From positions 496,001-560,000 of the forward strand of contig NZ_FNSR01000002.1 of assembly GCF_900104845.1 (NCBI RefSeq): DNA of 64,000 nucleotides. Reading direction: 5' to 3'. This document shows positions 1 to 64,000 of this stretch, in pieces (positions within the stretch are counted from its first letter, which is position 1; every line of letters starts with the position of its first letter). The notes under the pieces are model-generated. The model worked only from the letters and a program-made list of their open reading frames with translations, did not search any database and was not told the origin of the DNA. A program made the position numbers and the translations under genes. This stretch comes from Paraburkholderia caballeronis. Lineage in GTDB: Bacteria > Pseudomonadota > Gammaproteobacteria > Burkholderiales > Burkholderiaceae.

Positions 1-1
1 G

Positions 2-871
2 CGCACGCTGCGCATCGGCTATCAGAAGTTCAACACGCTGAACATCCTGAAAGGCACCGGCAATCTGGAGCGCGCGTTGCAGCCGCTCGGCTGGTCCGTC
101 CACTGGGCGGAGTTCGCGGCCGGTCCGCAGTTGACCGAAGCGTTGAACGCGGGCGCGCTCGACTTCGGCCACGCGGCGGACACGCCGTCCGCGTTCGCGA
201 ACGCAGCCGGCGTCAACGCGGTGTATCTCGGCGCGGAGCAGCCGTACCCGAAGGGCATCGGCATCTTCGTGCCGGCCGATTCGCCGCTCCGCTCGATCCG
301 CGACCTGAAGGGCAAAAAAGTGGCGATCGGGCGCGGCTGGAACGTGCAGTATCTGCTGGTGCGCGCGCTGAACGAAGCGGGGCTGCAATACGGCGACATC
401 CAGCCGGTCTATCTGACGAGCGCGGCCGACGTGAGCGCGACGTACCTGTCGAAGAACGTGGATGCGGCCGGCCTGTGGGACCCGTTCCTCGCGAGCCAGC
501 AGATCGCGACCGCGCCGCGCATCCTGCGCGACGGCACCGGCCTGTCGAACAACCGCACGTTCCATCTCGCGCGCCCGTCGTTCGTGAACGACAACCCGGA
601 CGTGATCCGCGTGCTGTTCCAGGAGCTGAAGAAAACGAATGCGTGGACGCAGTCGCATCCGCAGGAAACCGCCGACCTGCTCGCGCCGCAGCTCGGCGTG
701 AAGCCCGACGTGCTGAGGCTGTCCACGGAGCGCCGCCACTACACGACGGTCGCGGTCACGCCGGACATCGTGAAGGAGCAGCAGGACATCGTCGATACGT
801 TCCATGCGCTCGGGCTCGTGAAGGAGCGCGTGGACGTGGCGCGCTTCGTGTATCCGCACGTGCTGGTCTGA
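2..871 (+). CDS. Aliphatic sulfonate ABC transporter substrate-binding protein (SsuA-like), 5' truncated
   Basis: Periplasmic binding protein for sulfonates. The reading frame is open from the left edge of the window, so the signal peptide and start lie outside; 289 residues are visible, close to a complete mature SsuA. Visible family features are the opening strand RIGYQK, the segment LTEALNAGALDFGHA with a TPSAFANAAG loop, the DLKGKKVAIGRGWN hinge strand and the GLWDPFLASQQ segment that corresponds to the WDPY motif of SsuA relatives. It resembles the protein at 26125-27123 (same RIGYQK..TL start and the same LTEALNA segment), so the two are paralogues. No permease or ATPase gene follows; the next gene is a flavoprotein that could supply reduced flavin. 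The ligand is inferred from family only. Confidence 0.88.
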   Translation, partial: RTLRIGYQKFNTLNILKGTGNLERALQPLGWSVHWAEFAAGPQLTEALNAGALDFGHAADTPSAFANAAGVNAVYLGAEQPYPKGIGIFVPADSPLRSIRDLKGKKVAIGRGWNVQYLLVRALNEAGLQYGDIQPVYLTSAADVSATYLSKNVDAAGLWDPFLASQQIATAPRILRDGTGLSNNRTFHLARPSFVNDNPDVIRVLFQELKKTNAWTQSHPQETADLLAPQLGVKPDVLRLSTERRHYTTVAVTPDIVKEQQDIVDTFHALGLVKERVDVARFVYPHVLV

Positions 872-991
872 CGCGTTTGCCCGCGTTTTCCCGGGTACGG
901 CTAACATAGCGGCCGAACGCGCGACGCACGGCACGAGCCGCAGCCCTGCCCCGCGCCGCGCGAAGCCATCGAGTCCCGCCACGGAGAACGC

Positions 992-1849
992 ATGTCCGAC
1001 GTCACCACGCCCCAACCCGCCGCCGACGCGGCGACTTCCGCCGAAGCCGCGCTGAACGCGCGCTACGGCACCCACTGGAACACCGCGCTGCCCGCATGGA
1101 ACGCGACGCTCGACACGCTGCTCGCGCATCGCTCGGTACGCGCCTACGCGAACCGGCCGCTGCCGGCCGGCACGCTCGAAACCCTGGTCGCGGCCGCGCA
1201 GTCGGCGGCCACGTCGTCGAATCTGCAAACGTGGAGCGTCGTCGCGGTCGAGAACCCGGCGCGCAAGGCGCGGCTGTCGGCGTTCGCGGCGAACCAGTCG
1301 CACGTGCGCGAAACGCCGCTCTTCCTCGTGTGGCTTGCGGACCTGTCGCGGCTCGAACGCGTCGCCGCGCGGGCCGGCGCGCCGCTCGAAGGCGTGCATT
1401 ACCTGGAAACGTTCCTCGTCAGCGCGATCGACACGGCGCTCGCCGCGCAGAACGCGGTCGTCGCGGCCGAATCGCTCGGCCTGTCCACCGTCTATATCGG
1501 CGCGATCCGCAATCGTCCGGAGGAAGTCGCCGCCGAACTCGGGCTGCCGCCGCGCGTGATGCCGCTGTTCGGCCTGTGCGTCGGCTACGAGGACGAAACG
1601 AAGCGCGCGGCGGTGAAGCCGCGTCTGCCGCAGCAGGTCGTGCTGCATCGCGAGCAGTACGACGCGGCTTCGCAGCAGCAGGGCATCGGCGGCTACGACG
1701 ACGTGTTCGCCGCGTTCCAGACCTCGCAGGGCCTCGACGACGCCGGCTGGGTCGCGCGCTCGCTCGGCCGCTGGCGCAGCCGCGAGTCGCTGCACGGCCG
1801 CGACCGTCTGCGCGACGCGCTGAACGCGCTCGGTTTCGAACTGCGCTGA
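992..1849 (+). CDS. NADPH-dependent nitroreductase-family oxidoreductase (NfsA-like)
   Basis: Cytoplasmic FMN protein of the nitroreductase fold, 285 aa. The FMN phosphate-binding start of the fold is visible at about residues 45-80: LLAHRSVRAYANRPLP followed by SAATSSNLQTWSVVAV, where the SSNLQ/W segment is typical of the NfsA/Frp subgroup. The C-terminal YDxxxxxQQGIGGYDDV stretch is also NfsA-like. NfsA-type enzymes use NADPH to reduce nitro compounds, quinones or free flavin. Here the gene lies 120 bp after a sulfonate-binding protein, which makes a flavin-reductase partner for the FMN-dependent monooxygenases of this region possible; that role is inference. The ATG is preceded by GGAG at 982-985, six bases away. 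A strong GC hairpin follows the stop. Confidence 0.85.
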   Translation: MSDVTTPQPAADAATSAEAALNARYGTHWNTALPAWNATLDTLLAHRSVRAYANRPLPAGTLETLVAAAQSAATSSNLQTWSVVAVENPARKARLSAFAANQSHVRETPLFLVWLADLSRLERVAARAGAPLEGVHYLETFLVSAIDTALAAQNAVVAAESLGLSTVYIGAIRNRPEEVAAELGLPPRVMPLFGLCVGYEDETKRAAVKPRLPQQVVLHREQYDAASQQQGIGGYDDVFAAFQTSQGLDDAGWVARSLGRWRSRESLHGRDRLRDALNALGFELR

Positions 1850-1883
1850 CGTTAGGATTTTCTCTTCGGGAAGCGTGAATCGA

Positions 1884-1901
1884 GGGCCGCCGCGGCGGCC
1901 C
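1884..1901 (+). terminator. GC-rich perfect palindrome, probable terminator
   Basis: An 18-bp perfect palindrome (GGGCCGCC, GC centre, GGCGGCCC) lies 35 bp after the nitroreductase stop and is followed by GCTTTCATT. It fits a Rho-independent terminator with a weak T tract. The next gene starts about 140 bp later, which agrees with a transcription boundary. Confidence 0.5.
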
Positions 1902-2038
1902 GCTTTCATTGCGGCCGATGCCGGCGCTGCCCATCTCCGCCGCGCCGTGCTATTTTCCGCGTGGACGCGATGCGCGTCGCGCCGGCCGGACCGCGCACGC
2001 GAACCGCTCTTCGAACGAATCGTCACGGGAATCTCTTC

Positions 2039-2941
2039 ATGAAAGTCGCGGTAATGGGCGCGGGCGCGGTGGGCTGCTATTACGGCGGGATGCTCGCGCG
2101 CGCGGGACACGACGTCGTGCTGATCGGCCGTCCGCAGCACGTGGACGCCATCCGGCGCAACGGGCTGCATCTCGAACTCCAGGGCGACGACTGCCACGTG
2201 CGCGTCGAGGCGAGCACCGGGGCCGCCGCCGTCGCGGGCGCGCAGCTCGTGCTGTTCTGCGTGAAATCGACCGACACCGACAGCGCGGCCGCCGCGCTGA
2301 AGCCGCATCTCGCGCCGGATGCGCTCGTGCTGTCGCTGCAAAATGGCGTCGACAACGCGGAACGGCTGCGCGCGGCGCTGCCGCAGGCAGTCGCGGCGAC
2401 GGTCGTCTACGTCGCGGCCGAGATGGCCGGCCCCGGCCACGTGCGCCACCACGGGCGCGGCGAACTGGTGATCGAGCCGTCGAACGCGAGCGAAACGGTC
2501 GCGGCCGCGCTGATCGAAGCCGGCGTGCCGACCGAAATCTCCGCGAACGTGCGCGGCGCGCTGTGGACGAAGCTGATCCTGAACTGCGCGTACAACGCGC
2601 TGTCCGCGATCTCGCAACTGCCTTACGGCAAGCTGGTGCAGGTCGAAGGCGCGACCGCGTCGATGCGCGACGTGGTCGCCGAATGCGTGGCGGTCGCGCA
2701 CGCGGACGGCGTCACGCTGCCCGGCGACGTCGATGCGGCAGTGAAGCGGATCGCGGAAACGATGCCGGGCCAGTTCTCGTCCACCGCGCAGGACCTCGCG
2801 CGCGGCAAGCGCAGCGAGATCGACCATCTGAACGGCTACGTCGCGCGGCGCGGCGAGACGCTCGGCGTGCCAACGCCCGCGAACCGGATGCTGCATACGC
2901 TCGTGAAGCTGCTCGAAAGCAAAACGCAGCCGGCTAGCTGA
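2039..2941 (+). CDS. Ketopantoate reductase-family protein (2-dehydropantoate 2-reductase)
   Basis: NADPH-dependent reductase of the PanE/ApbA family, 300 aa. The Rossmann motif GAGAVGCYYGG begins at residue 7. The C-terminal helical domain keeps the catalytic lysine context LWTKLILNCAYNALSA (about residues 178-193) and the substrate segment SSTAQDLARGKRSEID. The start chosen is the ATG at 2039, which places the glycine motif at the usual distance; an upstream in-frame start at 1961 would add 26 residues without homology character. The enzyme may make pantoate, but such reductases occur as several paralogues in this group of bacteria and the neighbours are not vitamin genes, so a different 2-keto acid substrate is possible. 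Confidence 0.85.
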   Translation: MKVAVMGAGAVGCYYGGMLARAGHDVVLIGRPQHVDAIRRNGLHLELQGDDCHVRVEASTGAAAVAGAQLVLFCVKSTDTDSAAAALKPHLAPDALVLSLQNGVDNAERLRAALPQAVAATVVYVAAEMAGPGHVRHHGRGELVIEPSNASETVAAALIEAGVPTEISANVRGALWTKLILNCAYNALSAISQLPYGKLVQVEGATASMRDVVAECVAVAHADGVTLPGDVDAAVKRIAETMPGQFSSTAQDLARGKRSEIDHLNGYVARRGETLGVPTPANRMLHTLVKLLESKTQPAS

Positions 2942-3074
2942 TTTCGCGCGCAGCCGGCGTGTCGGGCGCACCCGGCATGATCCGCCCGCCGCGCCGGCGT
3001 CGGTCGCACCGCTCTCGCCGCTCTCGCCGCTTGCACCACTTGCGCGCGACGCGGATCGCGCGCCGCGACTTCAC

Positions 3075-4298
3075 TCATCCGGCGAACAACCCCGCCGGCT
3101 GCTTCGGCAGCGCCACGCGGAAGATCGTGAACTTCCCTTCGCGCGGATAACCGTTCGAGAAGTTCACCTCGTGCAGATGCGAATCCGCGAAATACAGGTA
3201 ATCGTTCTGCAACGCGAAGCCGTCCGCCCACGACACCTGCTTCGGCTCGTCGACGAGCGTGCGCTGTACGAGCGCCGGCTTGCCGTCGCGCACGACCGGC
3301 GTCAACGCGACCACCGTCCGGTGTTCGAGGTCGCCGCCGTACAGCACGCCGTCGCCGCCCATCAGCAGGCCGCCGGTCAGCGCGTAGTCGCCAAGATACT
3401 GCTTGCGCTGCGCGAGCGCGGTGGCGGACAACGACTCGTCGATCAGCGCATCGACCGGAATGCGCCAGTAGTGGTGGTCCGTCAGCGGCCGGTAGTACAG
3501 CCAGTCGCGCTCCGGCGACAGCGCGATGCCGTCGGTTTGCAGCACGAGCACGCCGCCGTCCGGCTTGCGCGCGATGCGGTCGCCGAACCTCAGGTGCTGG
3601 TCGGGATCGGACACGCTCGACCGGTCGCCGGCGAGCACGAGGCGCGACTTGCCGTCGCTCAGCCGCGTGACGACCACGCCGCCCTGATTGCCCGCGTTGC
3701 TGATGAACGCGTAGCCATGCTTCAGGTCGATCCGCACGTCGTTCAGCGAGTCCTTCGGCGTCGCGACGCCTTCGAACGTGTACACGCGCAGCAGCTTGCC
3801 GCTCGGAATGTCGAACTCGACCAGCCTGGGCGGCTGCGTGCGCTGATCGACCGACGGTAGCGACGAATCGAGCGCCCATAGCCGGTCGCGTTCGTCCACC
3901 CACAGCGCCTGCACCGAGATCCATTGCTGGTCGCCCGGCCGGTCGGCCCGGTACGTATTCCAGGCGCTGTCCGGGAACGGCAGCAGCGCGCCGGTCCGCA
4001 GATCGACTTCGACCATGCTGTAGCGCGACCGCTTGATCGATGCGGGCGCGGTCGCAAACACGCGGCCGGTGCGCGATACGCCGATGCCGACGAGCCGGAA
4101 GTCGTCGTCGAACGTCGCGACGGTTTCGAGGCGCGGCTTGCCGCCGGCAGGCGCGGCGCCCGATGCAAACGCGCTGGCCGCCGCCGACGCGGCCTGTGCC
4201 GCCTGCGCGACAGCCGCGATCCATGGTGCAAGAAGCGTCGCGCCGAGCGCGGCGACGACCTGCCGGCGGCCCGCCCGGCATAAATGCGCTGCTGTCAT
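3075..4298 (-). CDS. Secreted major royal jelly/yellow-family protein
   Basis: 407-residue exported protein of the bacterial MRJP/yellow (beta-propeller) family. The N-terminus carries two arginines followed by a hydrophobic stretch (GRRQVVAALGATLLAPWIAA), a Tat-like or Sec signal ending in alanine-rich sequence near residue 40. The body has family-type segments: LVEFDIPSGKLLRVYTF, SLNDVRIDLKHGYAFISN, the later GIALSPERDWLYYRPL, and SWADGFALQNDYLYFADS near the C-terminus, which resemble blades of the propeller. Bacterial members are generally uncharacterised; some are related to lactonases such as SMP30. The gene is alone in its orientation between two other transcription units and has no obvious partner. 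Confidence 0.82.
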   Translation of the reverse strand: MTAAHLCRAGRRQVVAALGATLLAPWIAAVAQAAQAASAAASAFASGAAPAGGKPRLETVATFDDDFRLVGIGVSRTGRVFATAPASIKRSRYSMVEVDLRTGALLPFPDSAWNTYRADRPGDQQWISVQALWVDERDRLWALDSSLPSVDQRTQPPRLVEFDIPSGKLLRVYTFEGVATPKDSLNDVRIDLKHGYAFISNAGNQGGVVVTRLSDGKSRLVLAGDRSSVSDPDQHLRFGDRIARKPDGGVLVLQTDGIALSPERDWLYYRPLTDHHYWRIPVDALIDESLSATALAQRKQYLGDYALTGGLLMGGDGVLYGGDLEHRTVVALTPVVRDGKPALVQRTLVDEPKQVSWADGFALQNDYLYFADSHLHEVNFSNGYPREGKFTIFRVALPKQPAGLFAG

Positions 4299-4422
4299 AC
4301 CGTCTCCCGGGACTCGTTCGAATGATCGGGCAGACCCGGCAAATTCGCTGCCCGCCCATCAGCATCGGGCATCCGGAACGGGCAGGAGGTTCCCGGCGCA
4401 GGGCCGCAAGGCCAAAATGAAA

Positions 4423-4453
4423 CGCGGCGCGCGGGATCAACCCGCGCGCCGCG
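4423..4453 (-). terminator. Rho-independent terminator of the TauD-like gene
   Basis: A 13-bp perfect GC stem (4423-4435 with 4441-4453, 5-nt loop) stands 65 bp past the stop of the leftward dioxygenase gene. Read on the minus strand it is followed by TTTCATTTT, so it has both parts of an intrinsic terminator. Confidence 0.75.
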
Positions 4454-4518
4454 CAAGCAAAAAGCAGGGAATCGTCAGCGCGCCGAAACCCTCGTCGACG
4501 GCGCGGCGAAAGCGGTCG

Positions 4519-5406
4519 TCAGAACGGCTCGTCGCCCTCGATCGTCGTGCGATACATCTTACGGCGCAGATGGTCCGGCGTGCCGGCCGCGAGGTGCATC
4601 AGCGAGCGGTTGTCCCAGAACACGAGGTCGTGCGGCTGCCACACATGCCGGTACACGTGCTCCGCGCGCGTGCTGTGGTCGAACAGTTGCTGGAGCAGCG
4701 CATCGCTTTCGTCCTGCGGCAGCCCGACGATGCGCGTCGTGAAGTGCTCGCTGACGAACAGCGCCTTGCGCCCCGTCTCCGGATGCGTGCGCACGACCGG
4801 CTGCACGACCGGCTTCACCTGGTCCAGTTGCTCCTGCGACAGATTCGGCCGCCACGGGCTGCGCCGTTGCAGTTCCGCATACTTCGCGAGATACGTATGC
4901 TCGGCGCGCAGCCCTTCGACCTTGCGCTTCAGTTCGTCGGGCAGCGTGTCCCATGCGAGGTGCATGTTCGCGAACAGCGTGTCGCCGCCTTCGGACGGCA
5001 GTTCCTGCGCGTGCAGCAGCGAACCGAGGCTCGGCCGCTCCTTGTACGACAGGTCCGAATGCCAGAAGTGGCCCGCGTCGCCGAGGCCGATCGGCTTGCC
5101 GTTCTCGACCACGTTCGACACGATCAGGATCTCCGGATGGCCCGCCAGCTGAAACTGATGCAGCACGTGGATCTGCAACGGACCGAAGCGGCGACTGAAC
5201 GCGATCTGCTCGTCCGGCGTGATCCGCTGGTCGCGGAACACCAGCACGTGATGGTCGAGATGCGCGCGGTGGATGCGCGCAAAGTCGTCGGCGGGCAGCG
5301 GCTGCGACAGGTCGAGGCCGAGCACTTCCGCGCCGACCGGCGCGTCGAACGGACGGATTTCGATTGACTGCTGCGAGCGCGCGGGCGCGGCGGAGGCGGT
5401 GTTCAC
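4519..5406 (-). CDS. TauD/TfdA-family 2-oxoglutarate- and Fe(II)-dependent dioxygenase
   Basis: 295-aa dioxygenase of the taurine dioxygenase family. The facial-triad motif is visible as HSD at His116/Asp118 (in GHFWHSDLSY), with the distal His271 in WDNRSLMHLAAG; arginines at 282/286 are candidates for 2-oxoglutarate binding. Family members hydroxylate sulfonates, sulfate esters or aryloxyalkanoates and so release sulfite, sulfate or a phenol. The GTG at 5406 is chosen because AAGGA lies nine bases upstream and the length then matches TauD (283 aa in E. coli); a frame extending to 5640 would add 78 residues without family character. It diverges from an EthD gene and lies in an organosulfur region, which supports a desulfonating role, but the substrate is not shown. 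Confidence 0.88.
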   Translation of the reverse strand: MNTASAAPARSQQSIEIRPFDAPVGAEVLGLDLSQPLPADDFARIHRAHLDHHVLVFRDQRITPDEQIAFSRRFGPLQIHVLHQFQLAGHPEILIVSNVVENGKPIGLGDAGHFWHSDLSYKERPSLGSLLHAQELPSEGGDTLFANMHLAWDTLPDELKRKVEGLRAEHTYLAKYAELQRRSPWRPNLSQEQLDQVKPVVQPVVRTHPETGRKALFVSEHFTTRIVGLPQDESDALLQQLFDHSTRAEHVYRHVWQPHDLVFWDNRSLMHLAAGTPDHLRRKMYRTTIEGDEPF

Positions 5407-5602
5407 GGATGACGGTCCTTCGGCAAGACGGATGGCGGGTCCGCGCGATCGAAACAATCCATGCGATCGCGGACGAACCGCAAATCTAGCCGCACACGCG
5501 GCCGCGATCAACAAACGAAAACTGAAATGCTTATCTGGCCGGCGCGCGTAGAATGCACGCGAGCACCCCCCGTCACGACACGATAACCCCGGAGACACGA
5601 AC

Positions 5603-5911
5603 ATGGCCAAGCTCGTCGTGCTGTACAAGAAGCCGTCCAACCCCGCGGCGTTCGACGCGCACTACGCGTCGACCCACGCGCCGCTCGCGAAGAAGATTCC
5701 CGGCCTGACGCGCTATGAGATCAGCACCGGGCCGGTCTCGACGCCGCAGGGCGAGTCGCCATGGCATCTGGTCGCGATCCTCGGCTTCGATTCGGTTGAC
5801 GCGTTGAAGGCGGGGCTTGGCTCGCCGGAAGGCCGCGCGGCGGCCGGCGATCTCGCGAACTTCGCGCAGGCGGGCGCGGAACTGCTGATATTCGATACGA
5901 AGGACGCGTAA
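5603..5911 (+). CDS. EthD-family protein
   Basis: 102-residue ferredoxin-like-fold protein of the EthD family. The signature opening AKLVVLYKKPSNPAAFDAHYASTHAPL with the conserved FDxHYxxTHxPLA pattern is visible, as is the C-terminal FANAGAELLIF-like strand. EthD-type proteins are small dimeric cytoplasmic proteins found with oxygenase and aromatic-degradation genes; their exact role is usually unknown. GGAGACACGAAC precedes the ATG, a good ribosome-binding site. The gene is followed by a decayed CoA-ligase end and an alpha/beta hydrolase, a combination expected for an aromatic acyl-CoA pathway. Confidence 0.85.
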   Translation: MAKLVVLYKKPSNPAAFDAHYASTHAPLAKKIPGLTRYEISTGPVSTPQGESPWHLVAILGFDSVDALKAGLGSPEGRAAAGDLANFAQAGAELLIFDTKDA

Positions 5912-5942
5912 CGCGTGACCGCGCGTGATGCTTGACGCGCGG

Positions 5943-6000
5943 CGCGGAGAAGAGCCTCTTCGGGGGACCGCCAAAGCGGCGGTCGCATCGCTTCTCCGCG
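5943..6000. repeat. Nested inverted repeat between EthD gene and ligase remnant
   Basis: An outer perfect 10-bp inverted repeat (CGCGGAGAAG at 5943-5952 with CTTCTCCGCG at 5991-6000) encloses an inner perfect 7-bp stem (GACCGCC at 5966-5972 with GGCGGTC at 5978-5984). It sits 31 bp after the EthD stop and directly before the recognisable ligase remnant. It may terminate EthD transcription, or mark the junction at which the ligase gene was lost. Confidence 0.5.
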
Positions 6001-6020
6001 TCCTCGCGGTCGGACGCTCA

Positions 6021-6143
6021 TCCAGGAGTTCATGGTCCCGCCGCCGGTCGCGCAGGCAACCGCGCGAGATGCTGTCCATCGACGACCGGCCGAAGACAGC
6101 GACCGGCAAGATCCAGCATTTCCGGCTGCGCGAGCATCTATAG
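6021..6143 (+). pseudogene. Remnant of an acyl(aryl)-CoA ligase C-terminus
   Basis: The last 28 codons before the TAG at 6141 read QPREMLSIDD then RPKTATGKIQHFRLREHL. PKTATGKIQ is the C-terminal A10-type motif of AMP-forming acyl-CoA synthetases with its catalytic lysine, and benzoate-CoA-ligase relatives usually end with DLPKTATGKIQRFRLRE. Upstream, the matching LIQEFM-like text (from 6019) is in another frame, which indicates a frameshift, and nothing resembling the remaining roughly 450 residues precedes it; the EthD gene and a nested inverted repeat are there instead. This is therefore the 3' stump of a deleted ligase gene. Its former neighbour, the alpha/beta hydrolase, starts 26 bp downstream, the spacing of an operon. 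Confidence 0.75.
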
Positions 6144-6169
6144 AAGCTACCGAAGGAACAGTCCACGAC

Positions 6170-7000
6170 ATGAGCACCGACACCCAGTTTGCCGACCTGC
6201 CCGCCACCGCGACGCGCGGCGCGCTGCGCCTCGAATACCGCTGGATCGACGCGGCGCGCGCCGACGCGCCGCTCGCGGTGTTCCTGCACGAAGGGCTGGG
6301 GTCGATCGCGATGTGGAGGGACTGGCCGCGCTCGCTGTGCGAGCGGCTCGGCATGCGCGGCCTCGTGTGGTCGCGGCCCGGTTACGGGCGCTCGACGCCG
6401 CGCCCGCACGACGTGAAGTGGCCCGCCGATTTCCTGTCGCAGCAGGCGCGCGACGTGATGCCGGCGCTGTTCGACGCGCTCGGCATCGACGCGGGCGCGC
6501 GCGAGCGCATGTGGCTGATCGGGCACAGCGACGGCGGCTCGATCGCGCTGCTGTACGCGGCCGCGTTTCCGCGCGCGCTGGCCGGCGCGGTCGTCATCGC
6601 GCCGCACGTGTTCGTCGAGGACGTCGCCGTCGAAAACATCGCGGCAACGAAAGCCGCATACGAAAGCGGCGACCTGCGCGCGAAGCTCGCGCGTTATCAC
6701 GACGACGTCGATTCCGCGTTCTACGGCTGGAGCGACATCTGGCTGAACCCGGACTTCCGGCAATGGAACATCGTTGAGACGCTGCGGACGATCCGCTGTC
6801 CGCTGCTCGCGGTACAGGCGCACGACGACCACTACGGGACGATGGCGCAGATCGACACGATCGGCACGCCGGTGCGCCATGCGCGCATTCATCCGCTCGC
6901 GCGCGGCGGACATTCGCCGCATCGCGACGCGCCGGAGGCGTTGAACGACGCGATCGTCGGGTTCGTACACGACCAGCAGGCGCATACGTCGACGGCATAA
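6170..7000 (+). CDS. Alpha/beta-fold hydrolase
   Basis: 276-aa cytoplasmic hydrolase. The oxyanion segment VFLHEGLGSIAMWRDWP, the nucleophile elbow GHSDGG (Ser at about residue 125), an Asp in AVQAHDDHYG and the catalytic His in RGGHSPHRDAP are all present in the expected order, so the triad looks intact. The ATG at 6170 is chosen over 6032 because the upstream part of that frame runs through the ligase remnant; GAAGGAAC stands just ahead of it. Relatives sit beside benzoate-CoA ligases in betaproteobacterial aromatic-acid clusters, and the remnant immediately upstream supports that origin. Present substrate unknown. Confidence 0.85.
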   Translation: MSTDTQFADLPATATRGALRLEYRWIDAARADAPLAVFLHEGLGSIAMWRDWPRSLCERLGMRGLVWSRPGYGRSTPRPHDVKWPADFLSQQARDVMPALFDALGIDAGARERMWLIGHSDGGSIALLYAAAFPRALAGAVVIAPHVFVEDVAVENIAATKAAYESGDLRAKLARYHDDVDSAFYGWSDIWLNPDFRQWNIVETLRTIRCPLLAVQAHDDHYGTMAQIDTIGTPVRHARIHPLARGGHSPHRDAPEALNDAIVGFVHDQQAHTSTA

Positions 7001-7020
7001 CGACGATGAAAGGAAGCGCA

Positions 7021-7048
7021 CGGCGGCGTTGTCGAAACGACGCCGCCG
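7021..7048. terminator. Hairpin between convergent genes
   Basis: CGGCGGCGT at 7021-7029 pairs with ACGCCGCCG at 7039-7047. On the minus strand, which is downstream of the MFS gene, it is followed by a pyrimidine-rich CTTCCTTTCATC. It is a plausible shared terminator for the hydrolase and the convergent transporter gene. Confidence 0.45.
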
Positions 7049-7103
7049 CGCGACCTATCCCGGCAACGCGGCGATAAACCCGCCCCGTCGATACAGCCCG
7101 CCC

Positions 7104-8369
7104 TCACCTCGCCGACACCGCCCCAGCCAGGTCCCCCGCCTCCCCCGCCGCCGTATCGTCGATCGCGAAATGCAGCAGCGCCGCGACGAGCCCCGCCACC
7201 GCCGTCGCGCCCCAGATCAGCGAATACGAGCCGGTCACGTCGAACACATAACCGCCGAGCCATGCGCCGAGAAACGACCCGAGCTGATGGCTCAGGAAGC
7301 ACACGCCGAACAGCGTGCCGAGGTGGCGCATCCCGAACACCTTCGCGACGAGTCCGCTCGTCAGCGGCACCGTGCCGAGCCACGTAAGCCCCATCAGCGC
7401 GGCGAACACGACGACCGACAGCGTCGATTTCGGCAGCAGGAAAAACGCGCCGATCGTCACGCCGCGCACCACGTACAGCCAGCCGAGCACCCGCTGTTGC
7501 GGGTAGCGTCCGCCGAGCCAGCCGCACGCCCAGCTGCCCGCCATGTTGAACAGGCCGATCAATGCGAGCGCGGTCGCGCCGAGGCCCATCGGCATGTGGC
7601 ACAGGAACAGATAACCCGGCAGATGCGTCGCGATGAACGCGAGCTGGAAACCGCACGTGAAAAACCCGAGCGTCAGCAGCCGGTAGCCGCGATGCGCGGC
7701 CGCCTGCGCGAGCGCGTCGCGCAGCGAAGGCGCTGCACGGCCGCCGCCAGATGGCGCGTGCGACGCACCCACGTCCCGCCCACGCGAAAGCATCAACCCG
7801 AACGGCGCCGCAAGCAGCATCAAAAACGCGAGCGCGAACAGCGACATCGATACGCCGCCCCACTCGCGGACGATCTGCGCGAACGGCACCATCAGCACCT
7901 GGCCCGCCGAGCCGCCCGCGCTCGCGAGCCCCATCGCCATGCTGCGCCGGTCCGCGCCCGCGTCGCGGCCGACGGCGGTCAGCACGACGCCGAAGCTCGT
8001 GCAACTGATGCCGATGCCGACCAGCACGCCCATCCCGATCACCAGCGCGAAGCCGTTCGGCGCGACCGCCGCGAGCGCGAGCCCGGCCGCGAACGTGGCC
8101 GCGCCGAACGCGACGACCGGCGCCGGTCCGTGGCGATCCGCGGCCGCGCCCGCGAACGGCTGCGCGAATCCCCACACGAGGTTGTGAAGCGCGATCGCGA
8201 ACGCGATCAGCGTGACCGGCATGCCGCGATCGAACGAAAACGGCCCGATGAAAAGCCCGAACGTCTGCCGCGCGCCCATCGCGGCGCTCAGGATCACCGC
8301 GCCCGCGGCAATCGCGAGCAACGGGTGCGGCCGGACCGCGGCCGCATGGCGGCTGTCTGTTGTGGACAT
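7104..8369 (-). CDS. MFS transporter
   Basis: 421-residue integral inner-membrane protein of the major facilitator superfamily with about twelve hydrophobic segments. The cytoplasmic loop between TM2 and TM3 reads GAAADRHG, a form of the MFS motif A, and GxGISC / QLAFIATHLPGY segments resemble the oxalate/formate-antiporter-like subgroup. The ATG at 8369 is chosen because AAGGAGG ends eight bases upstream; a frame start at 8393 would put the ribosome-binding site inside the coding region. It lies just downstream of a LysR gene in the same orientation, so that regulator probably controls it. The substrate cannot be read from sequence. Confidence 0.87.
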   Translation of the reverse strand: MSTTDSRHAAAVRPHPLLAIAAGAVILSAAMGARQTFGLFIGPFSFDRGMPVTLIAFAIALHNLVWGFAQPFAGAAADRHGPAPVVAFGAATFAAGLALAAVAPNGFALVIGMGVLVGIGISCTSFGVVLTAVGRDAGADRRSMAMGLASAGGSAGQVLMVPFAQIVREWGGVSMSLFALAFLMLLAAPFGLMLSRGRDVGASHAPSGGGRAAPSLRDALAQAAAHRGYRLLTLGFFTCGFQLAFIATHLPGYLFLCHMPMGLGATALALIGLFNMAGSWACGWLGGRYPQQRVLGWLYVVRGVTIGAFFLLPKSTLSVVVFAALMGLTWLGTVPLTSGLVAKVFGMRHLGTLFGVCFLSHQLGSFLGAWLGGYVFDVTGSYSLIWGATAVAGLVAALLHFAIDDTAAGEAGDLAGAVSAR

Positions 8370-8488
8370 CGTGTGCATCCTCCTTGCGCGCATGTTCGCA
8401 AGGACGCGTCCGGCCCGACAAACGAAAAGATTTCGCGTACGGGTGAATGCGATTCAACCGTGCGCGGCGCGGGCGCTCATGCGGGCGC

Positions 8489-9412
8489 TCACGCGGACAG
8501 CGGCGCGGCGCGCGTGAGCGTGCGCGCCTCGTCGAGCAGCCACTGGCGGAACACGGCAAGGTCCGGCCGGTCCTCCGCGCCTTCCGCGCACACGAGCCAG
8601 TACGCGGTCTGCGCGGCGACGACCCGGTCGCTCGCCGCGACGAGCACGCGCGCCGCGAGATCGCGGTCCGCAAGAGGACGGCGGCCGATCGCAACGCCGA
8701 GTCCCATCGCGGCCGCCTCGAACGCAAGCTGGATCGTGTCGAAGCGCAGCCCGCCCGCAGTGACGATGCCGTCCGCCGCCGCCGGCCCCGCCGCATCGAG
8801 CCACGCCGGCCAGTCCTCGCTCGCGGAGTCGACATGGATCAGCGTCGCGCGGCGCAGGTCGATCCGGCCGTCGTCAGCGCGCAGCGTATCGAGATACGCG
8901 GGGCTGCCGACCGGCACCAGGGACTCGCCGAACAGCCGCGTCCAGGCCGCGCCGGCCACCGGGCCGCGGCTCAGGCGGATCGCGAAGTCGAAGCCGTCGA
9001 CCGGAAACGCGACCTGTCGCTGCGAGGTGTCCACGCTGACACCGAGGTTCGGCCAGCGCGCGCGGAACGCGGACAGCGCCGGCAGCAGCCAGCGCGACGC
9101 GAGCGTCGGCGCGCAGCTGACCGAGATCGTGCGGTGCGCGCGCCGGTCCGGCAGCCGCTGCGTGCCGATCGCGATCAGCGCGAACGCCTCCGCGACGTAC
9201 GGCAGATACAGTTCGCCCTCCGGCGTCAACGACAGGCCGCGCGGCTCGCGCACGAACAGATCGACGCCGAGCGACTGTTCGAGCGCGACGATCCCGTGGC
9301 TGACCGCGCTCGGCGTCACGTTCAGTTCGGCGGCGGCGAGCTTGAAGCTGCGCAGCCGTGCGGCGGCCTCGAAGAAGCGCAGCGCGGACAGCGGCGGAAG
9401 GCGAAGCGGCAT
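8489..9412 (-). CDS. LysR-family transcriptional regulator (GcvA-like)
   Basis: 307-aa regulator. The N-terminal winged helix-turn-helix is visible (LSALRFFEAAARLRSFKLAAAEL, then NVTPSAVSHGIVALEQSLGV), in which PPLxALRxFEAAAR is typical of the GcvA subgroup. A substrate-binding domain follows from about residue 90 (RTISVSCAPTLASRWLLPAL; FDFAIRLSRG). The start at 9412 gives the usual MPLRLPPL opening; the frame is open further upstream but without homology. It is transcribed in the direction of the MFS gene 119 bp downstream. The preceding 348 bp toward the sensor kinase gene would hold its promoter. Confidence 0.9.
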   Translation of the reverse strand: MPLRLPPLSALRFFEAAARLRSFKLAAAELNVTPSAVSHGIVALEQSLGVDLFVREPRGLSLTPEGELYLPYVAEAFALIAIGTQRLPDRRAHRTISVSCAPTLASRWLLPALSAFRARWPNLGVSVDTSQRQVAFPVDGFDFAIRLSRGPVAGAAWTRLFGESLVPVGSPAYLDTLRADDGRIDLRRATLIHVDSASEDWPAWLDAAGPAAADGIVTAGGLRFDTIQLAFEAAAMGLGVAIGRRPLADRDLAARVLVAASDRVVAAQTAYWLVCAEGAEDRPDLAVFRQWLLDEARTLTRAAPLSA

Positions 9413-9760
9413 GTGGGGCTTCTCTGTCGGGTGGCGTGGGGTGCGTCGAACGGGATATGAAGCGGTACATGCGGAACCTCTCGCGCGCCGCCTCGCATGC
9501 ATACCGATGCGCACAGCATAGGCGAACCGCCGCCGCGCGCTCGGGCATGAACAGGCCCACGCTGCGAACGCCGCCCGCCCGGCCGCTTCGCGTTCCGGCG
9601 CGGCAATGATGATATCGTCTGCCATGCTGTCGGTGCCGGACCGCGCCGGACGCGACGCGCGGACGCGGGGGTCCGCGACGGCGGCGCACGCGGCGCGCAT
9701 CGTAGCGGTCCGCAGCGGGCCGCCGCGGACCGGCATCAACGGCTGAACGATTCGGACCAC
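9413..9760. promoter_or_regulatory. Divergent intergenic region with GGTCCGC/GCGGACC array ahead of the sensor kinase
   Basis: No gene is seen in this 348-bp stretch. Close to the kinase start it holds two hairpins built from the same word: GCGGAC (9659-9664) with GTCCGC (9671-9676), and CGGTCCGC (9706-9713) with GCGGACCG (9725-9732). The four half-sites alternate in orientation and the last ends 28 bp before the ATG at 9761. They could be protein-binding sites or a structured mRNA leader that controls kinase translation. Confidence 0.4.
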
Positions 9761-11104
9761 ATGAGCGCATCGAAAACATCTCAATGGATCATCCGCGCGT
9801 ACGCATCGATGCGCCCGCGCATCGCGCACGCGTTCGAGCCCGCGCTGCGCAACCTGCAATACGTGAAACGGCGGATGCGCCCGCTCGCCGCGATCGCAAT
9901 CGTCGGTTTTCCGCTGTACTACTACGTTTGGCGCGATCTATTCCCACAGCCCTACGAGAATCTGACACTGCGCCTGATCGGCGCGGCGCTGTTCGTGCCG
10001 ATCCTGTTCTTCGACCGCTGGCCCGCGTTCGCGAAAAAATGGCTGCCATGGTACTGGTACCTGTCAAGCCTGTATGCGCTGCCGTTCTTCTTCACGTTCA
10101 TGCTGATGAAGAACAACGGCTCCGAGGTGTGGGTCGAAAGCGCGCTGATCGCGGTGTTCGTGATGGTGCTGCTGCTCGACTGGCTGATGCTCGTGCTTCA
10201 GTTCGTGACCGGCATCGGCCTCGCGGTGCTCGTCTATTTCCTGAGCGCCGACCCGGCCACGCTCGGCGCGAACTATCTGACGCATCTGGCGATCTTCTCG
10301 TTTGCGATCGCGATCGGCGCGATCGCGAATTACGATCAGGAACGCATACGGGTCGAACAGGAACGCGCGATGCTCGCGACCGCGGGCAGCGTCGCGCACG
10401 AACTGCGCACGCCGCTCGTCGCGATCCGCGTCGGCGCGGCCGGGCTCACGCGTTATCTGCCGCTGCTGCTCGAAAGCTACGACCTCGCGCAGCGCAACCG
10501 TTTGCCGGTGCCGAAAATACGCATCGCGCACCTGCATTCGATGCAGGGCGTCGTGTCGCGCATCGAGCAGGAGGCGCTGCATTCGAACGCGATCATCGAC
10601 ATGCTGCTCGCGACCGCGCGCTTCAGCGGCGGCAACGCGCAGCACAACACGCCCTGCTCGATCGCGCATTGCGTGGAGAGCGCGCTCGACCGCTATCCGT
10701 TTCGCGAAGGCGAGCGCCGCCGCGTATCGTGTGCGCTCGCAGCGGATTTCATGTTCGTCGGCTCGGAAATGCTGATGGTGCACGTACTGTTCAATCTGCT
10801 GAAAAATGCGTTTCGGCATATGGGCAGCATCGAGCATGCGGCGATCACGATCCACACGGAAACCGGCACGCGCGCCAACCGGCTGATTTTTCGCGACACG
10901 GGAACCGGCATTTCGCCCGAAGTATTGCCGCACATCTTTACGCGCTTTTATACTTCATCCACCACCACCGATGACGTGTCGCTCGGAGCAGGAATCGGGC
11001 TGGCCTTCTGCCACGATGTCATGCATGCGATGGGGGGGACCATCACCTGCTCTTCGGCGAAGGGCCAATACACCGAGTTCGTTCTGACATTCCCGCCGCC
11101 ATGA
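9761..11104 (+). CDS. lqsS: Alpha-hydroxyketone sensor histidine kinase (LqsS/JqsS-like)
   Basis: 447-aa membrane histidine kinase. About six hydrophobic segments span residues 41-190 (for example RLIGAALFVPILFF, ALIAVFVMVLLLDWLMLVL, LAIFSFAIAIGAIA). The DHp domain follows with the H box SVAHELRTPL, phospho-acceptor His213; then the N box FNLLKNAFRHM, the D box DTGTGISPE, an F box FTRFYTSS and the G box GAGIGLAFC. A short six-TM input domain without a periplasmic sensor domain is the arrangement of LqsS/CqsS-type receptors for alpha-hydroxyketones. Its stop overlaps the ATG of the response regulator (ATGA), and a convergent autoinducer synthase follows. Assignment to this system rests on that context together with the architecture. 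Confidence 0.85.
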   Translation: MSASKTSQWIIRAYASMRPRIAHAFEPALRNLQYVKRRMRPLAAIAIVGFPLYYYVWRDLFPQPYENLTLRLIGAALFVPILFFDRWPAFAKKWLPWYWYLSSLYALPFFFTFMLMKNNGSEVWVESALIAVFVMVLLLDWLMLVLQFVTGIGLAVLVYFLSADPATLGANYLTHLAIFSFAIAIGAIANYDQERIRVEQERAMLATAGSVAHELRTPLVAIRVGAAGLTRYLPLLLESYDLAQRNRLPVPKIRIAHLHSMQGVVSRIEQEALHSNAIIDMLLATARFSGGNAQHNTPCSIAHCVESALDRYPFREGERRRVSCALAADFMFVGSEMLMVHVLFNLLKNAFRHMGSIEHAAITIHTETGTRANRLIFRDTGTGISPEVLPHIFTRFYTSSTTTDDVSLGAGIGLAFCHDVMHAMGGTITCSSAKGQYTEFVLTFPPP

Positions 11105-12129
11105 CGATAGACATCAAGCCGTTTTCGTTTCCGACCACGGTCGCGTTCGTCGATGACAGCGCAGCATTCCTGTCGAATCTGAGCCTGCAGCTGGACCCGC
11201 AGCTCGCGTTCCGGCTGTTCAGCTCGCCGGCGAAGGCGCTGCAGTTCCTGAACGAACCGTCGGCGGCGTCCGACCCGGGCGCGGAGCCGCTGCTCGCGCC
11301 GTATCGCGACCGCACCGAGGAAAACGATGCGCATCAGGTGATCGCGATGAGCGTCGATGCGATCCGCAGCCAGGTGCACAACGCGGAACGCTTCGAATCG
11401 ACGTCGGTCGTCGTCGTCGATTACGACATGCCGGAACTGAACGGCGTCGAGTTCTGCCGCCGCATCGAGAACCCGTCGATCCGTAAGATCATCCTGACCG
11501 GCAAGGCGGACGAGCACGTCGCAGTGAAGAGCTTCAACGAAGGGCTGATCGACCGTTTCATCCGCAAGCACGACACCGACGCAGTGGATGCGCTGAACCG
11601 CGCGGTCGAGGACATGCAGAATGCGTATTTCGACAAGGCGTGCCGCACGATCCTCGACGGACTCGCGGTGTCCGAATACGGATTCCTGAAGGATCGTGCG
11701 CTCGCCGCGCACGTGAACGGTATTTTCGATTCATTGGGCATCGTCGAGCACTATCTGTCGTATCAGCCGAACGGGCTGCTGATGTTCGACAGCGCCGGCA
11801 CGCCGTACCTGATGATCATCCACACCGACGAATCGCTGCGCGGCGTGCGCGAGATCGCCGTCGAGCAGCGCGCGCCCGCCGACTTTCTCGCGGAACTCGA
11901 CAGCCACCGCAGTCTCCCGTATTTCTGGCGCACCGAGGGTTATTACCCGGCGCAATGCGTGCAGTGGCAGCCGTATATGCATCCGGCATCGGTGTTCGAC
12001 GGCGAGCGCCGTTACGTCTATTCGATCGTGCGCAAGCCGGCCGGCTTCGCGCTGGACCACATCGTCCCTTACGACCGTTATCTGCAACGGCTCGACGAGG
12101 AAATCCAGGCGGCGTGGCGTTCCCGCTGA
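11101..12129 (+). CDS. lqsR: Response regulator of the alpha-hydroxyketone system (LqsR/JqsR-like)
   Basis: 342-aa regulator starting inside the stop of the kinase gene (4-bp ATGA overlap), so the two are translationally coupled. The receiver domain has acidic residues FVDDS at 17-20 and an acceptor motif VVVVDYDMPELNGVEF with Asp107, and a conserved KIILTGKAD segment. The insert between the first strand and the acceptor strand is longer than in CheY. There is no helix-turn-helix after the receiver; the C-terminal half (from about residue 160) is a novel-looking domain including RSLPYFWRTEGYYPAQCVQW. LqsR of Legionella likewise has a receiver domain with a C-terminal part that lacks a standard DNA-binding motif, so the output is unknown and may be protein-protein or catalytic. 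Confidence 0.85.
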   Translation: MTIDIKPFSFPTTVAFVDDSAAFLSNLSLQLDPQLAFRLFSSPAKALQFLNEPSAASDPGAEPLLAPYRDRTEENDAHQVIAMSVDAIRSQVHNAERFESTSVVVVDYDMPELNGVEFCRRIENPSIRKIILTGKADEHVAVKSFNEGLIDRFIRKHDTDAVDALNRAVEDMQNAYFDKACRTILDGLAVSEYGFLKDRALAAHVNGIFDSLGIVEHYLSYQPNGLLMFDSAGTPYLMIIHTDESLRGVREIAVEQRAPADFLAELDSHRSLPYFWRTEGYYPAQCVQWQPYMHPASVFDGERRYVYSIVRKPAGFALDHIVPYDRYLQRLDEEIQAAWRSR

Positions 12130-12154
12130 CGCCACGCACGCCGCCCGCGCGCCG

Positions 12155-13441
12155 TCAGGCGGCCACCGCGACCGGCGCGGACTGAAGCGCGCGCACGCGG
12201 GCCGGCTTGCGGTTGGCGTTGCGGCGCGTGGACGGCCACTTGTCCAGTTCCACCTCGTCGCGAATCTCGTCGCACACTTCGACAATCCGTTCCAGTTCGT
12301 CGGCCGTCAGCGCCGCGTTGATCGACAGCCGCACCAGCGAGCGGTTCTGCGCGGTCGCCGGCGCGCAGAACACCGAGCCGAAGATGCCGCGCGTTTCGAG
12401 CGCGTCGCGCAGCACGATCGTCTGCGGCTCCGGTCCGGCTTCGAGCGCGATGATCTGGCTCTGGCTGTCGTTCAGGTTGTAGCCGAGGTCGGTGAGCCGC
12501 TCGCGCAGGTAACGCGCGTTCGACGCGACGGCGCTGCGCCGCCAGTCGTCGCGCTCGATCACGTCGAGCGTCGCCGCGAGGCCCATCACCTCGTGCGGCA
12601 GCAGCGTCGAACTGAAGATCGCCGGCAGCGATTCGCACTTGAAATACTCGTGGAATTCGCGCGAGCAGGTGACGAAACCGGCGCGGCCCGCGAACGCCTT
12701 CGCGAGACTCGCGGTGCGGAAATGCACGCGGTCGGTCAGCCCCAGTTCGACGACGAGCCCCGCGCCGTTCGGACCGTGCGTGCCGAGCGAATGCGATTCA
12801 TCGACGACCAGCACGCAGTCGTGTTCCGCGCACACGTCGGCGACGGCGGTCAGCGGACACACGCTGCCGTTCGTGCTGTACACCGAATCGACGATCACGA
12901 TGCCCGGCCCGAAACGCTGGATCCGCTGTTCGAGATGATCGACGTCGTTGTGGAAGAAACTGACCGCCTGCGCGCCGGCGCTGCGCACGCCTTCCCACAG
13001 CGACATGTGCGCCATCATGTCGACGTACACCGGCGTCTGCGCCGACGCGATCGACTGGATCAGCCCGGTGTTCGCCGCGAAACCGGACTGGCACAACACG
13101 CCCGCGTCCGCGTGCATGTAAGACGCGAGCCGGTCTTCGAGATGCAGTTGCGGACAATCGTCGCCGTGCAGGAACACGCCGGACATCAAGAGGCCGTTGC
13201 CTTCCGAGCGGATGCAGCGCGCCATCGCGTCGACGATTTCCGGATGCCGCGCGATCGACAGATAGTCGTTGCTCGACAGATGCAGCGCGTCCGCCCCCGG
13301 CACGCGCCCTTTCATGATGTGACCGCCGGACCAGCTTTTCTGGACCCGTTCTTCGTAGTAGCGTGCCACACGTGAAGCCAGAAAACCCGGCAGCGGCGCG
13401 TTCTGGACTCGTGCGTTTTTCAGGTTGATGAGGTTGCTCAC
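12155..13441 (-). CDS. lqsA: Alpha-hydroxyketone autoinducer synthase (LqsA/CqsA-like)
   Basis: 428-aa PLP-dependent enzyme of the alpha-oxoamine synthase group. LqsA/CqsA enzymes join an acyl-CoA to an amino acid to make long-chain alpha-hydroxyketone signals. Visible features: HIMKGRVPGADALHLSSNDY at 41-60, LMSGVFLHGDD, the aspartate/histidine motif VDESHSLGTHG (Asp214, His217) and the PLP lysine in ASLAKAFAGRAGF (Lys248). SLAKAFAGRAG is characteristic of CqsA/LqsA, in contrast to the KBL and BioF relatives. Start is GTG at 13441, with AAGGAG seven bases upstream. The gene converges on the kinase-regulator pair and the two stops are 25 bp apart, completing a one-locus signalling module. Confidence 0.92.
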   Translation of the reverse strand: MSNLINLKNARVQNAPLPGFLASRVARYYEERVQKSWSGGHIMKGRVPGADALHLSSNDYLSIARHPEIVDAMARCIRSEGNGLLMSGVFLHGDDCPQLHLEDRLASYMHADAGVLCQSGFAANTGLIQSIASAQTPVYVDMMAHMSLWEGVRSAGAQAVSFFHNDVDHLEQRIQRFGPGIVIVDSVYSTNGSVCPLTAVADVCAEHDCVLVVDESHSLGTHGPNGAGLVVELGLTDRVHFRTASLAKAFAGRAGFVTCSREFHEYFKCESLPAIFSSTLLPHEVMGLAATLDVIERDDWRRSAVASNARYLRERLTDLGYNLNDSQSQIIALEAGPEPQTIVLRDALETRGIFGSVFCAPATAQNRSLVRLSINAALTADELERIVEVCDEIRDEVELDKWPSTRRNANRKPARVRALQSAPVAVAA

Positions 13442-13858
13442 TTCAGGCTCCTTATGATGGGTGATGGTCGCCCCCCGCAGGCGACGCCTCTCTATAGTGA
13501 GCCTTTACCGCGATAAAGCCATAAATTGCCTGCACGTAAACGGCAGATGATGCGTGATGCATAAATCTGCGCGACGTTGCGCGCAGCGGCCGGAGCCGAT
13601 CGTGAGAATAGCTCTTGTTTTACGGGCCGAACGGGGACGGAGCGTCACGGATTCGTCATGACGCTCGCGCTCGGGGTAGCGCTAACACGCGCGGGGTGGA
13701 TCGACGGATAAAACGGTTGCGGGTGGCAACGAAAGCGCAGAGCGCGCTTGCCGTCCTTGCGGTCGAACGTGGGCGGCGGAACCGGGCCGCCGCGCCTTCA
13801 CCCAGGGATTCCGAAGCATTCTGGCACGCGATTCAAACCCATCGCGCCGCCCAAATCG
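13442..13858. promoter_or_regulatory. Region upstream of the autoinducer synthase gene
   Basis: 417 bp without a gene. The part nearest the synthase start contains CTTTA (13503-13507) and TAAAG (13514-13518), an inverted repeat with 6-bp spacer, and GCAGAT (13543-13548) paired with ATCTGC (13565-13570). TATAGA on the minus strand near 13490-13500 could be a -10 element. The remaining stretch to 13858 is the 3' side of the diguanylate cyclase gene; nothing is recognised there. Confidence 0.35.
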
Positions 13859-15022
13859 TCACGCAGCGATCACCACGCGGTCGCGCCCCGACGTCTTCGC
13901 CGAATACAGCGCGGCGTCCGCCCGGCCCATCAGGTCCGCGAGCGTATCGCCGCTGCGATACTCGTCGACGCCCGCGCTGAACGTCACGCTGCGATCCGGC
14001 AGGTCCGGATCGTCGGTCGGATGCGAGCGGCGGTCGAAGCGCGACTTCACGCGTATGGCGTCCACGCGCGCGAGCGCGTCGTCGCGCGCGATGCCCGGAA
14101 ACAGCAGCGCGAATTCTTCGCCGCCGAGCCGCCCGAACAGGTCGGACTCGCGCACGCTGACCGTCATCAGCCGCCCGAAGCGCGCAAGCACGCGGTCGCC
14201 GGCCGCGTGGCCGTAGCGGTCGTTGATCGTCTTGAAGTGGTCGATGTCGATGATCGCGATCGACAGCCGCGTCTCGTGCCGGCGCGCGCTGTCGAGCAGC
14301 GCCTCGGCGCGCGCGACGAACGCGCGGCGCGTCAGCGCGCCGGTCAGCTCGTCGAAATTCGCGAAGCGTTCGAGCCGTTCCGCGAGCCGGTCGTGCGCGA
14401 GCATCACCATGCCGATCGTCAGCGCGGACGGCGCCAGAATGCCGAGCGCGAGGAACGCGGTGTTGAGCGGGGTCGCCTGCAGCAGCGCGGCCTGCGCTTC
14501 CCAGCCGCTCGCGTAGACGACCCCGCGCGACGCATGGCCGAGCGCGCCGAGCCACGACGCGATCGTCACGAACCGGTAGCTGTATGCGGGGCGGCCGGGC
14601 GGATGGCCGCGCCATGCGGTCCAGCCGATCGCCACGTAGATCCACGCATGAAACGCGGACACGAGCACGATCCGCGCGTTGATGTCCGTCTTGACCCAGG
14701 TCCAGTACGCGATGCCGGCGAGCACGGCCGCGCAGCCCGCGTAAGCGGCGCGCAGCGACGGCCGCCGCCCGAAGAACTGCCGGCAGCCTTCGAGCACCAG
14801 CACGATCGAGATCGCGAAGATGCCGTTCGCGGCGAGAATCGACAGCAGCGCGGGCGCGGCGCGCTGAAGCGAGAACAGCACGAGCCCGACGACCGCGAGC
14901 GCATTCGCGCCCATCCAGCGGCGCACGCCCGGGATGCGGGCCGGCAGCAGCGACCCGAGGATCGCCACGCTCATGATGCTCGAAAGCATCGTTACGATAA
15001 GGATACTGACTGGATTTAGCAT
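13859..15022 (-). CDS. Membrane-anchored diguanylate cyclase (GGDEF)
   Basis: 387-aa inner-membrane protein that should make cyclic di-GMP. The first ~200 residues hold several hydrophobic segments (SILIVTMLSSIMSVAILGSL, ANALAVVGLVLFSL, and later LGILAPSALTIGMVML) forming a sensory membrane domain. The GGDEF domain follows from about residue 215 (RFANFDELTGALTRRAF), with the metal-binding DIDHFKTINDRYGHAAGD and the active-site GGEEF. An RESD sequence five residues before GGEEF is an intact RxxD inhibitory site, so product inhibition is expected. No EAL domain. It is transcribed toward the autoinducer synthase; a functional link to quorum sensing is possible but not shown. Confidence 0.92.
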   Translation of the reverse strand: MLNPVSILIVTMLSSIMSVAILGSLLPARIPGVRRWMGANALAVVGLVLFSLQRAAPALLSILAANGIFAISIVLVLEGCRQFFGRRPSLRAAYAGCAAVLAGIAYWTWVKTDINARIVLVSAFHAWIYVAIGWTAWRGHPPGRPAYSYRFVTIASWLGALGHASRGVVYASGWEAQAALLQATPLNTAFLALGILAPSALTIGMVMLAHDRLAERLERFANFDELTGALTRRAFVARAEALLDSARRHETRLSIAIIDIDHFKTINDRYGHAAGDRVLARFGRLMTVSVRESDLFGRLGGEEFALLFPGIARDDALARVDAIRVKSRFDRRSHPTDDPDLPDRSVTFSAGVDEYRSGDTLADLMGRADAALYSAKTSGRDRVVIAA

Positions 15023-15336
15023 TCGCGCCGCGAGGCCCCATGGGCCGTATCAAACCGGACGCACGGCGCGGGCGCGGCGGCCGCGTGACTGCGTGCGTGA
15101 TCCGGGGACCACGCAGGTTAACGGCGCGGCGGGCGAAAAGTTTAACAATGGCGGTTACAGGGCGGCGGGCGACCGGCGGCAATGGAGCGGCCGCTCAGCC
15201 CCGTTGCGGCTGCATGCGATGGGTTGCGTTGCGCGCGAAACGACTCGTGAAAGGTCGCGATGCGTTTGCTGCGGCGCGGCACGCGCATCGCGTCCGCATC
15301 CGTCGCACGGTCGTAACAACCGTCACGATCGACGGA
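15023..15336. other. 314-bp intergenic stretch with a hairpin at its right end
   Basis: No gene is seen. At the right end, immediately after the stop of the FAD-monooxygenase gene on the minus strand, TCCGTCG (15299-15305) pairs with CGACGGA (15330-15336) around an inner ACGGT/ACCGT stem (15307-15311, 15319-15323). This composite hairpin probably ends that transcript, although no T tract follows. The left part must contain the promoter of the diguanylate cyclase gene; no clear elements were found. Confidence 0.4.
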
Positions 15337-16785
15337 TCACGCGGCGTCGACCCGCTCCCCGTCCCACAGCCGGTGCGCGTACGACGACGCATCGAAATCG
15401 GCGGGCACGTCCGCGCGCATCCGCGCTTCGTGCGCGTCGAGGTCCGCGAGAAACAGGTCGCGGCTGATGCGCCGGACCACCGCCGGGATATCGCGCTTCA
15501 TGCTCGGCACGTCGCCGACCGGCAGCCCGAAGCTGACGAACCCGGCCGGGTTGTACACGTGGATGTCGCGCAGATACGGCGCGTCGCCGGGCCGCTTCTC
15601 CACGTATTCGAGCGCCGCGCCGAGATACGGATGCGCGCCGAGCGCGTCGTCCTCGTCGCCGGCCGGCGGCTGGTAGCGGTCGCGCCACAGCAGCACGCGC
15701 GCGGCGAAATCCGCGAGTTCGGGGCGCGCGGCGACGTCGATCGCGTAACCGGTGCCGGCGATCACGAAGTCGAACGCGAACGGCTCGCCCGCGACACGCG
15801 CCTCCACCTTGTCGCCGGCCGCGTGCGCGCTGTCCCACTGCACGCCGGCATGCAGATGGAAGTTGTCGAACGCGGTCACGCGATCGACCGCATCCGCGGG
15901 CGGCGTCGAACCCGAGCGCCGGAAGCGCAGCGCCTGCGCCCAGCGGATCGAATCGGGCAGTTCGAAGTAGTTGTCGTATGCGCCCGGATACGCGCGCGCT
16001 CGCGTAACCGGCACCGCCGGCAGCGACGCGCGGCGCACGAATAGATGCACGTCCGCCGCGCCCGCTTCGAGCGCGGTCGCGGCCGCGTCGAACGCGGACG
16101 CCGCGCCGCCGACCACCGCGACCGACTTGCCGCGCAGCGCCGCGAAGTCGATCGCGTCGGACGTGTGCGCGAGACGCTCGCGCGGCAGCGCCGCGAGCAC
16201 GGCCGGCAGGTTCGGCCGTCCGTTGCCGGCCACGCCGTTCGCGAGCACGATCTTGCGCGCGGTCTCGACGACGCTACGCTCACCGCCTTCGTCGCGGATC
16301 GTCAGATGCAGGCGGAAATGATCGCCGGCCGGCTCGATCCGCGCGAGCGTCGTGCCGTAGCGCACCGGAATGTCGAGCACGCGCCGATACCACGCGAGAT
16401 AACCGGCCCATAGCGTGCGCGGGATGCGGTCGAACTGCGCGTACGCTTCCGCGCCGAAGCGCGCCTCGTGCCACGCCTGAAAACTCAGGCCCGGCAGCCC
16501 CGCTTCCGGCCCCGGCAGCGACTTCGGCGTGCGCAGCCGGTTCATCCGCGCGCGGTTCAGCCAGACGCCGGCGCGCGCTTCGTCCGGCGCCGCGTCGATC
16601 GCGCTCACGCGGCCGATGCCCGCGCGGCGCAGCGCGAACGAGAACGCCGCGCCGGTCTGCCCGCCGCCGACGATGAACACGTTGTGATCGATGCCGGGCC
16701 GGTCCGGCACCCAGTTGTCGGGCGCGGGGCCGATCAGGCGCAGGGTGTCGAGGGCATGCTGGTCCGGATTCGTCGCAGAGTTCAT
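15337..16785 (-). CDS. FAD/NAD(P)-binding flavoprotein monooxygenase-like protein
   Basis: 482-aa flavoprotein with two dinucleotide-binding motifs: the FAD-binding FIVGGGQTGAAFSFALRRAG near residue 40 and a second Rossmann motif VAVVGGAASAFDAAATALE near residue 220. The overall plan resembles N-hydroxylating and Baeyer-Villiger-type class B monooxygenases, although the canonical FxGxxxHxxxW(P/D) signature was not seen. A family call of FAD-dependent oxidoreductase with possible monooxygenase activity is safest. The ATG at 16785 is chosen because the extra 24 residues of the longer frame are low-complexity and precede the purine-rich GAAGAACGAG sequence. It lies next to organosulfur oxygenase genes. 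The reverse strand ahead of it carries TGCTTATC at 16874-16881, seen also near the TauD-like gene. Confidence 0.8.
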   Translation of the reverse strand: MNSATNPDQHALDTLRLIGPAPDNWVPDRPGIDHNVFIVGGGQTGAAFSFALRRAGIGRVSAIDAAPDEARAGVWLNRARMNRLRTPKSLPGPEAGLPGLSFQAWHEARFGAEAYAQFDRIPRTLWAGYLAWYRRVLDIPVRYGTTLARIEPAGDHFRLHLTIRDEGGERSVVETARKIVLANGVAGNGRPNLPAVLAALPRERLAHTSDAIDFAALRGKSVAVVGGAASAFDAAATALEAGAADVHLFVRRASLPAVPVTRARAYPGAYDNYFELPDSIRWAQALRFRRSGSTPPADAVDRVTAFDNFHLHAGVQWDSAHAAGDKVEARVAGEPFAFDFVIAGTGYAIDVAARPELADFAARVLLWRDRYQPPAGDEDDALGAHPYLGAALEYVEKRPGDAPYLRDIHVYNPAGFVSFGLPVGDVPSMKRDIPAVVRRISRDLFLADLDAHEARMRADVPADFDASSYAHRLWDGERVDAA

Positions 16786-16899
16786 GGCGGCTCGTTCTTC
16801 GCATTCGGGTTGGAAGGATCGCGACGCAGTATCCGCGCCGCGTCGCGCGGCGGCCAACCAACAAATTCCGCTTTGCTTATCGATGCGCGCGGCGCGCGC

Positions 16900-17175
16900 T
16901 CATTCCGGCGGCAGGTCGCCGACGAACGGGAACATGTCGAACGTGTAGCCCATGTTGAAGTAGCCCGCGCGCGCATAAACGGCGATCCGTTCGAGCCGCT
17001 CGGCCTGCGCCTCCGTGCGGCTTTCGCCGTCCTGGTCGCGCGCAGCGCGTTGCGCGTCCTGCGAACCGCGCTCATCGGATGCGCTGCCGCCGGCCCCGGC
17101 GGCCTGCGTCCGCGGATGCAGGAACGCCAGCGGCCGCGCGACGACCCTCCGCGATAACGACGCCAGTATCGACAT
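16900..17175 (-). CDS. Small protein of unknown function
   Basis: 91-aa protein, not recognised. The ATG at 17175 has an excellent ribosome-binding site, GGAGGT five bases upstream, which makes a real gene likely; the frame open to 17274 lacks such a signal. The sequence has a basic N-terminus (SILASLSRRVVARPLAFLHP), a polar middle rich in Gln, Glu and Asp with heptad-like spacing, and a distinct aromatic C-terminus (RAGYFNMGYTFDMFPFVGD). No membrane segment or cysteine is seen. It lies 114 bp upstream of the FAD monooxygenase gene in the same direction and diverges from the SsuD-like operon, so it may be co-expressed with organosulfur genes. Confidence 0.65.
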   Translation of the reverse strand: MSILASLSRRVVARPLAFLHPRTQAAGAGGSASDERGSQDAQRAARDQDGESRTEAQAERLERIAVYARAGYFNMGYTFDMFPFVGDLPPE

Positions 17176-17368
17176 CACACACCTCCGTTTCGAGCGGTTC
17201 TGCGTCGAATCTAGTGAGCGCATCCCCCGCGCGCAACGAAGCAATCGTGCAATGCAATCCCGCCGCGATCGCATGCGCGGCCGATATCTTTATCTGAATT
17301 TACTATTTAAACGCTGCATAACGCGGTGATAGCCTCTCCCGATCCGAATCCACCCGCGAGGAGCCAAC

Positions 17369-18445
17369 GTGAGCGTCGAATTCATCGGCATGATCCAGCA
17401 GCGCAAGGTATCCGAAACCCATCTGCCGCAAGGGCCGGCAATCGACACCGACTATGTGCGGTCATTCGCGCAGGCGCACGAGAACGCGGGCTTCGACCGC
17501 ATCCTCGTGCCGCACAGTTCGACGAGCCCGGACGCAGCAATGACGATCGCGTACGCGGCAAGCGTCACGTCGCGCGTGCACTTCATGCTCGCGCACCGTC
17601 CGGGCTTCGTCGCGCCGACGCTCGCCGCGCGCCAGATCGCGACGCTCGACCAGTTCTCCGGCGGCCGCCTCGCGGTCCACTTCATCTCGGGCGGCAGCGA
17701 CGCCGAGCAGCGTCGCGACGGCGACTATCTGGACCACGACGAACGCTACGCGCGCACCGACGAATACCTGCATCTGCTGCGCCGCCTGTGGACCGAGGAC
17801 CGTCCGTTCGATCACGAAGGCCGCTTCTACCGCTTCGAGCAGGGTTTTTCCGAAGTGAAGCCGAAACAGAACCCGCACGTGCCGGTGTATTTCGGCGGCG
17901 CGTCGGCGGCCGCGCTCGACGTCGCGGGCAAACACGCGGACGTCTATGCGCTGTGGGGCGAATCGAAACAGCAGGTGGCCGAACTGATTGCGCGCGTGCG
18001 CGCCGAGGCCGCGAAGCATGGCCGCGACGTGCGCTTCTCGGTGTCGTTCCGGCCGATCCTCGCCGCGACCGAGCAGGCTGCGTGGGAACGCGCGGAACAC
18101 ATCCTCGAAGAGACGCGGCGGCTGCGCGTCGAACAGGGTTTCGCGCGCGGCGGACCGCAGGAAAGCGAGGGCGCGCGCCGCCTGCTCGCGGCGGCCGGCG
18201 ACGGCGTGCGCGCGGACGAACGGCTGTGGACCGCGATCGCGAAGGAAACCGGCGGCCGCTCGAACACGACCGCGCTCGTCGGCACGCCGGAACAGGTCGC
18301 GCAGACGCTGGCCGACTATTACGACCTCGGCGTGACGACGTTCCTGATCCGCGGCTTCGATCCGCTCGAAGACGCGCTCGACTACGGCCGCGAACTGATC
18401 CCCGCGACGCGCGCGCTGACCGCGCGTGCGCGCCGCGCCGCCTGA
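17369..18445 (+). CDS. LLM-class FMN-dependent monooxygenase (SsuD-like)
   Basis: 358-aa luciferase-like TIM-barrel enzyme. Family segments include GFDRILVPHSSTSPDAAMTIA, the SsuD-like MLAHRPGFVAPTLAARQIATLDQFSGGRLAVHFISGG, LDHDERYARTDEYL, PVYFGGASAAALDVAGKHADVYALWGE and a C-terminal RGFDPLEDALDYGREL. SsuD uses reduced FMN from a separate reductase and O2 to cleave alkanesulfonates to aldehyde and sulfite. Start is GTG with GAGGAG seven bases upstream. First gene of a compact four-gene operon (gaps 39, -1 and -4 bp) with a class II aldolase, a thiol-dioxygenase-like enzyme and a rhodanese. It is a paralogue of the protein at 24894-25991 (both begin SVEFIG). Confidence 0.9.
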   Translation: MSVEFIGMIQQRKVSETHLPQGPAIDTDYVRSFAQAHENAGFDRILVPHSSTSPDAAMTIAYAASVTSRVHFMLAHRPGFVAPTLAARQIATLDQFSGGRLAVHFISGGSDAEQRRDGDYLDHDERYARTDEYLHLLRRLWTEDRPFDHEGRFYRFEQGFSEVKPKQNPHVPVYFGGASAAALDVAGKHADVYALWGESKQQVAELIARVRAEAAKHGRDVRFSVSFRPILAATEQAAWERAEHILEETRRLRVEQGFARGGPQESEGARRLLAAAGDGVRADERLWTAIAKETGGRSNTTALVGTPEQVAQTLADYYDLGVTTFLIRGFDPLEDALDYGRELIPATRALTARARRAA

Positions 18446-18484
18446 CGCGCACGCCCCCACGATACGACAAGGACCGCCGACCCC

Positions 18485-19297
18485 ATGAGCACCGCCCTCT
18501 CCGACGCCCCGACGCTCGCGTTCCGCAGCGAGCCCGTCCGCAAGTTCTGGTTCGACGACGACGCCCCCGCGCGTTCGCTCGCGGAAGAACGCCGCCACCG
18601 CCAGGAACGGCTCGCCGGCGCGTTCCGGCTGTTCGCGCGCTACGGCTTCTCGCAGGGCCTCGCCGGCCACATCACCGCGCGCGATCCCGAATGGACCGAC
18701 CACTTCTGGGTCAATCCGCTCGGCCGCCACTTCGGGCGCATCCGCGTGTCCGACCTGCTGCTGGTGAACCGCCACGGCGAGATCGTCGTCGGCGAAGGCC
18801 CGCTGAATCAGGCCGCGTTCGCGATTCACGCGGCGATCCACGAGGCGCGGCCCGAGATCGTCGCGGCCGCGCATACGCACTCGCTGTACGGCAAGGCATG
18901 GTCGACGCTCGGCCGCACGCTCGATCCGCTGACGCAGGACTCGTGCGCGTTCTACGAGGATCACACGCTGTTCGACGACTTCCAGGGCGTCGTGCTGGAC
19001 ACGAGCGAAGGCGCGCGCATTGCCGACGCGCTCGGTCCGCGCAAGGCGGTGATCCTGAAGAATCACGGCATCCTGACCGCCGGCCCGACCGTCGAGGCCG
19101 CCGCATGGTGGTACATTGCGCTCGACAACGCGTGCCACGCGCAACTGCTCGCGGAGGCGGCCGGCAAGCCGCAGCCGATCCCGCACGACGTGGCCGCGCT
19201 CACGCATGCGCAGGTCGGCCGCCCCGGCGGCGCGCTGTACTCGTTCGAGAGCCTGTACGAAGGGCTCGTCGCGGAAGAACCGGAACTGCTCGACTGA
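18485..19297 (+). CDS. Class II aldolase/adducin-family protein
   Basis: 270-aa protein of the zinc-dependent class II aldolase/adducin fold. The metal-binding motif AAAHTHSLYGKAW (His at about 136 and 138) and the later KNHGILTAGPTVEAAAW histidine are present, along with the active-site region EGPLNQAAFAIHAAIH. The N-terminal RLFARYGFSQGLAGHITARDPE is typical of the adducin-like subgroup that includes catabolic decarboxylases and aldolases acting on non-phosphorylated or unknown substrates. The purine-rich ACAAGGACCG precedes the ATG. Its stop overlaps the next start by one base (TGATG). In this operon it could act on the carbon product left after desulfonation; that is inference. Confidence 0.87.
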   Translation: MSTALSDAPTLAFRSEPVRKFWFDDDAPARSLAEERRHRQERLAGAFRLFARYGFSQGLAGHITARDPEWTDHFWVNPLGRHFGRIRVSDLLLVNRHGEIVVGEGPLNQAAFAIHAAIHEARPEIVAAAHTHSLYGKAWSTLGRTLDPLTQDSCAFYEDHTLFDDFQGVVLDTSEGARIADALGPRKAVILKNHGILTAGPTVEAAAWWYIALDNACHAQLLAEAAGKPQPIPHDVAALTHAQVGRPGGALYSFESLYEGLVAEEPELLD

Positions 19298-19890
19298 TGA
19301 CGATACGAAAACTGCGCGATTTCGTCGGCGCCATCGCGGCGCTCGTCGATGAGAATCCGCGCGAAGCGGAACTGATCGAACGCGGCTCGGCCGCGCTGCG
19401 CGAACTGGTGCGCGTCGACGACTGGCTGCCGGACGCGTTCGCGCAGCCGTCGCCCGAGCGCTACCAGCAATTCCTGCTGTACGCGGACGTGCGGCAGCGC
19501 TTCTCGGTCGTCAGCTTCGTCTGGGGGCCGGGCCAGGCCACGCCGGTCCACGATCACACCGTATGGGGCTTGATCGGCGTGCTGCGCGGCGCGGAACTCG
19601 CGACGCCGTACGCGCGCGACGCCGGCGGCGCATTGCGGCAGAATGGCGACGACGTGCGGCTCGAACGCGGCGACGTCGAGGCGGTGTCGCCCACGATCGG
19701 CGACATCCATCGCGTGCGCAACGCGTTCGACGACCGCGTGTCGATCAGCATTCACGTGTACGGCGCGAACATCGGCGCGGTCCATCGCTCGACGTATCCG
19801 CCGGACGCGCCGCCGAAGCATTTCATCTCGGGTTATTCGAACGACGTGATCCCGAACCTGTGGGACCTCAGCAAGGAACGCATTCAGTGA
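19297..19890 (+). CDS. Cysteine dioxygenase-like (thiol dioxygenase) cupin
   Basis: 197-aa cupin of the cysteine/3-mercaptopropionate dioxygenase family, non-heme iron enzymes that oxidise a thiol to a sulfinic acid. Three histidine ligands are visible: HDH at 85 and 87 in QATPVHDHTVWGLIG, and His138 in TIGDIHRVRN. The start overlaps the aldolase stop (TGATG), and the rhodanese starts four bases before its end, so translation is coupled on both sides. Bacterial members act on cysteine, 3-mercaptopropionate, mercaptosuccinate or related thiols; which one applies here cannot be read. Linked to a monooxygenase and a sulfurtransferase, it points to handling of a thiol or persulfide intermediate. 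Confidence 0.87.
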   Translation: MTIRKLRDFVGAIAALVDENPREAELIERGSAALRELVRVDDWLPDAFAQPSPERYQQFLLYADVRQRFSVVSFVWGPGQATPVHDHTVWGLIGVLRGAELATPYARDAGGALRQNGDDVRLERGDVEAVSPTIGDIHRVRNAFDDRVSISIHVYGANIGAVHRSTYPPDAPPKHFISGYSNDVIPNLWDLSKERIQ

Positions 19891-21503
19891 CAGTGAAGAA
19901 GTCATTTCCGGCGCGCAGTTACGCCGACGTGCGCGCGGCGCTGCTCGCGAAGCGCGAGATCGCGCTGCTCGACGTGCGCGAAGAAGATCCGCACGCGCAA
20001 TGCCATCCGCTCTTCGCGGCGAACTTCCCGCTCGCGCGGATCGAACTCGACGCGTATGCGCGGCTGCCGCGCCGCGACGTGCCGATCGTGCTGCTCGACG
20101 CGGGCGAAGGGTTTGCCGCGCGCGCGGCCGAACGGTTCGACGCGCTCGGCTATACCGACGTCGCGCTGCTCGAAGACGGCCTCGACGGCTGGATACGCGC
20201 GGGCGGCGAAGTGTTCCGCGACGTGAACGTGCCGAGCAAGGCGTTCGGCGAGTTCGTCGAGGCGCAGCGGCATACGCCGTCGCTGTCGGCGGAGTCGGTC
20301 GATGCGCTGCTGAAGAGCGGCGACGACGTGGTCGTGCTCGACGCGCGCCGCTTCGACGAATACCAGACGATGAACATTCCGGGCAGCATCAGCGTGCCCG
20401 GTGCGGAACTGGTGCTGCGCGCCCGCGCGCTCGCGCCGAACCCGGCAACGCGCGTGATCGTGAACTGCGCGGGCCGCACGCGCAGCATCATCGGCACGCA
20501 GTCGCTGGTGAACGCGGGGCTGCCGAACCCGGTCGCCGCGCTGCGCAACGGCACGATCGGCTGGACGCTCGCCGGGCAGACGCTCGAACACGGCAGCGGC
20601 CGGCAGTTCGACCCGCACGCGGGCCGCGACGCGGCCACGCTCGACACGTCGCGCCACGCGGCGGCCACGCTCGCGGACCGCGCGGGCGTGGGCCGCACGA
20701 CGCTCGCCGAGGCCGCGCGCTGGGCCGCCGATCCGGCGCGCACGACCTATCGCTTCGACGTGCGCACGCCCGCCGAATACGAACGCGCACACGCGCCGGG
20801 TTTTCGCGGCGCGCCGGGCGGCCAGCTCGTACAGGAAACCGAAATGTTCGCGCCGGTGCGCGGCGCGCGCGTCGTGCTGTTCGACGACGACGGCGTGCGC
20901 GCGAACATGACCGCGTCGTGGCTCGCGCAGATGAACGTCGACACCTATGTGGTCGAGCACGCGTCGGCCGACGACCTGACCGAAACCGGCCCGTCGCCCG
21001 GCGACAAGCCGGCCGCACCGCCGTCCGACACGATCGAACCGCACGCGCTCGCCGCGCTGCTCGACGATCCGGCGAGCGGCACCGTCGTGCTCGATTTCAC
21101 GACGAGCGCGAATCACGTGAAGGCGCACATTCCGGGCGCTCACTGGGTGCTGCGCTCGCGGCTCGCGCCGGCGTACGACGACCTGCGCGCGCTGCCCGAT
21201 GCGAAGCGCTACGTCGTCACCTGCGGCAGCAGCGCGCTCGCCGCGTATGCCGCGCCCGAGGTCGCCGCGCTGACCGGCAAGCCGGTGCAACTGCTCGAAG
21301 GCGGCACCGCCGCGTGGGTCCGCGCGGGACTGCCGGTCGAGAGCGGCGACACGCGGCTCGCGTCGCCGCGCATCGACCGCTACCGGCGTCCGTATGAAGG
21401 CACCGACAATGCGCGCGAAGCGATGAACGCGTATCTGGAATGGGAATACGGCCTCGTCGCGCAGCTTGAACGCGACGGCACGCATGGGTTCTTCGTGATC
21501 TGA
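19887..21503 (+). CDS. Four-domain rhodanese-family sulfurtransferase
   Basis: 538-aa protein made of four rhodanese domains, at roughly residues 5-115, 130-235, 275-360 and 383-485. Only the second and fourth keep a catalytic cysteine: CAGRTR at Cys194 and CGSSAL at Cys446. In the first and third the active-site loop reads DAGEGF (Asp71) and DDDGVR (Asp333), so these two are inactive structural repeats. Rhodaneses move sulfane sulfur to an acceptor such as cyanide or a thiol. A GTG start at 19887 overlaps the dioxygenase stop; a second GTG two codons later is also possible. It ends the operon, before a strong hairpin. The C-terminal ~55 residues (AYLEWEYGLVAQLERDG) are an extension outside the domains. 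Confidence 0.88.
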   Translation: MTVKKSFPARSYADVRAALLAKREIALLDVREEDPHAQCHPLFAANFPLARIELDAYARLPRRDVPIVLLDAGEGFAARAAERFDALGYTDVALLEDGLDGWIRAGGEVFRDVNVPSKAFGEFVEAQRHTPSLSAESVDALLKSGDDVVVLDARRFDEYQTMNIPGSISVPGAELVLRARALAPNPATRVIVNCAGRTRSIIGTQSLVNAGLPNPVAALRNGTIGWTLAGQTLEHGSGRQFDPHAGRDAATLDTSRHAAATLADRAGVGRTTLAEAARWAADPARTTYRFDVRTPAEYERAHAPGFRGAPGGQLVQETEMFAPVRGARVVLFDDDGVRANMTASWLAQMNVDTYVVEHASADDLTETGPSPGDKPAAPPSDTIEPHALAALLDDPASGTVVLDFTTSANHVKAHIPGAHWVLRSRLAPAYDDLRALPDAKRYVVTCGSSALAAYAAPEVAALTGKPVQLLEGGTAAWVRAGLPVESGDTRLASPRIDRYRRPYEGTDNAREAMNAYLEWEYGLVAQLERDGTHGFFVI

Positions 21504-21509
21504 ACGCAC

Positions 21510-21540
21510 GCGGCGTTCGCAGCTTCGACGCGAACGCCGC
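21510..21540. terminator. Strong hairpin between convergent rhodanese and LysR genes
   Basis: GCGGCGTTCGC (21510-21520) pairs perfectly with GCGAACGCCGC (21530-21540) across a 9-nt loop, seven bases after the rhodanese stop and 17 bp from the LysR stop. It probably serves both converging transcripts. Confidence 0.6.
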
Positions 21541-21557
21541 TGTCCATCGCAGCGCGG

Positions 21558-22469
21558 CTACGCCGCGCGTGCGAGTCTTGCCGCGTCGAACTGCTGCGCG
21601 ACGCTGTCCGCGAGCACCGAGATCGCGGTTTGCATCCGGCCCGGCGCACGCGGATGCACGATCCATACCGTGATTTCAGGCCTGAAATCGCTGACCTGCA
21701 CGACGTCGAGCCGCGCCGCATGTGGGCTCGCCTGCAACAGCGGCAACGGCACTAGCCCGAGGCCAACGCCGTCCGCAACGAGCCCGAGTTGCAATTCGGT
21801 GCCGAGCGTTTCGAGGTTCAGCTTCAGCGTATGGCCCTGCCCCGCCAGCGCGTGCTGCAACCCCGCGCGAAAACCGCAGCCGTCCGGGTTCAGCACCCAG
21901 CCCAGCGACTGGCATTCCGCGAGCGTATGCGGCCGCTTCTTCAACGCGCCCTTGCGCGCGACCACCGCGAGTTTCAGCGTGCCAAGCGATGCGCCCGCGA
22001 GCGCATCGGGCAACGCGCGGTTGGCCGGCAGCAGCACCGCCGCGGCGTCGAGTTCGCCGTCCCCGACCTTTTGCAGCAGCGGCCCGCCCCACCCGGTCGA
22101 TACGCGCGCATGCAGATCGGGATGCGCTTTGCGCAGCGCCTGCAACGCACCGGGCAGCGCGACGTCCGCGACGGTCTGCGCGACGCCGATCCGCAGCACG
22201 CCCGCGAGCGAGGCATCGTCGGTCACGAGATGCAGCAGCGCATCGACTTCGCGCACGATCGCGCGACACTGCTCGTAGACGACGCGACCCATCGGCGTCG
22301 CCTTCAGCGGCCGCGTATTGCGGTCGAACAGTTCGACGCCGAGCGTCTCCTCGAAGTTCTGGATGCGCCGCGTGACGGCCGGCTGCGTCAGTTGCAGCGA
22401 CTCCGCCGCGTGACTCAGCGACGGACTCTGCACGACGGCGACGAACGCCTCGATCTCATCGAGTTTCAT
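21558..22469 (-). CDS. LysR-family transcriptional regulator
   Basis: 303-aa regulator with an N-terminal winged helix-turn-helix (LDEIEAFVAVVQSPSLSHAAESLQ, then LTQPAVTRRIQNFEETLGV) and a C-terminal ligand-binding domain starting near residue 90 (GVLRIGVAQTVADVALPGAL). The ATG at 22469 gives the standard MKLDEIEAF opening; the frame open to 22541 adds 24 residues without helix-turn-helix character. It diverges from a sulfonate-binding protein gene, with 220 bp between; that gap holds the perfect 8-bp palindrome TAAGCTTA, a plausible LysR site. Control of the adjacent sulfonate/DszC/SsuD genes is therefore likely. It is not closely CysB-like in its helix-turn-helix. Confidence 0.9.
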   Translation of the reverse strand: MKLDEIEAFVAVVQSPSLSHAAESLQLTQPAVTRRIQNFEETLGVELFDRNTRPLKATPMGRVVYEQCRAIVREVDALLHLVTDDASLAGVLRIGVAQTVADVALPGALQALRKAHPDLHARVSTGWGGPLLQKVGDGELDAAAVLLPANRALPDALAGASLGTLKLAVVARKGALKKRPHTLAECQSLGWVLNPDGCGFRAGLQHALAGQGHTLKLNLETLGTELQLGLVADGVGLGLVPLPLLQASPHAARLDVVQVSDFRPEITVWIVHPRAPGRMQTAISVLADSVAQQFDAARLARAA

Positions 22470-22526
22470 CGGGCTGGTTTCACTCCACAAAAGAAAACGA
22501 CGCGGCACGCAGCCTTGTCGGATGCC

Positions 22527-22534
22527 TAAGCTTA
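22527..22534. promoter_or_regulatory. Palindrome TAAGCTTA in LysR/SBP divergent region
   Basis: An 8-bp perfect palindrome stands 58 bp from the LysR start and about 155 bp from the binding-protein start, in an otherwise GC-rich region. Its position suits a binding site for the divergent LysR regulator. No footprint-like second site was found by eye. Confidence 0.3.
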
Positions 22535-22689
22535 TCGTCACCGGACGCGTGTCTTCAAGCGCATTCGATACATCTCGCCCGAGGCGCGCGCATTTTCCAT
22601 CCGCATATTTGCAACGAAGAACAATGCGTTTGCGTTATGACGGGGCCGTCCGTATCGTGTCCGTTCCGATGCGACCACCGACTTCCTCC

Positions 22690-23622
22690 ATGCGCCGTTC
22701 ACTTCTTCGCCTGCTGCACGCCACGCTGTTCGCCCTGCCCCTCGCGGCCCACGCCGAAACGACGCTGAAGGTCGGCGACCAGCAGTTGCAGACGCGCGGC
22801 GTGCTCGAAGCATCCGGTCAACTCAAGGACGTGCCGTACCGGATCGAATGGTTCAACTTCCCGGCCGCGCAGCCGCTCGGCGAAGCGTTGAATGCCGGCG
22901 CGATCGACATCGGCGGTCTCGGCGACGCGCCGCTGATCTTCGCGTATGCGGCCGGCGCGAAGGTGCGCGCGGTGTCCGCGACGCGCTCGACGCCGGTCGA
23001 TCTCGCGATCGTCGTGCCGCAGGATTCGCCGATCCACAACGCCGCCGACCTGAAGGGCAAGCGCATCGCGACGACGCGCGGCTCGATCGGCCACTACCTC
23101 GCGGTCGCGACGCTCGAACGCGCGAACATCAAGCTGACCGACGTGTCGTGGCACTACATGCAGCCGGCCGATGCGAAGGCCGCGCTCGCGTCCGGCACCG
23201 TCGATGCGTGGTCCACGTGGGACCCGTACGTCGCGCTCTCGGAAGCGCGCGATCACGACCGCAGCATCGCGAACGGCGTCGGTCTGTCGTCGGGCCTCAG
23301 CTTCGAAGCGGCGACCGACGACTCGATCCGCGCGAAACGCGCGGAAATCGCGGACTTTCTGAAGCGCGTCGCCGCGGGCCAGCGCTGGGCGCTCGCGCAT
23401 CCGGACGAAGTCGCGGCGATCCAGTCGCGCGTGACCGGCCTGCCGCCCGACGTGCTGAAGACCGTCTATCAGCGCGCGCAACTGCATCCGGTGCCGATCG
23501 ACGACGGCCTGATCGCGGAGCAGCAAAAGACCGCCGACCTCTATCACCGCGCGGACGTAATCAAAACGAGGCTCGACGTGACGCCGAGCTTCGACAAGCA
23601 GTTCTCGCAGGCCGCGCAGTGA
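22690..23622 (+). CDS. Sulfonate ABC transporter substrate-binding protein
   Basis: 310-aa periplasmic protein of the SsuA/TauA/NrtA-like family. Signal peptide: RRSLLRLLHATLFALPLAAHA with probable cleavage before Glu. Then GDQQLQTRGVLEASGQL, EWFNFPAAQPLGEALNAGAIDIGGLGDAP, the hinge ADLKGKRIATTRGSIGHYL and DAWSTWDPYVAL, which is the sulfonate-binding WDPY segment. The ATG at 22690 is chosen because it starts the signal peptide directly; upstream in-frame ATGs (22672, 22522) lack better ribosome-binding sites. It is followed 31 bp later by a DszC-like flavoprotein and then an SsuD-like monooxygenase, probably one operon. No permease or ATPase is present. Confidence 0.88.
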   Translation: MRRSLLRLLHATLFALPLAAHAETTLKVGDQQLQTRGVLEASGQLKDVPYRIEWFNFPAAQPLGEALNAGAIDIGGLGDAPLIFAYAAGAKVRAVSATRSTPVDLAIVVPQDSPIHNAADLKGKRIATTRGSIGHYLAVATLERANIKLTDVSWHYMQPADAKAALASGTVDAWSTWDPYVALSEARDHDRSIANGVGLSSGLSFEAATDDSIRAKRAEIADFLKRVAAGQRWALAHPDEVAAIQSRVTGLPPDVLKTVYQRAQLHPVPIDDGLIAEQQKTADLYHRADVIKTRLDVTPSFDKQFSQAAQ

Positions 23623-23653
23623 CGCGGCGCACGCAGCGCAAACGGATACCCCG

Positions 23654-24856
23654 ATGACCCGCCGACACCCCGATCACACGCTCGACGACGTCGAACGCGA
23701 CGCCGAAGCCCTCGCCGCGCTGCGCGACCTCGACAGCGCCGACGCGCAACGCTGGCTCGCCGCGCTGACAACCGGCTTCGCGGCGGGCGCGGCCGAACTC
23801 GACGCCGGCCCGCATTTCCCGCACGGCAATCTCGCGAGGCTGCGCCGCGCGGGCCTGCTGTCGCTGACGGTGCCGCGCGCACTCGGCGGCCACGAAGCGA
23901 CGTTGCCGCAAACGCTGAACGTGATCCGCGCGGTCGCGCGCGGCGAGCCGTCCACCGCGCTGATCCTCGTGATGCAGTGCCTGTATCACCTGCGTTTGCA
24001 GGCGAATCCGAACTGGCCCGCGCATCTGAAAGAGCGGCTCGCGAAAGACGCGGTCGAACGCGGCGCGCTGATCAACTCGCTGCGCGTCGAGCCGGAACTC
24101 GGCTCGCCGTCGCGCGGCGGCCTGCCCGCGACGGTCGGCGCGCGCGACGGCGGCCACTGGACGCTGAACGGCCGCAAGCTGTATTCGACCGGCAGCCCCG
24201 GCCTCACCTGGTTCGCGGTGTGGGGCCGCACCGATGAGGCATCGCCGCGCGTCGGCACATGGCTCGTCCATCGCGACACGCCGGGCATCCGGTTCGGCGC
24301 GCCGTGGAATCATCTCGGGATGCGCGCGACCGGTAGCCACGAAGTGATCTTCGAGAACGTGCGCGTGCCGTTCGATCAGGCCGTCGATCTGCAGCCGCCC
24401 GGCCCGAACACCGGCATGGACCCGGCCACGTCGCTGTGGATGAACGTGCTGGTGCCGTCGATCTATGACGGCGTCGCACGCGCCGCGCGCGACTGGTTCG
24501 TGCAATGGGCCGCGTCGCGCGTGCCGTCCGGCCTGAACGCGCCGCTGTCGAGCCTCGACGGTTTTCAGCAGACGGCCGGCCGCATCGAATCGCTGCTGCT
24601 GAACAACCGCGTGCTGCTCGATGCGGGCGCGGCGGGCCAGTTGACGACGGCCGAAGCGCCGGCGATCAAGTACCTCGTCAGCCGCAACGCGATCGAAGCC
24701 GTCGAACTCGCGCTCGAAGCGAGCAGCAACCCCGGCCTGAGCCGCGACAACCCGCTTGAGCGCCACTACCGCGACGTGCTGTGCGCGCGCATCCATACCC
24801 CGCAGAACGACACCGTGCTCGGCAATCTCGGGCACGCCGCCTACGCCGCGCGATGA
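23654..24856 (+). CDS. Acyl-CoA dehydrogenase-fold flavin monooxygenase (DszC/SfnB-like)
   Basis: 400-aa protein of the acyl-CoA dehydrogenase fold. N-terminal helical domain with HFPHGNLARLRRAGLLSLTVPRALGGHEATLPQTLNVIRAVARGEPSTALILVM-type text, split here as FPHGNLARLRRAGLLSLTV and PRALGGHEATLPQTL; middle beta domain with GLTWFAVWGRTDE and the typical HLGMRATGSHEVIFENVRVP; C-terminal helical bundle with PLSSLDGFQQTAGRIES. In bacteria living on organosulfur compounds, proteins of this type (SfnB, DszC, SftC) act as FMNH2-dependent monooxygenases and not as dehydrogenases. Placement between a sulfonate-binding protein and an SsuD-like enzyme supports that reading. The exact substrate is unknown. 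Confidence 0.85.
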   Translation: MTRRHPDHTLDDVERDAEALAALRDLDSADAQRWLAALTTGFAAGAAELDAGPHFPHGNLARLRRAGLLSLTVPRALGGHEATLPQTLNVIRAVARGEPSTALILVMQCLYHLRLQANPNWPAHLKERLAKDAVERGALINSLRVEPELGSPSRGGLPATVGARDGGHWTLNGRKLYSTGSPGLTWFAVWGRTDEASPRVGTWLVHRDTPGIRFGAPWNHLGMRATGSHEVIFENVRVPFDQAVDLQPPGPNTGMDPATSLWMNVLVPSIYDGVARAARDWFVQWAASRVPSGLNAPLSSLDGFQQTAGRIESLLLNNRVLLDAGAAGQLTTAEAPAIKYLVSRNAIEAVELALEASSNPGLSRDNPLERHYRDVLCARIHTPQNDTVLGNLGHAAYAAR

Positions 24857-24893
24857 GCGCACGGCCATTCACGAACAACGAGGAGCCCCGACG

Positions 24894-25991
24894 ATGAGCG
24901 TCGAATTCATCGGCTACGTCAGCCATCAGGAATCGAGCGAGATCCATCTGCCGCACGGACCGGCGGTGAACCCGTCGTACATCGCGTCGGTCGCGCACGC
25001 GCACGAATACGGCGGTTTCGACCGCGTGCTGATCGCGCATTCGAGCGCGTCGCCGGACGGCTTCCAGATCGCGTCGTTCGTCGCGCAACAGACGAAGCGG
25101 CTCGGCATCCTGCTCGCGCATCGTCCCGGTTTCGTCGCGCCGACACTTGCCGCACGGCAATTCGCGACGCTCGACCACTTCAGCGAGGGACGCGTCGCGG
25201 TGCACGTCATCTCCGGCGGCGACGATACCGAGCAGCAGCGCGACGGCGATTATCTGAGCCACAACGACCGCTATCGCCGCACCGACGAATATCTCGACGT
25301 CGTGAAGCGCGCGTGGACCAGCGACGCGCCGTTCGATCACGAAGGCGAGTTCTATCGCGTGAGCGGCCATCGCTCGCAGGTGCGCCCGCTGCAAAAGCCG
25401 CATCTGCCGGTGTATTTCGGCGGCTCGTCCGAGGCGGCGATCGAGGTCGCCGGCAAACACGCGGACGTGTACGCGTTGTGGGGCGAATCGCTCGCGGCGG
25501 TGAAGGAGACGATCGCGAAGGTCCGCGCGGCCGCCGCGAAACACGGCCGCGAGCGGCACATCCGCTTCAGCCTGTCGCTGCGCCCGATCCTCGCGTCCAC
25601 CGAGGAAGCCGCGTGGGCGCGCGCCGAATCGATCCTCGCTCGCGCGAAGGACGTGGTCGCACAGTCGCCGAACTTCACGCGCCGCCCGAAGGACCCGAAG
25701 AACGTCGGTTCGCAGCGGCTGCTTGCGGAGGCCGAAAAAGGCAACGTCGTCGATACGCGGCTGTGGACCGGCATCGCGGCGCTCACGCGCGCGGCCGGCA
25801 ACTCGACGTCGCTCGTCGGCACGCCGCGGCAGGTCGCGGACGCGCTGGTCGAATACCACCGGCTCGGCGTGACGACGTTCCTGATCCGCGGCTTCGATCC
25901 GCTCGAAGACGCGCTCGCGTATGGCCGCGACCTGCTGCCGCTCGTGCGCGACGCGATCGACGGCGGCCACGCGCGCGCCGCCGCGGCGTGA
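24894..25991 (+). CDS. LLM-class FMN-dependent monooxygenase (SsuD-like), second copy
   Basis: 365-aa SsuD-like enzyme. Same architecture as the protein at 17369-18445: SVEFIGYVSHQE opening, GGFDRVLIAHSSASPD, LLAHRPGFVAPTLAARQFATLDHFSEGRVAVHVISGG, LSHNDRYRRTDEYL, VYFGGSSEAAIEVAGKHADVYALWGE and RGFDPLEDALAYGRDL. The ATG at 24894 has AGGAGCC seven bases upstream; the longer frame back to 24756 overlaps the DszC-like gene and has no family similarity. It should use reduced FMN from a separate reductase. Third gene of the binding protein/DszC-like/SsuD-like operon; a further binding protein follows 133 bp later. Confidence 0.9.
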   Translation: MSVEFIGYVSHQESSEIHLPHGPAVNPSYIASVAHAHEYGGFDRVLIAHSSASPDGFQIASFVAQQTKRLGILLAHRPGFVAPTLAARQFATLDHFSEGRVAVHVISGGDDTEQQRDGDYLSHNDRYRRTDEYLDVVKRAWTSDAPFDHEGEFYRVSGHRSQVRPLQKPHLPVYFGGSSEAAIEVAGKHADVYALWGESLAAVKETIAKVRAAAAKHGRERHIRFSLSLRPILASTEEAAWARAESILARAKDVVAQSPNFTRRPKDPKNVGSQRLLAEAEKGNVVDTRLWTGIAALTRAAGNSTSLVGTPRQVADALVEYHRLGVTTFLIRGFDPLEDALAYGRDLLPLVRDAIDGGHARAAAA

Positions 25992-26124
25992 CATCCCGCG
26001 CCGGCCGCATCAACGCTACGTTATGCGTATCGCTTCGATGGATAGCTGAAACCTTCAGTTAGCCGACGGCTTACGGGTTGCTACGATGGCCGCCTCGATC
26101 ATTCCGACGCTACAGAGGCAACCC

Positions 26125-27123
26125 ATGACGTTCCTGACCCGACGGGCCTTCACGCGCATCGCGCTCGCTTCGCTTCTCGCCGCAGCCGGCGTGTCGGCGC
26201 ACGCCGAGGACGCCGCGCCGGTCGCGCTGCGCATCGGCTATCAGAAGTCGTCGACGCTGATTACGCTGCTGAAAGCGCAAGGCACGCTCGAAAAGGCGCT
26301 CGCGCCGCTCGGCGTGCGCGTGTCGTGGAACGAGTTCACGAGCGGCCTGCCGCTGACCGAGGCGCTGAACGCGAACGCCGTCGATTTCAGCGCGGACGTC
26401 GCGGACACGGTGCCGGTGTTCGCGCAGGCCGCCAACGCGAATTTCGTGTACGTCGCGCAGGAAGCGCCGTCGCCGGGCGCGCAGGCGATCATCGTGAAAG
26501 GCGACGGCCCGCTGCACACGCTGGCCGATCTGAAAGGAAAACGCATTGCAGTGACGAAGGCCGCCGGCAGCCATTACCTGTTGCTCGCCGCGCTGGCGAA
26601 GGCCGGCATCGCGCCCGCCGACGTGAAGATCAGTTACCTGAGCCCGGCCGACGGCCGCGCCGCGTTCGAGCGCGGCAGCGTCGATGCGTGGGTCACGTGG
26701 GACCCGTATGTCGCGTCCGTCGATCGGGAACAGGGCGTGCGGATTCTCGCGGACGGCAACGGGATCGCGTCGTATCAGCGTTATTACCTCGCGTCGAGCC
26801 GCTTTGCGGCCGCGCATCCCGACGTGATCCGCAAGGTGTTCGAGCAGCTTTCGCAGGAAGGCGAATGGGTGCGCGCGCATCCGCAGGACGCCGCGAAGAT
26901 TCTCGCGCCGATCTGGGGCCTCGATGCGCAGACCATCGAACGCGCGAACGGCCGCCGCAGTTATCAGGTCCGCGCGGTCACCGCGCGTTATTTCGGAGAA
27001 CAGCAGACGATCGCCGACACGTTCTTCAGTGCGGGACTGCTTCCTGCTCGGGTGCAGACCAGCGACGCACAACGCTGGGACTTCGACGCGAAACGCGCGT
27101 CACCGGTCGGCCCCGCGTCGTGA
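26125..27123 (+). CDS. Sulfonate ABC transporter substrate-binding protein
   Basis: 332-aa periplasmic binding protein, SsuA-like. Signal peptide TFLTRRAFTRIALASLLAAAGVSAHA with twin arginines (possible Tat export). Mature part: ALRIGYQKSSTLITLLKAQGTL, NEFTSGLPLTEALNANAVDF, LKGKRIAVTKAAGSHYLLLAAL, DAWVTWDPYVASVDR and YLASSRFAAAHPDVIRKVFEQL, all typical of SsuA. The ATG at 26125 follows AGAGG by six bases and precedes the signal peptide; the longer frame from 26086 has no role. It resembles the truncated protein at 2-871. It may belong to the operon starting at 22690 or have its own promoter in the 133-bp gap, which is rich in AT-containing words such as TACGTTATGCGTAT. Confidence 0.9.
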   Translation: MTFLTRRAFTRIALASLLAAAGVSAHAEDAAPVALRIGYQKSSTLITLLKAQGTLEKALAPLGVRVSWNEFTSGLPLTEALNANAVDFSADVADTVPVFAQAANANFVYVAQEAPSPGAQAIIVKGDGPLHTLADLKGKRIAVTKAAGSHYLLLAALAKAGIAPADVKISYLSPADGRAAFERGSVDAWVTWDPYVASVDREQGVRILADGNGIASYQRYYLASSRFAAAHPDVIRKVFEQLSQEGEWVRAHPQDAAKILAPIWGLDAQTIERANGRRSYQVRAVTARYFGEQQTIADTFFSAGLLPARVQTSDAQRWDFDAKRASPVGPAS

Positions 27124-27186
27124 GCCGCGCACTGGCCTTGCGGAATCGAAAGCTCATCGGCATAAAAATAATCCACTTTATTCCAC

Positions 27187-27211
27187 GCGAATATTGAGCG
27201 AATAAATTCGC
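27187..27211 (+). promoter_or_regulatory. AT-rich promoter region with GCGAATA repeats
   Basis: Two direct copies of GCGAATA (27187-27193 and 27198-27204, 11 bp apart) end in ATTCGC (27206-27211), so one copy also forms an inverted repeat with it. The surrounding 27160-27240 is unusually AT-rich for this window and lies 70-120 bp before the secreted-protein gene. It is probably the promoter and operator of that gene. Confidence 0.35.
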
Positions 27212-27280
27212 CGAGGGTCCGTGCGAGCATTTTTAACGACGGCGCCGCCGCGCGCCGTGCTCCACTGAACGAGGCCCTTC

Positions 27281-29476
27281 GTGAATTTCGCTTACCGTCT
27301 GCTTGCGGCGTCCGCTGCCGCATCCGCGTTGCTCATGCCCTGCGCGTTCGCGCAGACCCCGCTCAACTACACGACGTCCTGGATCGGCAACAGCTTCGGT
27401 TACGGCGACGGCAAGTGGATGCAGCTCGACGTCGAGGCGATCGCGGTCGCGCCCGACGGCACCGTCTACACGAACGCGCCGTGGGACGAAAGCGGCAGCG
27501 AGATCGGCGTCTACGCGCGCGGCGACAAGCTCGCGGTCGGCGGCAACACGCACGGCTGGGGCGCGGCCGGCGGCGACGCGATCGCGGTGAACAGCACCTA
27601 CGTGTACGCGGCGATGTCGATCGGCAACCAGAACAACACGCTGCGCGGCAGCGACTATTCGCCGGCCGGCAGCACGTGGTTCGGCGTGACGCGGCGGTTG
27701 CGCTCGAACGTCGCGAAAGGCGCGCCGTTCGCGGGCGGCATCGGCAACAGCGCGAACGTGACGAAGAACAGCTTCCTGCGCGTGACGGTCGCGCCGAGCG
27801 CCGCCGACGCCGCGGTGCGCGGCCTCGCGGCGACCGACACCGAACTGTACGTCGCCGATACGTACGACAACCAGATCGTCGTGTACGACGCGCAGACGAT
27901 GCGCCAGTTGCGGTCGTGGGCGGTGCCGTCGCCGGGCCGCATCGCGATCGACTCCGATTCGACGTTGTGGGTCGTGCAGGGGATGCAAAGCCCCACCGGC
28001 CCGACGGTCGCGCACTACGACCCGAACGGCGCGGCACTGCCCGGCGCACCCGCGCTGCCCGCCGGCACGATGCCGGCCGACGTCGCGATCGCGCCGTCGG
28101 GCCAGCTCGCGATCGCGGACGATGGCGCGCAGCAGTTGATCCTGCTGTACAACAAGTCCGCGAGCGGACAGACGCAGCTGGCGTCGACGCTCGGCACGCG
28201 CGACGGCATCTTCCACACGGTAAAGGGCGTGCCGGGCGACTGGCGCTTCAACGGCATCACCGGCATCGGCTTCGATCAGGCCGGCAACCTGTATGTCGCG
28301 CAGAACGGCCAGGGGCTGCGGCCGTTCGGCTCGTCGCTGGTCGGCCAAGGCGCGGTACTCGAAGCGTATCGCGGCCTCACGCGCGCGTCGATGTGGCGGC
28401 TGTACGGGCTCACGTTCGTCGATGCGGCCGCCTTCGATCCCGCCTCCACCGCGAACGTCTACACCGGCTCGAAGCTCTTCACGCTCGACTACCGGCAATC
28501 GGCCGGCAAGGAATGGAGTTATGCGGCGTTCACGCTCGACCGCTTCGATTATCCCGACGACCCGGCCTTCCATATGGCGCGCGGCGTGCGCGGCTCGCCG
28601 ATGGTGCGCCGCTTCAACGGCGGGCTGTTCCTCTACACGCTCGACGAATACGCGCACTACCTGAACGTGTATCGCTTCTCGCCTTCGACCGAGGGCGACG
28701 TCGCGATACCGGCCGGCCTGTTCGCGCAGAACCCGCTGCCCGGCAACTGGCCGCAGGGCCAGCCGACCTACGGCGAATGGATGTGGCGCGACGCGAACGG
28801 CGACGGCCGCGTGAACGCCGCCGAGATCACGTCGAATCCGTCGACCGGCTCGACGGTCGGCGACGGCTACTGGTGGGTCGATGCGCCAGGCAACGTGTGG
28901 CTCGCGACGCCGAAGTCCGGCATCCGCGAAATGCCGTTGCAAGGGCTCGACGCGCACGGCAATCCGCAATACACGTATGCGTCCGCGCGAATGTTCCCGA
29001 TGCCCGCGCCGTTCACGCGGATCGCGCGGATCGTCTACGACGCGGCCAGCGACACGATGTACGTGACCGGCTTCACCGCCGCGATCCCGTGGGACTCGAC
29101 GCACTGGAAGGAAGCGGGGCCGGTGCTCGCGCGCTACGATCACTGGTCCGCCGGCACGCTAACGCCGACGTACACGGTGTCGCTGCCGTGGAATACGACG
29201 GGCAACCCGCAGGTGACGACGGTCGGCATCGCGGTCGCCGGCAACTACGTGTTCATCGCGGAACTCTATACGCAGCGCATCGACGTGTACGACGCGCGCA
29301 ACGGCCAGTACGTCGGCGCGATGACGCCGGGCGCGAGCGTCGGCAACACGTCCGGCTGGGTGGACATCTACATGGGGATCAGCGCCGCGCAGCGCGACAC
29401 CGGCGAATACGTGGTGCTGGTCGAGGACGACGCGCGCGCGAAGATCCTGATGTATCGGTGGACGCCGGGGCAGTGA
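27281..29476 (+). CDS. Secreted beta-propeller-like protein (NHL-type repeats)
   Basis: 731-aa exported protein. Signal peptide NFAYRLLAASAAASALLMPCAFA, cleavage before Gln. The body contains repeated strand pairs of NHL/SMP30-like propellers: VEAIAVAPDGTVYTNAPWD, GLAATDTELYVADTYDNQIVVYD, ADVAIAPSGQLAIADDGAQQ, GITGIGFDQAGNLYVAQNGQ and RIARIVYDAASDTMYVTGF. A perfect 12-residue EF-hand-type calcium loop, DANGDGRVNAAE, occupies residues 504-515. Start is GTG at 27281. The protein probably works in the periplasm or outside. No neighbouring gene shares its orientation closely; it converges on the phospholipase D gene. No specific function can be assigned. Confidence 0.8.
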   Translation: MNFAYRLLAASAAASALLMPCAFAQTPLNYTTSWIGNSFGYGDGKWMQLDVEAIAVAPDGTVYTNAPWDESGSEIGVYARGDKLAVGGNTHGWGAAGGDAIAVNSTYVYAAMSIGNQNNTLRGSDYSPAGSTWFGVTRRLRSNVAKGAPFAGGIGNSANVTKNSFLRVTVAPSAADAAVRGLAATDTELYVADTYDNQIVVYDAQTMRQLRSWAVPSPGRIAIDSDSTLWVVQGMQSPTGPTVAHYDPNGAALPGAPALPAGTMPADVAIAPSGQLAIADDGAQQLILLYNKSASGQTQLASTLGTRDGIFHTVKGVPGDWRFNGITGIGFDQAGNLYVAQNGQGLRPFGSSLVGQGAVLEAYRGLTRASMWRLYGLTFVDAAAFDPASTANVYTGSKLFTLDYRQSAGKEWSYAAFTLDRFDYPDDPAFHMARGVRGSPMVRRFNGGLFLYTLDEYAHYLNVYRFSPSTEGDVAIPAGLFAQNPLPGNWPQGQPTYGEWMWRDANGDGRVNAAEITSNPSTGSTVGDGYWWVDAPGNVWLATPKSGIREMPLQGLDAHGNPQYTYASARMFPMPAPFTRIARIVYDAASDTMYVTGFTAAIPWDSTHWKEAGPVLARYDHWSAGTLTPTYTVSLPWNTTGNPQVTTVGIAVAGNYVFIAELYTQRIDVYDARNGQYVGAMTPGASVGNTSGWVDIYMGISAAQRDTGEYVVLVEDDARAKILMYRWTPGQ

Positions 29477-29485
29477 GCGCGTCGC

Positions 29486-29522
29486 TCGCGAGCGGGTCTC
29501 ACAGGAGGCGGCCCGCTCGCGA
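29486..29522. terminator. Hairpin between convergent genes
   Basis: TCGCGAGCGGG (29486-29496) pairs perfectly with CCCGCTCGCGA (29512-29522), 15-nt loop, 10 bp after the stop of the secreted-protein gene and 38 bp from the stop of the phospholipase D gene. Probable bidirectional terminator without a long T tract. Confidence 0.5.
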
Positions 29523-29559
29523 AGCGCCATTCAAGCGCGACTTCGCTTCAGGCATCGCC

Positions 29560-31146
29560 TCACAGCAGCCACTCGATCGGCAGGATCGAGAAGAACCACA
29601 CGCCGACGCGCATCGTCCACGTCGTGTTCGGCTCGGTGTCGTAGCGGATCGTCTGGTCGCCGCTGCGGCCGATCCAGTACAGGCGGCCGTTGTCGTCGAG
29701 CTTCACTTCGTACGCGAGTTGCGGCGCGACCTTCCAGAACGCCTCCTCGATCCGTTTCGCGAGCGTCGGGCTGTCGATCACGAAGCCCAGTTCGGTGTTC
29801 AGGTTCGCGGAGCGCGGATCGAAGTTCAGCGAGCCGACGAACACGCGTTCGCCGTCCACCGCGAAGGTCTTCGCATGCAGGCTCGAACCGGAACTGCCGA
29901 ACGAGCCGATCTTCTCGTCGCGCTTGCCGGGCGCGCCCAGCTGCCGCTTCATCTCGTACAGCTCGACGCCCGCGCGCAGCAGGTCCGGCCGCCGCCGCGC
30001 GTAACCCGAATGCACCGGCGCGACGTCGGTCGCTTCGAGCGAGTTCGTCAGCACGCGCACCGTCACGCCGCTCTTCGCGAGGCCGGTGAAGTACGCGGTG
30101 CCGTCTTCGGCCGGCACGAAATACGGCGACACGAGGTCGAGTTCGCGCGACGGCCGGCCGACGACCGCCTGAAGCTGCGGCAGGATCTTCGATTCCTTCG
30201 GCGCGAGACCGAGCCCCTTCGCCGGGTCGTCGCTGACCATCTGCGTATGCGCCCATTCGAACGGCAGCGTGCCGTCGAGCAGCAGCCGCACGTCGGGCGT
30301 GTTGCGGATCGCGTCGATGTACGCGACCGCCGCCGGGTCGGTCCGGATCGCCTGCGCGCGTCGCGCCAGCACGTCGAGGTCGCCGGGCGCGGCCGGCGCG
30401 ATGATGCGGTCCGCCGGATACGCGGACGCGCTCGCCCAGTAGCGGTCGAAGTCATGCGCGGTGTCCGATGCGATCGGACCGACGGCGAGCACGTCGAGGT
30501 CCGCGAACACGACGCCGTCGGTCGCGTCGAAGTATTCGTCGCCGATGTTGCGGCCGCCGACGATCGTCGCGGTGCTGTCCGCGGTGAACGACTTGTTGTG
30601 CATCCGCCGGTTCGCGCGCGAGAAGTCGGTGATGAAACCGAGCATCTTCGGCCGCCGCACGACGAACGGATTGAACAGCCGCACCTCGATGTCCGGATGC
30701 GCGTCGAGCGCCGCGAGCGTGCTGTCGAGGCTCGACGGGATGCCGTTGTCGTCGAGCAGCAGCCGCACGCGCACGCCGCGATCGGCGGCCTCGTGCAGCG
30801 CTTCGAGCAGCAGCGTGCCGGTCAGGTCGTTGCGCCAGATGTAGTACTGCACGTCGAGCGTGCGCTGCGCGGCGCCCGCGAGGTCCATCCGCGCGGCGAA
30901 CGCGGCGCGCGCATCCGCGAGCGGGTCGATGCCGCTCTGCCCCGGATGCCGCGCGAGCCGGTCCGCGACGGACTTCGCGAGCGGCGTGGACTGCGCGTCG
31001 GCGGGCGTCAGCGCGACCGACTGCGTGCGGTTGTCGCGCGGCGGCAGCGCGCAGCCGGCCAGCAGCGCCGCGATCAGCGGCAACGCGGCGGCAAGCCGGG
31101 CGTTGCGCCGCGAACGGATGAACCGAACCTCGTGCAGACGCTGCAT
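29560..31146 (-). CDS. Phospholipase D-family lipoprotein (cardiolipin synthase ClsC-like)
   Basis: 528-aa protein with two HKD phospholipase D motifs: MHNKSFTADSTATIVGGRN (about residues 180-200) and LHAKTFAVDGERVFVGSLN (about 410-430). The start at 31146 yields an N-terminal lipoprotein signal, LAAALPLIAALLAGC with the lipobox cysteine near residue 32, so the protein is probably anchored in a membrane facing the periplasm. LDVQYYIWRNDLTGTLLLEAL is the standard segment ahead of the first HKD motif. ClsC-type enzymes make cardiolipin from phosphatidylglycerol and phosphatidylethanolamine; other members hydrolyse phosphodiesters. The frame is open far upstream, but only this ATG gives a lipoprotein. 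Confidence 0.87.
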   Translation of the reverse strand: MQRLHEVRFIRSRRNARLAAALPLIAALLAGCALPPRDNRTQSVALTPADAQSTPLAKSVADRLARHPGQSGIDPLADARAAFAARMDLAGAAQRTLDVQYYIWRNDLTGTLLLEALHEAADRGVRVRLLLDDNGIPSSLDSTLAALDAHPDIEVRLFNPFVVRRPKMLGFITDFSRANRRMHNKSFTADSTATIVGGRNIGDEYFDATDGVVFADLDVLAVGPIASDTAHDFDRYWASASAYPADRIIAPAAPGDLDVLARRAQAIRTDPAAVAYIDAIRNTPDVRLLLDGTLPFEWAHTQMVSDDPAKGLGLAPKESKILPQLQAVVGRPSRELDLVSPYFVPAEDGTAYFTGLAKSGVTVRVLTNSLEATDVAPVHSGYARRRPDLLRAGVELYEMKRQLGAPGKRDEKIGSFGSSGSSLHAKTFAVDGERVFVGSLNFDPRSANLNTELGFVIDSPTLAKRIEEAFWKVAPQLAYEVKLDDNGRLYWIGRSGDQTIRYDTEPNTTWTMRVGVWFFSILPIEWLL

Positions 31147-31411
31147 GGGAATCCCGCTTGACGGACGGGCGGACGCGAACGGCGGCCGGCCTGCCACTCG
31201 ATGGGTGAGGGGCATCGTAACCGAAAGCGCTTGAGCGCGGCAACAAACGGGCATCGGCGCGAAACGCGCCATGCGGCGGTCGGGCGGCGCGCTGCATTGC
31301 AGCGTCGTATCCGGGCCCGGCTGGCCGGTTGCGCGTGATGCGCAGGCAAGCGGTCGCCTGTACAGCGATGCGGTTCGCGTCGCGACGACCGTGGCGGCCG
31401 TGAAGCCCCGC

Positions 31412-32464
31412 TCAGAACCGCTCGATCGCGCCCAGTTGAACGCCCCGCACCGGCGCACCCGGATACGCGGGCGGCAGCCCGACGACGTTCACGCCGCGCA
31501 GCGTGAACTCCGCATCCGCGCGATTGCGCAGGATGCCCGCGCTCGCATACAGCAGCAGCCGGCGCGACACGTCGTATTCGCACGCGGCGCTGAACTGGTC
31601 CGCGTCGTTGTCGCCGCCCGAGCGGTCGCGCATGTACGTGTAGCCGAGCGACGCGCGAAAGCGCGGCGTCACCGCATAACGCGCCGACACCGCCAGCCCG
31701 TCGTCGTGATAACGCGGCGAGCCGCCGTCGCCGTTGAAGTACGAAACGAAACCGGTCACCTGCCCCACGCGATACGACAGGCCGCCGAGATTCGCGCGCA
31801 GCGCGCCCGCGTCGTTCGTCTGCTGGTGCGCGTACAGCACGCTGAAACCGCCGCGCCGATAGCTGAACGTCTCGAAATGGCCGGCGAGCCCGTTGGCCGA
31901 CGTGCCGTCGCGCAGCGACACCATGATCGTCGACGTGAAGCCGTGGATGTCCGGCGACAGCCACGTGATCGCGTTGCTCACGTACGGCGTGATCTTCGAC
32001 AGGTTGTTGAGGCCGGACGCGATCGTGCCCGCGCCGAACGCATCCAGTTGCCCCTTGAACGGAATGTAGATCGGCGAATACTGCCGGCCCATCCGCAGTT
32101 CGCCCCACGGCGCGCCGATGCCGATCCACGCCTGGCGGCTGAACAGCGTGCCGGCGGTCGAGAACGTGCCGTCCGCCGAACTGAAGCCGTTTTCGAGGTC
32201 GAACAGGATGCGCGTGTCCGGGCCGATCTGCTCGGAACCGCGCAGGCCGATCCGCGAGCCGCGATACGCGCCGGAATCCAGCCGCGGCGTCCACGTCGAG
32301 CCGGGGTTCGTCACTTCGATGCTGGTGTCGATCACGCCGTACAGCGCGACCGAGCTTTGCGCATGGGCCGGCCGCGCGGGCGTGCACAGCGCGAGCAGCA
32401 TGGCGAGCGGCGCGACGATCGACAGCGGCCGCGCGCGGCGGGGAGCGACGGTATCGAAGTGCAT
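31412..32464 (-). CDS. Outer-membrane porin (OmpC-like, Burkholderia type)
   Basis: 350-aa trimeric-type general porin. Signal peptide segment PLSIVAPLAMLLALCTPARPAHA, then the family opening QSSVALYGVIDTSIEV, the segment GSRIGLRGSEQIGPDTRILFDLENGF, FSRQAWIGIGAPWGELRMGRQYSP and a terminal beta strand ending in ERF with C-terminal Phe, the usual outer-membrane signal. The start at 32464 (MHFDTVAPRR) gives a somewhat long signal peptide; no strong ribosome-binding site decides it. It lies 186 bp downstream of the aspartate dehydrogenase gene in the same direction and may be the last gene of, or separate from, that series. Confidence 0.87.
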   Translation of the reverse strand: MHFDTVAPRRARPLSIVAPLAMLLALCTPARPAHAQSSVALYGVIDTSIEVTNPGSTWTPRLDSGAYRGSRIGLRGSEQIGPDTRILFDLENGFSSADGTFSTAGTLFSRQAWIGIGAPWGELRMGRQYSPIYIPFKGQLDAFGAGTIASGLNNLSKITPYVSNAITWLSPDIHGFTSTIMVSLRDGTSANGLAGHFETFSYRRGGFSVLYAHQQTNDAGALRANLGGLSYRVGQVTGFVSYFNGDGGSPRYHDDGLAVSARYAVTPRFRASLGYTYMRDRSGGDNDADQFSAACEYDVSRRLLLYASAGILRNRADAEFTLRGVNVVGLPPAYPGAPVRGVQLGAIERF

Positions 32465-32650
32465 GAAGGCCCGGTGATCGTGGTCAGGGGCTGCCGACGT
32501 CGCGAGGCGCGAGGTCTTGCGGCGACGGCGGCAAATCGTGCCTATCGTACCGGCTTGCGGCCGTCGAAGGGAACCGGGCCGATGCCGATTGAACATTCGC
32601 GCCGCCGGGTGTGGGCTTCCTGGCGTGGGCTTCCCGGCGTGGGCCGCGGC

Positions 32651-33523
32651 TTACGAAACCGTTGCGGCCAGCACCATCCTGCCCGACGCGCGCTCGCGCA
32701 GGAAACGGATCGCGCTGAACGCCGTCAGCGCGGACGTCTTCGGATTCTGCGCGAACGGGCTCGCGGCGATCTCGACGCATAACGCTCCGAATGCGCCGCG
32801 CGCGCGGACGGTATGCGTATTGCGCGTGGCCGCCGGGTCGGCGAGGAGCCGCACGCGGGTCCGCTCGAAGCCGACGCCCGCGAGCGCCACGGCGGCCGCG
32901 ACGTTCGCGTTCTTCGGATAGAGGCGCGCGGTGTCGCGCGCAGTGCCGTCGAAGATCGTCGTCGCATCGCGGATGCCATCGAGCATCCCCGCCGCGTCGG
33001 CCGGCGTGCCGCGCCACGCGTCGACCGGCTTGCGGCCGACGTACAGCACGTCGTCGAGGCCGCCGGCCGCCGCCGCCGCGAGCGCGTCCAGCCCGCCGAC
33101 CGCGCCTGACAGCAGCGACGCACGCACGTTGCCGTGCGCGGCCGCGGCATCGCATGCGTCGCGCAGCGCATCGTCGGCGAACGCGCCGATCGACACGATC
33201 GCGCATTCGACGCCGCTGCGCAGCAGCGGAATCACGTGCTCGCCGATCGCGCAATGACCCGCGCATTCGACGGCGAGTTGCGGCACGCGCGGCAGATCGC
33301 CGATGCGGCTCGCGACCGCGATCGCCGGGCCGACCTTGCGCGCGACGTCCATGACGCTGCGCGGCGACACGACGATCTGGTCGATCGCGATCGCCGGGTC
33401 TGCCGGGTCCGAGGCGAACGCGTCGAACACCGTCGAGCCGATCGCGCCGAAACCGATCAGCGTCACGCGCAACGGCGCGCTTCGTCGCATGTTGCGGCCG
33501 CTTTCGTTTGCCGGGTCAGTCAT
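32651..33523 (-). CDS. nadX: L-aspartate dehydrogenase
   Basis: 290-aa NAD(P)-dependent aspartate dehydrogenase (aspartate to iminosuccinate/oxaloacetate and ammonia). The Rossmann motif VTLIGFGAIGSTVFDAF is near the N-terminus; VECAGHCAIGEHVIPLLRSG, SIGAFADDALRD, LLSGAVGGLDALAAA and GRKPVDAWRGTPAD are characteristic of the NadX/AspDH family, and PKNANVAAAVALAGVGFERT carries the catalytic region. The ATG at 33523 is used; an ATG at 33490 (RRSAPLRVTLIG) or TTG at 33538 are alternatives. It follows the porin gene at 33545 by 21 bp, so it is cotranscribed with the OsmC-monooxygenase-MFS-monooxygenase-porin series. This suggests that the pathway yields aspartate or needs amination. Confidence 0.9.
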   Translation of the reverse strand: MTDPANESGRNMRRSAPLRVTLIGFGAIGSTVFDAFASDPADPAIAIDQIVVSPRSVMDVARKVGPAIAVASRIGDLPRVPQLAVECAGHCAIGEHVIPLLRSGVECAIVSIGAFADDALRDACDAAAAHGNVRASLLSGAVGGLDALAAAAAGGLDDVLYVGRKPVDAWRGTPADAAGMLDGIRDATTIFDGTARDTARLYPKNANVAAAVALAGVGFERTRVRLLADPAATRNTHTVRARGAFGALCVEIAASPFAQNPKTSALTAFSAIRFLRERASGRMVLAATVS

Positions 33524-33544
33524 CCAGAGCGTTTGCAAGAGAGA

Positions 33545-34624
33545 TCAGAAGAAGTGATGCATGCCGACGCGAAACGCCATCTGGTTCGCGCCCGACGACG
33601 GCACGAGCAGCGGGATCGCCGCGTTGCCGTTGCCGTTCGCGTGCTGCCACGCGACCTGCGCATACACCGTCGTGCGCACCGACAGCAGATACATGTCGCC
33701 GACGCCGAGTTCCGCGTAACGCGTGCCGGTCAGCCACGACAGATGGCCGCCGACGTTCACCGTGTTCGCGACGCTGGTATGCACGTCCGCGCCTGCCTCG
33801 ACGGTGCGCATGCGGCCCGAGCCGGTATCGGTGCTCAGGTTCACCTGGGTCAGCATCCCGTGCAGATCGACCTTCTGCCCGAACGAATACAGCGCGGACA
33901 CCCCGCCGATGTCCTGCGTCCGCGCGTTGAACACCGCGCCGCCGGTCAGCGACTGGCCGAGAAAACTCGTGTAGCCGAGCTTCGAGCCGACGTCGATCGC
34001 ATGATGCCGCCAGCTGCTGTACACCGCCGACGCGCGGAACGGCCCGTTGCGGTACGACACGTCCGTGCTGATCACGCGGCCCGGCTGCGTCGTCGTGTCG
34101 TCGAAGCCGTAGATCGCGCTGGCCGTGAAGCCGCCGACGGTCGGTGTCGTATAACGAACCGAGTTGTTGATCGAGTCGCCGATGATCCCGATGTTGTCGA
34201 GATTCGCCGGGTGAAACAGATAAAACGTGTACTGGATGCTGCCGTTCGAATTGAGCCGCAGCGCCTCGGTCGTCAGGTCGAGCTGGCGGCCCATCGTCAG
34301 CGCGCCGTAGCGCGGCGACGACAGCCCGACCCACGCGAAGTGGCTGAACGCCTCGTTCGCGATCGTGCCCGCGCCGGTATTCGACAGGAACCCGTCCTGC
34401 AACGCGAATACCGCCTTCAACTGGTTGCCGAGGTCCTCGGAGCCGCGCAGCCCGAAGAAGTCCGGCACCGCGACCGGCCCGGCCAGCGCGGAACCGCTGC
34501 CCTTCGCGTTCGTGTTGTACGTGACCCCTTCGTCGATGCTGCCATACAGCGTGACGCTGCCCTGCGCATGAGCGGCGGCAACGAACGATGCGCAGACGAG
34601 CGCCGCAATCGCGGATTTTTTCAT
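33545..34624 (-). CDS. Outer-membrane porin
   Basis: 359-aa general porin. Signal peptide KKSAIAALVCASFVAAAHA, then QGSVTLYGSIDEGVTYN, the segment FGLRGSEDLGNQLKAVFALQDGF and SHFAWVGLSSPRYGALTMGRQ, and a C-terminal strand ending in HHFF (terminal Phe). AGAAGGAT precedes the ATG at good distance. It is placed between an FMN monooxygenase gene (100 bp upstream) and the aspartate dehydrogenase (21 bp downstream), so it probably serves as the outer-membrane entry for the compound degraded by that operon. It is distinct in sequence from the porins at 31412 and 58497. Confidence 0.9.
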   Translation of the reverse strand: MKKSAIAALVCASFVAAAHAQGSVTLYGSIDEGVTYNTNAKGSGSALAGPVAVPDFFGLRGSEDLGNQLKAVFALQDGFLSNTGAGTIANEAFSHFAWVGLSSPRYGALTMGRQLDLTTEALRLNSNGSIQYTFYLFHPANLDNIGIIGDSINNSVRYTTPTVGGFTASAIYGFDDTTTQPGRVISTDVSYRNGPFRASAVYSSWRHHAIDVGSKLGYTSFLGQSLTGGAVFNARTQDIGGVSALYSFGQKVDLHGMLTQVNLSTDTGSGRMRTVEAGADVHTSVANTVNVGGHLSWLTGTRYAELGVGDMYLLSVRTTVYAQVAWQHANGNGNAAIPLLVPSSGANQMAFRVGMHHFF

Positions 34625-34724
34625 CTGTAGTTATCCTTCTTATTATGGGTGCGAGAATGGTTCGATGCGGCCCGCCGCGGCAGCGAACCCAACGCTCGCG
34701 GCCGCGGCGGGCTTGCGGCGGCGC

Positions 34725-35903
34725 TCAGCCGGCCTTCACGCGCAGGCCCCGCGCTTCGAGGAGCGGCAGCACGTTCTGCGCGAAGAATTCGAGTTCCGGC
34801 GCGTAGTCGTAGAAGCCGATCTGCACGCCGTCTACGCCGGCTTCGTGCAGATTCTGCAACGCATCCGCGACGTCGTTCGGGTCGCCGACGATCTGCACGT
34901 GGCCGCCGAGAATCCGGTCGGCCGGCACGTGCTCCTTCCAGCCCTGCGCGTCGCCTGCGTTGTGGCGCGCGGTGTACGCGCGGATCGACTCGTAGTCGGC
35001 ATGCGCGACGATCGCGTCGCGATACGCGAACGCCTCTTCGCGCGTCGGCTTGCAGATCACCATCGGGAACAGGATCACCTTCGGCGAGCGGCCGGTGCCT
35101 GCATAGGGCGCGCGAATCCGCTGCACGTGGTCCGGCATCGCTTCGATCGCGCGTTCGAACACCGCGCCCGCCGGGCTCGACGTAAACACGATGTCCGAAT
35201 GCTTCGCCGCGTATTCGTAACCCGCCTGCGACGCGCTCGCTGACACCATGATCGGCCGCCCGTAACGCGGCCGCGGCGACACGTAGGCGCCTTCGAGCTG
35301 ATAGAACCGCCCGTCGTGCGTGACGTTGTCGCTGCCGTCCCACAGCGCCTCCATCACCGACACGAATTCGTCCGCGCGGTCGTAACGTTCGTCGTGCGCG
35401 ATGCGCTTCATCCCGAACATCAGCGGCTCGGCCGCGTCGTAGCCGGTCACGATGTTGAGCCCGAACTTGCCGCCCGAGATATGATCGGCGGTCGCCGCGA
35501 ACCGCGCGAGATGCAGCGGATGCCAGTTGCCGTACAGGATGTGGACGGTCGAGATCGTGATGAGCCGCGTCGTCACCGCGCTCAGCGCGACGGTGGACAT
35601 GAACGGGTCGAGAAAATTCTCGCGGTAGTGCGCGGCGCCGCCGAAGCCGCCCTTCGGCGCCCACTGCTGCAAACCGAACACGAAGTCGAACCCGTGCGAC
35701 TCCGCGCGCAGCGCGAGCGCGCGGTTGTAGTCGAACGACCAGTCGGTGCCGCGCGGATAGGTGGACTGCGAAAAGCCGCCGGTCTGCGTCGGCAGGAACA
35801 GGCCGAGCATCAGCGGCTGGCGGCCCGCGCGCGACAGCGGGCTGTCCGGATCGTCGAGCGGGCCGCGCAGTCCGGTCGCGCGGTTAACGGTTTCGGTAGA
35901 CAT
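34725..35903 (-). CDS. LLM-class flavin monooxygenase (SfnG/RutA-like)
   Basis: 392-aa luciferase-like enzyme. The segments GLFLPTQTGGF, WSFDYNRALALRAESHGFDFVFGLQQW, ITISTVHILYGNWHPLHLAR, HISGGKFGLNIVTGYDAAE, HDERYDRADEFVSVMEALW and PIMVSASASQAGYEYAAKHSD match the dimethylsulfone monooxygenase (SfnG) / pyrimidine oxygenase (RutA) branch rather than SsuD. Such enzymes use FMNH2 and O2 to cleave C-S or C-N bonds. No dedicated reductase is in the operon. It follows the MFS gene by 76 bp. The actual substrate is unknown; the presence of an NtaA-like enzyme and aspartate dehydrogenase in the same series leaves both a sulfur and a nitrogen compound possible. Confidence 0.88.
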   Translation of the reverse strand: MSTETVNRATGLRGPLDDPDSPLSRAGRQPLMLGLFLPTQTGGFSQSTYPRGTDWSFDYNRALALRAESHGFDFVFGLQQWAPKGGFGGAAHYRENFLDPFMSTVALSAVTTRLITISTVHILYGNWHPLHLARFAATADHISGGKFGLNIVTGYDAAEPLMFGMKRIAHDERYDRADEFVSVMEALWDGSDNVTHDGRFYQLEGAYVSPRPRYGRPIMVSASASQAGYEYAAKHSDIVFTSSPAGAVFERAIEAMPDHVQRIRAPYAGTGRSPKVILFPMVICKPTREEAFAYRDAIVAHADYESIRAYTARHNAGDAQGWKEHVPADRILGGHVQIVGDPNDVADALQNLHEAGVDGVQIGFYDYAPELEFFAQNVLPLLEARGLRVKAG

Positions 35904-35979
35904 GATTCGATCGATACACAGGTAAGTTGATTCGGGAGCCGCGGCGCGCTGCGTGACGCGGCGAACGGAATGGACGCGT

Positions 35980-37248
35980 TCAGTCCGGCAGCCCCTTGCC
36001 GCGCGTCTCGGGCAGGAACAGCACCGCGACCACGCCGAGCAGGTAGATCGGCGCGAACCACAGCGCGACCTTGCCGAAACCGCCGAGCGCGGCGGCCAGC
36101 GTGCCGGCCACGATCGCGCCCGCCATCGCGAGATAACGTGCGCCGGAGAACACGATGCTGATCGCGGTCGCGCGGATGCGGGTCGGGAAGAGTTCCGGCG
36201 TATGGATCGCGTACCAGCTGTACAGGCCGCCGGTGAAGAAGCCGGACACCAGCTGCGCGATCGTCACCGCCCGCGCGGAGCCGAGGCCCACGAACACGAA
36301 CGGCACGATCAGCAGCGAGCCGAGCAGATAGACGATCGTCGTCGGCCGACGTCCCCACGCTTCCGCGAGGAAGCCCATCGCGATGCAGCCGACGATCTCG
36401 CCGAAGTTGTACAGCGCGCCGGCCCAGCCGGCGAGCGACGCCGCCTCGCGCGGATCGTGCGCGAGGCTGCCGACGAAGGTCGGCAGGAACGACGTGACCG
36501 CCCACCAGCCGCCGGTGATCGAGATCGACACGACGAGCGCGCCGACCAGATGACGCCGCACCTGCGGCTCTCCGAACAGCGCGAACGGCTTCACGTCGTG
36601 GCGCGCCTTCGTCCAGCGCGTCGATTCGGGAATCCGCCGGTACACGGCGACGATGACGAGCAGCGGCACGATGCCGAACAGGTACATCCAGCGCCACGAC
36701 AACCCGAACGTCGAGCCGACGACGATCCACAGCCCCGACACCAGCAGCCCGCCGACCGAAAAACCCGCCTGCAACAGCCCCGCGCCGCGCGTGCGCCACT
36801 TCTCCGGCCAGATTTCCTGCAGCAGCGACGTGCCGACGCCCCACTCCGCGCCGATGCCGACGCCGGTCAGGAAACGCGCGAGCGCGAGCCACTGCCACGT
36901 GGAAGTCAGCGCCGACGCGGTGGTCGCGACGCTGTACAGCGCGACGCCGAGCAGCATCGTCTTGCGGCGGCCGAGCCGGTCGCCCATCACGCCGCCGAGC
37001 ACGCCGCCGGTGGCCCAGCCCGCGAGCGTGATCGTCACGAGATAACCGAGGTAGCGGGCGAACAGATGCGACACCTCGGGCGGCAGCAGTTCGGCGAGCG
37101 CGGGACGGCCGGTGACGAGCAGCACGAACGTGTCGTAGCCGTCCGCGATCCAGAACGTCGTGACGATCGCAAGCACGATCCACGCTTCGCGCGTGACCGA
37201 CGTGCCGGCTGGCGCCGGCGACTCCCGCAGGGACTGGTTCGCGTACAT
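35980..37248 (-). CDS. MFS transporter (metabolite:H+ symporter type)
   Basis: 422-aa inner-membrane transporter with twelve hydrophobic segments. Motif A reads GVMGDRLGRRKTMLLG after TM2, the second-half counterpart is GFLAEAWGRRPTTIVYLLG, and TM1 carries WIADGYDTFVLLV, the D-G-Y-D signature of the aromatic-acid/organic-acid symporter group. SVxxIPEStRW-like text (RIPESTRWTKARHD) follows TM6. It is likely the importer for the substrate of the two flanking FMN monooxygenases (77 bp from the upstream NtaA-like gene, 76 bp to the SfnG-like gene). Confidence 0.9.
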   Translation of the reverse strand: MYANQSLRESPAPAGTSVTREAWIVLAIVTTFWIADGYDTFVLLVTGRPALAELLPPEVSHLFARYLGYLVTITLAGWATGGVLGGVMGDRLGRRKTMLLGVALYSVATTASALTSTWQWLALARFLTGVGIGAEWGVGTSLLQEIWPEKWRTRGAGLLQAGFSVGGLLVSGLWIVVGSTFGLSWRWMYLFGIVPLLVIVAVYRRIPESTRWTKARHDVKPFALFGEPQVRRHLVGALVVSISITGGWWAVTSFLPTFVGSLAHDPREAASLAGWAGALYNFGEIVGCIAMGFLAEAWGRRPTTIVYLLGSLLIVPFVFVGLGSARAVTIAQLVSGFFTGGLYSWYAIHTPELFPTRIRATAISIVFSGARYLAMAGAIVAGTLAAALGGFGKVALWFAPIYLLGVVAVLFLPETRGKGLPD

Positions 37249-37325
37249 GATATTTATGGATGACTAAACGGTTCGGGTGACTGGGGTTCAGGAGCCGGCG
37301 CTCCGGTCCGGAGCGCCGTGGCGGA

Positions 37326-38627
37326 CTAGAACGCCAGCAGGTTGTCGCGGAAGCGCTCGTGCTCGTACTGCGTGCGCACGACGCCGAGCCGCTGAAGCTC
37401 GGGCACGAGCCCGTCGGTGATCTCCGCGATGTAGCGGCGCGTGAGGTCCGGGTCCATCAGCAGGAAACCATCGCCGCCCACTTCGTCGACGATCTCGGAC
37501 AACCGCGCGGCGACGTCCTGCGCGGTGCCGACGAGGTTCACGTCGGACAGCATCTTGCCGCTGCCGCTGATCTCGCGCAGCGTGCGCCCGGTGTACTGCG
37601 CAACGAGCGTCTGGTGTCCGTTCGACTTCAGTTCCGGCAGCGGCTCGTCGAGGTCGAACTGCGAGAAGTCGATGCCGCTCGTGCGCGACAGCGACGCGAG
37701 ATGCGCTTCGATATGCTTCTCGGCGTCCGCCAGTTGCGCGCGGCGGCGCATCTCCGCGTTCTCGCTCGACTCGTCGACGATCGGCGTGATCAGGAACAAC
37801 ACCTTCACGGTGTCCGGATCGCGTCCCGCCTCGCGCGCCTTCGCGCGGATATCGTCGCGGAACGCCTTCATCGACGCGACGCTGCGCGCGGTGCCGATCA
37901 CCGTTTCCGCCCAGCGCGCCGCGAACTGCCGGCCGCGCGTCGAGCCGCCCGCCTGGCAGATCACCGGCCGCCCCTGCGGCGAGCGCGGCGCGCCGAGCGG
38001 CCCGCGCGAACGGAAATACTGGCCCTCGAAATGCACGGGCCGCACCTTCGACGGGTCCGCGAAAATCTCGTTCTGCTGGTCCATCACGACCGCGTCGGCG
38101 TCCCACGACTCCCACAGCTTGATGACCAGGTCGACGTATTCGTCGGCCATGTCGTAACGCTGGTCGTGCGGATACTGCCGGTCGAGGCCGAAGTTCTGCG
38201 CGCCGCCGTCGTTGCTGCCGGTCACGAGATTCCAGCCGGCGCGGCCGCGGCTTACGTGGTCGAGCGTGTTGGTGAGGCGCGCGAGCTGGAACGGATGGTA
38301 TTCGGTCGTCGACAGCGTCGTGACGACGCCGAGCCGCTGCGTCGCCTGAATCAGGAACGACGCGAGCACGGCAGGATCGAGCTTGGGCGAATCGACCGCG
38401 TAGCGCAGATAGGTGTCGTGCGAGTTCTGGTACGTGTACGGGATGTTCGACGAATCCTCGATCATCACGTAGTCGAACGCCGCGCGCTCCAGCGCGCGCG
38501 ACAGGTCGACGAACAGGTCGGGCGAGGTCCAGCCCTTCGGGTTCGGGCCGCCCCACGGCAGGCGCCAGGCCTTCGGGCCGTAGCCGCGGGAGATGAACCA
38601 TGCGAGGTGAAACGGGGTGCGTGCCAT
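37326..38627 (-). CDS. NtaA/DmoA-family FMN-dependent monooxygenase
   Basis: 433-aa luciferase-like monooxygenase of the nitrilotriacetate monooxygenase A / dimethylsulfide monooxygenase / SnaA branch. Diagnostic segments: FDYVMIEDSSNIP, VDSPKLDPAVLASFLIQATQRLG, STTEYHPFQLARLTNTLDHVSRGRAGWNLVTGSNDGGAQNFG, PVHFEGQYFRSRGPLGAPRSPQGRPVICQAG and GDGFLLMDPDLTRRYIAEI (quoted in part). These enzymes need FMNH2 from a reductase and cleave C-N or C-S bonds. It lies 36 bp after the OsmC gene in a leftward operon opposite a MocR-type regulator. The length is normal for the branch. Confidence 0.88.
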   Translation of the reverse strand: MARTPFHLAWFISRGYGPKAWRLPWGGPNPKGWTSPDLFVDLSRALERAAFDYVMIEDSSNIPYTYQNSHDTYLRYAVDSPKLDPAVLASFLIQATQRLGVVTTLSTTEYHPFQLARLTNTLDHVSRGRAGWNLVTGSNDGGAQNFGLDRQYPHDQRYDMADEYVDLVIKLWESWDADAVVMDQQNEIFADPSKVRPVHFEGQYFRSRGPLGAPRSPQGRPVICQAGGSTRGRQFAARWAETVIGTARSVASMKAFRDDIRAKAREAGRDPDTVKVLFLITPIVDESSENAEMRRRAQLADAEKHIEAHLASLSRTSGIDFSQFDLDEPLPELKSNGHQTLVAQYTGRTLREISGSGKMLSDVNLVGTAQDVAARLSEIVDEVGGDGFLLMDPDLTRRYIAEITDGLVPELQRLGVVRTQYEHERFRDNLLAF

Positions 38628-38663
38628 GATTGCTTCGGGTCGGTCGGGTCGAGGGCTAACGGG

Positions 38664-39080
38664 TTACGGACGGGCCGTCACCGCGACCGAGATCGGGCCG
38701 CCGCGCCGCACCGTGTTGTAGATCACGCAGCCGCTGGTGAAGTGGTCGATCAGTTGCTGCGCCTCGTCCTGCGTGACGCCGTGCACCGTCACGTCGATGT
38801 GCACGCGCGCGAAACGCGTGCGGTCGTCGGCGTCGCGCACCGAATCGACGGCTGCCGTCGCGTGCCTCACCGTCAGGTTCAGTTCACGCGCCGCCTTCTC
38901 GACGCTGCCGAGCGCGCACACGCCGAGTGCGGACAGCAGCAGTTCGGACGGCTCGACGGCCGCCGTGTCGCCGTCGCGCGCCGACGGCGAATCGGAGGCG
39001 AAAAGATTGCCGCGGCTTTCCACCAGATAGCGCCCGGTCACGCCAATGGTCGTCGTGGTTGCGCTGCGTTGCTCGCTCAT
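38664..39080 (-). CDS. OsmC-family protein
   Basis: 138-aa OsmC/Ohr-fold protein. Visible are the N-terminal strands (TTTIGVTGRYLVESRGNLFASD), the helix EPSELLLSALGVCALGSVEKAARELN with the first conserved cysteine at about residue 63, and the second cysteine in FTSGCVIYNTVRRG near residue 120. Two cysteines at these positions are the peroxidatic pair of thiol-dependent peroxidases of this family. The ATG at 39080 has AAGGAAG seven bases upstream; the longer frame is discounted. It is the first gene of the operon that contains two FMN monooxygenases, and may detoxify peroxide from uncoupled flavin chemistry or reactive sulfur products. Confidence 0.87.
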   Translation of the reverse strand: MSEQRSATTTTIGVTGRYLVESRGNLFASDSPSARDGDTAAVEPSELLLSALGVCALGSVEKAARELNLTVRHATAAVDSVRDADDRTRFARVHIDVTVHGVTQDEAQQLIDHFTSGCVIYNTVRRGGPISVAVTARP

Positions 39081-39156
39081 GGGAATGCTTCCTTGCAGTG
39101 GGATCGTCAGGGTGTCGTGGCCGTGATTAGATACCCGGCCCCGGAATTGTTCCAGT

Positions 39157-39193
39157 AACATATTCAGATATGTTTATCTTATAAAAATATGTT
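39157..39193. promoter_or_regulatory. ATATGTT operator array between MocR and OsmC genes
   Basis: The divergent region holds a perfect inverted repeat AACATAT (39157-39163) / ATATGTT (39168-39174) with TCAG spacer, and a further direct copy ATATGTT at 39187-39193, 19 bp on. MocR-type regulators often bind direct repeats in divergent promoters, so this is a good candidate for the site of the adjacent regulator. The stretch is strikingly AT-rich compared with its surroundings. Confidence 0.55.
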
Positions 39194-39355
39194 CAGCAAG
39201 ACCTTGTACGACGACAATGCCGTCGGCAAAACGAAACCTGACGCCCGAACTGGCGTAGACTGGCGCCCTTGGAGACCGGCGAAACGCCCGCCCGGCGGGC
39301 CGGCGCTGCTTGCGGGCAGGCAGCGCGGAGCGCGTCAACAGCAACGGACGAATGA

Positions 39356-40762
39356 ATGACGAAACGACAAACCCCGCCGGATAATCTCGATACGGACACC
39401 GGCCAACTGGCCGAGGCGGACTGGCTGGCCCGTTATGTTCAGACCGACGGCGGCGGCGACCTGGTCAACGGCATCCGCGACCTGATCCGCTCCGGGCGGC
39501 TGCAAACCGGCGCGCGGCTGCCGACGGTGCGGATGCTCGCGCCGCTGCTCGGCGTGAGCCCGGCGACGGTCGCCGGCGCATGGTCGCGGCTGCGCGACCT
39601 CGGGCTGATCGAGACGCGCCGGCGCGGCGGCACTGTCGTGACCGACCTCGGGCCGCGCGTCGCCGCGCACCCGGCCGCGGCGGACGCGCAATCGTGGGAT
39701 CTCGCGCAGGGGCTGATCGACTACGCGCTGCTGCCGGACCTGCGCCAGGCGCTGCTGGCCGGGCTCGACGAATCGTCCGTGCATCGCGCGTCGAAGGAAC
39801 ATGCGGTGCCGAGCCTGATCGCGGCGGTCGCGCCGACGTGGCCGTTCCAGCCAGACGCGTGGAGCACCGCCGGCAGCGGCACCGAAGGCACGCTGCTGGC
39901 GATCCAGGCGGCAGCCGGCGAGCGCGGCGTGGTCGCGATAGAGTCGCCGACCAGCCCGCGGCTGCTCGACATCTGCGCGACGCTCGGTGTCGAACTGGTC
40001 GCGGTGGACTGCGACGAGCGCGGCCCGACGCCCGCGTCGCTGCGCGCGGCGCTCGCGCGCGAGCCGGCCGCGTTCGTCTATCAGCCGCGCGCGCAGGTGC
40101 CGCTCGGCCATGCGATCGACGCGGCCCGGCTGTCCGAACTCGCGCGCGAACTGGAGCCGCACCCGGGCACGCAGATCGTCGAGGACGACTTCATCGGCCC
40201 GCTATCGCAGGTGGCCGCGCCGAGCATGGGCGCGCTGCTGCCGGAACGCACGCTGCTCGTGCGCGGCTACTGCAACACGTATGGGATCGATCTGCGCACC
40301 TGCGTGATCGGCGGGTCGTCGCGGCTGGTGGACAAGGTGCGGCGGCTGCGCAGCTTCGGCGCGGCGATGAACAGCCGGATCCTGCAAGGCGCGCTCGCGT
40401 GGCTGCTTCGCGATGAGCGGACCAGCGCGGCGGTCGCGCGCGCGCGGCAGCGTTACGCGAGCCGGCGCTCAGTGCTGCTGAAGCTGTTGCAGGATCGCGG
40501 GTTGACCGCGCAGGGTGCGGACGGTCTGAACCTGTGGGTGGCGGTGCCGAACGAGGAAACGGCGATCGTGTCGCTGGCCGCGCACGGCATCTCGGTCGGC
40601 AGCGGGCGGCGCTGCCACGTCGGGCCGAAGGCCGGCGAATTCCTGCGCGTGTCCACCGCGCGGCTGCCGGACAATCCCGCCGAGCTCGAACACATCGCCG
40701 ACTGCTTCGCGGAAGTGCTGACCGCGCAGCGGCCGGACGGGATGATCCTCGGACACGAATGA
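39356..40762 (+). CDS. MocR/GntR-type regulator with degenerate PLP domain
   Basis: 468-aa regulator: N-terminal GntR winged helix (DLVNGIRDLIRSGRLQTGARLP, then TVRMLAPLLGVSPATVAGAW, residues ~35-95) fused to an aminotransferase class I domain (residues ~115-460). In active MocR proteins the PLP-lysine motif reads S-K-x-x-G-x-D-L-R; here it reads CNTYGIDLR, with Asn307 in place of lysine. The asparagine of the HQNPTG loop is also replaced (QVPLG, Val248). The domain can therefore hardly form the normal internal aldimine and may sense a ligand without PLP chemistry. It diverges from the OsmC operon across a 275-bp AT-rich control region. The ATG at 39356 is the only reasonable start. Confidence 0.87.
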   Translation: MTKRQTPPDNLDTDTGQLAEADWLARYVQTDGGGDLVNGIRDLIRSGRLQTGARLPTVRMLAPLLGVSPATVAGAWSRLRDLGLIETRRRGGTVVTDLGPRVAAHPAAADAQSWDLAQGLIDYALLPDLRQALLAGLDESSVHRASKEHAVPSLIAAVAPTWPFQPDAWSTAGSGTEGTLLAIQAAAGERGVVAIESPTSPRLLDICATLGVELVAVDCDERGPTPASLRAALAREPAAFVYQPRAQVPLGHAIDAARLSELARELEPHPGTQIVEDDFIGPLSQVAAPSMGALLPERTLLVRGYCNTYGIDLRTCVIGGSSRLVDKVRRLRSFGAAMNSRILQGALAWLLRDERTSAAVARARQRYASRRSVLLKLLQDRGLTAQGADGLNLWVAVPNEETAIVSLAAHGISVGSGRRCHVGPKAGEFLRVSTARLPDNPAELEHIADCFAEVLTAQRPDGMILGHE

Positions 40763-40798
40763 ACGAATGAACGAACGCGCGCCGCGCGGCGGCGCCCG

Positions 40799-41791
40799 TC
40801 AATACCGGTCGAACGCCGCCTGCAACGCGGCCGGATCGTCGGTCTGCGTGAGCGCGAGCATCAGCAGGATGCGGGCCTTCTGCGGCAACTGATCGTCGAC
40901 CGTGAGCCAGCCGAACGCGCCGTCCGGCTGCGCGCCGTTGCGCACGACCACGCCGCTGCCGGTGCGCGACGCGCGCACCACCCGCAGCCCGCCGCGCGCC
41001 GCGTCGCGCAGCGGCCCGATCAGCGATTCCGACACGTTGCCGTTGCCGGTCCCCGCGTAGATGAGCCCGCGCGCGTCCGCCGCGATCGCGTCGATCACGC
41101 GGCGGTCGAGCGCGCCGTACGCATGCACGACGTCGACCTTCGGCAGCGCGTCGAGCGCATCGGCCGACCACGGCGTATCGAGCGTATGCGGCCGCGCCGG
41201 CCGGCGGTAATAACGCGGCACGCCTTCCACCACGTAACCGAGCGGGCCATACGGCGAGCCGAACGCTTCGAGCTTGAAGCTGTTGCGCTTCGCGACGTCG
41301 CGCGCGGTGTGAATCTCGTCGTTCACGACGACCAGCGCGCCGAGCCCGCGCGATGCCGGGTCCGCGGCGACCGCGAGCGCGTCGTACAGGTTCAGCGCCG
41401 CGTCGGAACTCAGCGCGGACGGCGGCCGCATCGAGCCGACCACGACGACCGGCTTTGCGCTCTTCAGCGTCAGGTGCAGGAAATACGCGGTCTCCTCGAT
41501 CGTGTCGGTGCCGTGCGCGATCACCACGCCATCGACGTCCGGCTGCGCGAGCAGCGCGGACACGCGCCGGCCGATCACGAGCAGATGCGCGTTGCCGAAG
41601 TTCTCCGAGCCGGTTTGCAGCAACTGCTCCGCGCGCAGGTTCGCGAGCGCGTCGGCGTGCGGGATCGACGCGAGCACTTCGTCGATGCCGAGCACCGAGC
41701 ACTGGTACGCGGACGTGTTGACCGCCGCGTTGCCGCGGCCCGCGATCGTGCCGCCGGTGCCGATCACGACGAGATTGGGCTTTGCTGTCAT
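40799..41791 (-). CDS. Asparaginase (type II fold, cytoplasmic)
   Basis: 330-aa L-asparaginase/glutaminase-fold enzyme, hydrolysing asparagine to aspartate and ammonia. Both catalytic motifs are intact: TGGTIAG (Thr15) and HGTDTIEET (Thr95, Asp96), with Lys168 in ARDVAKRNS corresponding to the catalytic lysine of E. coli AnsB. There is no signal peptide, so the protein is probably cytoplasmic, although the sequence type is that of periplasmic AnsB. It follows the D-amino-acid-dehydrogenase-like gene by 50 bp in the same direction and shares its upstream 39-bp site, so it is probably under the GlxA-type regulator. It converges on the MocR gene, with 36 bp between stops. Confidence 0.92.
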   Translation of the reverse strand: MTAKPNLVVIGTGGTIAGRGNAAVNTSAYQCSVLGIDEVLASIPHADALANLRAEQLLQTGSENFGNAHLLVIGRRVSALLAQPDVDGVVIAHGTDTIEETAYFLHLTLKSAKPVVVVGSMRPPSALSSDAALNLYDALAVAADPASRGLGALVVVNDEIHTARDVAKRNSFKLEAFGSPYGPLGYVVEGVPRYYRRPARPHTLDTPWSADALDALPKVDVVHAYGALDRRVIDAIAADARGLIYAGTGNGNVSESLIGPLRDAARGGLRVVRASRTGSGVVVRNGAQPDGAFGWLTVDDQLPQKARILLMLALTQTDDPAALQAAFDRY

Positions 41792-41841
41792 GCGGGTTCG
41801 ATTGCGATTCGTTCAGGGTTGACGCGAGGTTCGCGGCGCGC

Positions 41842-43089
41842 TCAGCCGGCCGGCGCGAACGTGTCGTGCAGCGCCGAATGGCGGCCGCCCGCGAGCCGTT
41901 CCGCGAGCAGCGCGGCCGCCCCCATCGCGAGCGTGAAGCCGAGCGCGCCATGGCCGACGTTCAGCCACAGGTTGCGGAAGCGGGTCGGGCCGACGATCGG
42001 CGTGCCGCGCGGCGTCGCCGGGCGCAGCCCGGTCCACTCGACCGCCGCGCCCGAGCCGACGTCCGGGAACAGCGCGGCGGTTTCCGCGCGCAGCGTCGCG
42101 ATCCGCCGCGGATCGGGCGCGAGCGAATCGCCTTCGAGGTCCGCGATGCCGGCCACGCGCAACCGCGACCCAAGCCGCGCATACACGACCTTACGGCCGA
42201 AATCGGTCACGCTCACATGAGGCGCGCGCACGCCCGGCTGCAGGTCGAACGTGAGGCTGTAGCCCTTCAGCGGATAGACCGGCACATGGATGCCGAGCGG
42301 CTTCAGCAGCGACGCGCACGCCGCGCCCGATGCGACGACCAGATGATCCGCGTCGAGCGGCGCGCCGTCGTGCAACGCGAACACATGCCCGTCCGCCGAC
42401 ACGTTCAATCGGTCGATCCCGGTTTCCATCACGAACCGCACGCCGCGCGCGCGCAGCAGCCCTTCGAGGCCGGCGCAGAAGCGGCGACAATCGGCGGTGT
42501 CCTCGCCCGGCGTATGAATGCCGCCCGCGAGTTGCGGACGCACGTCGGCCAATGCCGGTTCGAGCGCGACGCACGCGTCGGCATCGAGCGCATATTGCTC
42601 GCAGCCGAGCGTGCGCTGGAATTCGAGTTGCCGGAGCGCGCCGTGCATCGCGGCGGCGTCGCGATGCAGCACGAGCTTGCCCGAGCGCGTGAAGTCGAAA
42701 TCGAGCTGCGGTTCGGCGGCGATCAGTTCGTGCATCAGCGTGCGGCTCAGGAACGACAGCGACAGCAGTTCACGCGTCGTCAGATCGCTGCGCCGGCGCG
42801 TGCAGGCACGAAGGAACGCGATGCACCAGCGCCACTGCCGCGCGTCGAGCCGCGGCCGGAAGCGCACCGGCGCATCGCCGCGCACGAGCCAGCCGGGCAG
42901 CTTCGACACGACGCCCGGCCCCGCGAGCGGCGCGACGTAGCTATACGACAGCTGGCCGCCGTTGCCGAAGCTCGTTTCCGCTGCGACGTCCGCGTGGCGA
43001 TCGACGACCGTCACGTCGTGGCCCGCCCGATTCAGGCAATACGCGCTCGACAGGCCGATCACGCCCGCGCCGACGATCAATATCCGCAT
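41842..43089 (-). CDS. FAD-dependent D-amino acid dehydrogenase-like protein
   Basis: 415-aa flavoenzyme of the DAO/DadA family. N-terminal FAD-binding motif RILIVGAGVIGLSSAYCLNRAGHDVTVVDR; then the DadA-like ETSFGNGGQLSYSYVAPLAGPGV; the central KLPGWLVRGDAPVRFRP segment; and the C-terminal GLRPATPRGTPIVGPTRFRNLWLNVGHGALGFTLAMG (quoted in part), which closes the flavin site. DadA-type enzymes oxidise D-amino acids to keto acids and pass electrons to the respiratory chain. The ATG at 43089 places the FAD motif at residue 6. The upstream 165 bp carry one copy of a 39-bp site that is repeated before the LivK-like gene. The substrate may equally be a secondary or N-methyl amino acid. Confidence 0.85.
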   Translation of the reverse strand: MRILIVGAGVIGLSSAYCLNRAGHDVTVVDRHADVAAETSFGNGGQLSYSYVAPLAGPGVVSKLPGWLVRGDAPVRFRPRLDARQWRWCIAFLRACTRRRSDLTTRELLSLSFLSRTLMHELIAAEPQLDFDFTRSGKLVLHRDAAAMHGALRQLEFQRTLGCEQYALDADACVALEPALADVRPQLAGGIHTPGEDTADCRRFCAGLEGLLRARGVRFVMETGIDRLNVSADGHVFALHDGAPLDADHLVVASGAACASLLKPLGIHVPVYPLKGYSLTFDLQPGVRAPHVSVTDFGRKVVYARLGSRLRVAGIADLEGDSLAPDPRRIATLRAETAALFPDVGSGAAVEWTGLRPATPRGTPIVGPTRFRNLWLNVGHGALGFTLAMGAAALLAERLAGGRHSALHDTFAPAG

Positions 43090-43190
43090 CCCGCTGCCCC
43101 GCTTTCCCGTATGGTTCGCCACGCGGCTCGCCGCCCGCGACGCGGGCGACAGAACCGACGCGCTGACTGTACGCGCGCGGCGCGCGCCGC

Positions 43191-43229
43191 CATTGCATGG
43201 TTCTGCCGGAAAGTAGAAGAAACGCGACA
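43191..43229 (-). promoter_or_regulatory. 39-bp regulatory site, copy 2 (toward the D-amino acid dehydrogenase gene)
   Basis: Read on the minus strand the site consists of TGTCGC, TTCTTCT, TTTCCGGCAGA and CAATG blocks separated by 2, 2 and 6 non-conserved bases. It agrees with the copy at 44410-44448 at 31 of 39 positions with identical spacing. It ends about 100 bp before the flavoprotein start. Most probably it is the binding site of the GlxA-type regulator encoded between the two copies. Confidence 0.7.
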
Positions 43230-43254
43230 ACAACGACCGCGACAGGCGGCGCGC

Positions 43255-44340
43255 TCACTCGGCGGCGGCGGCCCCTCGCGACGCGCGCAGCTTGCCCGGC
43301 GTCACGCCGTACGACTCGCGGAACACGCGGATGAAATGCGCGGAATCCGCGAACCCGCATTCGTAGGCGATGTCGGTGATCTTGCGCGTGGTGTTGACGA
43401 GCATCCAGCGCGCGTAGCGCAGCCGCATCCGCCGGTAGAACTCGTTCGGCGACGTGTTCATCTCGGCCATGAACGTGCGTTCGAGATGGCGCACGCTGGT
43501 GCCGATCATCTTCGCGATCGCCGCGATGTTCAGCGGCGCTTCGAGGTTCTCTTCCATCAGCAGCACCGCATGGCGGACGGTCGCGTCCTCGACCGACGGA
43601 TACCCGAGCGCCGCGCGCCGCTCGACGAACGACCCGCCGCGCTGGCGGCTCACCGTCATCTGGTGGATCACCTTCGACGCGCGATCGGGGCCGCAGTGCA
43701 GGCTGATGAGCCGCGTGGACAGTTCGACGACCGAAATGCCGCCCGCGCACGTGATGCGGTCGCCGTCGATCAGATAATCCGCGTGCGTGACGACGCGCAG
43801 CGCGGGGAACAGGCGTCGATAGTCGTCCAGATGAAAGCTGTGCACGCACGCGACGCGGTCGTCCATCAGTCCCGCGCGCGCCAGCACGAAGCTGCCGGTG
43901 CACAGGCCGACGAGCGGCACGCCCGCGCCGGCCGCCTGTTGCAGATAGTCCCAGTAACGGCGGTCCGCGTGATCGAGATGCGGCAGCAGCCCGCCGATCA
44001 CGACCAGATAGTCGAACTGCGCCGGGTCGGCAAACGCGGACTGCACCGGCACCGGAATCCCGCAGCTTGCCTCGACCGCTTCGCCGGGCGCGCCGACGAC
44101 GGTCCACAGGCAGCGCAGCTGGCGGCTCTGGTCGCCGCGATCCGCCGCGTGGCGCAGCGCGTCGCACAGGCCCGCGAGCGACAGCAGCGGAAACCGCGGC
44201 CACAGCAGAATGCCGACGCTCAGTTCCGCGCCGGAGCGGCTGCGGCGCGCGGGCGACGCCGACGGCAGCGCGTCGAGCTGCTCGACCAGGTCGTGCGTGG
44301 CGGCCCCGGCCGCGAGCGTGGATTCTTCGATGGTCGGCAT
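43255..44340 (-). CDS. GlxA-family AraC-type transcriptional regulator (DJ-1/PfpI plus HTH)
   Basis: 361-aa regulator: N-terminal DJ-1/PfpI-like amidotransferase fold (ELSVGILLWPRFPLLSLAGL; FDYLVVIGGLLPHLDHAD; LVGLCTGSFVLARAGLMDD with the nucleophile-elbow cysteine) and a C-terminal AraC helix-turn-helix pair (LNIAAIAKMIGTSVRHLERTF; ITDIAYECGFADSAHFIRVFRESYGVTPG, quoted in part). ArgR and GbdR of Pseudomonas have this plan and activate amino-acid or betaine catabolism. It is flanked by the two copies of a 39-bp site, one before the LivK-like gene and one before the dehydrogenase/asparaginase genes, so it probably activates both. TGTCGC, the first block of the site, also occurs in the published half-site of P. 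aeruginosa ArgR as far as I recall. Confidence 0.9.
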   Translation of the reverse strand: MPTIEESTLAAGAATHDLVEQLDALPSASPARRSRSGAELSVGILLWPRFPLLSLAGLCDALRHAADRGDQSRQLRCLWTVVGAPGEAVEASCGIPVPVQSAFADPAQFDYLVVIGGLLPHLDHADRRYWDYLQQAAGAGVPLVGLCTGSFVLARAGLMDDRVACVHSFHLDDYRRLFPALRVVTHADYLIDGDRITCAGGISVVELSTRLISLHCGPDRASKVIHQMTVSRQRGGSFVERRAALGYPSVEDATVRHAVLLMEENLEAPLNIAAIAKMIGTSVRHLERTFMAEMNTSPNEFYRRMRLRYARWMLVNTTRKITDIAYECGFADSAHFIRVFRESYGVTPGKLRASRGAAAAE

Positions 44341-44409
44341 GCGCGGCCCCGTCAGCGGATGTGCGCGGATTATACGGCGCCGATAAACGCGCGGCGCGCG
44401 CCGCCGCGC

Positions 44410-44448
44410 TGTCGCAATTCTTCTGTTTTCCGGCAGATCGGTTCAATG
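44410..44448 (+). promoter_or_regulatory. 39-bp regulatory site, copy 1 (toward the LivK-like gene)
   Basis: Blocks TGTCGC (44410-44415), TTCTTCT (44418-44424), TTTCCGGCAGA (44427-44437) and CAATG (44444-44448) match the minus-strand site at 43191-43229. The site begins 70 bp upstream of the regulator's own start on the opposite strand and lies 189 bp before the LivK-like start, pointing toward it. It is a probable activator site and may also serve autoregulation. Confidence 0.7.
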
Positions 44449-44637
44449 CCCGCGCTTTGTGGCTGCATACATTCACATCGCCAACGGACGACACCGCCCC
44501 GCGGCGCGCGAGCGGTCTCGCACGACGGGGACGCCGGCCGCCGCCTCACGAGGGCCGGCGGCCGGCGCCCTCCACGCGGCAACGGCAGCGGCGGCAGCCG
44601 CCCGCTCCGGTCAACCACAACTACTTTCGGGTGAAGC

Positions 44638-45792
44638 ATGAGCAAGAGCACTGCGTTGGGTCGCGAACTCGCGACGGTCGGCATATTCGCGGCACTGGCC
44701 GCCGCGCACGCGGGCGTCGCCCGCGCGGACGACACGGTGAAGATCGGCGAGGCCGCGCCGGTCACCGGGCCGGCGTCGTATCTCGGCAAGGACACCGAAA
44801 ACGGCGCGCGCCTCGCGATCGAGGAGATCAACCAGGCCGGCCTCACGATCGGCGGCAAGAAGATCACGCTGGTGTTCGACGCGCAGGACGACGCGGGCGA
44901 CCCGCGCCAGGCCACCCAGGTCGCGCAGAAGCTGGTGGACGACAAGGTCGCGGCGGTGGTCGGGCACATGCAGTCGGGCTCGACCATTCCGGCGTCGAAG
45001 ATCTACAGCGACGCGGGCATCGTGCAGGTGTCGCCGTCCGCGACCAACCCCGCGTACACGCAGCAGGGCTTCAAGACCGCGTATCGCGTGGTCGCGACCG
45101 ATGCGCAGCAAGGCCCGACGCTCGCCGACTACGCGGCGAATACGATGAAGATCCACACGGTCGCGATCGTCGACGATTCGACCGCTTACGGCCAGGGGCT
45201 CGCGGTCGAATTCGAGAAGCAGGCGAAGGCGGACGGCATCACGGTGCTGTCGCACGACGCGACCAACGACAAGGCCGTGGACTTCCGCGCGATCCTCACG
45301 AAGATCAAGGGCGAGAAGCCGGACGCGATCATGTACGGCGGCCTCGACGGCACCGGCGGCCCGTTCGCGAAGCAGGCTAAGCAACTCGGGATCGCGGTGA
45401 AGGTGCTGGCCGGCGACGGACTGTGCGCGGACGACCTCGCGAAACTCGCGGGCGACGCGGCCGACGACGTGGTCTGCTCGATCGCCGGCGCGCCGCTGCT
45501 GAAGATGCCGGACGGCCCCGCGTTCGTCGAGCGCTACAAGAAGCGGTTCGGTTACGCGCCGGTGCTGAATTCGCCGTTCGCGTACGACGCGGTCGGCATC
45601 ATCGTCGATGCAATGAAGCGCGCGCAATCGACCGAGCCGGACAAGATCCTCGCCGCGATGCCCGCCACCGACCATCATGGCGTGCTCGGCGAAACGCAGT
45701 TCGACGCGAAGGGCGATCTGCGGCACGGCGTGATCTCGCTGTACAAGTACGTCGGCGGCAAGCAGACGCTGTTGAGCGTCGTCGAGAAGTAG
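44638..45792 (+). CDS. Branched-chain amino acid ABC transporter substrate-binding protein (LivK-like)
   Basis: 384-aa periplasmic binding protein of the Leu/Ile/Val family. Signal peptide with SKSTALGRELATVGIFAALAAAHAGVARA, then DDTVKIGEAAPVTGPASYLGKDTENGARLAIEEINQAG (quoted in part), the family GHMQSGSTIPASKIYSDAGIVQVSPSATNP region and DSTAYGQGLAVEFEKQAKADG. Ligand is an amino acid or related compound. No permease or ATPase gene is adjacent; these must be elsewhere in the genome. The 39-bp site upstream suggests control by the GlxA-type regulator together with the dehydrogenase and asparaginase genes. A hairpin follows the stop. Confidence 0.9.
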   Translation: MSKSTALGRELATVGIFAALAAAHAGVARADDTVKIGEAAPVTGPASYLGKDTENGARLAIEEINQAGLTIGGKKITLVFDAQDDAGDPRQATQVAQKLVDDKVAAVVGHMQSGSTIPASKIYSDAGIVQVSPSATNPAYTQQGFKTAYRVVATDAQQGPTLADYAANTMKIHTVAIVDDSTAYGQGLAVEFEKQAKADGITVLSHDATNDKAVDFRAILTKIKGEKPDAIMYGGLDGTGGPFAKQAKQLGIAVKVLAGDGLCADDLAKLAGDAADDVVCSIAGAPLLKMPDGPAFVERYKKRFGYAPVLNSPFAYDAVGIIVDAMKRAQSTEPDKILAAMPATDHHGVLGETQFDAKGDLRHGVISLYKYVGGKQTLLSVVEK

Positions 45793-45811
45793 ACGCGGCG
45801 GTTGCATGCGT

Positions 45812-45842
45812 CGCGACGCGGCCCGTGCAGGGTCGCGTCGCG
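45812..45842. terminator. Hairpin between LivK-like and hyfI-like genes
   Basis: CGCGACGCG (45812-45820) pairs perfectly with CGCGTCGCG (45834-45842) across a 13-nt loop. It lies between two converging genes (stops at 45792 and 45879) and may terminate both. Confidence 0.45.
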
Positions 45843-45878
45843 CGCCCCGCTACATGCTGCGTCGCTCAATTGCGCCGC

Positions 45879-46394
45879 TCAGTTGCGTTGATTCCTCACC
45901 GCCGCCAGAATCCCGCGCAGCAGATCGGCCGGCGACGGCGGACACCCCGGTATCGACACATCGACCGGCAGCAGATCGGACACCCCGCCGCACACCGCAT
46001 AACCGTCGCGAAAGATCCCGCCGGTGCAGGCGCACTCGCCGGCCGCGACGACGAGCTTCGGCGCGGGCGTCGCGTCGTAGGCCTGCCTCACCGCTTCGCG
46101 CATGTTCAGCGCGAGCGGCCCGGTAATCAGCAGCAGGTCCGCATGGCGCGGACTCGCGACGAAGCGGATGCCCAGCCCCTCGATGTTGTAGTACGGGTTG
46201 TTCAGCGCATGGATTTCCAGTTCGCAGCCGTTGCACGACCCGGCGTCGATCTGCCGGATCGTGAGCGCGCGGCCCAGCACGTCGAGGATCTCCTGCTGGA
46301 TGCGCTCGCCTTCCGCGCGCCATTCGTCGGCGGGCGCGGGCGCCGGCTCGTCGGGCGTGCCGGTCGTCGCGATCTGCTTCAGAAGTTGCCACAT
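45879..46394 (-). CDS. hyfI: Hydrogenase-4/complex I-like small subunit (HyfI/NuoB-like)
   Basis: 171-aa iron-sulfur subunit homologous to HycG/HyfI and NuoB. Four cysteines for the proximal 4Fe-4S cluster are present: CNGC (Cys54, Cys57) in DAGSCNGCELEIHAL, Cys121 in AAGECACTGGIF, and Cys151 in IPGCPPSPADLL. The cluster that hands electrons to the large subunit should therefore form. The start overlaps the large-subunit stop by one base (TAATG). It is the last gene of the six-gene series. The N-terminal ~30 residues are Pro/Ala-rich and not conserved-looking. It acts at the cytoplasmic face of the membrane complex. Confidence 0.9.
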   Translation of the reverse strand: MWQLLKQIATTGTPDEPAPAPADEWRAEGERIQQEILDVLGRALTIRQIDAGSCNGCELEIHALNNPYYNIEGLGIRFVASPRHADLLLITGPLALNMREAVRQAYDATPAPKLVVAAGECACTGGIFRDGYAVCGGVSDLLPVDVSIPGCPPSPADLLRGILAAVRNQRN

Positions 46395-47944
46395 TACAGG
46401 TCGTGTCCCGCGTAGTTCAGATTGAACGACTTGTTGATCAGCGGAAAGTCCGGAACGATGTTGCCGATGATCGCGTGTTCGAGCGCGGGCCAGTTCTGCC
46501 ACGACGGATCGTGCGCATGGCAGCGCGCGATCGTGTTGCCCTCGCCCGTCTCCAGCGCGACCAGCACGTCGCCGCGCCAGCCTTCGACCCAGCCGATGCC
46601 GCGCGCCGCCGGACCGTCCGCCTCGACGCGCGCGACGATGCCGCCGCCGGGCAAGCCGGCCGCGAGCGCGCGGATCAGGCGCAACGATTCGTAGACTTCC
46701 CCGAAACGCACCGCGACGCGCGCGGCGACGTCGCCGCGCGTTTCCAGCACGCGCCGCACCGCGAGTTCGTCGTACGGCGCAAACGGACAATCGACGCGCA
46801 CGTCGATCGCGCGGCCGCTCGCGCGCGCGGCGAGCCCGCATACGCTGAAGTGCTCGACGACCGGCGCGCGTAATACGCCCGCATTCGCGAAGCGGTCCTG
46901 CAAGCCCGACTGGTCGTCGTACACGCGCTGGATCGCGCGCACGCCCGCTTCGATCGCGTCGCACTGTTGCGCGATCGCGGCGAGCGCGTCCGCGTCGGCG
47001 TCCACCGCGACGCCGCCCGGCACGATCACATCCTTCGCGTAGCGATGGCCGAACACGCGATCGTTGAGCCGCAACCAGTCCTCCTTCAGCCGCGAGAACT
47101 GCGCGAGGCCGAATGCGAAACCCGCGTCGTTGCCGAGCGCGCCCAGGTCGCCGAGATGATTCGCGACGCGCTCGCGCTCCAGCAGCAGCGCGCGCAGCCA
47201 CGACGCGCGGCGCGGCACGTCGATGCGCCGCGCGCTCTCGACCGCCATGCAATATGCCCACGCGAACGCGACGGTGGTGTCGCCGGCGATGCGGCCCGCG
47301 AGCCGATGGCCTTCCAGCAGCGGCGTGCGCTCGAACAGCCGCTCGATGCCGCGATGCAGATAACCGAGCCTCTCTTCGAGCCGCAGCACCTTTTCGCCGA
47401 CCACCGAGAAGCGGAAATGCCCCGGCTCGATGATGCCCGCATGGATCGGTCCGACCGCGATCTCGTGCACGCCGTCGCCGGCCACCTGCACGAACGGATA
47501 ATCGGCCTCGTTCGATTCGAACCGCTCGGTGCCGGACACGCGCTTTTGCAGCGGATGATAATCGGCCGGCCAGTTGCCGTGATTCAGCCACGGCCGCGTA
47601 TCGTCCGCGCCGCGCGCGTGCAGGCCGAGCAGATCGTGAACCGCGCGCTGCATCCGCGTCGCGCATGCAAAGGTCGCGGACAGGTCCGGATAACCGCGTT
47701 CTGCGTCGGCCGCGACGCGGACCCACAGCAGCCCGTCGTCGAACGCATAGGCGGCCGATACACCGAATCCGCCGACCGCGCCCGCCGCCGCCTCGTCGCC
47801 CCACAGCGATACGAGCCGCGCGCCCGCTTCGCGCGCGGCCGCCGCGACGCGCAGCCACGCATCGGCATCGACCGCCGCGAAACGCGCCGCCGCGCCCGCG
47901 AGCGGCACGACACCGGCCAGTTCGAGTGCGTCGCTTCGCATCAT
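46394..47944 (-). CDS. hyfG: Large subunit of an energy-converting hydrogenase-related complex (HyfG/NuoCD-like, no NiFe ligands)
   Basis: 516-aa protein fusing a NuoC-like N-terminal part (residues ~1-135) to a NuoD/HycE-like large subunit (HEIAVGPIHAGIIEPGHFRFS near 160-180; RLGYLHRGIERLF). In true group 4 hydrogenases, RxCGxC and a C-terminal DPCxxC bind the NiFe centre. Here the first site reads GRIAGDTTVAFAWAYC (Ala220 and Thr223 in place of cysteine), and the chain ends NKSFNLNYAGHDL with no CxxC. The protein therefore cannot bind NiFe in the normal way. This is the hallmark of Ehr complexes, which lie between complex I and group 4 hydrogenases. Overlaps: ATGA with the upstream gene, TAATG with the small-subunit gene. 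Confidence 0.9.
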   Translation of the reverse strand: MMRSDALELAGVVPLAGAAARFAAVDADAWLRVAAAAREAGARLVSLWGDEAAAGAVGGFGVSAAYAFDDGLLWVRVAADAERGYPDLSATFACATRMQRAVHDLLGLHARGADDTRPWLNHGNWPADYHPLQKRVSGTERFESNEADYPFVQVAGDGVHEIAVGPIHAGIIEPGHFRFSVVGEKVLRLEERLGYLHRGIERLFERTPLLEGHRLAGRIAGDTTVAFAWAYCMAVESARRIDVPRRASWLRALLLERERVANHLGDLGALGNDAGFAFGLAQFSRLKEDWLRLNDRVFGHRYAKDVIVPGGVAVDADADALAAIAQQCDAIEAGVRAIQRVYDDQSGLQDRFANAGVLRAPVVEHFSVCGLAARASGRAIDVRVDCPFAPYDELAVRRVLETRGDVAARVAVRFGEVYESLRLIRALAAGLPGGGIVARVEADGPAARGIGWVEGWRGDVLVALETGEGNTIARCHAHDPSWQNWPALEHAIIGNIVPDFPLINKSFNLNYAGHDL

Positions 47945-49404
47945 CCCCCCGCGATCATCGCCGCCGCCTGCCGGTACCACGTCGCAAGCCACGGCGGAAT
48001 ATAGAGGCCGAGCATCAGCCCGAGCCCGAGATGGACGAACACCGGCAGCAGCGCCGGCGAATGTTCGAGCTTCGTTGCGGTCGTGTCGCCGAACACCATG
48101 TGCTGCACGCGCGTGAAGATCGCCGCGAACGCAACCGCGAGCGCGAGCAGCAGCAGCGGCGTCGCCCACGGCAGGCGCGCCATCGCGGTGGTCAGGATCA
48201 GGAACTCGCTCGCGAACACGCCGAACGGCGGTATCCCGACGATCGCGAGCGCGCCGAGCATCATTCCCCAGCCGACCGTCGGGCTCACGCGCAGCAGCCC
48301 GCGAATGTCGTCGATGGCCTGCGTATGGGTCTTCTGCACCGCATGGCCGACCGCGAAGAAGATCGCGGACTTCACCAGCGAATGCACGGTCATGTGCAGC
48401 AGCCCCGCGAACGTCGCGATCGGGCCGCCGAGGCCGAACGCGAACGTCATCAGCCCCATGTGCTCGATCGACGAATACGAGAACAACCGCTTCACGTCCT
48501 TCTGCCGGAACAGCGAAAAGGTCGCGACGAGCACCGAGATCAGCCCGAAGCCGACCAGCAGCCGGCCCGGCAGGCCGTTCTGCAACGCGCCGTCCGCGAG
48601 CACCTTGCAGCGCAGCACCGCGTACAGCGCGACGTTCAGCAGCAGCCCGGACAGCACCGCCGAGATCGGCGTCGGGCCTTCCGCGTGCGCGTCCGGCAGC
48701 CAGTTGTGCATCGGCACGAGGCCGACCTTCGTGCCGTAGCCGATCAGCAGGAACACGAACGCAAGCGACACGATGGTCGGATCGAGGCCGCCGCGCACTT
48801 CGTTCAGGCTGCTCCACAGCAGTGCGTCGCCGCCCGCCAGATGCCGGCTCGCGGCGAGATACAGCAGGATCGTGCCGAACAGCGCCTGCGCGATGCCGAC
48901 GCCGCACAGGATGAAATACTTCCACGCTGCTTCGAGGCTCGCGGCGGTGCGATAGACGCTGACCAGCAGCACGGTCGCGAGCGTCGCCGCCTCCATCGCG
49001 ACCCACAGGATGCCCATGTTGTTCGTCAGCAGCGCGAGCAGCATCGCGAACACGAACAGCTGATACATGCTGTGATAAAGGCGCATCCGCGCCGGGGTCA
49101 TCCGGCCGCGGTCGCGCTCGATGCGCATGTACGGCTGCGAGAACATCGATGTGGTCCAGCCGACGAACGCGGTGAGCGCGACGAGGAACACGTTCAGCGG
49201 ATCGACGAAGAACAGCTTGTCGAACATGAACGCCGGCCCGTGCGCGACGGTGCGCTGCGCGAGCAGCAGCGTCGCCGCGAACGTGACGAAGCTGAACGCG
49301 ACGTTCACGCGCGACGCGCCGCGATGCTGGCCGACGAGCGCGAGCACGCCGCCCGCGACGAGCGGGCAACCGCAAACGATCAGCAGCAGCGCGGCGTCAG
49401 TCAT
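47941..49404 (-). CDS. hyfF: Antiporter-like membrane subunit (HyfF/NuoN-like)
   Basis: 487-aa polytopic protein of the Mrp/complex I antiporter-like family with about fourteen hydrophobic segments. The proton-channel residues are present: Glu138 in LWVAMEAATLATVLL (TM5 glutamate) and Lys226 in IGYGTKVGLVPMHNWLPDAH (TM7 lysine), followed by AEGPTPISAVLSG. It should translocate H+ or Na+ across the inner membrane, coupled to electron transfer in the peripheral subunits. It overlaps the HyfE-like gene by 8 bp and the large-subunit gene by 4 bp (ATGA). Confidence 0.9.
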   Translation of the reverse strand: MTDAALLLIVCGCPLVAGGVLALVGQHRGASRVNVAFSFVTFAATLLLAQRTVAHGPAFMFDKLFFVDPLNVFLVALTAFVGWTTSMFSQPYMRIERDRGRMTPARMRLYHSMYQLFVFAMLLALLTNNMGILWVAMEAATLATVLLVSVYRTAASLEAAWKYFILCGVGIAQALFGTILLYLAASRHLAGGDALLWSSLNEVRGGLDPTIVSLAFVFLLIGYGTKVGLVPMHNWLPDAHAEGPTPISAVLSGLLLNVALYAVLRCKVLADGALQNGLPGRLLVGFGLISVLVATFSLFRQKDVKRLFSYSSIEHMGLMTFAFGLGGPIATFAGLLHMTVHSLVKSAIFFAVGHAVQKTHTQAIDDIRGLLRVSPTVGWGMMLGALAIVGIPPFGVFASEFLILTTAMARLPWATPLLLLALAVAFAAIFTRVQHMVFGDTTATKLEHSPALLPVFVHLGLGLMLGLYIPPWLATWYRQAAAMIAGG

Positions 49405-50056
49405 CTTTGAGTTTTTCGAGGTGGTGGATGTCGAGGCTGTCGAACTGCTCGCGGATCTGGAACATGAACACGCCGAGAATCAGGATGCCGACCAGCACGT
49501 CGAGGCCGATGCCGAGTTCGACGATCATCGGCATCCCGTTGGTCGCGGCGGCCGCCGCGAAGAACAGCCCGTTTTCCATCGACAGGAAGCCGATCACCTG
49601 CGGAATCGCCTTCGCGCGCGTAATCATCATCATGAACGACAGCAGCACGCACGCGAGCGCGATGCCGAGCGTGCCGCGCGCGACCGACGACGCGAGCTGG
49701 CTCACCGGCGACGCGACGTTGAACGCGACGATCACGAGCACGATGCCGACCAGCAGCGTCGCGGGGATGTTCAGCAGCGATTCGACGTCGGTGCGCACGT
49801 TCAGCCGCAGCACCACCTTGTACAGAATCCACGGGATCAGCGCGACCTTCAGCACCAGCGTGAGGAACGCGGACACGTACAGGTGCGTGTCGCTCGTCAC
49901 GTAACCGAGCACGAGGTTCGCGGACACGAGCGCGAGCCCTTGCAGCGTGTACAGATGCAGCAGCGACAGCACGCGGCGCTGGCTCAGCATCGCGAACGAC
50001 AGCAGCAGCAGGATCGCCGCGAGGAAGTTGATGATCTGCGTCGCGAAGCCGTGCAT
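49397..50056 (-). CDS. hyfE: Membrane subunit (HyfE/NuoK-like)
   Basis: 219-aa membrane protein with about six to seven hydrophobic segments (INFLAAILLLLSFAML; LYVSAFLTLVLKVALIPWIL; GIALACVLLSFMMMITRAK; IGLDVLVGILILGVFMFQI). HyfE is longer than NuoK but its C-terminal half is NuoK-like; the segment ARGTLGIALACVLLSFMMM followed by GFLSMENGLFF resembles NuoK, where Glu residues in the membrane take part in proton transfer (the Glu of SMENG here). It adjoins the HyfC-like gene with no gap (50056/50057) and overlaps the next gene by 8 bp. Confidence 0.88.
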   Translation of the reverse strand: MHGFATQIINFLAAILLLLSFAMLSQRRVLSLLHLYTLQGLALVSANLVLGYVTSDTHLYVSAFLTLVLKVALIPWILYKVVLRLNVRTDVESLLNIPATLLVGIVLVIVAFNVASPVSQLASSVARGTLGIALACVLLSFMMMITRAKAIPQVIGFLSMENGLFFAAAAATNGMPMIVELGIGLDVLVGILILGVFMFQIREQFDSLDIHHLEKLKDD

Positions 50057-51007
50057 TCACGCCCCCAGCAGGAAGTGGACGAGCATGCCGATCACCGCGA
50101 GCAGGAACGCGGTGGCAAGAAACTCGGGGACCCGGAACACGCGCATCTTCGCGTTCGCGGTTTCGACGAACGCGAGCGCCGCGCCGCCGATCGCGAGCTT
50201 CACGAACAGCGCCGGAATCGCGAACAGCAGCGCGAGCGGATTGCCCGCCTCCGCGATCCCCCACGGCACGAACAGCGCGAGGCCGATGCACGAATACGCG
50301 AGCAGCTTCAGGCTCGCGGCCCACTCCATCAGCGCGAGATGGCGGCCCGAGTATTCGAGGATCAGCGCTTCGTGGATCATCGTCAGTTCGAGGTGCGTGG
50401 TCGGGTTGTCGACCGGCAGCCGCGCGTTTTCCGCGAGCGACACCATCGTGAACGCGATGCCCGCGAACGCGAGGCTCGGATAGATCGCGAATTCGCTATG
50501 ACTGATCGTCTCGACGATGCTGGTCAGCAGCGTCGACTGCGTGATGAGCGACGCGGAGAACAGCACCATCAGCAGCGCCGGCTCCGCGAGGAACCCGACC
50601 AGCATTTCGCGCCGCGCGCCGAGCGTGCCGAACGCGGTGCCGATGTCCATCGCGGCAAGCGAGATCGTCACGCGCGCGAGCGCGAACAGGCCGACCAGCG
50701 CGATCGCGTCGGCGGCCGGCGACAGCGGCAGGTCGGTGGACAACGTCGGCACGATCGCGCAGGCGAGCGTCATCGCGCCCCACACGACGTATGGCGCCGC
50801 GCGGAAGATCGGGCTCGCGTGCTCCGCGACGACCGACTCCTTGTTGAACAGCTTGTGCAGCATCCGGTACGGCTGCCAGAGACTCGGCGCGCGGCGCTTC
50901 TGCAAGCGCGCGCGGCAGATGTTGATCCAGCCGGTCAACAGCGGCGCGGCCGCGAGCGCGACGAGAATTTCCAGCCCTTGCGAGAGCAGCCCGGACCACG
51001 TAATCAT
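50057..51007 (-). CDS. hyfC: Membrane subunit (HyfC/NuoH-like)
   Basis: 316-aa polytopic protein homologous to NuoH/HycD/HyfC, which joins the peripheral arm to the antiporter-like subunits. The characteristic opening WINICRARLQKRRAPSLWQPYR, the FALARVTISLAAMDIGTAFG segment and the quinone-cavity motif SLAENARLPVDNPTTHLELT with EYSGRHLALMEW are clear. The start overlaps the HyfB-like stop (ATGA). Acidic residues in the AEN...HLELT loop match those of complex I that take part in coupling. A natural role is to bind a membrane quinone or to carry the coupling signal in this complex. Confidence 0.9.
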   Translation of the reverse strand: MITWSGLLSQGLEILVALAAAPLLTGWINICRARLQKRRAPSLWQPYRMLHKLFNKESVVAEHASPIFRAAPYVVWGAMTLACAIVPTLSTDLPLSPAADAIALVGLFALARVTISLAAMDIGTAFGTLGARREMLVGFLAEPALLMVLFSASLITQSTLLTSIVETISHSEFAIYPSLAFAGIAFTMVSLAENARLPVDNPTTHLELTMIHEALILEYSGRHLALMEWAASLKLLAYSCIGLALFVPWGIAEAGNPLALLFAIPALFVKLAIGGAALAFVETANAKMRVFRVPEFLATAFLLAVIGMLVHFLLGA

Positions 51008-53013
51008 CGTCTCACCAGCAGCAGAAGCACGATCAGCACGACAAAGCTGTACATCAGATAGACCGCGATGCGGCCGGTCTGCAACAGACCCGCGAGCGCG
51101 GCGACACGCTTCACCGCGCGCCCGACCGGTTCGTACAGCAGCGTCCACACGCGGTCGGTGACGGTCACGCGATAGACCGGATGCGCGTCGAACGGCGACG
51201 GCAGTTCGCGCTCGATGCGGAACAGCGGCGTGAACACTTCGCGGATCGGCTGGCCGAAACCCTCGGCCGTGTCCTGCATCCGCGCGGTCACGAACGGATG
51301 GCCGCAGGCCCACGGCGCCGCGCGGCGCAGCCGGCCGTGATAGAAGCGCCGCACGACGACCCACGCGAGCCCGCAGCAGCCGACGAAAAACGCGAGGAAG
51401 ATCGCGGGCATGTAGCTCGCGCGGTCGGCGCTCGTCGGCGCGAGCAGCAGCCAGCCGTGCTGCGCGACCGTCGCGCCGATGCCCGCGCCGGCGAGCAGGT
51501 GCGTCACGCGGTCGAGCACCGCGACGAACTGCACCGGCAGCAGCCCGAGCAGCACGCAGACGACGACGAGCCAGACGAAGCCGACGCGCTCCCACGGGCT
51601 CGCGTCGTGCGCGTCGGCGAGCTTCGCTTCGCGCGGCTGGCCGAGGAACACGATCCCGTAGAACTTGACCATCGTGTAGCCGCCGAGCGCGGCGACCAGC
51701 GCGATCAGCGCGGCGATGATCGGCACGACCATGTTCAGGAACGTGTCCGGCAAATGCGGCGTGAACAGGAAGCTCTGCAACAGCAGCCACTCCGACACGA
51801 AGCCGCCGAGCGGCGGCAGCCCCGCGCTCGCGAACGCGCCGACCAGCGCGGTCCACGCGGTCCACTTCATCGTGCGGATCAGGCCGCCGAGATGGCCGAG
51901 GTTGCGCTCGCCGGTCGCATGCAGCACCGAGCCGGTGCCGAGGAACAGCAGCGTCTTGAACGCCGCGTGACTCGCGATCTGGTACAGCAGCGCGGTCAGC
52001 GACAGCGCGGCGAGCGTGCTCATCCCATAGGCGCGGAACAGGATCGCGAGCCCGAGGCTCACGAACATCAGCCCGATGTTGTCGATCGACGAATAGGCGA
52101 GCAGCCGCTTCATGTCAGTCTGGATCGCGCTGAACACGACGCCGAGCAGCGCGGAACAGAGGCCGAGCACGAGCAGCACGACGCCCCACCACGCAATCTG
52201 TAAATGCAGCAGATCGAACACCGTGCGCAATACGCCGTACAGGCCGACCTTCAGCACGAAGCCGCTCATCAGCGCGGACACCGGCGACGGCGCGGCCGGG
52301 TGCGCCTCGGGCAGCCATACGTGCAGCGGGAAGATGCCCGCCTTCGCGCCGAAGCCGAACAGCGCGAGCAGGAACGCAGCGGATGCGGACAGCACGTCGA
52401 GATGCTGGACGCGCATATTGGCGAACGTGTAGTCGCCGGTGTTCGCCTGCAACAGGCCGAAACACAGCAGCAGCGCGAGCGCGCCGACGTGCGAGATCAG
52501 GAAATACAGCGCGGCCGCGCGGCGGATCTCCGCGATCCGGTGGTTCGTCATCACGAGGAAACTCGCGGACAGCGTGACCACTTCCCATGCGACCATGAAG
52601 CTGTAGGCGTCGTTCGCGAGCAGCACGAGCGCGAGACTCGCGACGCACACGTGATACTCGAAGCACAACAGGCCCGGCGGCGTACCCTCGCCACGGCGGA
52701 AGTAGCCGGCCGAGAACGCGCCGACGCCGGCGCTCACCATCCCGAGCACGGCGAGGAAGAAGCCGGACAGGCTGTCGAGCCGGAAATGCATCGGCAGGTT
52801 CGGCAGGCCGAGCGGCAGCACGACTTCCTGTTCGCCCGCGAACACGCCGGCGAGGCCGAGCGCGCACAGCAGCAAGCCGAGCGCGGCGCCGGCCGGAAAC
52901 AGCGCATGCGCGACCGCACGCGTGCGGCGCAGCGCGGCGAGACCAAGCACGCCGAGCGCGAGCCAGCCGGCAACCACCAGCAGCACGCCGTCGATGACCG
53001 GGAAATGTTCCAT
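51004..53013 (-). CDS. hyfB: Antiporter-like membrane subunit (HyfB/NuoL-like)
   Basis: 669-aa polytopic protein, first gene of the six-gene series. Conserved TM5 glutamate Glu144 (MVAWEVVTLSASFLV) and TM7 lysine Lys224 (FGAKAGIFPLHVWLPEAH) with PAAPSPVSALMSG are present, as is a HyfB-type C-terminal extension with WACGHPFVTARMQDTAEGFGQ. It should form a proton or sodium channel in the inner membrane. No strong ribosome-binding site is seen; GGGGA stands about ten bases upstream. The region before it contains repeated ATGGTAAC-type sites and a 43-codon leader-like ORF. No ferredoxin-type (HyfA/HyfH), formate dehydrogenase or maturation genes accompany the series. Confidence 0.9.
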   Translation of the reverse strand: MEHFPVIDGVLLVVAGWLALGVLGLAALRRTRAVAHALFPAGAALGLLLCALGLAGVFAGEQEVVLPLGLPNLPMHFRLDSLSGFFLAVLGMVSAGVGAFSAGYFRRGEGTPPGLLCFEYHVCVASLALVLLANDAYSFMVAWEVVTLSASFLVMTNHRIAEIRRAAALYFLISHVGALALLLCFGLLQANTGDYTFANMRVQHLDVLSASAAFLLALFGFGAKAGIFPLHVWLPEAHPAAPSPVSALMSGFVLKVGLYGVLRTVFDLLHLQIAWWGVVLLVLGLCSALLGVVFSAIQTDMKRLLAYSSIDNIGLMFVSLGLAILFRAYGMSTLAALSLTALLYQIASHAAFKTLLFLGTGSVLHATGERNLGHLGGLIRTMKWTAWTALVGAFASAGLPPLGGFVSEWLLLQSFLFTPHLPDTFLNMVVPIIAALIALVAALGGYTMVKFYGIVFLGQPREAKLADAHDASPWERVGFVWLVVVCVLLGLLPVQFVAVLDRVTHLLAGAGIGATVAQHGWLLLAPTSADRASYMPAIFLAFFVGCCGLAWVVVRRFYHGRLRRAAPWACGHPFVTARMQDTAEGFGQPIREVFTPLFRIERELPSPFDAHPVYRVTVTDRVWTLLYEPVGRAVKRVAALAGLLQTGRIAVYLMYSFVVLIVLLLLVRR

Positions 53014-53034
53014 CTGGCGCGGTCCCCGATCCGT

Positions 53035-53166
53035 TCAGCCGGCCCGCCCGTTGCGGGCGGCGTAACCGTTGCACTTTCGCGCGGCGGCCCGGCGGCGGGC
53101 TGCATACGCGTGCCGCGGCGCGCGCGTGGCCGGCGCCGCCTGATCGTGATCGGCTGACAGTCTCAT
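53035..53166 (-). CDS. Possible 43-codon leader ORF ahead of the hyf-like operon
   Basis: Short frame beginning with an ATG that has AGGAAAAC directly upstream and ending 22 bp before the HyfB-like start. The product would be RLSADHDQAAPATRAPRHAY followed by a very basic Ala/Arg-rich stretch. It has no recognisable domain and its composition is what random GC-rich sequence would give, so it may be translated as a leader or be chance. Confidence 0.2.
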   Translation of the reverse strand: MRLSADHDQAAPATRAPRHAYAARRRAAARKCNGYAARNGRAG

Positions 53167-53229
53167 GTTTTCCTGATCTCTCCCATCCGGGAAAAGATGG
53201 CACCGTTAAGTGCATCTTGTTAGCACGGC

Positions 53230-53246
53230 ATGGTAACACCGTTATC
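53230..53246 (+). promoter_or_regulatory. Operator-like site, left copy
   Basis: ATGGTAACACCGTTATC; the core is ATGGT-AAC-ACCGT, an inverted repeat with one mismatch. It is the reverse complement of the site at 53417-53433 at 16 of 17 positions. It lies 217 bp from the HyfB-like start. Confidence 0.55.
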
Positions 53247-53416
53247 ATCTTTGCTGCATGCGGCATACGACGTTTGTCACGGGTTTTGCGGTCCGCGCAA
53301 CGAACCGGCGACGACCGGCGCGTGCAGGCGTACGCTCGCGCTGATAGTCTGCATGGTGGAATGAGCCGGCGCGCTTCGCATATCGCCGGCCCTTCTGCGG
53401 CCTCAGCGCATTTGAT

Positions 53417-53433
53417 GATAATGGTGTTACCAT
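53417..53433 (+). promoter_or_regulatory. Operator-like site, right copy
   Basis: GATAATGGTGTTACCAT; the core ATGGT-GTT-ACCAT is a perfect inverted repeat with a 3-bp centre. It ends 14 bp before the start codon of the rightward gene, a position suited to repression of that gene. Confidence 0.55.
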
Positions 53434-53447
53434 ACCCTTACCCTTTG

Positions 53448-53963
53448 ATGGTAACGAACCACGATACTGCTGACCGAACCCGGTCCACGGTCCCGAAGCC
53501 TGAAGCGAGCCCCCGAGTGATCGACATCGACGTACCGCTGCTGTCCCACGACCATACGCGCCCGCGGCTGCGGGACGTCGCGGGTCCGCACGGGCTGGCG
53601 GTCGTCTGCGTCGGCAAGACGGGCGAACGCGGGTTCCAGATGCTGTATCTGTTCGCCGGCGTCTGCGCGCGGCTGGAGGAATGCGGCGTGAACGTCGTGT
53701 TCGTCTATCAGAAGGCGTCCGCGCGCCGCGTGCAGGACGCGACTTCCGTGCTCGCCGCGCGCTTCAAAAGCCGGCCGAGCCTGCTGCTCGACGACGGCGG
53801 CCGGTTCTTCGCGAAGCCGCCCGGCCCGCGGTCGCTGCGGATGTTCCATTTCGACGGCCAGATGCAGCCGCTCGATTCGGCCGACATCGCGCTCGACAGC
53901 CCCGCATGGGAAGCCACGCTGCGCGCCCGTCTCGAAGACATCGCGGAACGCGCGATGCACTGA
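53448..53963 (+). CDS. Thioredoxin-fold-like protein of unknown function
   Basis: 171-aa soluble protein. The central part (residues ~45-95) reads LAVVCVGKTGERGFQMLYLF then AGVCARLEECGVNVVFVYQK, a strand-helix-strand pattern like a thioredoxin/peroxiredoxin fold, but the usual CxxC position is occupied by GERG, so normal redox activity is doubtful. Later VLAARFKSRPSLLLDDGGRFF also suits that fold. No signal peptide. The ATG at 53448 is used; an in-frame ATG at 53415 (IMVLPYPYPLMVTNHD) lies inside the operator-like site and is less likely. The gene diverges from the hyf-like operon and shares its control region, which suggests linked regulation. Family call is tentative. Confidence 0.65.
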   Translation: MVTNHDTADRTRSTVPKPEASPRVIDIDVPLLSHDHTRPRLRDVAGPHGLAVVCVGKTGERGFQMLYLFAGVCARLEECGVNVVFVYQKASARRVQDATSVLAARFKSRPSLLLDDGGRFFAKPPGPRSLRMFHFDGQMQPLDSADIALDSPAWEATLRARLEDIAERAMH

Positions 53964-54033
53964 CCGGATGACCGCCGGCCGCCACGAAGCCATTCCCCGC
54001 GCGTCAACCGAGGTGCGACGCTCCCCACCGATC

Positions 54034-54807
54034 ATGCCGAAGAAGAAAAAACTGGATACGCCGCAGATCGTCGAGAACGATCAGGTGGTGTCGCTCTATT
54101 TCGATGCGCGCGGCGTGCAGAGCACGATGCTGCGGCACGACCCGGACGCGCTCGCGCTCGGCTACACGCGGACGATGATGGGTTTCCTGCTGTTCCGCCC
54201 CAGCCCGCGCCGCATTTCGCTGATCGGGCTCGGCGGCGGATCGCTCGCGAAGTATTGCTACCGGCACCTGCCGAACACGACGATCGCGGCGGTCGAGATC
54301 AATCCGGAAGTGATCGCGCTGCGCGACCAGTTCCACTTGCCGCGCGACGACGCGCGCTTCAGCGTGATCTGCGCGGACGGCGCCGACTACGTCGCGCGCC
54401 GGGACCAGCGGCCCGACGTGATGCTGATCGACGGTTTCGACGCGGACGGCGTGCCGGCCAACCTCGCGAGCCGCGCGTTCTATGAAGCGTGCCGTCGCCG
54501 GCTTAGCGACGACGGCATGCTGGTCGCGAACCTCGTGACCGACGAGCCGGACTTCCATCGTTATCTGCGCTCGCTCGCGCGGGTGTTCGGGCGATCGATC
54601 GCGGTCGCGCCGTCGGAAGGCAGCGACTACAACGTGACCGTGTTCGCATGGAAAGGCGGCGAACAGCTGCCGCCGTTCGGCGACCTGCTGGAACGCGCGC
54701 GGCTGCTGCAATACGTGCATCCGATCAACCTGTACGCGGCCGCGACGCGCATCGAGCGCGGCAGACAGTTCGACTGGGATTTCTATCGGGAAGCGGAGCG
54801 CTGCTGA
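54034..54807 (+). CDS. Spermidine synthase-like methyltransferase-fold protein
   Basis: 257-aa protein of the spermidine-synthase-like Rossmann family. The nucleotide-binding segment ISLIGLGGGSLAKYCYRHLP, the acidic strand end AAVEINPEVIALRDQFHLP, CADGADYVARRDQRPDVMLID and the GFDADGVPANLASRAFYEAC region are standard. Many bacterial relatives without a full polyamine site are of unknown function. Start: ATG at 54034 (PKKKKLDTPQIVEND) is preferred because it lies just before the conserved part; ATG at 53968, five bases after the previous stop, is possible and would add 22 residues. It probably forms an operon with the Trx-fold-like gene. Confidence 0.78.
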   Translation: MPKKKKLDTPQIVENDQVVSLYFDARGVQSTMLRHDPDALALGYTRTMMGFLLFRPSPRRISLIGLGGGSLAKYCYRHLPNTTIAAVEINPEVIALRDQFHLPRDDARFSVICADGADYVARRDQRPDVMLIDGFDADGVPANLASRAFYEACRRRLSDDGMLVANLVTDEPDFHRYLRSLARVFGRSIAVAPSEGSDYNVTVFAWKGGEQLPPFGDLLERARLLQYVHPINLYAAATRIERGRQFDWDFYREAERC

Positions 54808-54878
54808 ACGGCGCGCAGGCAGAGAACGCAAGACGAGCGCCGTGACGCCGATCATGCCCCGCAACGCGCGCGATGTAT

Positions 54879-54884
54879 TATAAT
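54879..54884 (+). promoter_or_regulatory. Consensus -10 element TATAAT
   Basis: A perfect TATAAT in an AT-rich patch (54876-54900), 33 bp upstream of the ribbon-helix-helix gene start. No good -35 is seen at 17 bp, so activation or an extended contact may be needed. The adjacent CCGATTAACATATCC could hold the autoregulatory site of the encoded DNA-binding protein. Confidence 0.45.
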
Positions 54885-54916
54885 CCGATTAACATATCCG
54901 ACTCATCGCACGCGTC

Positions 54917-55114
54917 ATGGAAACCAAAAGCGCCCGCCTCACGATTCTGATCGATCCTGTTAAAAAAGCAGCGTTCGAGGAACTGTGCGCCGCCCAGGAC
55001 CTGACGCCATCGCAGGTCGTGCGGCAACTGATTCGCGACTACCTCGAACATCACGGCGTCACGTACAAGACCAAAAGCACCGTCGGCACGCGCGCGCGTC
55101 GCAAGGCGCCCTGA
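54917..55114 (+). CDS. Ribbon-helix-helix DNA-binding protein
   Basis: 65-aa protein with the ribbon-helix-helix (CopG/Arc-like) plan: strand ARLTILIDP, helix VKKAAFEELCAAQ, loop, helix TPSQVVRQLIRDYLEHHG, then a basic tail (TRARRKAP). Such proteins bind DNA as dimers and often regulate themselves or act as antitoxins. No toxin-like gene follows; the next gene is on the other strand, so a lone regulator is more likely. A consensus -10 element lies 33 bp upstream. No strong Shine-Dalgarno sequence is visible. Confidence 0.8.
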   Translation: METKSARLTILIDPVKKAAFEELCAAQDLTPSQVVRQLIRDYLEHHGVTYKTKSTVGTRARRKAP

Positions 55115-55210
55115 AGCGCCCCGCACCGGCGACCTCGCGCTGCCGGCGTTCTCGCACGGCGCGCACCGCATTTCTGGCCGCTCAGGCTGCTCTGCTCGAT
55201 CCAATCCCAT

Positions 55211-55292
55211 CGCTCTTTCGTCCGGCACCCGTGCGCGACGAACGCGAGCCGCATCAGCCCAGGCTGAATACCGAATGCCGGACGAAAGAGCG
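55211..55292. repeat. 17-bp perfect inverted repeat
   Basis: CGCTCTTTCGTCCGGCA at 55211-55227 is exactly reverse-complementary to 55276-55292, with 48 bp between. The right arm touches the 10-bp hairpin at 55291-55318. It lies in the gap between the ribbon-helix-helix gene and the convergent RcnB-like gene, and it could be a large terminator structure, a small RNA, or the ends of a very small inserted element. Confidence 0.6.
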
Positions 55293-55318
55293 TCTGCCGC
55301 GCACGCACGCGGCAGACG
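55291..55318 (-). terminator. Hairpin after the RcnB-like gene
   Basis: CGTCTGCCGC (55291-55300) pairs perfectly with GCGGCAGACG (55309-55318), 8-nt loop, ten bases past the stop of the leftward gene. Read on the minus strand it is followed by CTCTTTCG, a short T-rich tail. Confidence 0.6.
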
Positions 55319-55327
55319 CGTCCCGTC

Positions 55328-55693
55328 TTAGTGACCGGACATGAGAATGCTCGTGATCACGCCGGTCGCAACCGCCGCCAGCACGTAGTCGCCGTTCACG
55401 CCGACCCAGTGATAACCGCGCGGCGGCGCCGACAGACCGTGCGCATGCCAGTCGTCGACCACGTAGTTGCGGTCGCGATATTCGGCCGGCAGCCGCTCGC
55501 CGCGATGCCAGTCGTTGTGCGGGATCGGACCGCCCGGCCGGCCGAACGCGGCCTCGTGCACCGGCGTCGGCCGGTGTTGCGGACCGCCATGCGAGTCGCG
55601 ACGGTCGGGACCGTGCGGCTGCGCGAACGCGACTGCCGCGGACGTGCCGAGCAGCGAAGCGATGACGAACGACGCGATGGCTTTTGATTTCAT
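55328..55693 (-). CDS. RcnB-family periplasmic protein
   Basis: 121-aa exported protein. Signal peptide KSKAIASFVIASLLGTSAAVAFA, then a His/Gly/Pro/Arg-rich segment (HGPDRRDSHGGPQHRPTPVH) and the RcnB signature WHRGERLPAEYRDRNYVVDDWHAHGLSAPPRGYHWV (quoted in two parts: WHRGERLPAEYRDRNYVVD and LSAPPRGYHWVGVNGDYVLA), ending in a hydrophobic ATGVITSILM strand. RcnB of E. coli is a periplasmic protein that modulates nickel/cobalt export; most relatives are unstudied. The start has AGGCGCTCACAG upstream, which is weak. No metal exporter gene is adjacent. Confidence 0.85.
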   Translation of the reverse strand: MKSKAIASFVIASLLGTSAAVAFAQPHGPDRRDSHGGPQHRPTPVHEAAFGRPGGPIPHNDWHRGERLPAEYRDRNYVVDDWHAHGLSAPPRGYHWVGVNGDYVLAAVATGVITSILMSGH

Positions 55694-55954
55694 CTGTGAG
55701 CGCCTCTCATACAGGAAGTGAAAAAGGAAGGAACAGGCCCCTGCGATACGTCTTAACCGCGCGACACTATAACAACGCCATCGCGGTGACGGAACGCTGA
55801 CATTGTCAAGAAGTGTTCAATACGGACGCGGGAAACGCCGATTCCGCGTTCAGATCAGGGTGTAAATGTCGTGCGATCGTCATGAAACCCCATCGTCAGC
55901 CAGAAAAAGTTCTGTTTATACTAGCCGCTCGACCGCCCCGTCCTGAGCGCCTGT

Positions 55955-57754
55955 ATGCTTGCCCCGCCAACATCAGCCGAAGCAGCAGACACCGTATCGC
56001 ACGCCGCACCGGCCGTGCCCGCGGCGGACGCGTTGCTGGACAGCCTGATGCGGCTCGCGGCGCGGTACTTCGGCGTCGACGCCGCGTGCGTGATGCCGGG
56101 CGCGCCGGACGAACGCTGGATCGGCGCGGGCATCGACGTGCCGCTGCGCGACGCGCTCGACGAACTGCGCCGCGCGATCGATGCGCGCGACACGAGCGAG
56201 CCGCTCGTCGTCACCGACACGCTCGCGGCGCGCGCGCTGGTCGGCGACCTGCTGCCGACCGCCTCCACGCTGCCGTTCCGCTTCGCCGCCGTGTGGCCGC
56301 TGCGCGCGCCGGACGGGCAGACGGTCGGCAGCCTGTGCCTGCTCGGCCGCGAACCGCGCGAACTGACCGCTGAAGACCGCGCGAGCCTCGACGACTTCGC
56401 GCGCGTCGCGGCCGCGCTCGCCGCCAAACCGGCCATCGACGCGACGCAGCGCGCGGAGGCCGCCGAACTGCGCGCCCGCGAACGGCTGCTTTCGCTCGCG
56501 ATCGCCGGCAGCGGCACCGGCGTGTGGGACCGCAACGTCGTGACCGGCGAAATCCACTATTCGAGCGGCTGGAAAGCGATGCTCGGCTACGCGGACGACG
56601 AAGTGTCGGACCGGATCGAAGACAGCTACGTGCGGCTGCATCCGGACGACGTCGCATACGTGAAGGCGACGATGCACGCGCACTTCGAAGGCCTCACGCC
56701 GAACTACGAAGTCGAGCACCGCATTCGCTGCAAGGACGGCAGCTACAAATGGATCTGCAGCCGCGGCAAGGTGGTGAGCCGCGACGAAGCCGGCAACGCG
56801 CTGCGGATGATCGGCACGAGCACCGACGTCACGTCGATGCGCGCGATGTCCGAGACGCTGCGCGAAACGGTGTCGCTGATCACGAGCCTGACCAACGAGG
56901 TGCCGGGCCTCGTGTTCCAGTGCCGGCTGCGGCCGGACGGCCATTCGTTCTTCTCGTACGCGAGCGCCGGCATCGCCGAAATCTACGAGCTGACGCCCGA
57001 CCAGGTCGCGACCAGTTCCGCGTGCATCGACGCGCTGATCCATCCGGACGACTTCGAGGTGTATCGCGCGTCGCTGCAAACGTCGGCCGAGCGGCTTTCG
57101 CCGTGGCACCTCGAATACCGCGTGCAGTTGCCCCAGCAGGGGCTGCGCTGGCGTCAGGGCGACGCGAAACCGCAACGGCTCGCGGACGGCAGCACGTTAT
57201 GGCACGGCTTCATCACCGACGCGACCGAGCGCAAGCGGATCGAAGCGGAACTGCACGAGTTCGCGACGATCGACAGCCTCACGCGGCTGCCGAACCGCCG
57301 CCACTTCATGGCGCAACTCGAAGCGCGGCTCGCGAGCCTGCGCCGCAACGGCGCGCCGGCGTCGGCCGTGATGATGTGCGACCTCGATCACTTCAAGTCG
57401 ATCAACGATCACTGGGGACACGCGGTCGGCGACCAGGCGCTGCGCCACTTCGCGGACGTGCTGCGCTCGCATCTGCGCGCGGACGACGTCGCGGGCCGCA
57501 TCGGCGGCGAGGAGTTCGCGGTGCTGCTCGGGTCGGTGGATCTCGAAGGCGCGCTCGCGGTCGCGCAGCGCATCCGGCTGCAGATCGCCGGCCATCCGCT
57601 CGTGATCGACGACGACCACATCCGGCTGACCGTCAGCATCGGCGTGACGGAGATCACCGGCGTCGATGCGGATGCGGGGGCCGCGCTGTCACGCAGCGAT
57701 CTCGCGCTGTATCGCGCGAAGAAGAACGGGCGCAACCGGATCGAGTCGCAGTAG
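55955..57754 (+). CDS. GAF-PAS-PAS-GGDEF diguanylate cyclase
   Basis: 599-aa soluble signalling protein. A GAF-like domain occupies residues ~25-170 (LMRLAARYFGVDAACVMPG; FAAVWPLRAPDGQTVGSLCLLG), a PAS domain with PAC ~180-300 (GTGVWDRNVVTGEIHYSSGW; HRIRCKDGSYKWICSRGKVV), a second PAS ~310-430, and a GGDEF domain from ~435 (FATIDSLTRLPNRRHFMAQL; MCDLDHFKSINDHWGHAVGD). The active site is GGEEF, and RADD five residues before it is an intact RxxD inhibitory site, so it should make c-di-GMP under product inhibition. No transmembrane segment. A TATACT at 55917-55922 is a candidate -10 element. The input signal is unknown. Confidence 0.92.
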   Translation: MLAPPTSAEAADTVSHAAPAVPAADALLDSLMRLAARYFGVDAACVMPGAPDERWIGAGIDVPLRDALDELRRAIDARDTSEPLVVTDTLAARALVGDLLPTASTLPFRFAAVWPLRAPDGQTVGSLCLLGREPRELTAEDRASLDDFARVAAALAAKPAIDATQRAEAAELRARERLLSLAIAGSGTGVWDRNVVTGEIHYSSGWKAMLGYADDEVSDRIEDSYVRLHPDDVAYVKATMHAHFEGLTPNYEVEHRIRCKDGSYKWICSRGKVVSRDEAGNALRMIGTSTDVTSMRAMSETLRETVSLITSLTNEVPGLVFQCRLRPDGHSFFSYASAGIAEIYELTPDQVATSSACIDALIHPDDFEVYRASLQTSAERLSPWHLEYRVQLPQQGLRWRQGDAKPQRLADGSTLWHGFITDATERKRIEAELHEFATIDSLTRLPNRRHFMAQLEARLASLRRNGAPASAVMMCDLDHFKSINDHWGHAVGDQALRHFADVLRSHLRADDVAGRIGGEEFAVLLGSVDLEGALAVAQRIRLQIAGHPLVIDDDHIRLTVSIGVTEITGVDADAGAALSRSDLALYRAKKNGRNRIESQ

Positions 57755-58496
57755 CCAACAGAACAGCGGCAGCGCCGCCGCAAGCCGTTCTTCATCCCAT
57801 CCTTCGTCGTCCCGGCATGCATTCGTCCTGTGCGGCGACGCGCGCTGCCATCCTCCAGTTGCGCACACACCCAATCGACGGTCTCCGCAACGCCGAGTCG
57901 CCTGTTTGCAACACGGGCCAGCGAACCATCAGGAACGAAACACGGCATTGCGCCGCCGGCTCGAACGCGTCCTGGCAGGTATATCCGTAACCGTATAGCC
58001 GAGATGAATTCGTCATTTTACAGGGCATGACACGCGGGCTATAAACGCGGACACCTCAATCGAACAACGCGGCCCGCCCTGTGCGGAACGGGCCGGACAA
58101 GGAGACCGACATGCCGGCGGATGCCCATCACGACACCCGCGCCGCGCCACGCGAACGGATCGCCCGCGCGCGCTTCGCGCCGCCCGGAACCTCGCAGCAC
58201 GCTCTCCCTGCATCGAACCTCCGGCCGCCGCGCGCGCTCGACGCGGACAACCGCGACGGCATCGAGGACCCCACATAGACGCATTCCGTCGCCCGTGCGC
58301 GCCGAACGGCCTCCCGTTCGTCCGATGACGCGGACCACCCCGAACTGAAGCGCGAGCCCGCGGCAACGCGGACCTCGTCGCCCGACGAACCAGCCGGCCT
58401 GACAGCCGGACGGTAAACGCAGCCGCACGCGCTGCGAAAACACAGCAACCACAAAATCCCGCGCCTTCGATGCGCGATCCAGGTTTGGAGCACACG
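57755..58496. other. 742-bp intergenic stretch
   Basis: No firm gene. Near 58071-58094 GGCCCG and CGGGCC form a 6-bp stem, followed by AAGGAG and a short ORF at 58111-58278. The part from 58279 to 58496 should hold the porin promoter; no clear elements were recognised. Open frames on both strands here show GC-rich random composition. Confidence 0.4.
58111..58278 (+). CDS. Possible 55-codon small protein
   Basis: Short frame with a strong ribosome-binding site (AAGGAG seven bases before the ATG) and product PADAHHDTRAAPRERIARAR followed by a proline-rich tail. It is hydrophilic, has no signal peptide and matches nothing recognised. The ribosome-binding site is the only support. It may be a small gene or chance. 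Confidence 0.25.
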   Translation: MPADAHHDTRAAPRERIARARFAPPGTSQHALPASNLRPPRALDADNRDGIEDPT

Positions 58497-59645
58497 ATGA
58501 ACAAGCACACCGGCGCCGCGCTCGCGGCGCTCCTCGGCATGACCGCAAGCACCGGCAGTTTCGCGCAGAGCAGCGTAACGCTGTACGGCCTGCTCGACAC
58601 CGGCATCGAATACGTGAATCACGCGAACGCGCACGGCGACAGCGTCGTGAGGATGCCGGGCATCACCGGCTCGCTGCCGTCGCGGTGGGGGATGCGCGGC
58701 AAGGAAGACCTCGGCGGCGGCCTCGCGACCGTGTTCGTGCTCGAAAGCGGCTTCAACGTGCGCGGCGGCGACATGGGCCAGGGCGGCCGGCTGTTCGGCC
58801 GCCAGGCGTGGGTCGGGCTGCAGGGGCCGTTCGGCACGCTGTCGTTCGGCCGGCAATACACGATGGCGTTCTGGGCGGTCCAGGACTCCGACCTGCTCGG
58901 GCCGGACATCTACGGTGGCGTCGGCTCGTTCGACAGCTACATCCCGAACGGCCGCAGCGACAACACGGTCGCATGGAAAGGCACGTGGCAAGGCGTGACC
59001 GCGGGCGCGACGTGGTCGTTCGGCCGCGACTCGGCCGGCACCGGCAACTCGCCGGGCCAGGGCACGTGCGCGGGCTCGCTGCCCGGCGACGCGCGCGCGT
59101 GCCGGCAATGGTCCGCGATGCTTCGCTACGATGCGCCGGCCGGCTTCGGCGTCGTCGCGTCGTACGACCAGCAGCGCGGCGGCCCCGGCGCGGCGGCGAA
59201 CCTGTTCGACGGCGTCGCGCCGCTTGCGCTGACGAGTTCGGCGGACACCGACTCGCGCATCCAGGCGAACGGCTACGCGCAACTCGGCCCGGTGAAGATC
59301 GGCGGCGGCTGGCTCGGCCGCCACGTCGAAACGGAACTGCCGACCGTGCCGGACGTCACGTCGAATCTGTACTACCTGAGCGCGTCGTGGCTCGCGACGC
59401 CCGCGCTGACGGTGGACGGCGGCGTGTACCGGATGATCAACCGCGTGCAGGACGCGCGCGGCACGCTGGTCGCGCTGCGCACCACGTACCAGTTTTCGAA
59501 GCGCACGTCCGTCTATGCGCAGGGCGGCTGGCTGTCGAACAGCGCGCACGCCGCGTACACGTTGAGCCAGGGCGGCGCGGGAACGACGCCGGGCGCGGGC
59601 ATGTCGCAACTCGGGTTGATGCTCGGGCTTCAGCAGCGGTTCTGA
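58497..59645 (+). CDS. Outer-membrane porin
   Basis: 382-aa general porin of the betaproteobacterial type. Signal peptide NKHTGAALAALLGMTASTGSFA, then QSSVTLYGLLDTGIEYVNHA, SRWGMRGKEDLGGGLATVFVLESGF, GRQAWVGLQGPFGTLSFGRQY and a terminal strand ending QQRF with C-terminal Phe. The ATG at 58497 has GGAG eight bases upstream. QFSKRTSVYAQGGWL-like text near the end (TYQFSKRTSVYAQGGWLSN) is common in these porins. It stands alone, with a strong terminator hairpin behind it. Confidence 0.92.
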   Translation: MNKHTGAALAALLGMTASTGSFAQSSVTLYGLLDTGIEYVNHANAHGDSVVRMPGITGSLPSRWGMRGKEDLGGGLATVFVLESGFNVRGGDMGQGGRLFGRQAWVGLQGPFGTLSFGRQYTMAFWAVQDSDLLGPDIYGGVGSFDSYIPNGRSDNTVAWKGTWQGVTAGATWSFGRDSAGTGNSPGQGTCAGSLPGDARACRQWSAMLRYDAPAGFGVVASYDQQRGGPGAAANLFDGVAPLALTSSADTDSRIQANGYAQLGPVKIGGGWLGRHVETELPTVPDVTSNLYYLSASWLATPALTVDGGVYRMINRVQDARGTLVALRTTYQFSKRTSVYAQGGWLSNSAHAAYTLSQGGAGTTPGAGMSQLGLMLGLQQRF

Positions 59646-59700
59646 CGACGCGGGCCGGCGGTCGCGCGCTTGCGTGACGACCGCCGGCCGGTCCGTCGTC
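59644..59700 (+). terminator. Strong extended hairpin after the porin gene
   Basis: GGCCGGCGGTCG (59653-59664) pairs perfectly with CGACCGCCGGCC (59678-59689), and an outer GACGAC (59644-59649) / GTCGTC (59695-59700) extends the stem. It starts at the stop codon of the porin gene. There is no T tract, so it may act as a stabilising 3' structure as well as a terminator. Confidence 0.6.
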
Positions 59701-59797
59701 CTGGCGGCTTGAGCGGCAGCGCGTATACTGGCCGACGCCGCCGCGAACCATGAGCGTCACGGTTCGCCCGCCTCTTTCCGCCAATGGAGCCGCAAGC

Positions 59798-60112
59798 ATG
59801 TTCATCGCCATGAACCGTTTCAAGGTCGCGCGGGGTTCGGAAGCCGCGTTCGAAGAACTGTGGACCACCCGCGACACGCATCTGCGCGAGGTTCCCGGTT
59901 TCGTCGAATTCCATCTGCTGAAAGGCCCGGAACGCGACGATCACGTGCTCTACGCGAGCCATACGATCTGGGCGAACCACGCCGCGTTCGAAGGCTGGAC
60001 GCAGTCGGAAGCGTTCCGCGCCGCGCATCGCAACGCGGGCCACGAGTCGCGCTCGCTGTATCTCGGGCATCCGGAGTTCGAGGGCTTCGAGGTGCTGCAA
60101 ACGGTGAAGTAA
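59798..60112 (+). CDS. Antibiotic biosynthesis monooxygenase (ABM) domain protein, HmoA-like
   Basis: 104-aa ferredoxin-like-fold protein of the ABM family. The pattern FIAMNRFKVARGSEAAFEELWTTRDTHLREVPGF (shown here in part, FKVARGSEAAFEELW) and GFVEFHLLKGPERDDHVLYASHTIW with a C-terminal AHRNAGHESRSLYLGHPEF is typical of small heme-degrading or cofactor-free monooxygenases such as HmoA/IsdG relatives. A conserved Asn (MNRF) and Trp (TIWAN) sit where heme-degrading members have functional residues. The ATG at 59798 follows GGAG by nine bases. It has no operon partners. Confidence 0.82.
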   Translation: MFIAMNRFKVARGSEAAFEELWTTRDTHLREVPGFVEFHLLKGPERDDHVLYASHTIWANHAAFEGWTQSEAFRAAHRNAGHESRSLYLGHPEFEGFEVLQTVK

Positions 60113-60287
60113 TCCGCGCCGCCGTCGCGCGTGACGTCAACCGGAGCCCGCGCCGCGGATCACGCGACCATCGACGCCTGCTCCGCATCGGTCGGCCGGT
60201 TCGCGACCGACTGGCGACAACAGCCGCCGCCCGACGGACTGACCACGACGCCCCCCGATCGCAACGCGCGCCGCCGCACGCCCCCCG

Positions 60288-61133
60288 CTACGCGTGCGCC
60301 GGACCATCGGTCGACAACGCCAGCGCCTTCTGCGCTTCGAGCGCCGCGAGCCGCTCGCTCAACTGCCGGTGCATCGCGCCGTATGCGTCGCTGCCGAGCG
60401 CGAGCCGGCGCGGCGCGGGTTCCTGGTCCGCGCTGTCGATGATGATCCGCGCCATCTTCGCCGGATCGCCGGGCGGCACACTGGTCCGTTCCTCGACGAT
60501 CCGGTGCACCGCGCGCGCGGGCGATGCGTCGTACGCGTCGAGCTTCGGCGACAGTTGCGAACTGCGATAACGAAAGTCCGTGCGCGCGCCGCCCGGCTCG
60601 ACCAGCGTACAGCCGATCCCGAACACCGCGACCTCCTGCGCCAGCGCATCGACGAATCCCTCGATCCCCCACTTCGTCGCGTGATACAGCGAGCCGCCGG
60701 CAAACGCGGCCTGCCCGCCGACCGTCGAGAACTGGACGATGCGCCCGCGCTGCTGACGCCGCAGATGAGGCAGCGCCGCGCGGATGAACTGGATCGAGCC
60801 GAGCAGGTTCGTGTCGATCTGCTGGCGGATCTGCGCGTCGGTCAGTTCCTCGGCCGCGCCGAAGAGCCCGTAACCCGCATTGCTGACGATCACGTCGATC
60901 GTTCCGAGTTCGGCGAACGCGCGATCGACGACGCGGCGGACCGCGTCCGTATCCGTGACGTCGAGCTGCGCGAGCCACAGCGCGTCGCGCGGCGCGGCCG
61001 CGCGCAGGTCGTCGGCCGCGTGCAGGTCGCGGACCGTGCCAGCGACGCGGTCGCCGCGCGCGAGCAACTGTTCGGTGAGATGGCGGCCGAAACCGCGGTT
61101 GACGCCGGTGATGAGCCACGTGCGTTGCGCCAT
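60288..61133 (-). CDS. Short-chain dehydrogenase/reductase (SDR)
   Basis: 281-aa classical SDR. Cofactor motif WLITGVNRGFGRHL near the N-terminus, DVTD at ~60, IVSNAGYG in place of the NNAG motif, catalytic Ser in IVQFSTVGG and the YHATK Tyr-Lys pair (about residues 150-155). It should be an NADP(H)-dependent oxidoreductase; the substrate is unknown. The ATG at 61133 has GAGGAA upstream at a suitable distance. It diverges from an AraC-type regulator gene, with 149 bp between; this pair (SDR plus AraC with cupin-like N-terminus) is common and suggests that the regulator controls the SDR. Confidence 0.9.
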   Translation of the reverse strand: MAQRTWLITGVNRGFGRHLTEQLLARGDRVAGTVRDLHAADDLRAAAPRDALWLAQLDVTDTDAVRRVVDRAFAELGTIDVIVSNAGYGLFGAAEELTDAQIRQQIDTNLLGSIQFIRAALPHLRRQQRGRIVQFSTVGGQAAFAGGSLYHATKWGIEGFVDALAQEVAVFGIGCTLVEPGGARTDFRYRSSQLSPKLDAYDASPARAVHRIVEERTSVPPGDPAKMARIIIDSADQEPAPRRLALGSDAYGAMHRQLSERLAALEAQKALALSTDGPAHA

Positions 61134-61282
61134 GCTGCATTCCTCTTTCAAAGTGCATCCGGTTGCGAAGGCCGTCCGTTCCGCGCGCCGCGCGAAACCG
61201 GACAGTGGACGCAGCTTAAACGGCGGCCGGCAGACTTTGAATAATTGAAAGTCGGTGTTTATTGCGCGAAAATCCAGCCACC

Positions 61283-62260
61283 ATGGCCGATCCGTTTTCC
61301 GACTTCCTGAGCCTGATGCGCGCGCGATCCGTCGTTTCCGGCGAACTGATCGCGGGCGGCGCGTGGGCCATCGACTTTCCGCCGACCGGCACGCTCAAGT
61401 TCTGGGGCGTCATGCGCGGCCGCGCGTCGCTGCTGTTCGACGGCGACGACGCGCCGACCGGCATCGAGGCCGGCGACACGTTCCTGCTGCGCGCGCCGCG
61501 CGCGCACGTGCTCGGCAGCGATCTCGCGGCGCCGCGCGCCGGGCTGGCCGACCTGCTCGACCGCAGCGCCGGCGCGGTGATCCGCCATGGCGACATCACC
61601 CACGACGACGACACGTTCCGCATGATCGGCGGCAAGGTCGAGCTCGGCGCGGAAGGCAACCGGATGCTGCTCGACGCGCTGCCGCCGCTGATCCACGTGC
61701 GCGGCACGTCGCGGCAGGCCGCGCCGCTGCGCTGGCTGCTCGAACAACTGGTCCGCGAGCGCGAAAGCGCGCTGCCCGGCTCCGATGCGGCGTCCGCGCA
61801 ACTGGCGCATCTGATGTTCATCCAGATCCTGCGCGCGCACTTCGACACCAGCGACGCGTGGCCCGCCGGGTGGCTGCGCGCGATCGGCGACCGGCGCATC
61901 GGCCCCGCGTTGCGGCTGATGCACGGCGAGCCGGCCCGCGCATGGCAACTGGGCGAACTGGCGAGCGCGTGCGCGATGTCGCGCGCGACGTTCGCCGCCT
62001 ACTTCAAGTCGGTGGCCGGCGTCGCGCCGCTCGCGTATCTGGCCGGCTGGAGAATGCGCATCGCGCAGCGCGCGCTGCGCGACGAACGCACGCCGGTCAA
62101 CGTGCTCGCGCGGTCGCTCGGTTATGGGTCGGAAAGCGCGTTCAGCAACGCGTTCAAGCGGATCGTCGGCTGTGCGCCGTCGGCGTTTCGCGCGCAGGCG
62201 TCGGTGGAAACGCTGCGGGAGGCGGACGACGCGTACGCGCCGATCGAGCGAAGCGGTTAG
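61283..62260 (+). CDS. AraC-family regulator with cupin N-terminal domain
   Basis: 325-aa regulator. The N-terminal half is a cupin-type sensor domain (LKFWGVMRGRASLLFDGDDAP; IEAGDTFLLRAPRAHVLG; LPPLIHVRG), of the class found in AraC regulators next to short-chain dehydrogenases. The C-terminal helix-turn-helix pair starts near residue 215: WQLGELASACAMSRATFAAYFKSV, then VNVLARSLGYGSESAFSNAF. The ATG at 61283 is used; a TTG at 61262 would add seven residues. It probably regulates the divergent SDR gene. Its stop overlaps the stop of the convergent HxlR gene by four bases. Confidence 0.9.
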   Translation: MADPFSDFLSLMRARSVVSGELIAGGAWAIDFPPTGTLKFWGVMRGRASLLFDGDDAPTGIEAGDTFLLRAPRAHVLGSDLAAPRAGLADLLDRSAGAVIRHGDITHDDDTFRMIGGKVELGAEGNRMLLDALPPLIHVRGTSRQAAPLRWLLEQLVRERESALPGSDAASAQLAHLMFIQILRAHFDTSDAWPAGWLRAIGDRRIGPALRLMHGEPARAWQLGELASACAMSRATFAAYFKSVAGVAPLAYLAGWRMRIAQRALRDERTPVNVLARSLGYGSESAFSNAFKRIVGCAPSAFRAQASVETLREADDAYAPIERSG

Positions 62261-62607
62261 GCATCCGGAGCGGACGGCGGCGCGTCCTTGCGCTCGGCCC
62301 ACGTAAGCAGCGCGTCGAGCGCCGGGCACAGCGCCTGTCCCCATCCGGTCAGGTGATATTCGACTTTCGGCGGCACCTGGTTGTACACGGTGCGCACGAT
62401 CAGCCCGTCGGCTTCGAGCTGCCGCAACTGCTGCGCGAGCATCTTCTGCGAGATACCCGGAATCAGCCGCTCCAGCGTGGAGAAACGCTGAACCTTGCCG
62501 TCGAACAGATGAAACAGGATCTCCAGCTTCCAGCGTCCGTCGAGCAGCCGCAGCGCCGCCTGCACCCCGCTGGCCGCGGTGGCGGGCGTATAAGTCCTCT
62601 CCGTCAT
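62257..62607 (-). CDS. HxlR-family winged-helix regulator
   Basis: 116-aa regulator of the HxlR type. VQAALRLLDGRWKLEILFHL followed by FDGKVQRFSTLERLIPGISQKMLAQQLRQLEADGL (partly quoted: FSTLERLIPGISQKMLAQQL) and VYNQVPPKVEYHLTGWGQAL are diagnostic. The usual single cysteine near the N-terminus is not evident, so redox sensing is doubtful. The start at 62607 follows GGGGA by eight bases. Gene and AraC gene converge with overlapping stop codons (TAG/TAA, positions 62257-62260). Its targets are not apparent; no divergent gene is directly upstream within the window. Confidence 0.88.
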   Translation of the reverse strand: MTERTYTPATAASGVQAALRLLDGRWKLEILFHLFDGKVQRFSTLERLIPGISQKMLAQQLRQLEADGLIVRTVYNQVPPKVEYHLTGWGQALCPALDALLTWAERKDAPPSAPDA

Positions 62608-62890
62608 CGATGCATTCCCCAAGCGTGCGTTCGCACGGACGCCGCGCCGCCGGGTCGTGGCCCTGACCTTGACCCTGACCTCGCGCACGGCGAACCGTCC
62701 GGACCCGAAGCATACGGCAATCCGCGCCGCGCCGGACATGCAGCCGTCTGCGGCGGCGCGCGGAATCACCGTGAGGCCGTGCACACTGGACGAATTGAGC
62801 CGGCGCATCCGCGGCGAAACCGCGATGGGGACGAAGAACCTGAAGGACGCGGGCGTGGGGCCGTTGAACGGGCGCGCGCCGCGCAATCCG
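62608..62890. other. 283-bp intergenic stretch
   Basis: No gene is seen. It contains three near-copies of a hexamer (CCTGAC, CTTGAC, CCTGAC at 62662-62679), and lies downstream of the sugar-binding protein gene and upstream of the HxlR gene, so it should hold the HxlR promoter. Confidence 0.3.
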
Positions 62891-64000
62891 TCACTGCGTC
62901 TTCGCCGCGGCCGCGAGCCGGTTCGCCGCCTGCTGCGCGGTCATGCTTTCGTCGCTCCAGTATTTGCCGATCACGTCGTAGAACGCGCCTTCGACGGCCG
63001 GGCTCACGACCATGTCGTGCGCCCACGACGGCACCAGCGCGCCAGCCGCGCCCGCCGCCTTGAAGTCCGCCGACGACTTCTTCGCGCACGCGTCGAACTT
63101 CGACAGGTCGAGATCCTGGCGCACCGGAATCGAGCCCTTGTTCAGGTTGAACGTCTGCTGGAACGCGGGGCTCATCAGCAGGCCGGCCATGTCCTTTTGC
63201 CCCTTGTCCACGCCCGGCGTCTTCACCTTGAAGAACACGAAGCTGTCCACGTTGAACGTGTACGCGTTCTGCGAGCCCGGCGCGGCCACGCACAGATAAT
63301 CCTTGCCCGGCACCTTGTTCGCGACCGTGAACTCGCCCTTCGCCCAGTCGCCCATGAACTGCATCGCGGCCTGGCCGTTGATCACCATCGCGGTCGCCAT
63401 GTTCCAGTCGCGGCCGGTCTGGCTCGCGTCGGCGTACGTGCGCAGCCGGCGGAACGTTTCGAGCGCCTTCACCATCGTCGGCCCCTTCAGCGTCGCGTCG
63501 TCGAGCTGCACGAACGCCTTCTTGTAGAACGCCGCGCCGCCGACGCCGAGCGCGACCGTCTCGAACGTCTCCGCCTCCTGCCACGGCTGCCCGCCGATCG
63601 CGACCGGCGTGATGCCGGCCTTCTTCAATGCGTCCGCGACCCTGAAGAAGTCGTCCCACGTCGCGGGCGGTTGCGCGTTCACCTTCTTCAGCGCGTCCGC
63701 GTTGATCCACAGCCAGTTCACGCGATGCACGTTCACCGGCGCGCCGACGTATTGCCCGTTGTACTTCATGATCGCCGCGATCTCCGGCGGCAGCACGCGG
63801 TCCCAGCCGTCCTGCTTCGCGACGTCGTCGATCGGCATCAGCACGCCTTCGTCGCCCCACTCGTGGATGGCCGGCCCCTTGATCTGCGCGGCAGCCGGCG
63901 GATTGCCGGCGACCACGCGCGTCTTCAGCGCGGTCATCGCGTTGCCGCCGCCCCCGCCCGCGACCGCGAAATCGACCCACGTGTCGCCCTTCTTTTCGAG
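62891..64000 (-). CDS. Sugar ABC transporter substrate-binding protein, 5' truncated by the window edge
   Basis: Extracellular solute-binding protein family 1; 369 residues are visible and the N-terminus with signal peptide lies beyond the right edge. Family features: NAMTALKTRVVAGNPPAAAQ, YNGQYVGAPVNVHRVNWLWI with LKKVNAQPPATWDDFFRVAD, MVINGQAAMQFMGDWAKGEF, and the C-terminal YWSDESMTAQQAANRL. These are typical of glucose/mannose-type sugar-binding proteins (GtsA-like). Permease and ATPase genes would be expected downstream, but the next gene in that direction is an HxlR regulator, so they are not on that side. Confidence 0.88.
   Translation of the reverse strand, partial: LEKKGDTWVDFAVAGGGGGNAMTALKTRVVAGNPPAAAQIKGPAIHEWGDEGVLMPIDDVAKQDGWDRVLPPEIAAIMKYNGQYVGAPVNVHRVNWLWINADALKKVNAQPPATWDDFFRVADALKKAGITPVAIGGQPWQEAETFETVALGVGGAAFYKKAFVQLDDATLKGPTMVKALETFRRLRTYADASQTGRDWNMATAMVINGQAAMQFMGDWAKGEFTVANKVPGKDYLCVAAPGSQNAYTFNVDSFVFFKVKTPGVDKGQKDMAGLLMSPAFQQTFNLNKGSIPVRQDLDLSKFDACAKKSSADFKAAGAAGALVPSWAHDMVVSPAVEGAFYDVIGKYWSDESMTAQQAANRLAAAAKTQ

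What the first reader, a model, noticed from the sequence alone, without database searches (positions are those of the whole stretch)
45879..53013. Complex I/hydrogenase-4-like complex without NiFe ligands (Ehr type)
Six overlapping genes encode a HyfB-, HyfC-, HyfE-, HyfF-, HyfG- and HyfI-like complex. The membrane subunits keep their channel Glu/Lys residues (Glu144/Lys224; Glu138/Lys226) and the small subunit keeps four cluster cysteines. The large subunit, however, has Ala220/Thr223 where RxCGxC should be and ends without DPCxxC. No ferredoxin-like subunit or Hyp maturation gene is present. It therefore cannot be a hydrogenase; the electron donor, the acceptor and the pumped ion are all unknown. 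Energy-converting hydrogenase-related (Ehr) complexes are described from genomes but, to my knowledge, lack an established reaction.
Basis: partly seen in the sequence, partly recalled or inferred. Interest (0 to 1): 0.8.

Follow-up and report, generated by a model that had tools for sequence, protein, structure and literature searches.

The report
Hydrogenase-like membrane complex without nickel site
Six adjacent bacterial genes encode a relative of a hydrogen-making enzyme and of respiratory complex I that has lost its nickel-iron site but keeps a conserved replacement pocket and its proton-handling residues; it belongs to a known group of complexes whose reaction is still unknown.

Summary
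Observation confirmed. Six minus-strand genes (45879-53013) encode HyfB, C, E, F, G and I homologues. The large subunit is closest to E. coli HycE but has RIAGDT for RxCGxC and NLNYAG for DPCxxC. No other NiFe large subunit and no HypD were found in the whole genome; no Fer4_7 ferredoxin domain lies in the window.

It is a member of the described but functionally unassigned Ehr complexes. The former metal site is rebuilt, not decayed: in 98 type-1 large subunits Asp222, Asp273, Asn504, Lys505, Tyr511, Gly513 and Asp515 are invariant. The proton path known from HycE (Glu173, His263, Arg374, Glu416, Arg457) is kept, but the canopy Asp is Asn508 in 97 of 98. Both quinone-headgroup residues of complex I are absent.

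Best model: a soluble low-potential donor reduces the single 4Fe-4S cluster of HyfI, which reduces a quinone-like acceptor in the pocket, coupled to proton pumping by HyfB/HyfF. Donor, acceptor and ion are inferred. Novelty is modest; the residue map makes an open question testable. One relative (M. branderi) has lost even the small-subunit cluster cysteines.

The parts
51004..53013 (-). HyfB-like antiporter-type membrane subunit, 669 aa
   Evidence: NCBIfam NF005086 at 898.7 bits, cut-off 667; Glu144, Lys224, Lys353 and Glu408 each 82 of 82
50057..51007 (-). HyfC/NuoH-like membrane anchor, 316 aa
   Evidence: PF00146 at 113 bits; acidic residues Asp100, Glu142, Glu193, Glu207, Glu218 each 86 of 86
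49397..50056 (-). HyfE-like membrane subunit, 219 aa
   Evidence: NF008556 at 103 bits, below its cut-off of 136; Glu161 and Glu180 each 86 of 87
47941..49404 (-). HyfF-like antiporter-type membrane subunit, 487 aa
   Evidence: NF005045 at 904.7 bits, cut-off 543; Glu138 86 of 88, Lys226 87 of 88
46394..47944 (-). HyfG-like large subunit, NuoC-NuoD fusion, 516 aa, without NiFe ligands (start could also be the next Met, 47941)
   Evidence: PF00329 and PF00346 over cut-off; best PDB match FHL HycE; RIAGDT at 218-223 and NLNYAG at 508-513
45879..46394 (-). HyfI-like small subunit, 171 aa, one expected 4Fe-4S cluster (Cys54, Cys57, Cys121, Cys151)
   Evidence: PF01058 at 107 bits; best PDB match FHL subunit 7; C-x2-CE and GCPPxP motifs both present in 86 of 88 relatives

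Best explanation
It is an Ehr complex: a hydrogenase-4/FHL-type membrane complex whose NiFe site has been replaced by a metal-free substrate pocket. Shown here by sequence: the two antiporter-type subunits keep their channel Glu/Lys, HyfC and HyfE keep acidic residues, HyfI keeps four cluster cysteines, the large subunit keeps the residues that carry substrate protons in HycE, and the four NiFe cysteines are gone. Inferred: a soluble low-potential carrier (ferredoxin or flavodoxin) docks directly on HyfI, because HyfA- and HyfH-type subunits are absent from the operon; the single cluster passes electrons to a quinone or similar two-electron acceptor in the rebuilt pocket; Glu173 supplies protons; the reaction drives proton pumping through HyfB and HyfF. 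It is an accessory to the ordinary complex I encoded elsewhere.
For: Closest homologues are FHL HycE and HycG. Proton-path residues Glu173, His263, Glu416 and Arg457 are 98 of 98, Asn262 97 and Arg374 96, mapped onto the HycE residues named in PMC9474812 (passages). Pocket residues Asp222, Asp273, Asn504, Lys505, Tyr511, Gly513, Asp515 are 98 of 98 and stay invariant when Alphaproteobacteria and Rhodococcus are added. Cluster motifs kept in 86 of 88. Channel and axis residues of B, C, E and F kept. A second Ehr cluster in Variovorax carries a ferredoxin domain fused to its HyfI, pointing to electron entry at that place (L088). A separate NuoD and further antiporter-type subunits lie on C1.
Against: Both complex I quinone-headgroup residues are absent (His38 to Ile172, Tyr87 to Gly221). 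The canopy Asp is Asn508, and PMC9474812 (passage) states that changing the canopy residues to non-protonatable ones impairs quinone reduction in complex I. No donor gene accompanies the operon: the neighbours are varied. One relative, M. branderi, has lost all four cluster cysteines. Among close relatives the large subunit is the least conserved of the six. The pocket segments of the model have pLDDT under 50, so no cavity could be modelled. Authors working on Geobacter suggested instead that its Ehr takes part in making hydrogen from formate (PMC7894505, passages).
Confidence: 0.4

Rival explanations
1. Non-redox: the complex is a cation/proton antiporter or pH-homeostasis device, and the peripheral arm is a ligand-gated or structural remnant.
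For: Membrane subunits are more conserved than the large subunit among close relatives (mean identity C 0.822, F 0.782, E 0.777, B 0.710 against G 0.638), the reverse of one real hydrogenase-4 pair (G 70% against 51-53%). M. branderi has lost all four small-subunit cluster cysteines. A role in pH homeostasis has been suggested for the ehrABCDLS genes of Methylacidiphilum (PMC6688271, passages).
Against: Cluster motifs are kept in 86 of 88 relatives and proton-path residues are nearly invariant, which an antiporter would not need. At long range the large subunit is mid-table, not least conserved.
Confidence: 0.2
2. Reverse operation: the proton-motive force drives electrons from a quinol-like donor in the pocket up to a low-potential carrier docked on HyfI, supplying reduced ferredoxin to an aerobe.
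For: Same anatomy as the best model; carriers include Rhizobium and Azospirillum, groups known (recalled) for nitrogen fixation, which needs reduced ferredoxin.
Against: No nitrogenase or other low-potential enzyme stands beside the operon in the loci looked at; a function that general was not tested.
Confidence: 0.15
3. MBS-like chemistry: the pocket or cluster reduces a sulfane sulfur or disulfide substrate.
For: Loss of both quinone-headgroup residues is shared with MBS (PMC7684303, passages; mapping).
Against: MBS keeps two of the four NiFe cysteines; here all four positions are non-Cys in the window and in most of 98 relatives. The cysteine-pair region aligns without a gap to MbhJ, so the shortened loop reported for MBS is not indicated. 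No ferredoxin subunit in the operon. The large subunit scores higher with FHL (206.5 bits) than with 6u8y_L (81.3 bits; identity of 6u8y as MBS is recalled).
Confidence: 0.1
4. A decayed hydrogenase, or a hydrogenase with an unusual metal site.
For: All four metal ligands are lost; a few relatives keep single Cys at three of the four positions (4, 1 and 5 of 98; for example L108 and L109).
Against: Intact frames and an invariant replacement motif from Burkholderiales to Rhizobium, Azospirillum and Rhodococcus. HypD is no commoner in carriers: 16 of 34 against 92 of 240, Fisher p 0.35. No C-terminal extension.
Confidence: 0.05

Closest known systems
[quoted passage not shown]
   Same: Group 4 hydrogenase/complex I-like subunits, large subunit without NiFe motifs, function open (passages of PMC7894505, PMC6688271, PMC4378227, PMC10284858, PMC10432482)
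   Different: None of those sequences was fetched or placed in the tree here, so the sub-branch is not settled; one paper puts its Nitrospira Ehr near group 4f, another relates its archaeal ones to group 4a
Hydrogenase-4 / formate hydrogenlyase-2 (HyfA-J) of E. coli and Azospirillum lipoferum
   Same: HyfB, C, E, F, G, I; identity to E. coli 32, 31, 24, 37, 30 and 39%
   Different: No HyfA, HyfD, HyfH, HyfJ or HycI in the operon; NiFe ligands and C-terminal extension lost
Respiratory complex I (NuoB, C, D, H, L/M/N)
   Same: NuoC-NuoD fusion, antiporter-type subunits, Asp273 shared with NuoD
   Different: His38 and Tyr87 equivalents absent; C-x2-C instead of adjacent cluster cysteines; no NADH module in the operon
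MBS of Pyrococcus furiosus
   Same: Loss of quinone-headgroup residues; NiFe-less large subunit (passages)
   Different: MBS keeps two NiFe cysteines, has three 4Fe-4S clusters and Mrp-type modules; not so here
Rv0082-Rv0087 (hycDPQE) of Mycobacterium tuberculosis
   Same: Six-gene hydrogenase-4-like operon raised in hypoxia or dormancy studies (passages of PMC2799521 and PMC6901956); its gene order as recalled matches Rhodococcus L091
   Different: Its sequences were not fetched; the two papers disagree on DosR-regulon membership, and both call it a possible hydrogenase

Membership tests
Ehr complex | Group 4 hydrogenase-like membrane and peripheral subunits in one operon | tested here: met
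Ehr complex | Large subunit without RxCGxC and DPCxxC | tested here: met
Ehr complex | Groups with published Ehr sequences in a tree | not tested
   No published Ehr reference was fetched; the tree holds only my own type-1 and type-2 sets, four group 4a hydrogenases and two NuoD
Ehr complex | Measured redox activity and ion translocation | not testable with these tools
   Needs experiment; not established for Ehr in the passages seen
Group 4a [NiFe] hydrogenase | Four Cys ligands of the NiFe site | tested here: not met
Group 4a [NiFe] hydrogenase | C-terminal extension removed by a maturation protease | tested here: not met
   The protein ends at Leu516 where E. coli HyfG continues
Group 4a [NiFe] hydrogenase | Hyp maturation genes in the genome | tested here: not met
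   HypD absent; the other Hyp proteins were not searched
Complex I | Quinone-headgroup His38 and Tyr87 of the NuoD-type subunit | tested here: not met
   Ile172 in 98 of 98; Gly221
Complex I | Adjacent cysteine pair at cluster N2 | tested here: not met
   C-x2-C spacing
MBS | Two of the four NiFe cysteines kept | tested here: not met
   None in the window; feature from PMC7684303
MBS | Shortened loop that leaves one cluster iron without Cys | tested here: inconclusive
   The region aligns without a gap to MbhJ, but MbsJ itself was not aligned

The most novel reading that the evidence does not exclude
The former NiFe pocket has become the site of a further chemistry in the complex I superfamily, beside proton, sulfane sulfur and quinone reduction. 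The signature R[IV][AS]GD[ST]T ... NKSxNxxYxGxDL and the Asp-to-Asn canopy change mark a dedicated substrate that is neither H+ nor a complex I-type quinone, and one 4Fe-4S cluster suffices to couple it to proton pumping.
Probability: 0.3. Interest if true: 0.75.

Novelty: new member of a known kind. Interest (0 to 1): 0.42.

Why it matters
Such complexes are common: a match was found in 34 of 274 sampled genomes of the window's class and, leaving out one weak-band hit, in 26 of 200 of its family. They are annotated as hydrogenase or formate hydrogenlyase subunits in records seen here, yet the passages seen call their function unknown. A residue map that separates what is kept (cluster, proton path, antiporter channels) from what is replaced (NiFe ligands, canopy Asp, quinone residues) turns the question 'what is Ehr for' into a few point mutants in a tractable soil bacterium, and bears on how hydrogenase and complex I pockets were converted into each other.

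Tried and rejected
FNR/ANR box upstream of hyfB: the best match to TTGAT-N4-ATCAA (consensus recalled) in up to 400 bp upstream of 81 operons was 6, 7 or 8 of 10 in 35, 38 and 8 loci. Mononucleotide shuffles gave 51%, 39% and 6% (3% at 5, 0.3% at 9 or 10), so no clear enrichment; starts came from my own simple gene caller. The hypoxia idea therefore rests only on papers about mycobacteria and is not used as evidence.

lxa (low-oxygen) locus of B. cenocepacia: none of the 12 papers listed (of 17 found) holds the word hydrogenase (listing only); dropped.

Neighbourhood clustering on raw reading frames was swamped by overlapping frames in GC-rich DNA and discarded. Codon-scored gene calls gave DUF1275/YoaK in 35 of 90 loci (window included), spermidine-synthase-like in 34, a protein without Pfam match in 30, a ribbon-helix-helix protein in 22 and YjdM in 19 (families named); none is universal and none looks like an electron donor. 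Reading frames around 14 further regions were also heterogeneous.

The protein beside the operon (53517-53963) was considered as a thioredoxin-like donor and rejected: no Pfam hit and no CxxC in its translation.

Shifted NiFe ligands, a second large subunit and a nearby ferredoxin subunit were looked for and not found.

AlphaFold model: useful for the fold only; segments 147-197 and 493-516, which hold much of the pocket, have pLDDT under 50.
Full report
WHAT IS THERE. Six genes run on the minus strand from 53013 down to 45879. They overlap or abut (4, 0, 8, 4 and 1 bp) and encode HyfB (669 aa), HyfC (316), HyfE (219), HyfF (487), HyfG (516) and HyfI (171). Pfam and NCBIfam assign them as hydrogenase-4 B and F (above cut-off), NuoH-like, HyfE-like (below its cut-off), NuoC-NuoD fusion and NuoB-like. 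A simple hydropathy count gives 12, 7, 5, 11, 0 and 0 membrane-like segments for B, C, E, F, G and I. The window lies on contig C2 of a 7.1 Mb, three-contig genome.

LIGANDS. The large subunit's best PDB match is FHL HycE (7z0s_E, 206.5 bits), then MbhL (101.9), complex I chains (90.0 and below) and 6u8y_L (81.3; that this entry is MBS is recalled). The AlphaFold model (mean pLDDT 81) finds the same FHL chain first by fold (TM 0.83 by query length). In alignment with E. coli HyfG, RVCGIC becomes RIAGDT and DPCYSC becomes NLNYAG, and the protein stops at Leu516 where HyfG continues. The only other PF00346 match in the genome is an ordinary NuoD. The only PF00374 match, below cut-off, is this gene. 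HypD is absent. No Fer4_7 domain lies in the window although 20 matches lie elsewhere in the genome.

HOW COMMON. The same six genes occur on plasmids of Rhizobium, Methylovirgula and Azospirillum (in the Azospirillum record HyfE is not annotated but was found by sequence), and in the order I-B-C-E-F-G in Rhodococcus. In the window's class, as the tool defines it, 34 of 274 sampled genomes match at E 1e-90 or better; the 40 matches fall into two bands, 35 at 458 bits or more and five at 308-329. In the family 27 of 200 match, one only in the weak band, and 8 of the 22 same-genus genomes do, so the operon is accessory and patchy. Carriers have HypD no more often than non-carriers (16 of 34 against 92 of 240, Fisher p 0.35). 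That count assumes that both calls drew the same 274 genomes, as their identical handles indicate, and it ignores phylogeny.

A REBUILT POCKET. Across 98 type-1 large subunits (window included) these tested positions are invariant: Ile172, Glu173, Asp222, His263, Asp273, Arg301, Glu416, Arg457, Asn504, Lys505, Tyr511, Gly513 and Asp515. Asn508 is 97 of 98, Asn262 97, Asn272 96, Arg374 96, Trp229 94. The four former Cys positions are Ala/Ser (with four Cys and one Thr), Ser/Thr (one Cys), Ser/Asn (five Cys, two Ala) and Gly. In the 74-sequence set 14 of the last 17 columns are at 95% or more, against 38% for the whole protein. Most of the 98 are Burkholderiales, so they are not independent; the ten-row alignment that adds Alphaproteobacteria and Rhodococcus keeps the same pocket residues invariant. 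One partial sequence outside the 98, the second Ehr cluster of Variovorax cut by the end of L088, ends in NKSFDLSYCGNDL: it has the NKSF signature but an Asp at the canopy position, so the Asp-to-Asn change is not universal among NKSF-type proteins.

MAPPING TO KNOWN MECHANISM. PMC9474812 (passages only) names the HycE residues that carry substrate protons: Asp192/Glu193, Ser283, His284, Arg395, Glu437, Arg478 and canopy Asp529. With the alignment (its chain numbering runs 12 higher, which I attribute to the inserted tag) these map to Ile172/Glu173, Asn262, His263, Arg374, Glu416, Arg457 and Asn508. So the path is kept except that the second loop acid is Ile and the canopy Asp, called strictly conserved in that paper, is Asn. 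The same paper says that changing canopy residues impairs quinone reduction in complex I, which speaks against a plain quinone site here. The complex I headgroup residues His38 and Tyr87 map to Ile172 and Gly221; their absence is shared with MBS (PMC7684303, passages), but MBS keeps two NiFe cysteines and the window's protein none. Asp273 is shared with NuoD, not with the four group 4a hydrogenases. HyfB and HyfF channel residues, HyfC acids and HyfE Glu161/Glu180 are kept.

TREE. A maximum-likelihood tree of 36 large subunits puts 25 type-1 sequences (window included) in one group (99/95), five type-2 sequences in another (99/98), four group 4a hydrogenases together (99/96) and two NuoD apart; type 1 plus type 2 are together at 97/97. 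Holding type 1 with the hydrogenases is not rejected (AU p 0.071); holding type 2 with them is (p 0.016). Several branches are long, two of them meet, and no published Ehr, Mbx or Ech reference was included, so the deep order is not settled. Type-2 operons run C-E-F-G-I-B in L092, L094 and L107 (not checked for L093 and L106), and the small subunit of L092 carries an N-terminal ferredoxin-like domain. L107's HyfI frame, 269 aa, is long enough to hold one; this was not checked.

CONSTRAINT. Mean pairwise identity in 74 operons is B 0.710, C 0.822, E 0.777, F 0.782, G 0.638 (NuoC-like part 0.496, NuoD-like part 0.691) and I 0.704. In one real hydrogenase-4 pair (E. coli, A. lipoferum) the large subunit is the most conserved: G 70 and I 64 against 51-53 for membrane subunits. 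Against this, at long range (window and Rhizobium) G at 47% is mid-table (B 41, C 49, E 38, F 53, I 55). The shift of constraint to the membrane arm is therefore seen only among close relatives.

MECHANISM. A metal-free, flavin-free pocket beside one 4Fe-4S cluster suits a two-electron acceptor that tolerates one-electron steps; in a soil proteobacterium the simplest candidate is a quinone, with a donor protein docking where HyfH would sit. The Variovorax cluster with a ferredoxin domain fused to HyfI (L088:535-1281) supports electron entry there. I put 0.4 on this, 0.2 on a non-redox antiporter, 0.15 on reverse operation, 0.1 on sulfur or disulfide reduction and 0.05 on decay or an unusual metal; the rest is unknown. 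In the passages I saw, no step has been shown by experiment for this branch. All Ehr subunits detected in Geobacter were more abundant on formate than in hydrogen-containing conditions, which its authors read as a link to hydrogen production from formate (PMC7894505, passages); a formate-dehydrogenase partnership was proposed for other phyla (PMC6349859, passages). Here seven molybdopterin-family (PF00384) matches exist in the genome but none lies in the window.

WHAT IS NEW. The complex type is known and its function open in the papers seen. The searches behind this were made, in a library that lacks most subscription journals; Coppi 2005 and Marreiros 2013 were seen only as reference entries. 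What I did not see in the passages read is the pocket signature, the canopy Asp-to-Asn change against an otherwise kept proton path, and the cluster-less M. branderi relative. I therefore file it as a new member of a known kind.

Noticed in passing
L092:11309-12100 (Mycobacterium branderi plasmid): The HyfI-like protein has lost all four small-subunit cluster cysteines (SNGSDEWE, GTDA, PGAPASP) and carries an N-terminal ferredoxin-like part with one CxxCxxC and one CP left, so its redox path must differ or be gone.
   Followed up: partly
L088:1-1284 and 4696-11880 (Variovorax sp. PBL-E5 plasmid 3): Two Ehr clusters lie a few kb apart; the first, cut by the locus end, has HyfI fused to a 4Fe-4S ferredoxin domain and a large subunit ending NKSFDLSYCGNDL.
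   Followed up: partly
window 54917-55114: A ribbon-helix-helix protein (PF19839), not annotated as part of the operon; relatives lie near the operon in 22 of 90 loci, a candidate regulator.
   Followed up: no
window 53968-54807: A spermidine-synthase-like protein near the operon in 34 of 90 loci; reason for the association unknown.
   Followed up: no
window 55331-55693: An RcnB-family protein (nickel/cobalt transporter regulator in Pfam's words) lies about 2 kb from the nickel-less complex; probably coincidence.
   Followed up: no
L085:12488-14155 (E. coli K-12 hyfG): E. coli K-12 HyfG has a 16-residue gap covering the position of HycE Arg395, which three other group 4a large subunits keep.
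   Followed up: no
G000:C2:1790766-1793967: A molybdopterin-family oxidoreductase frame with one in-frame TGA next to a ferredoxin-type frame; possibly a selenocysteine formate dehydrogenase.
   Followed up: no
L090:1-4054 (Methylovirgula sp. HY1 plasmid): An F-type ATP synthase operon lies directly beside the Ehr operon, a possible shared ion circuit.
   Followed up: no
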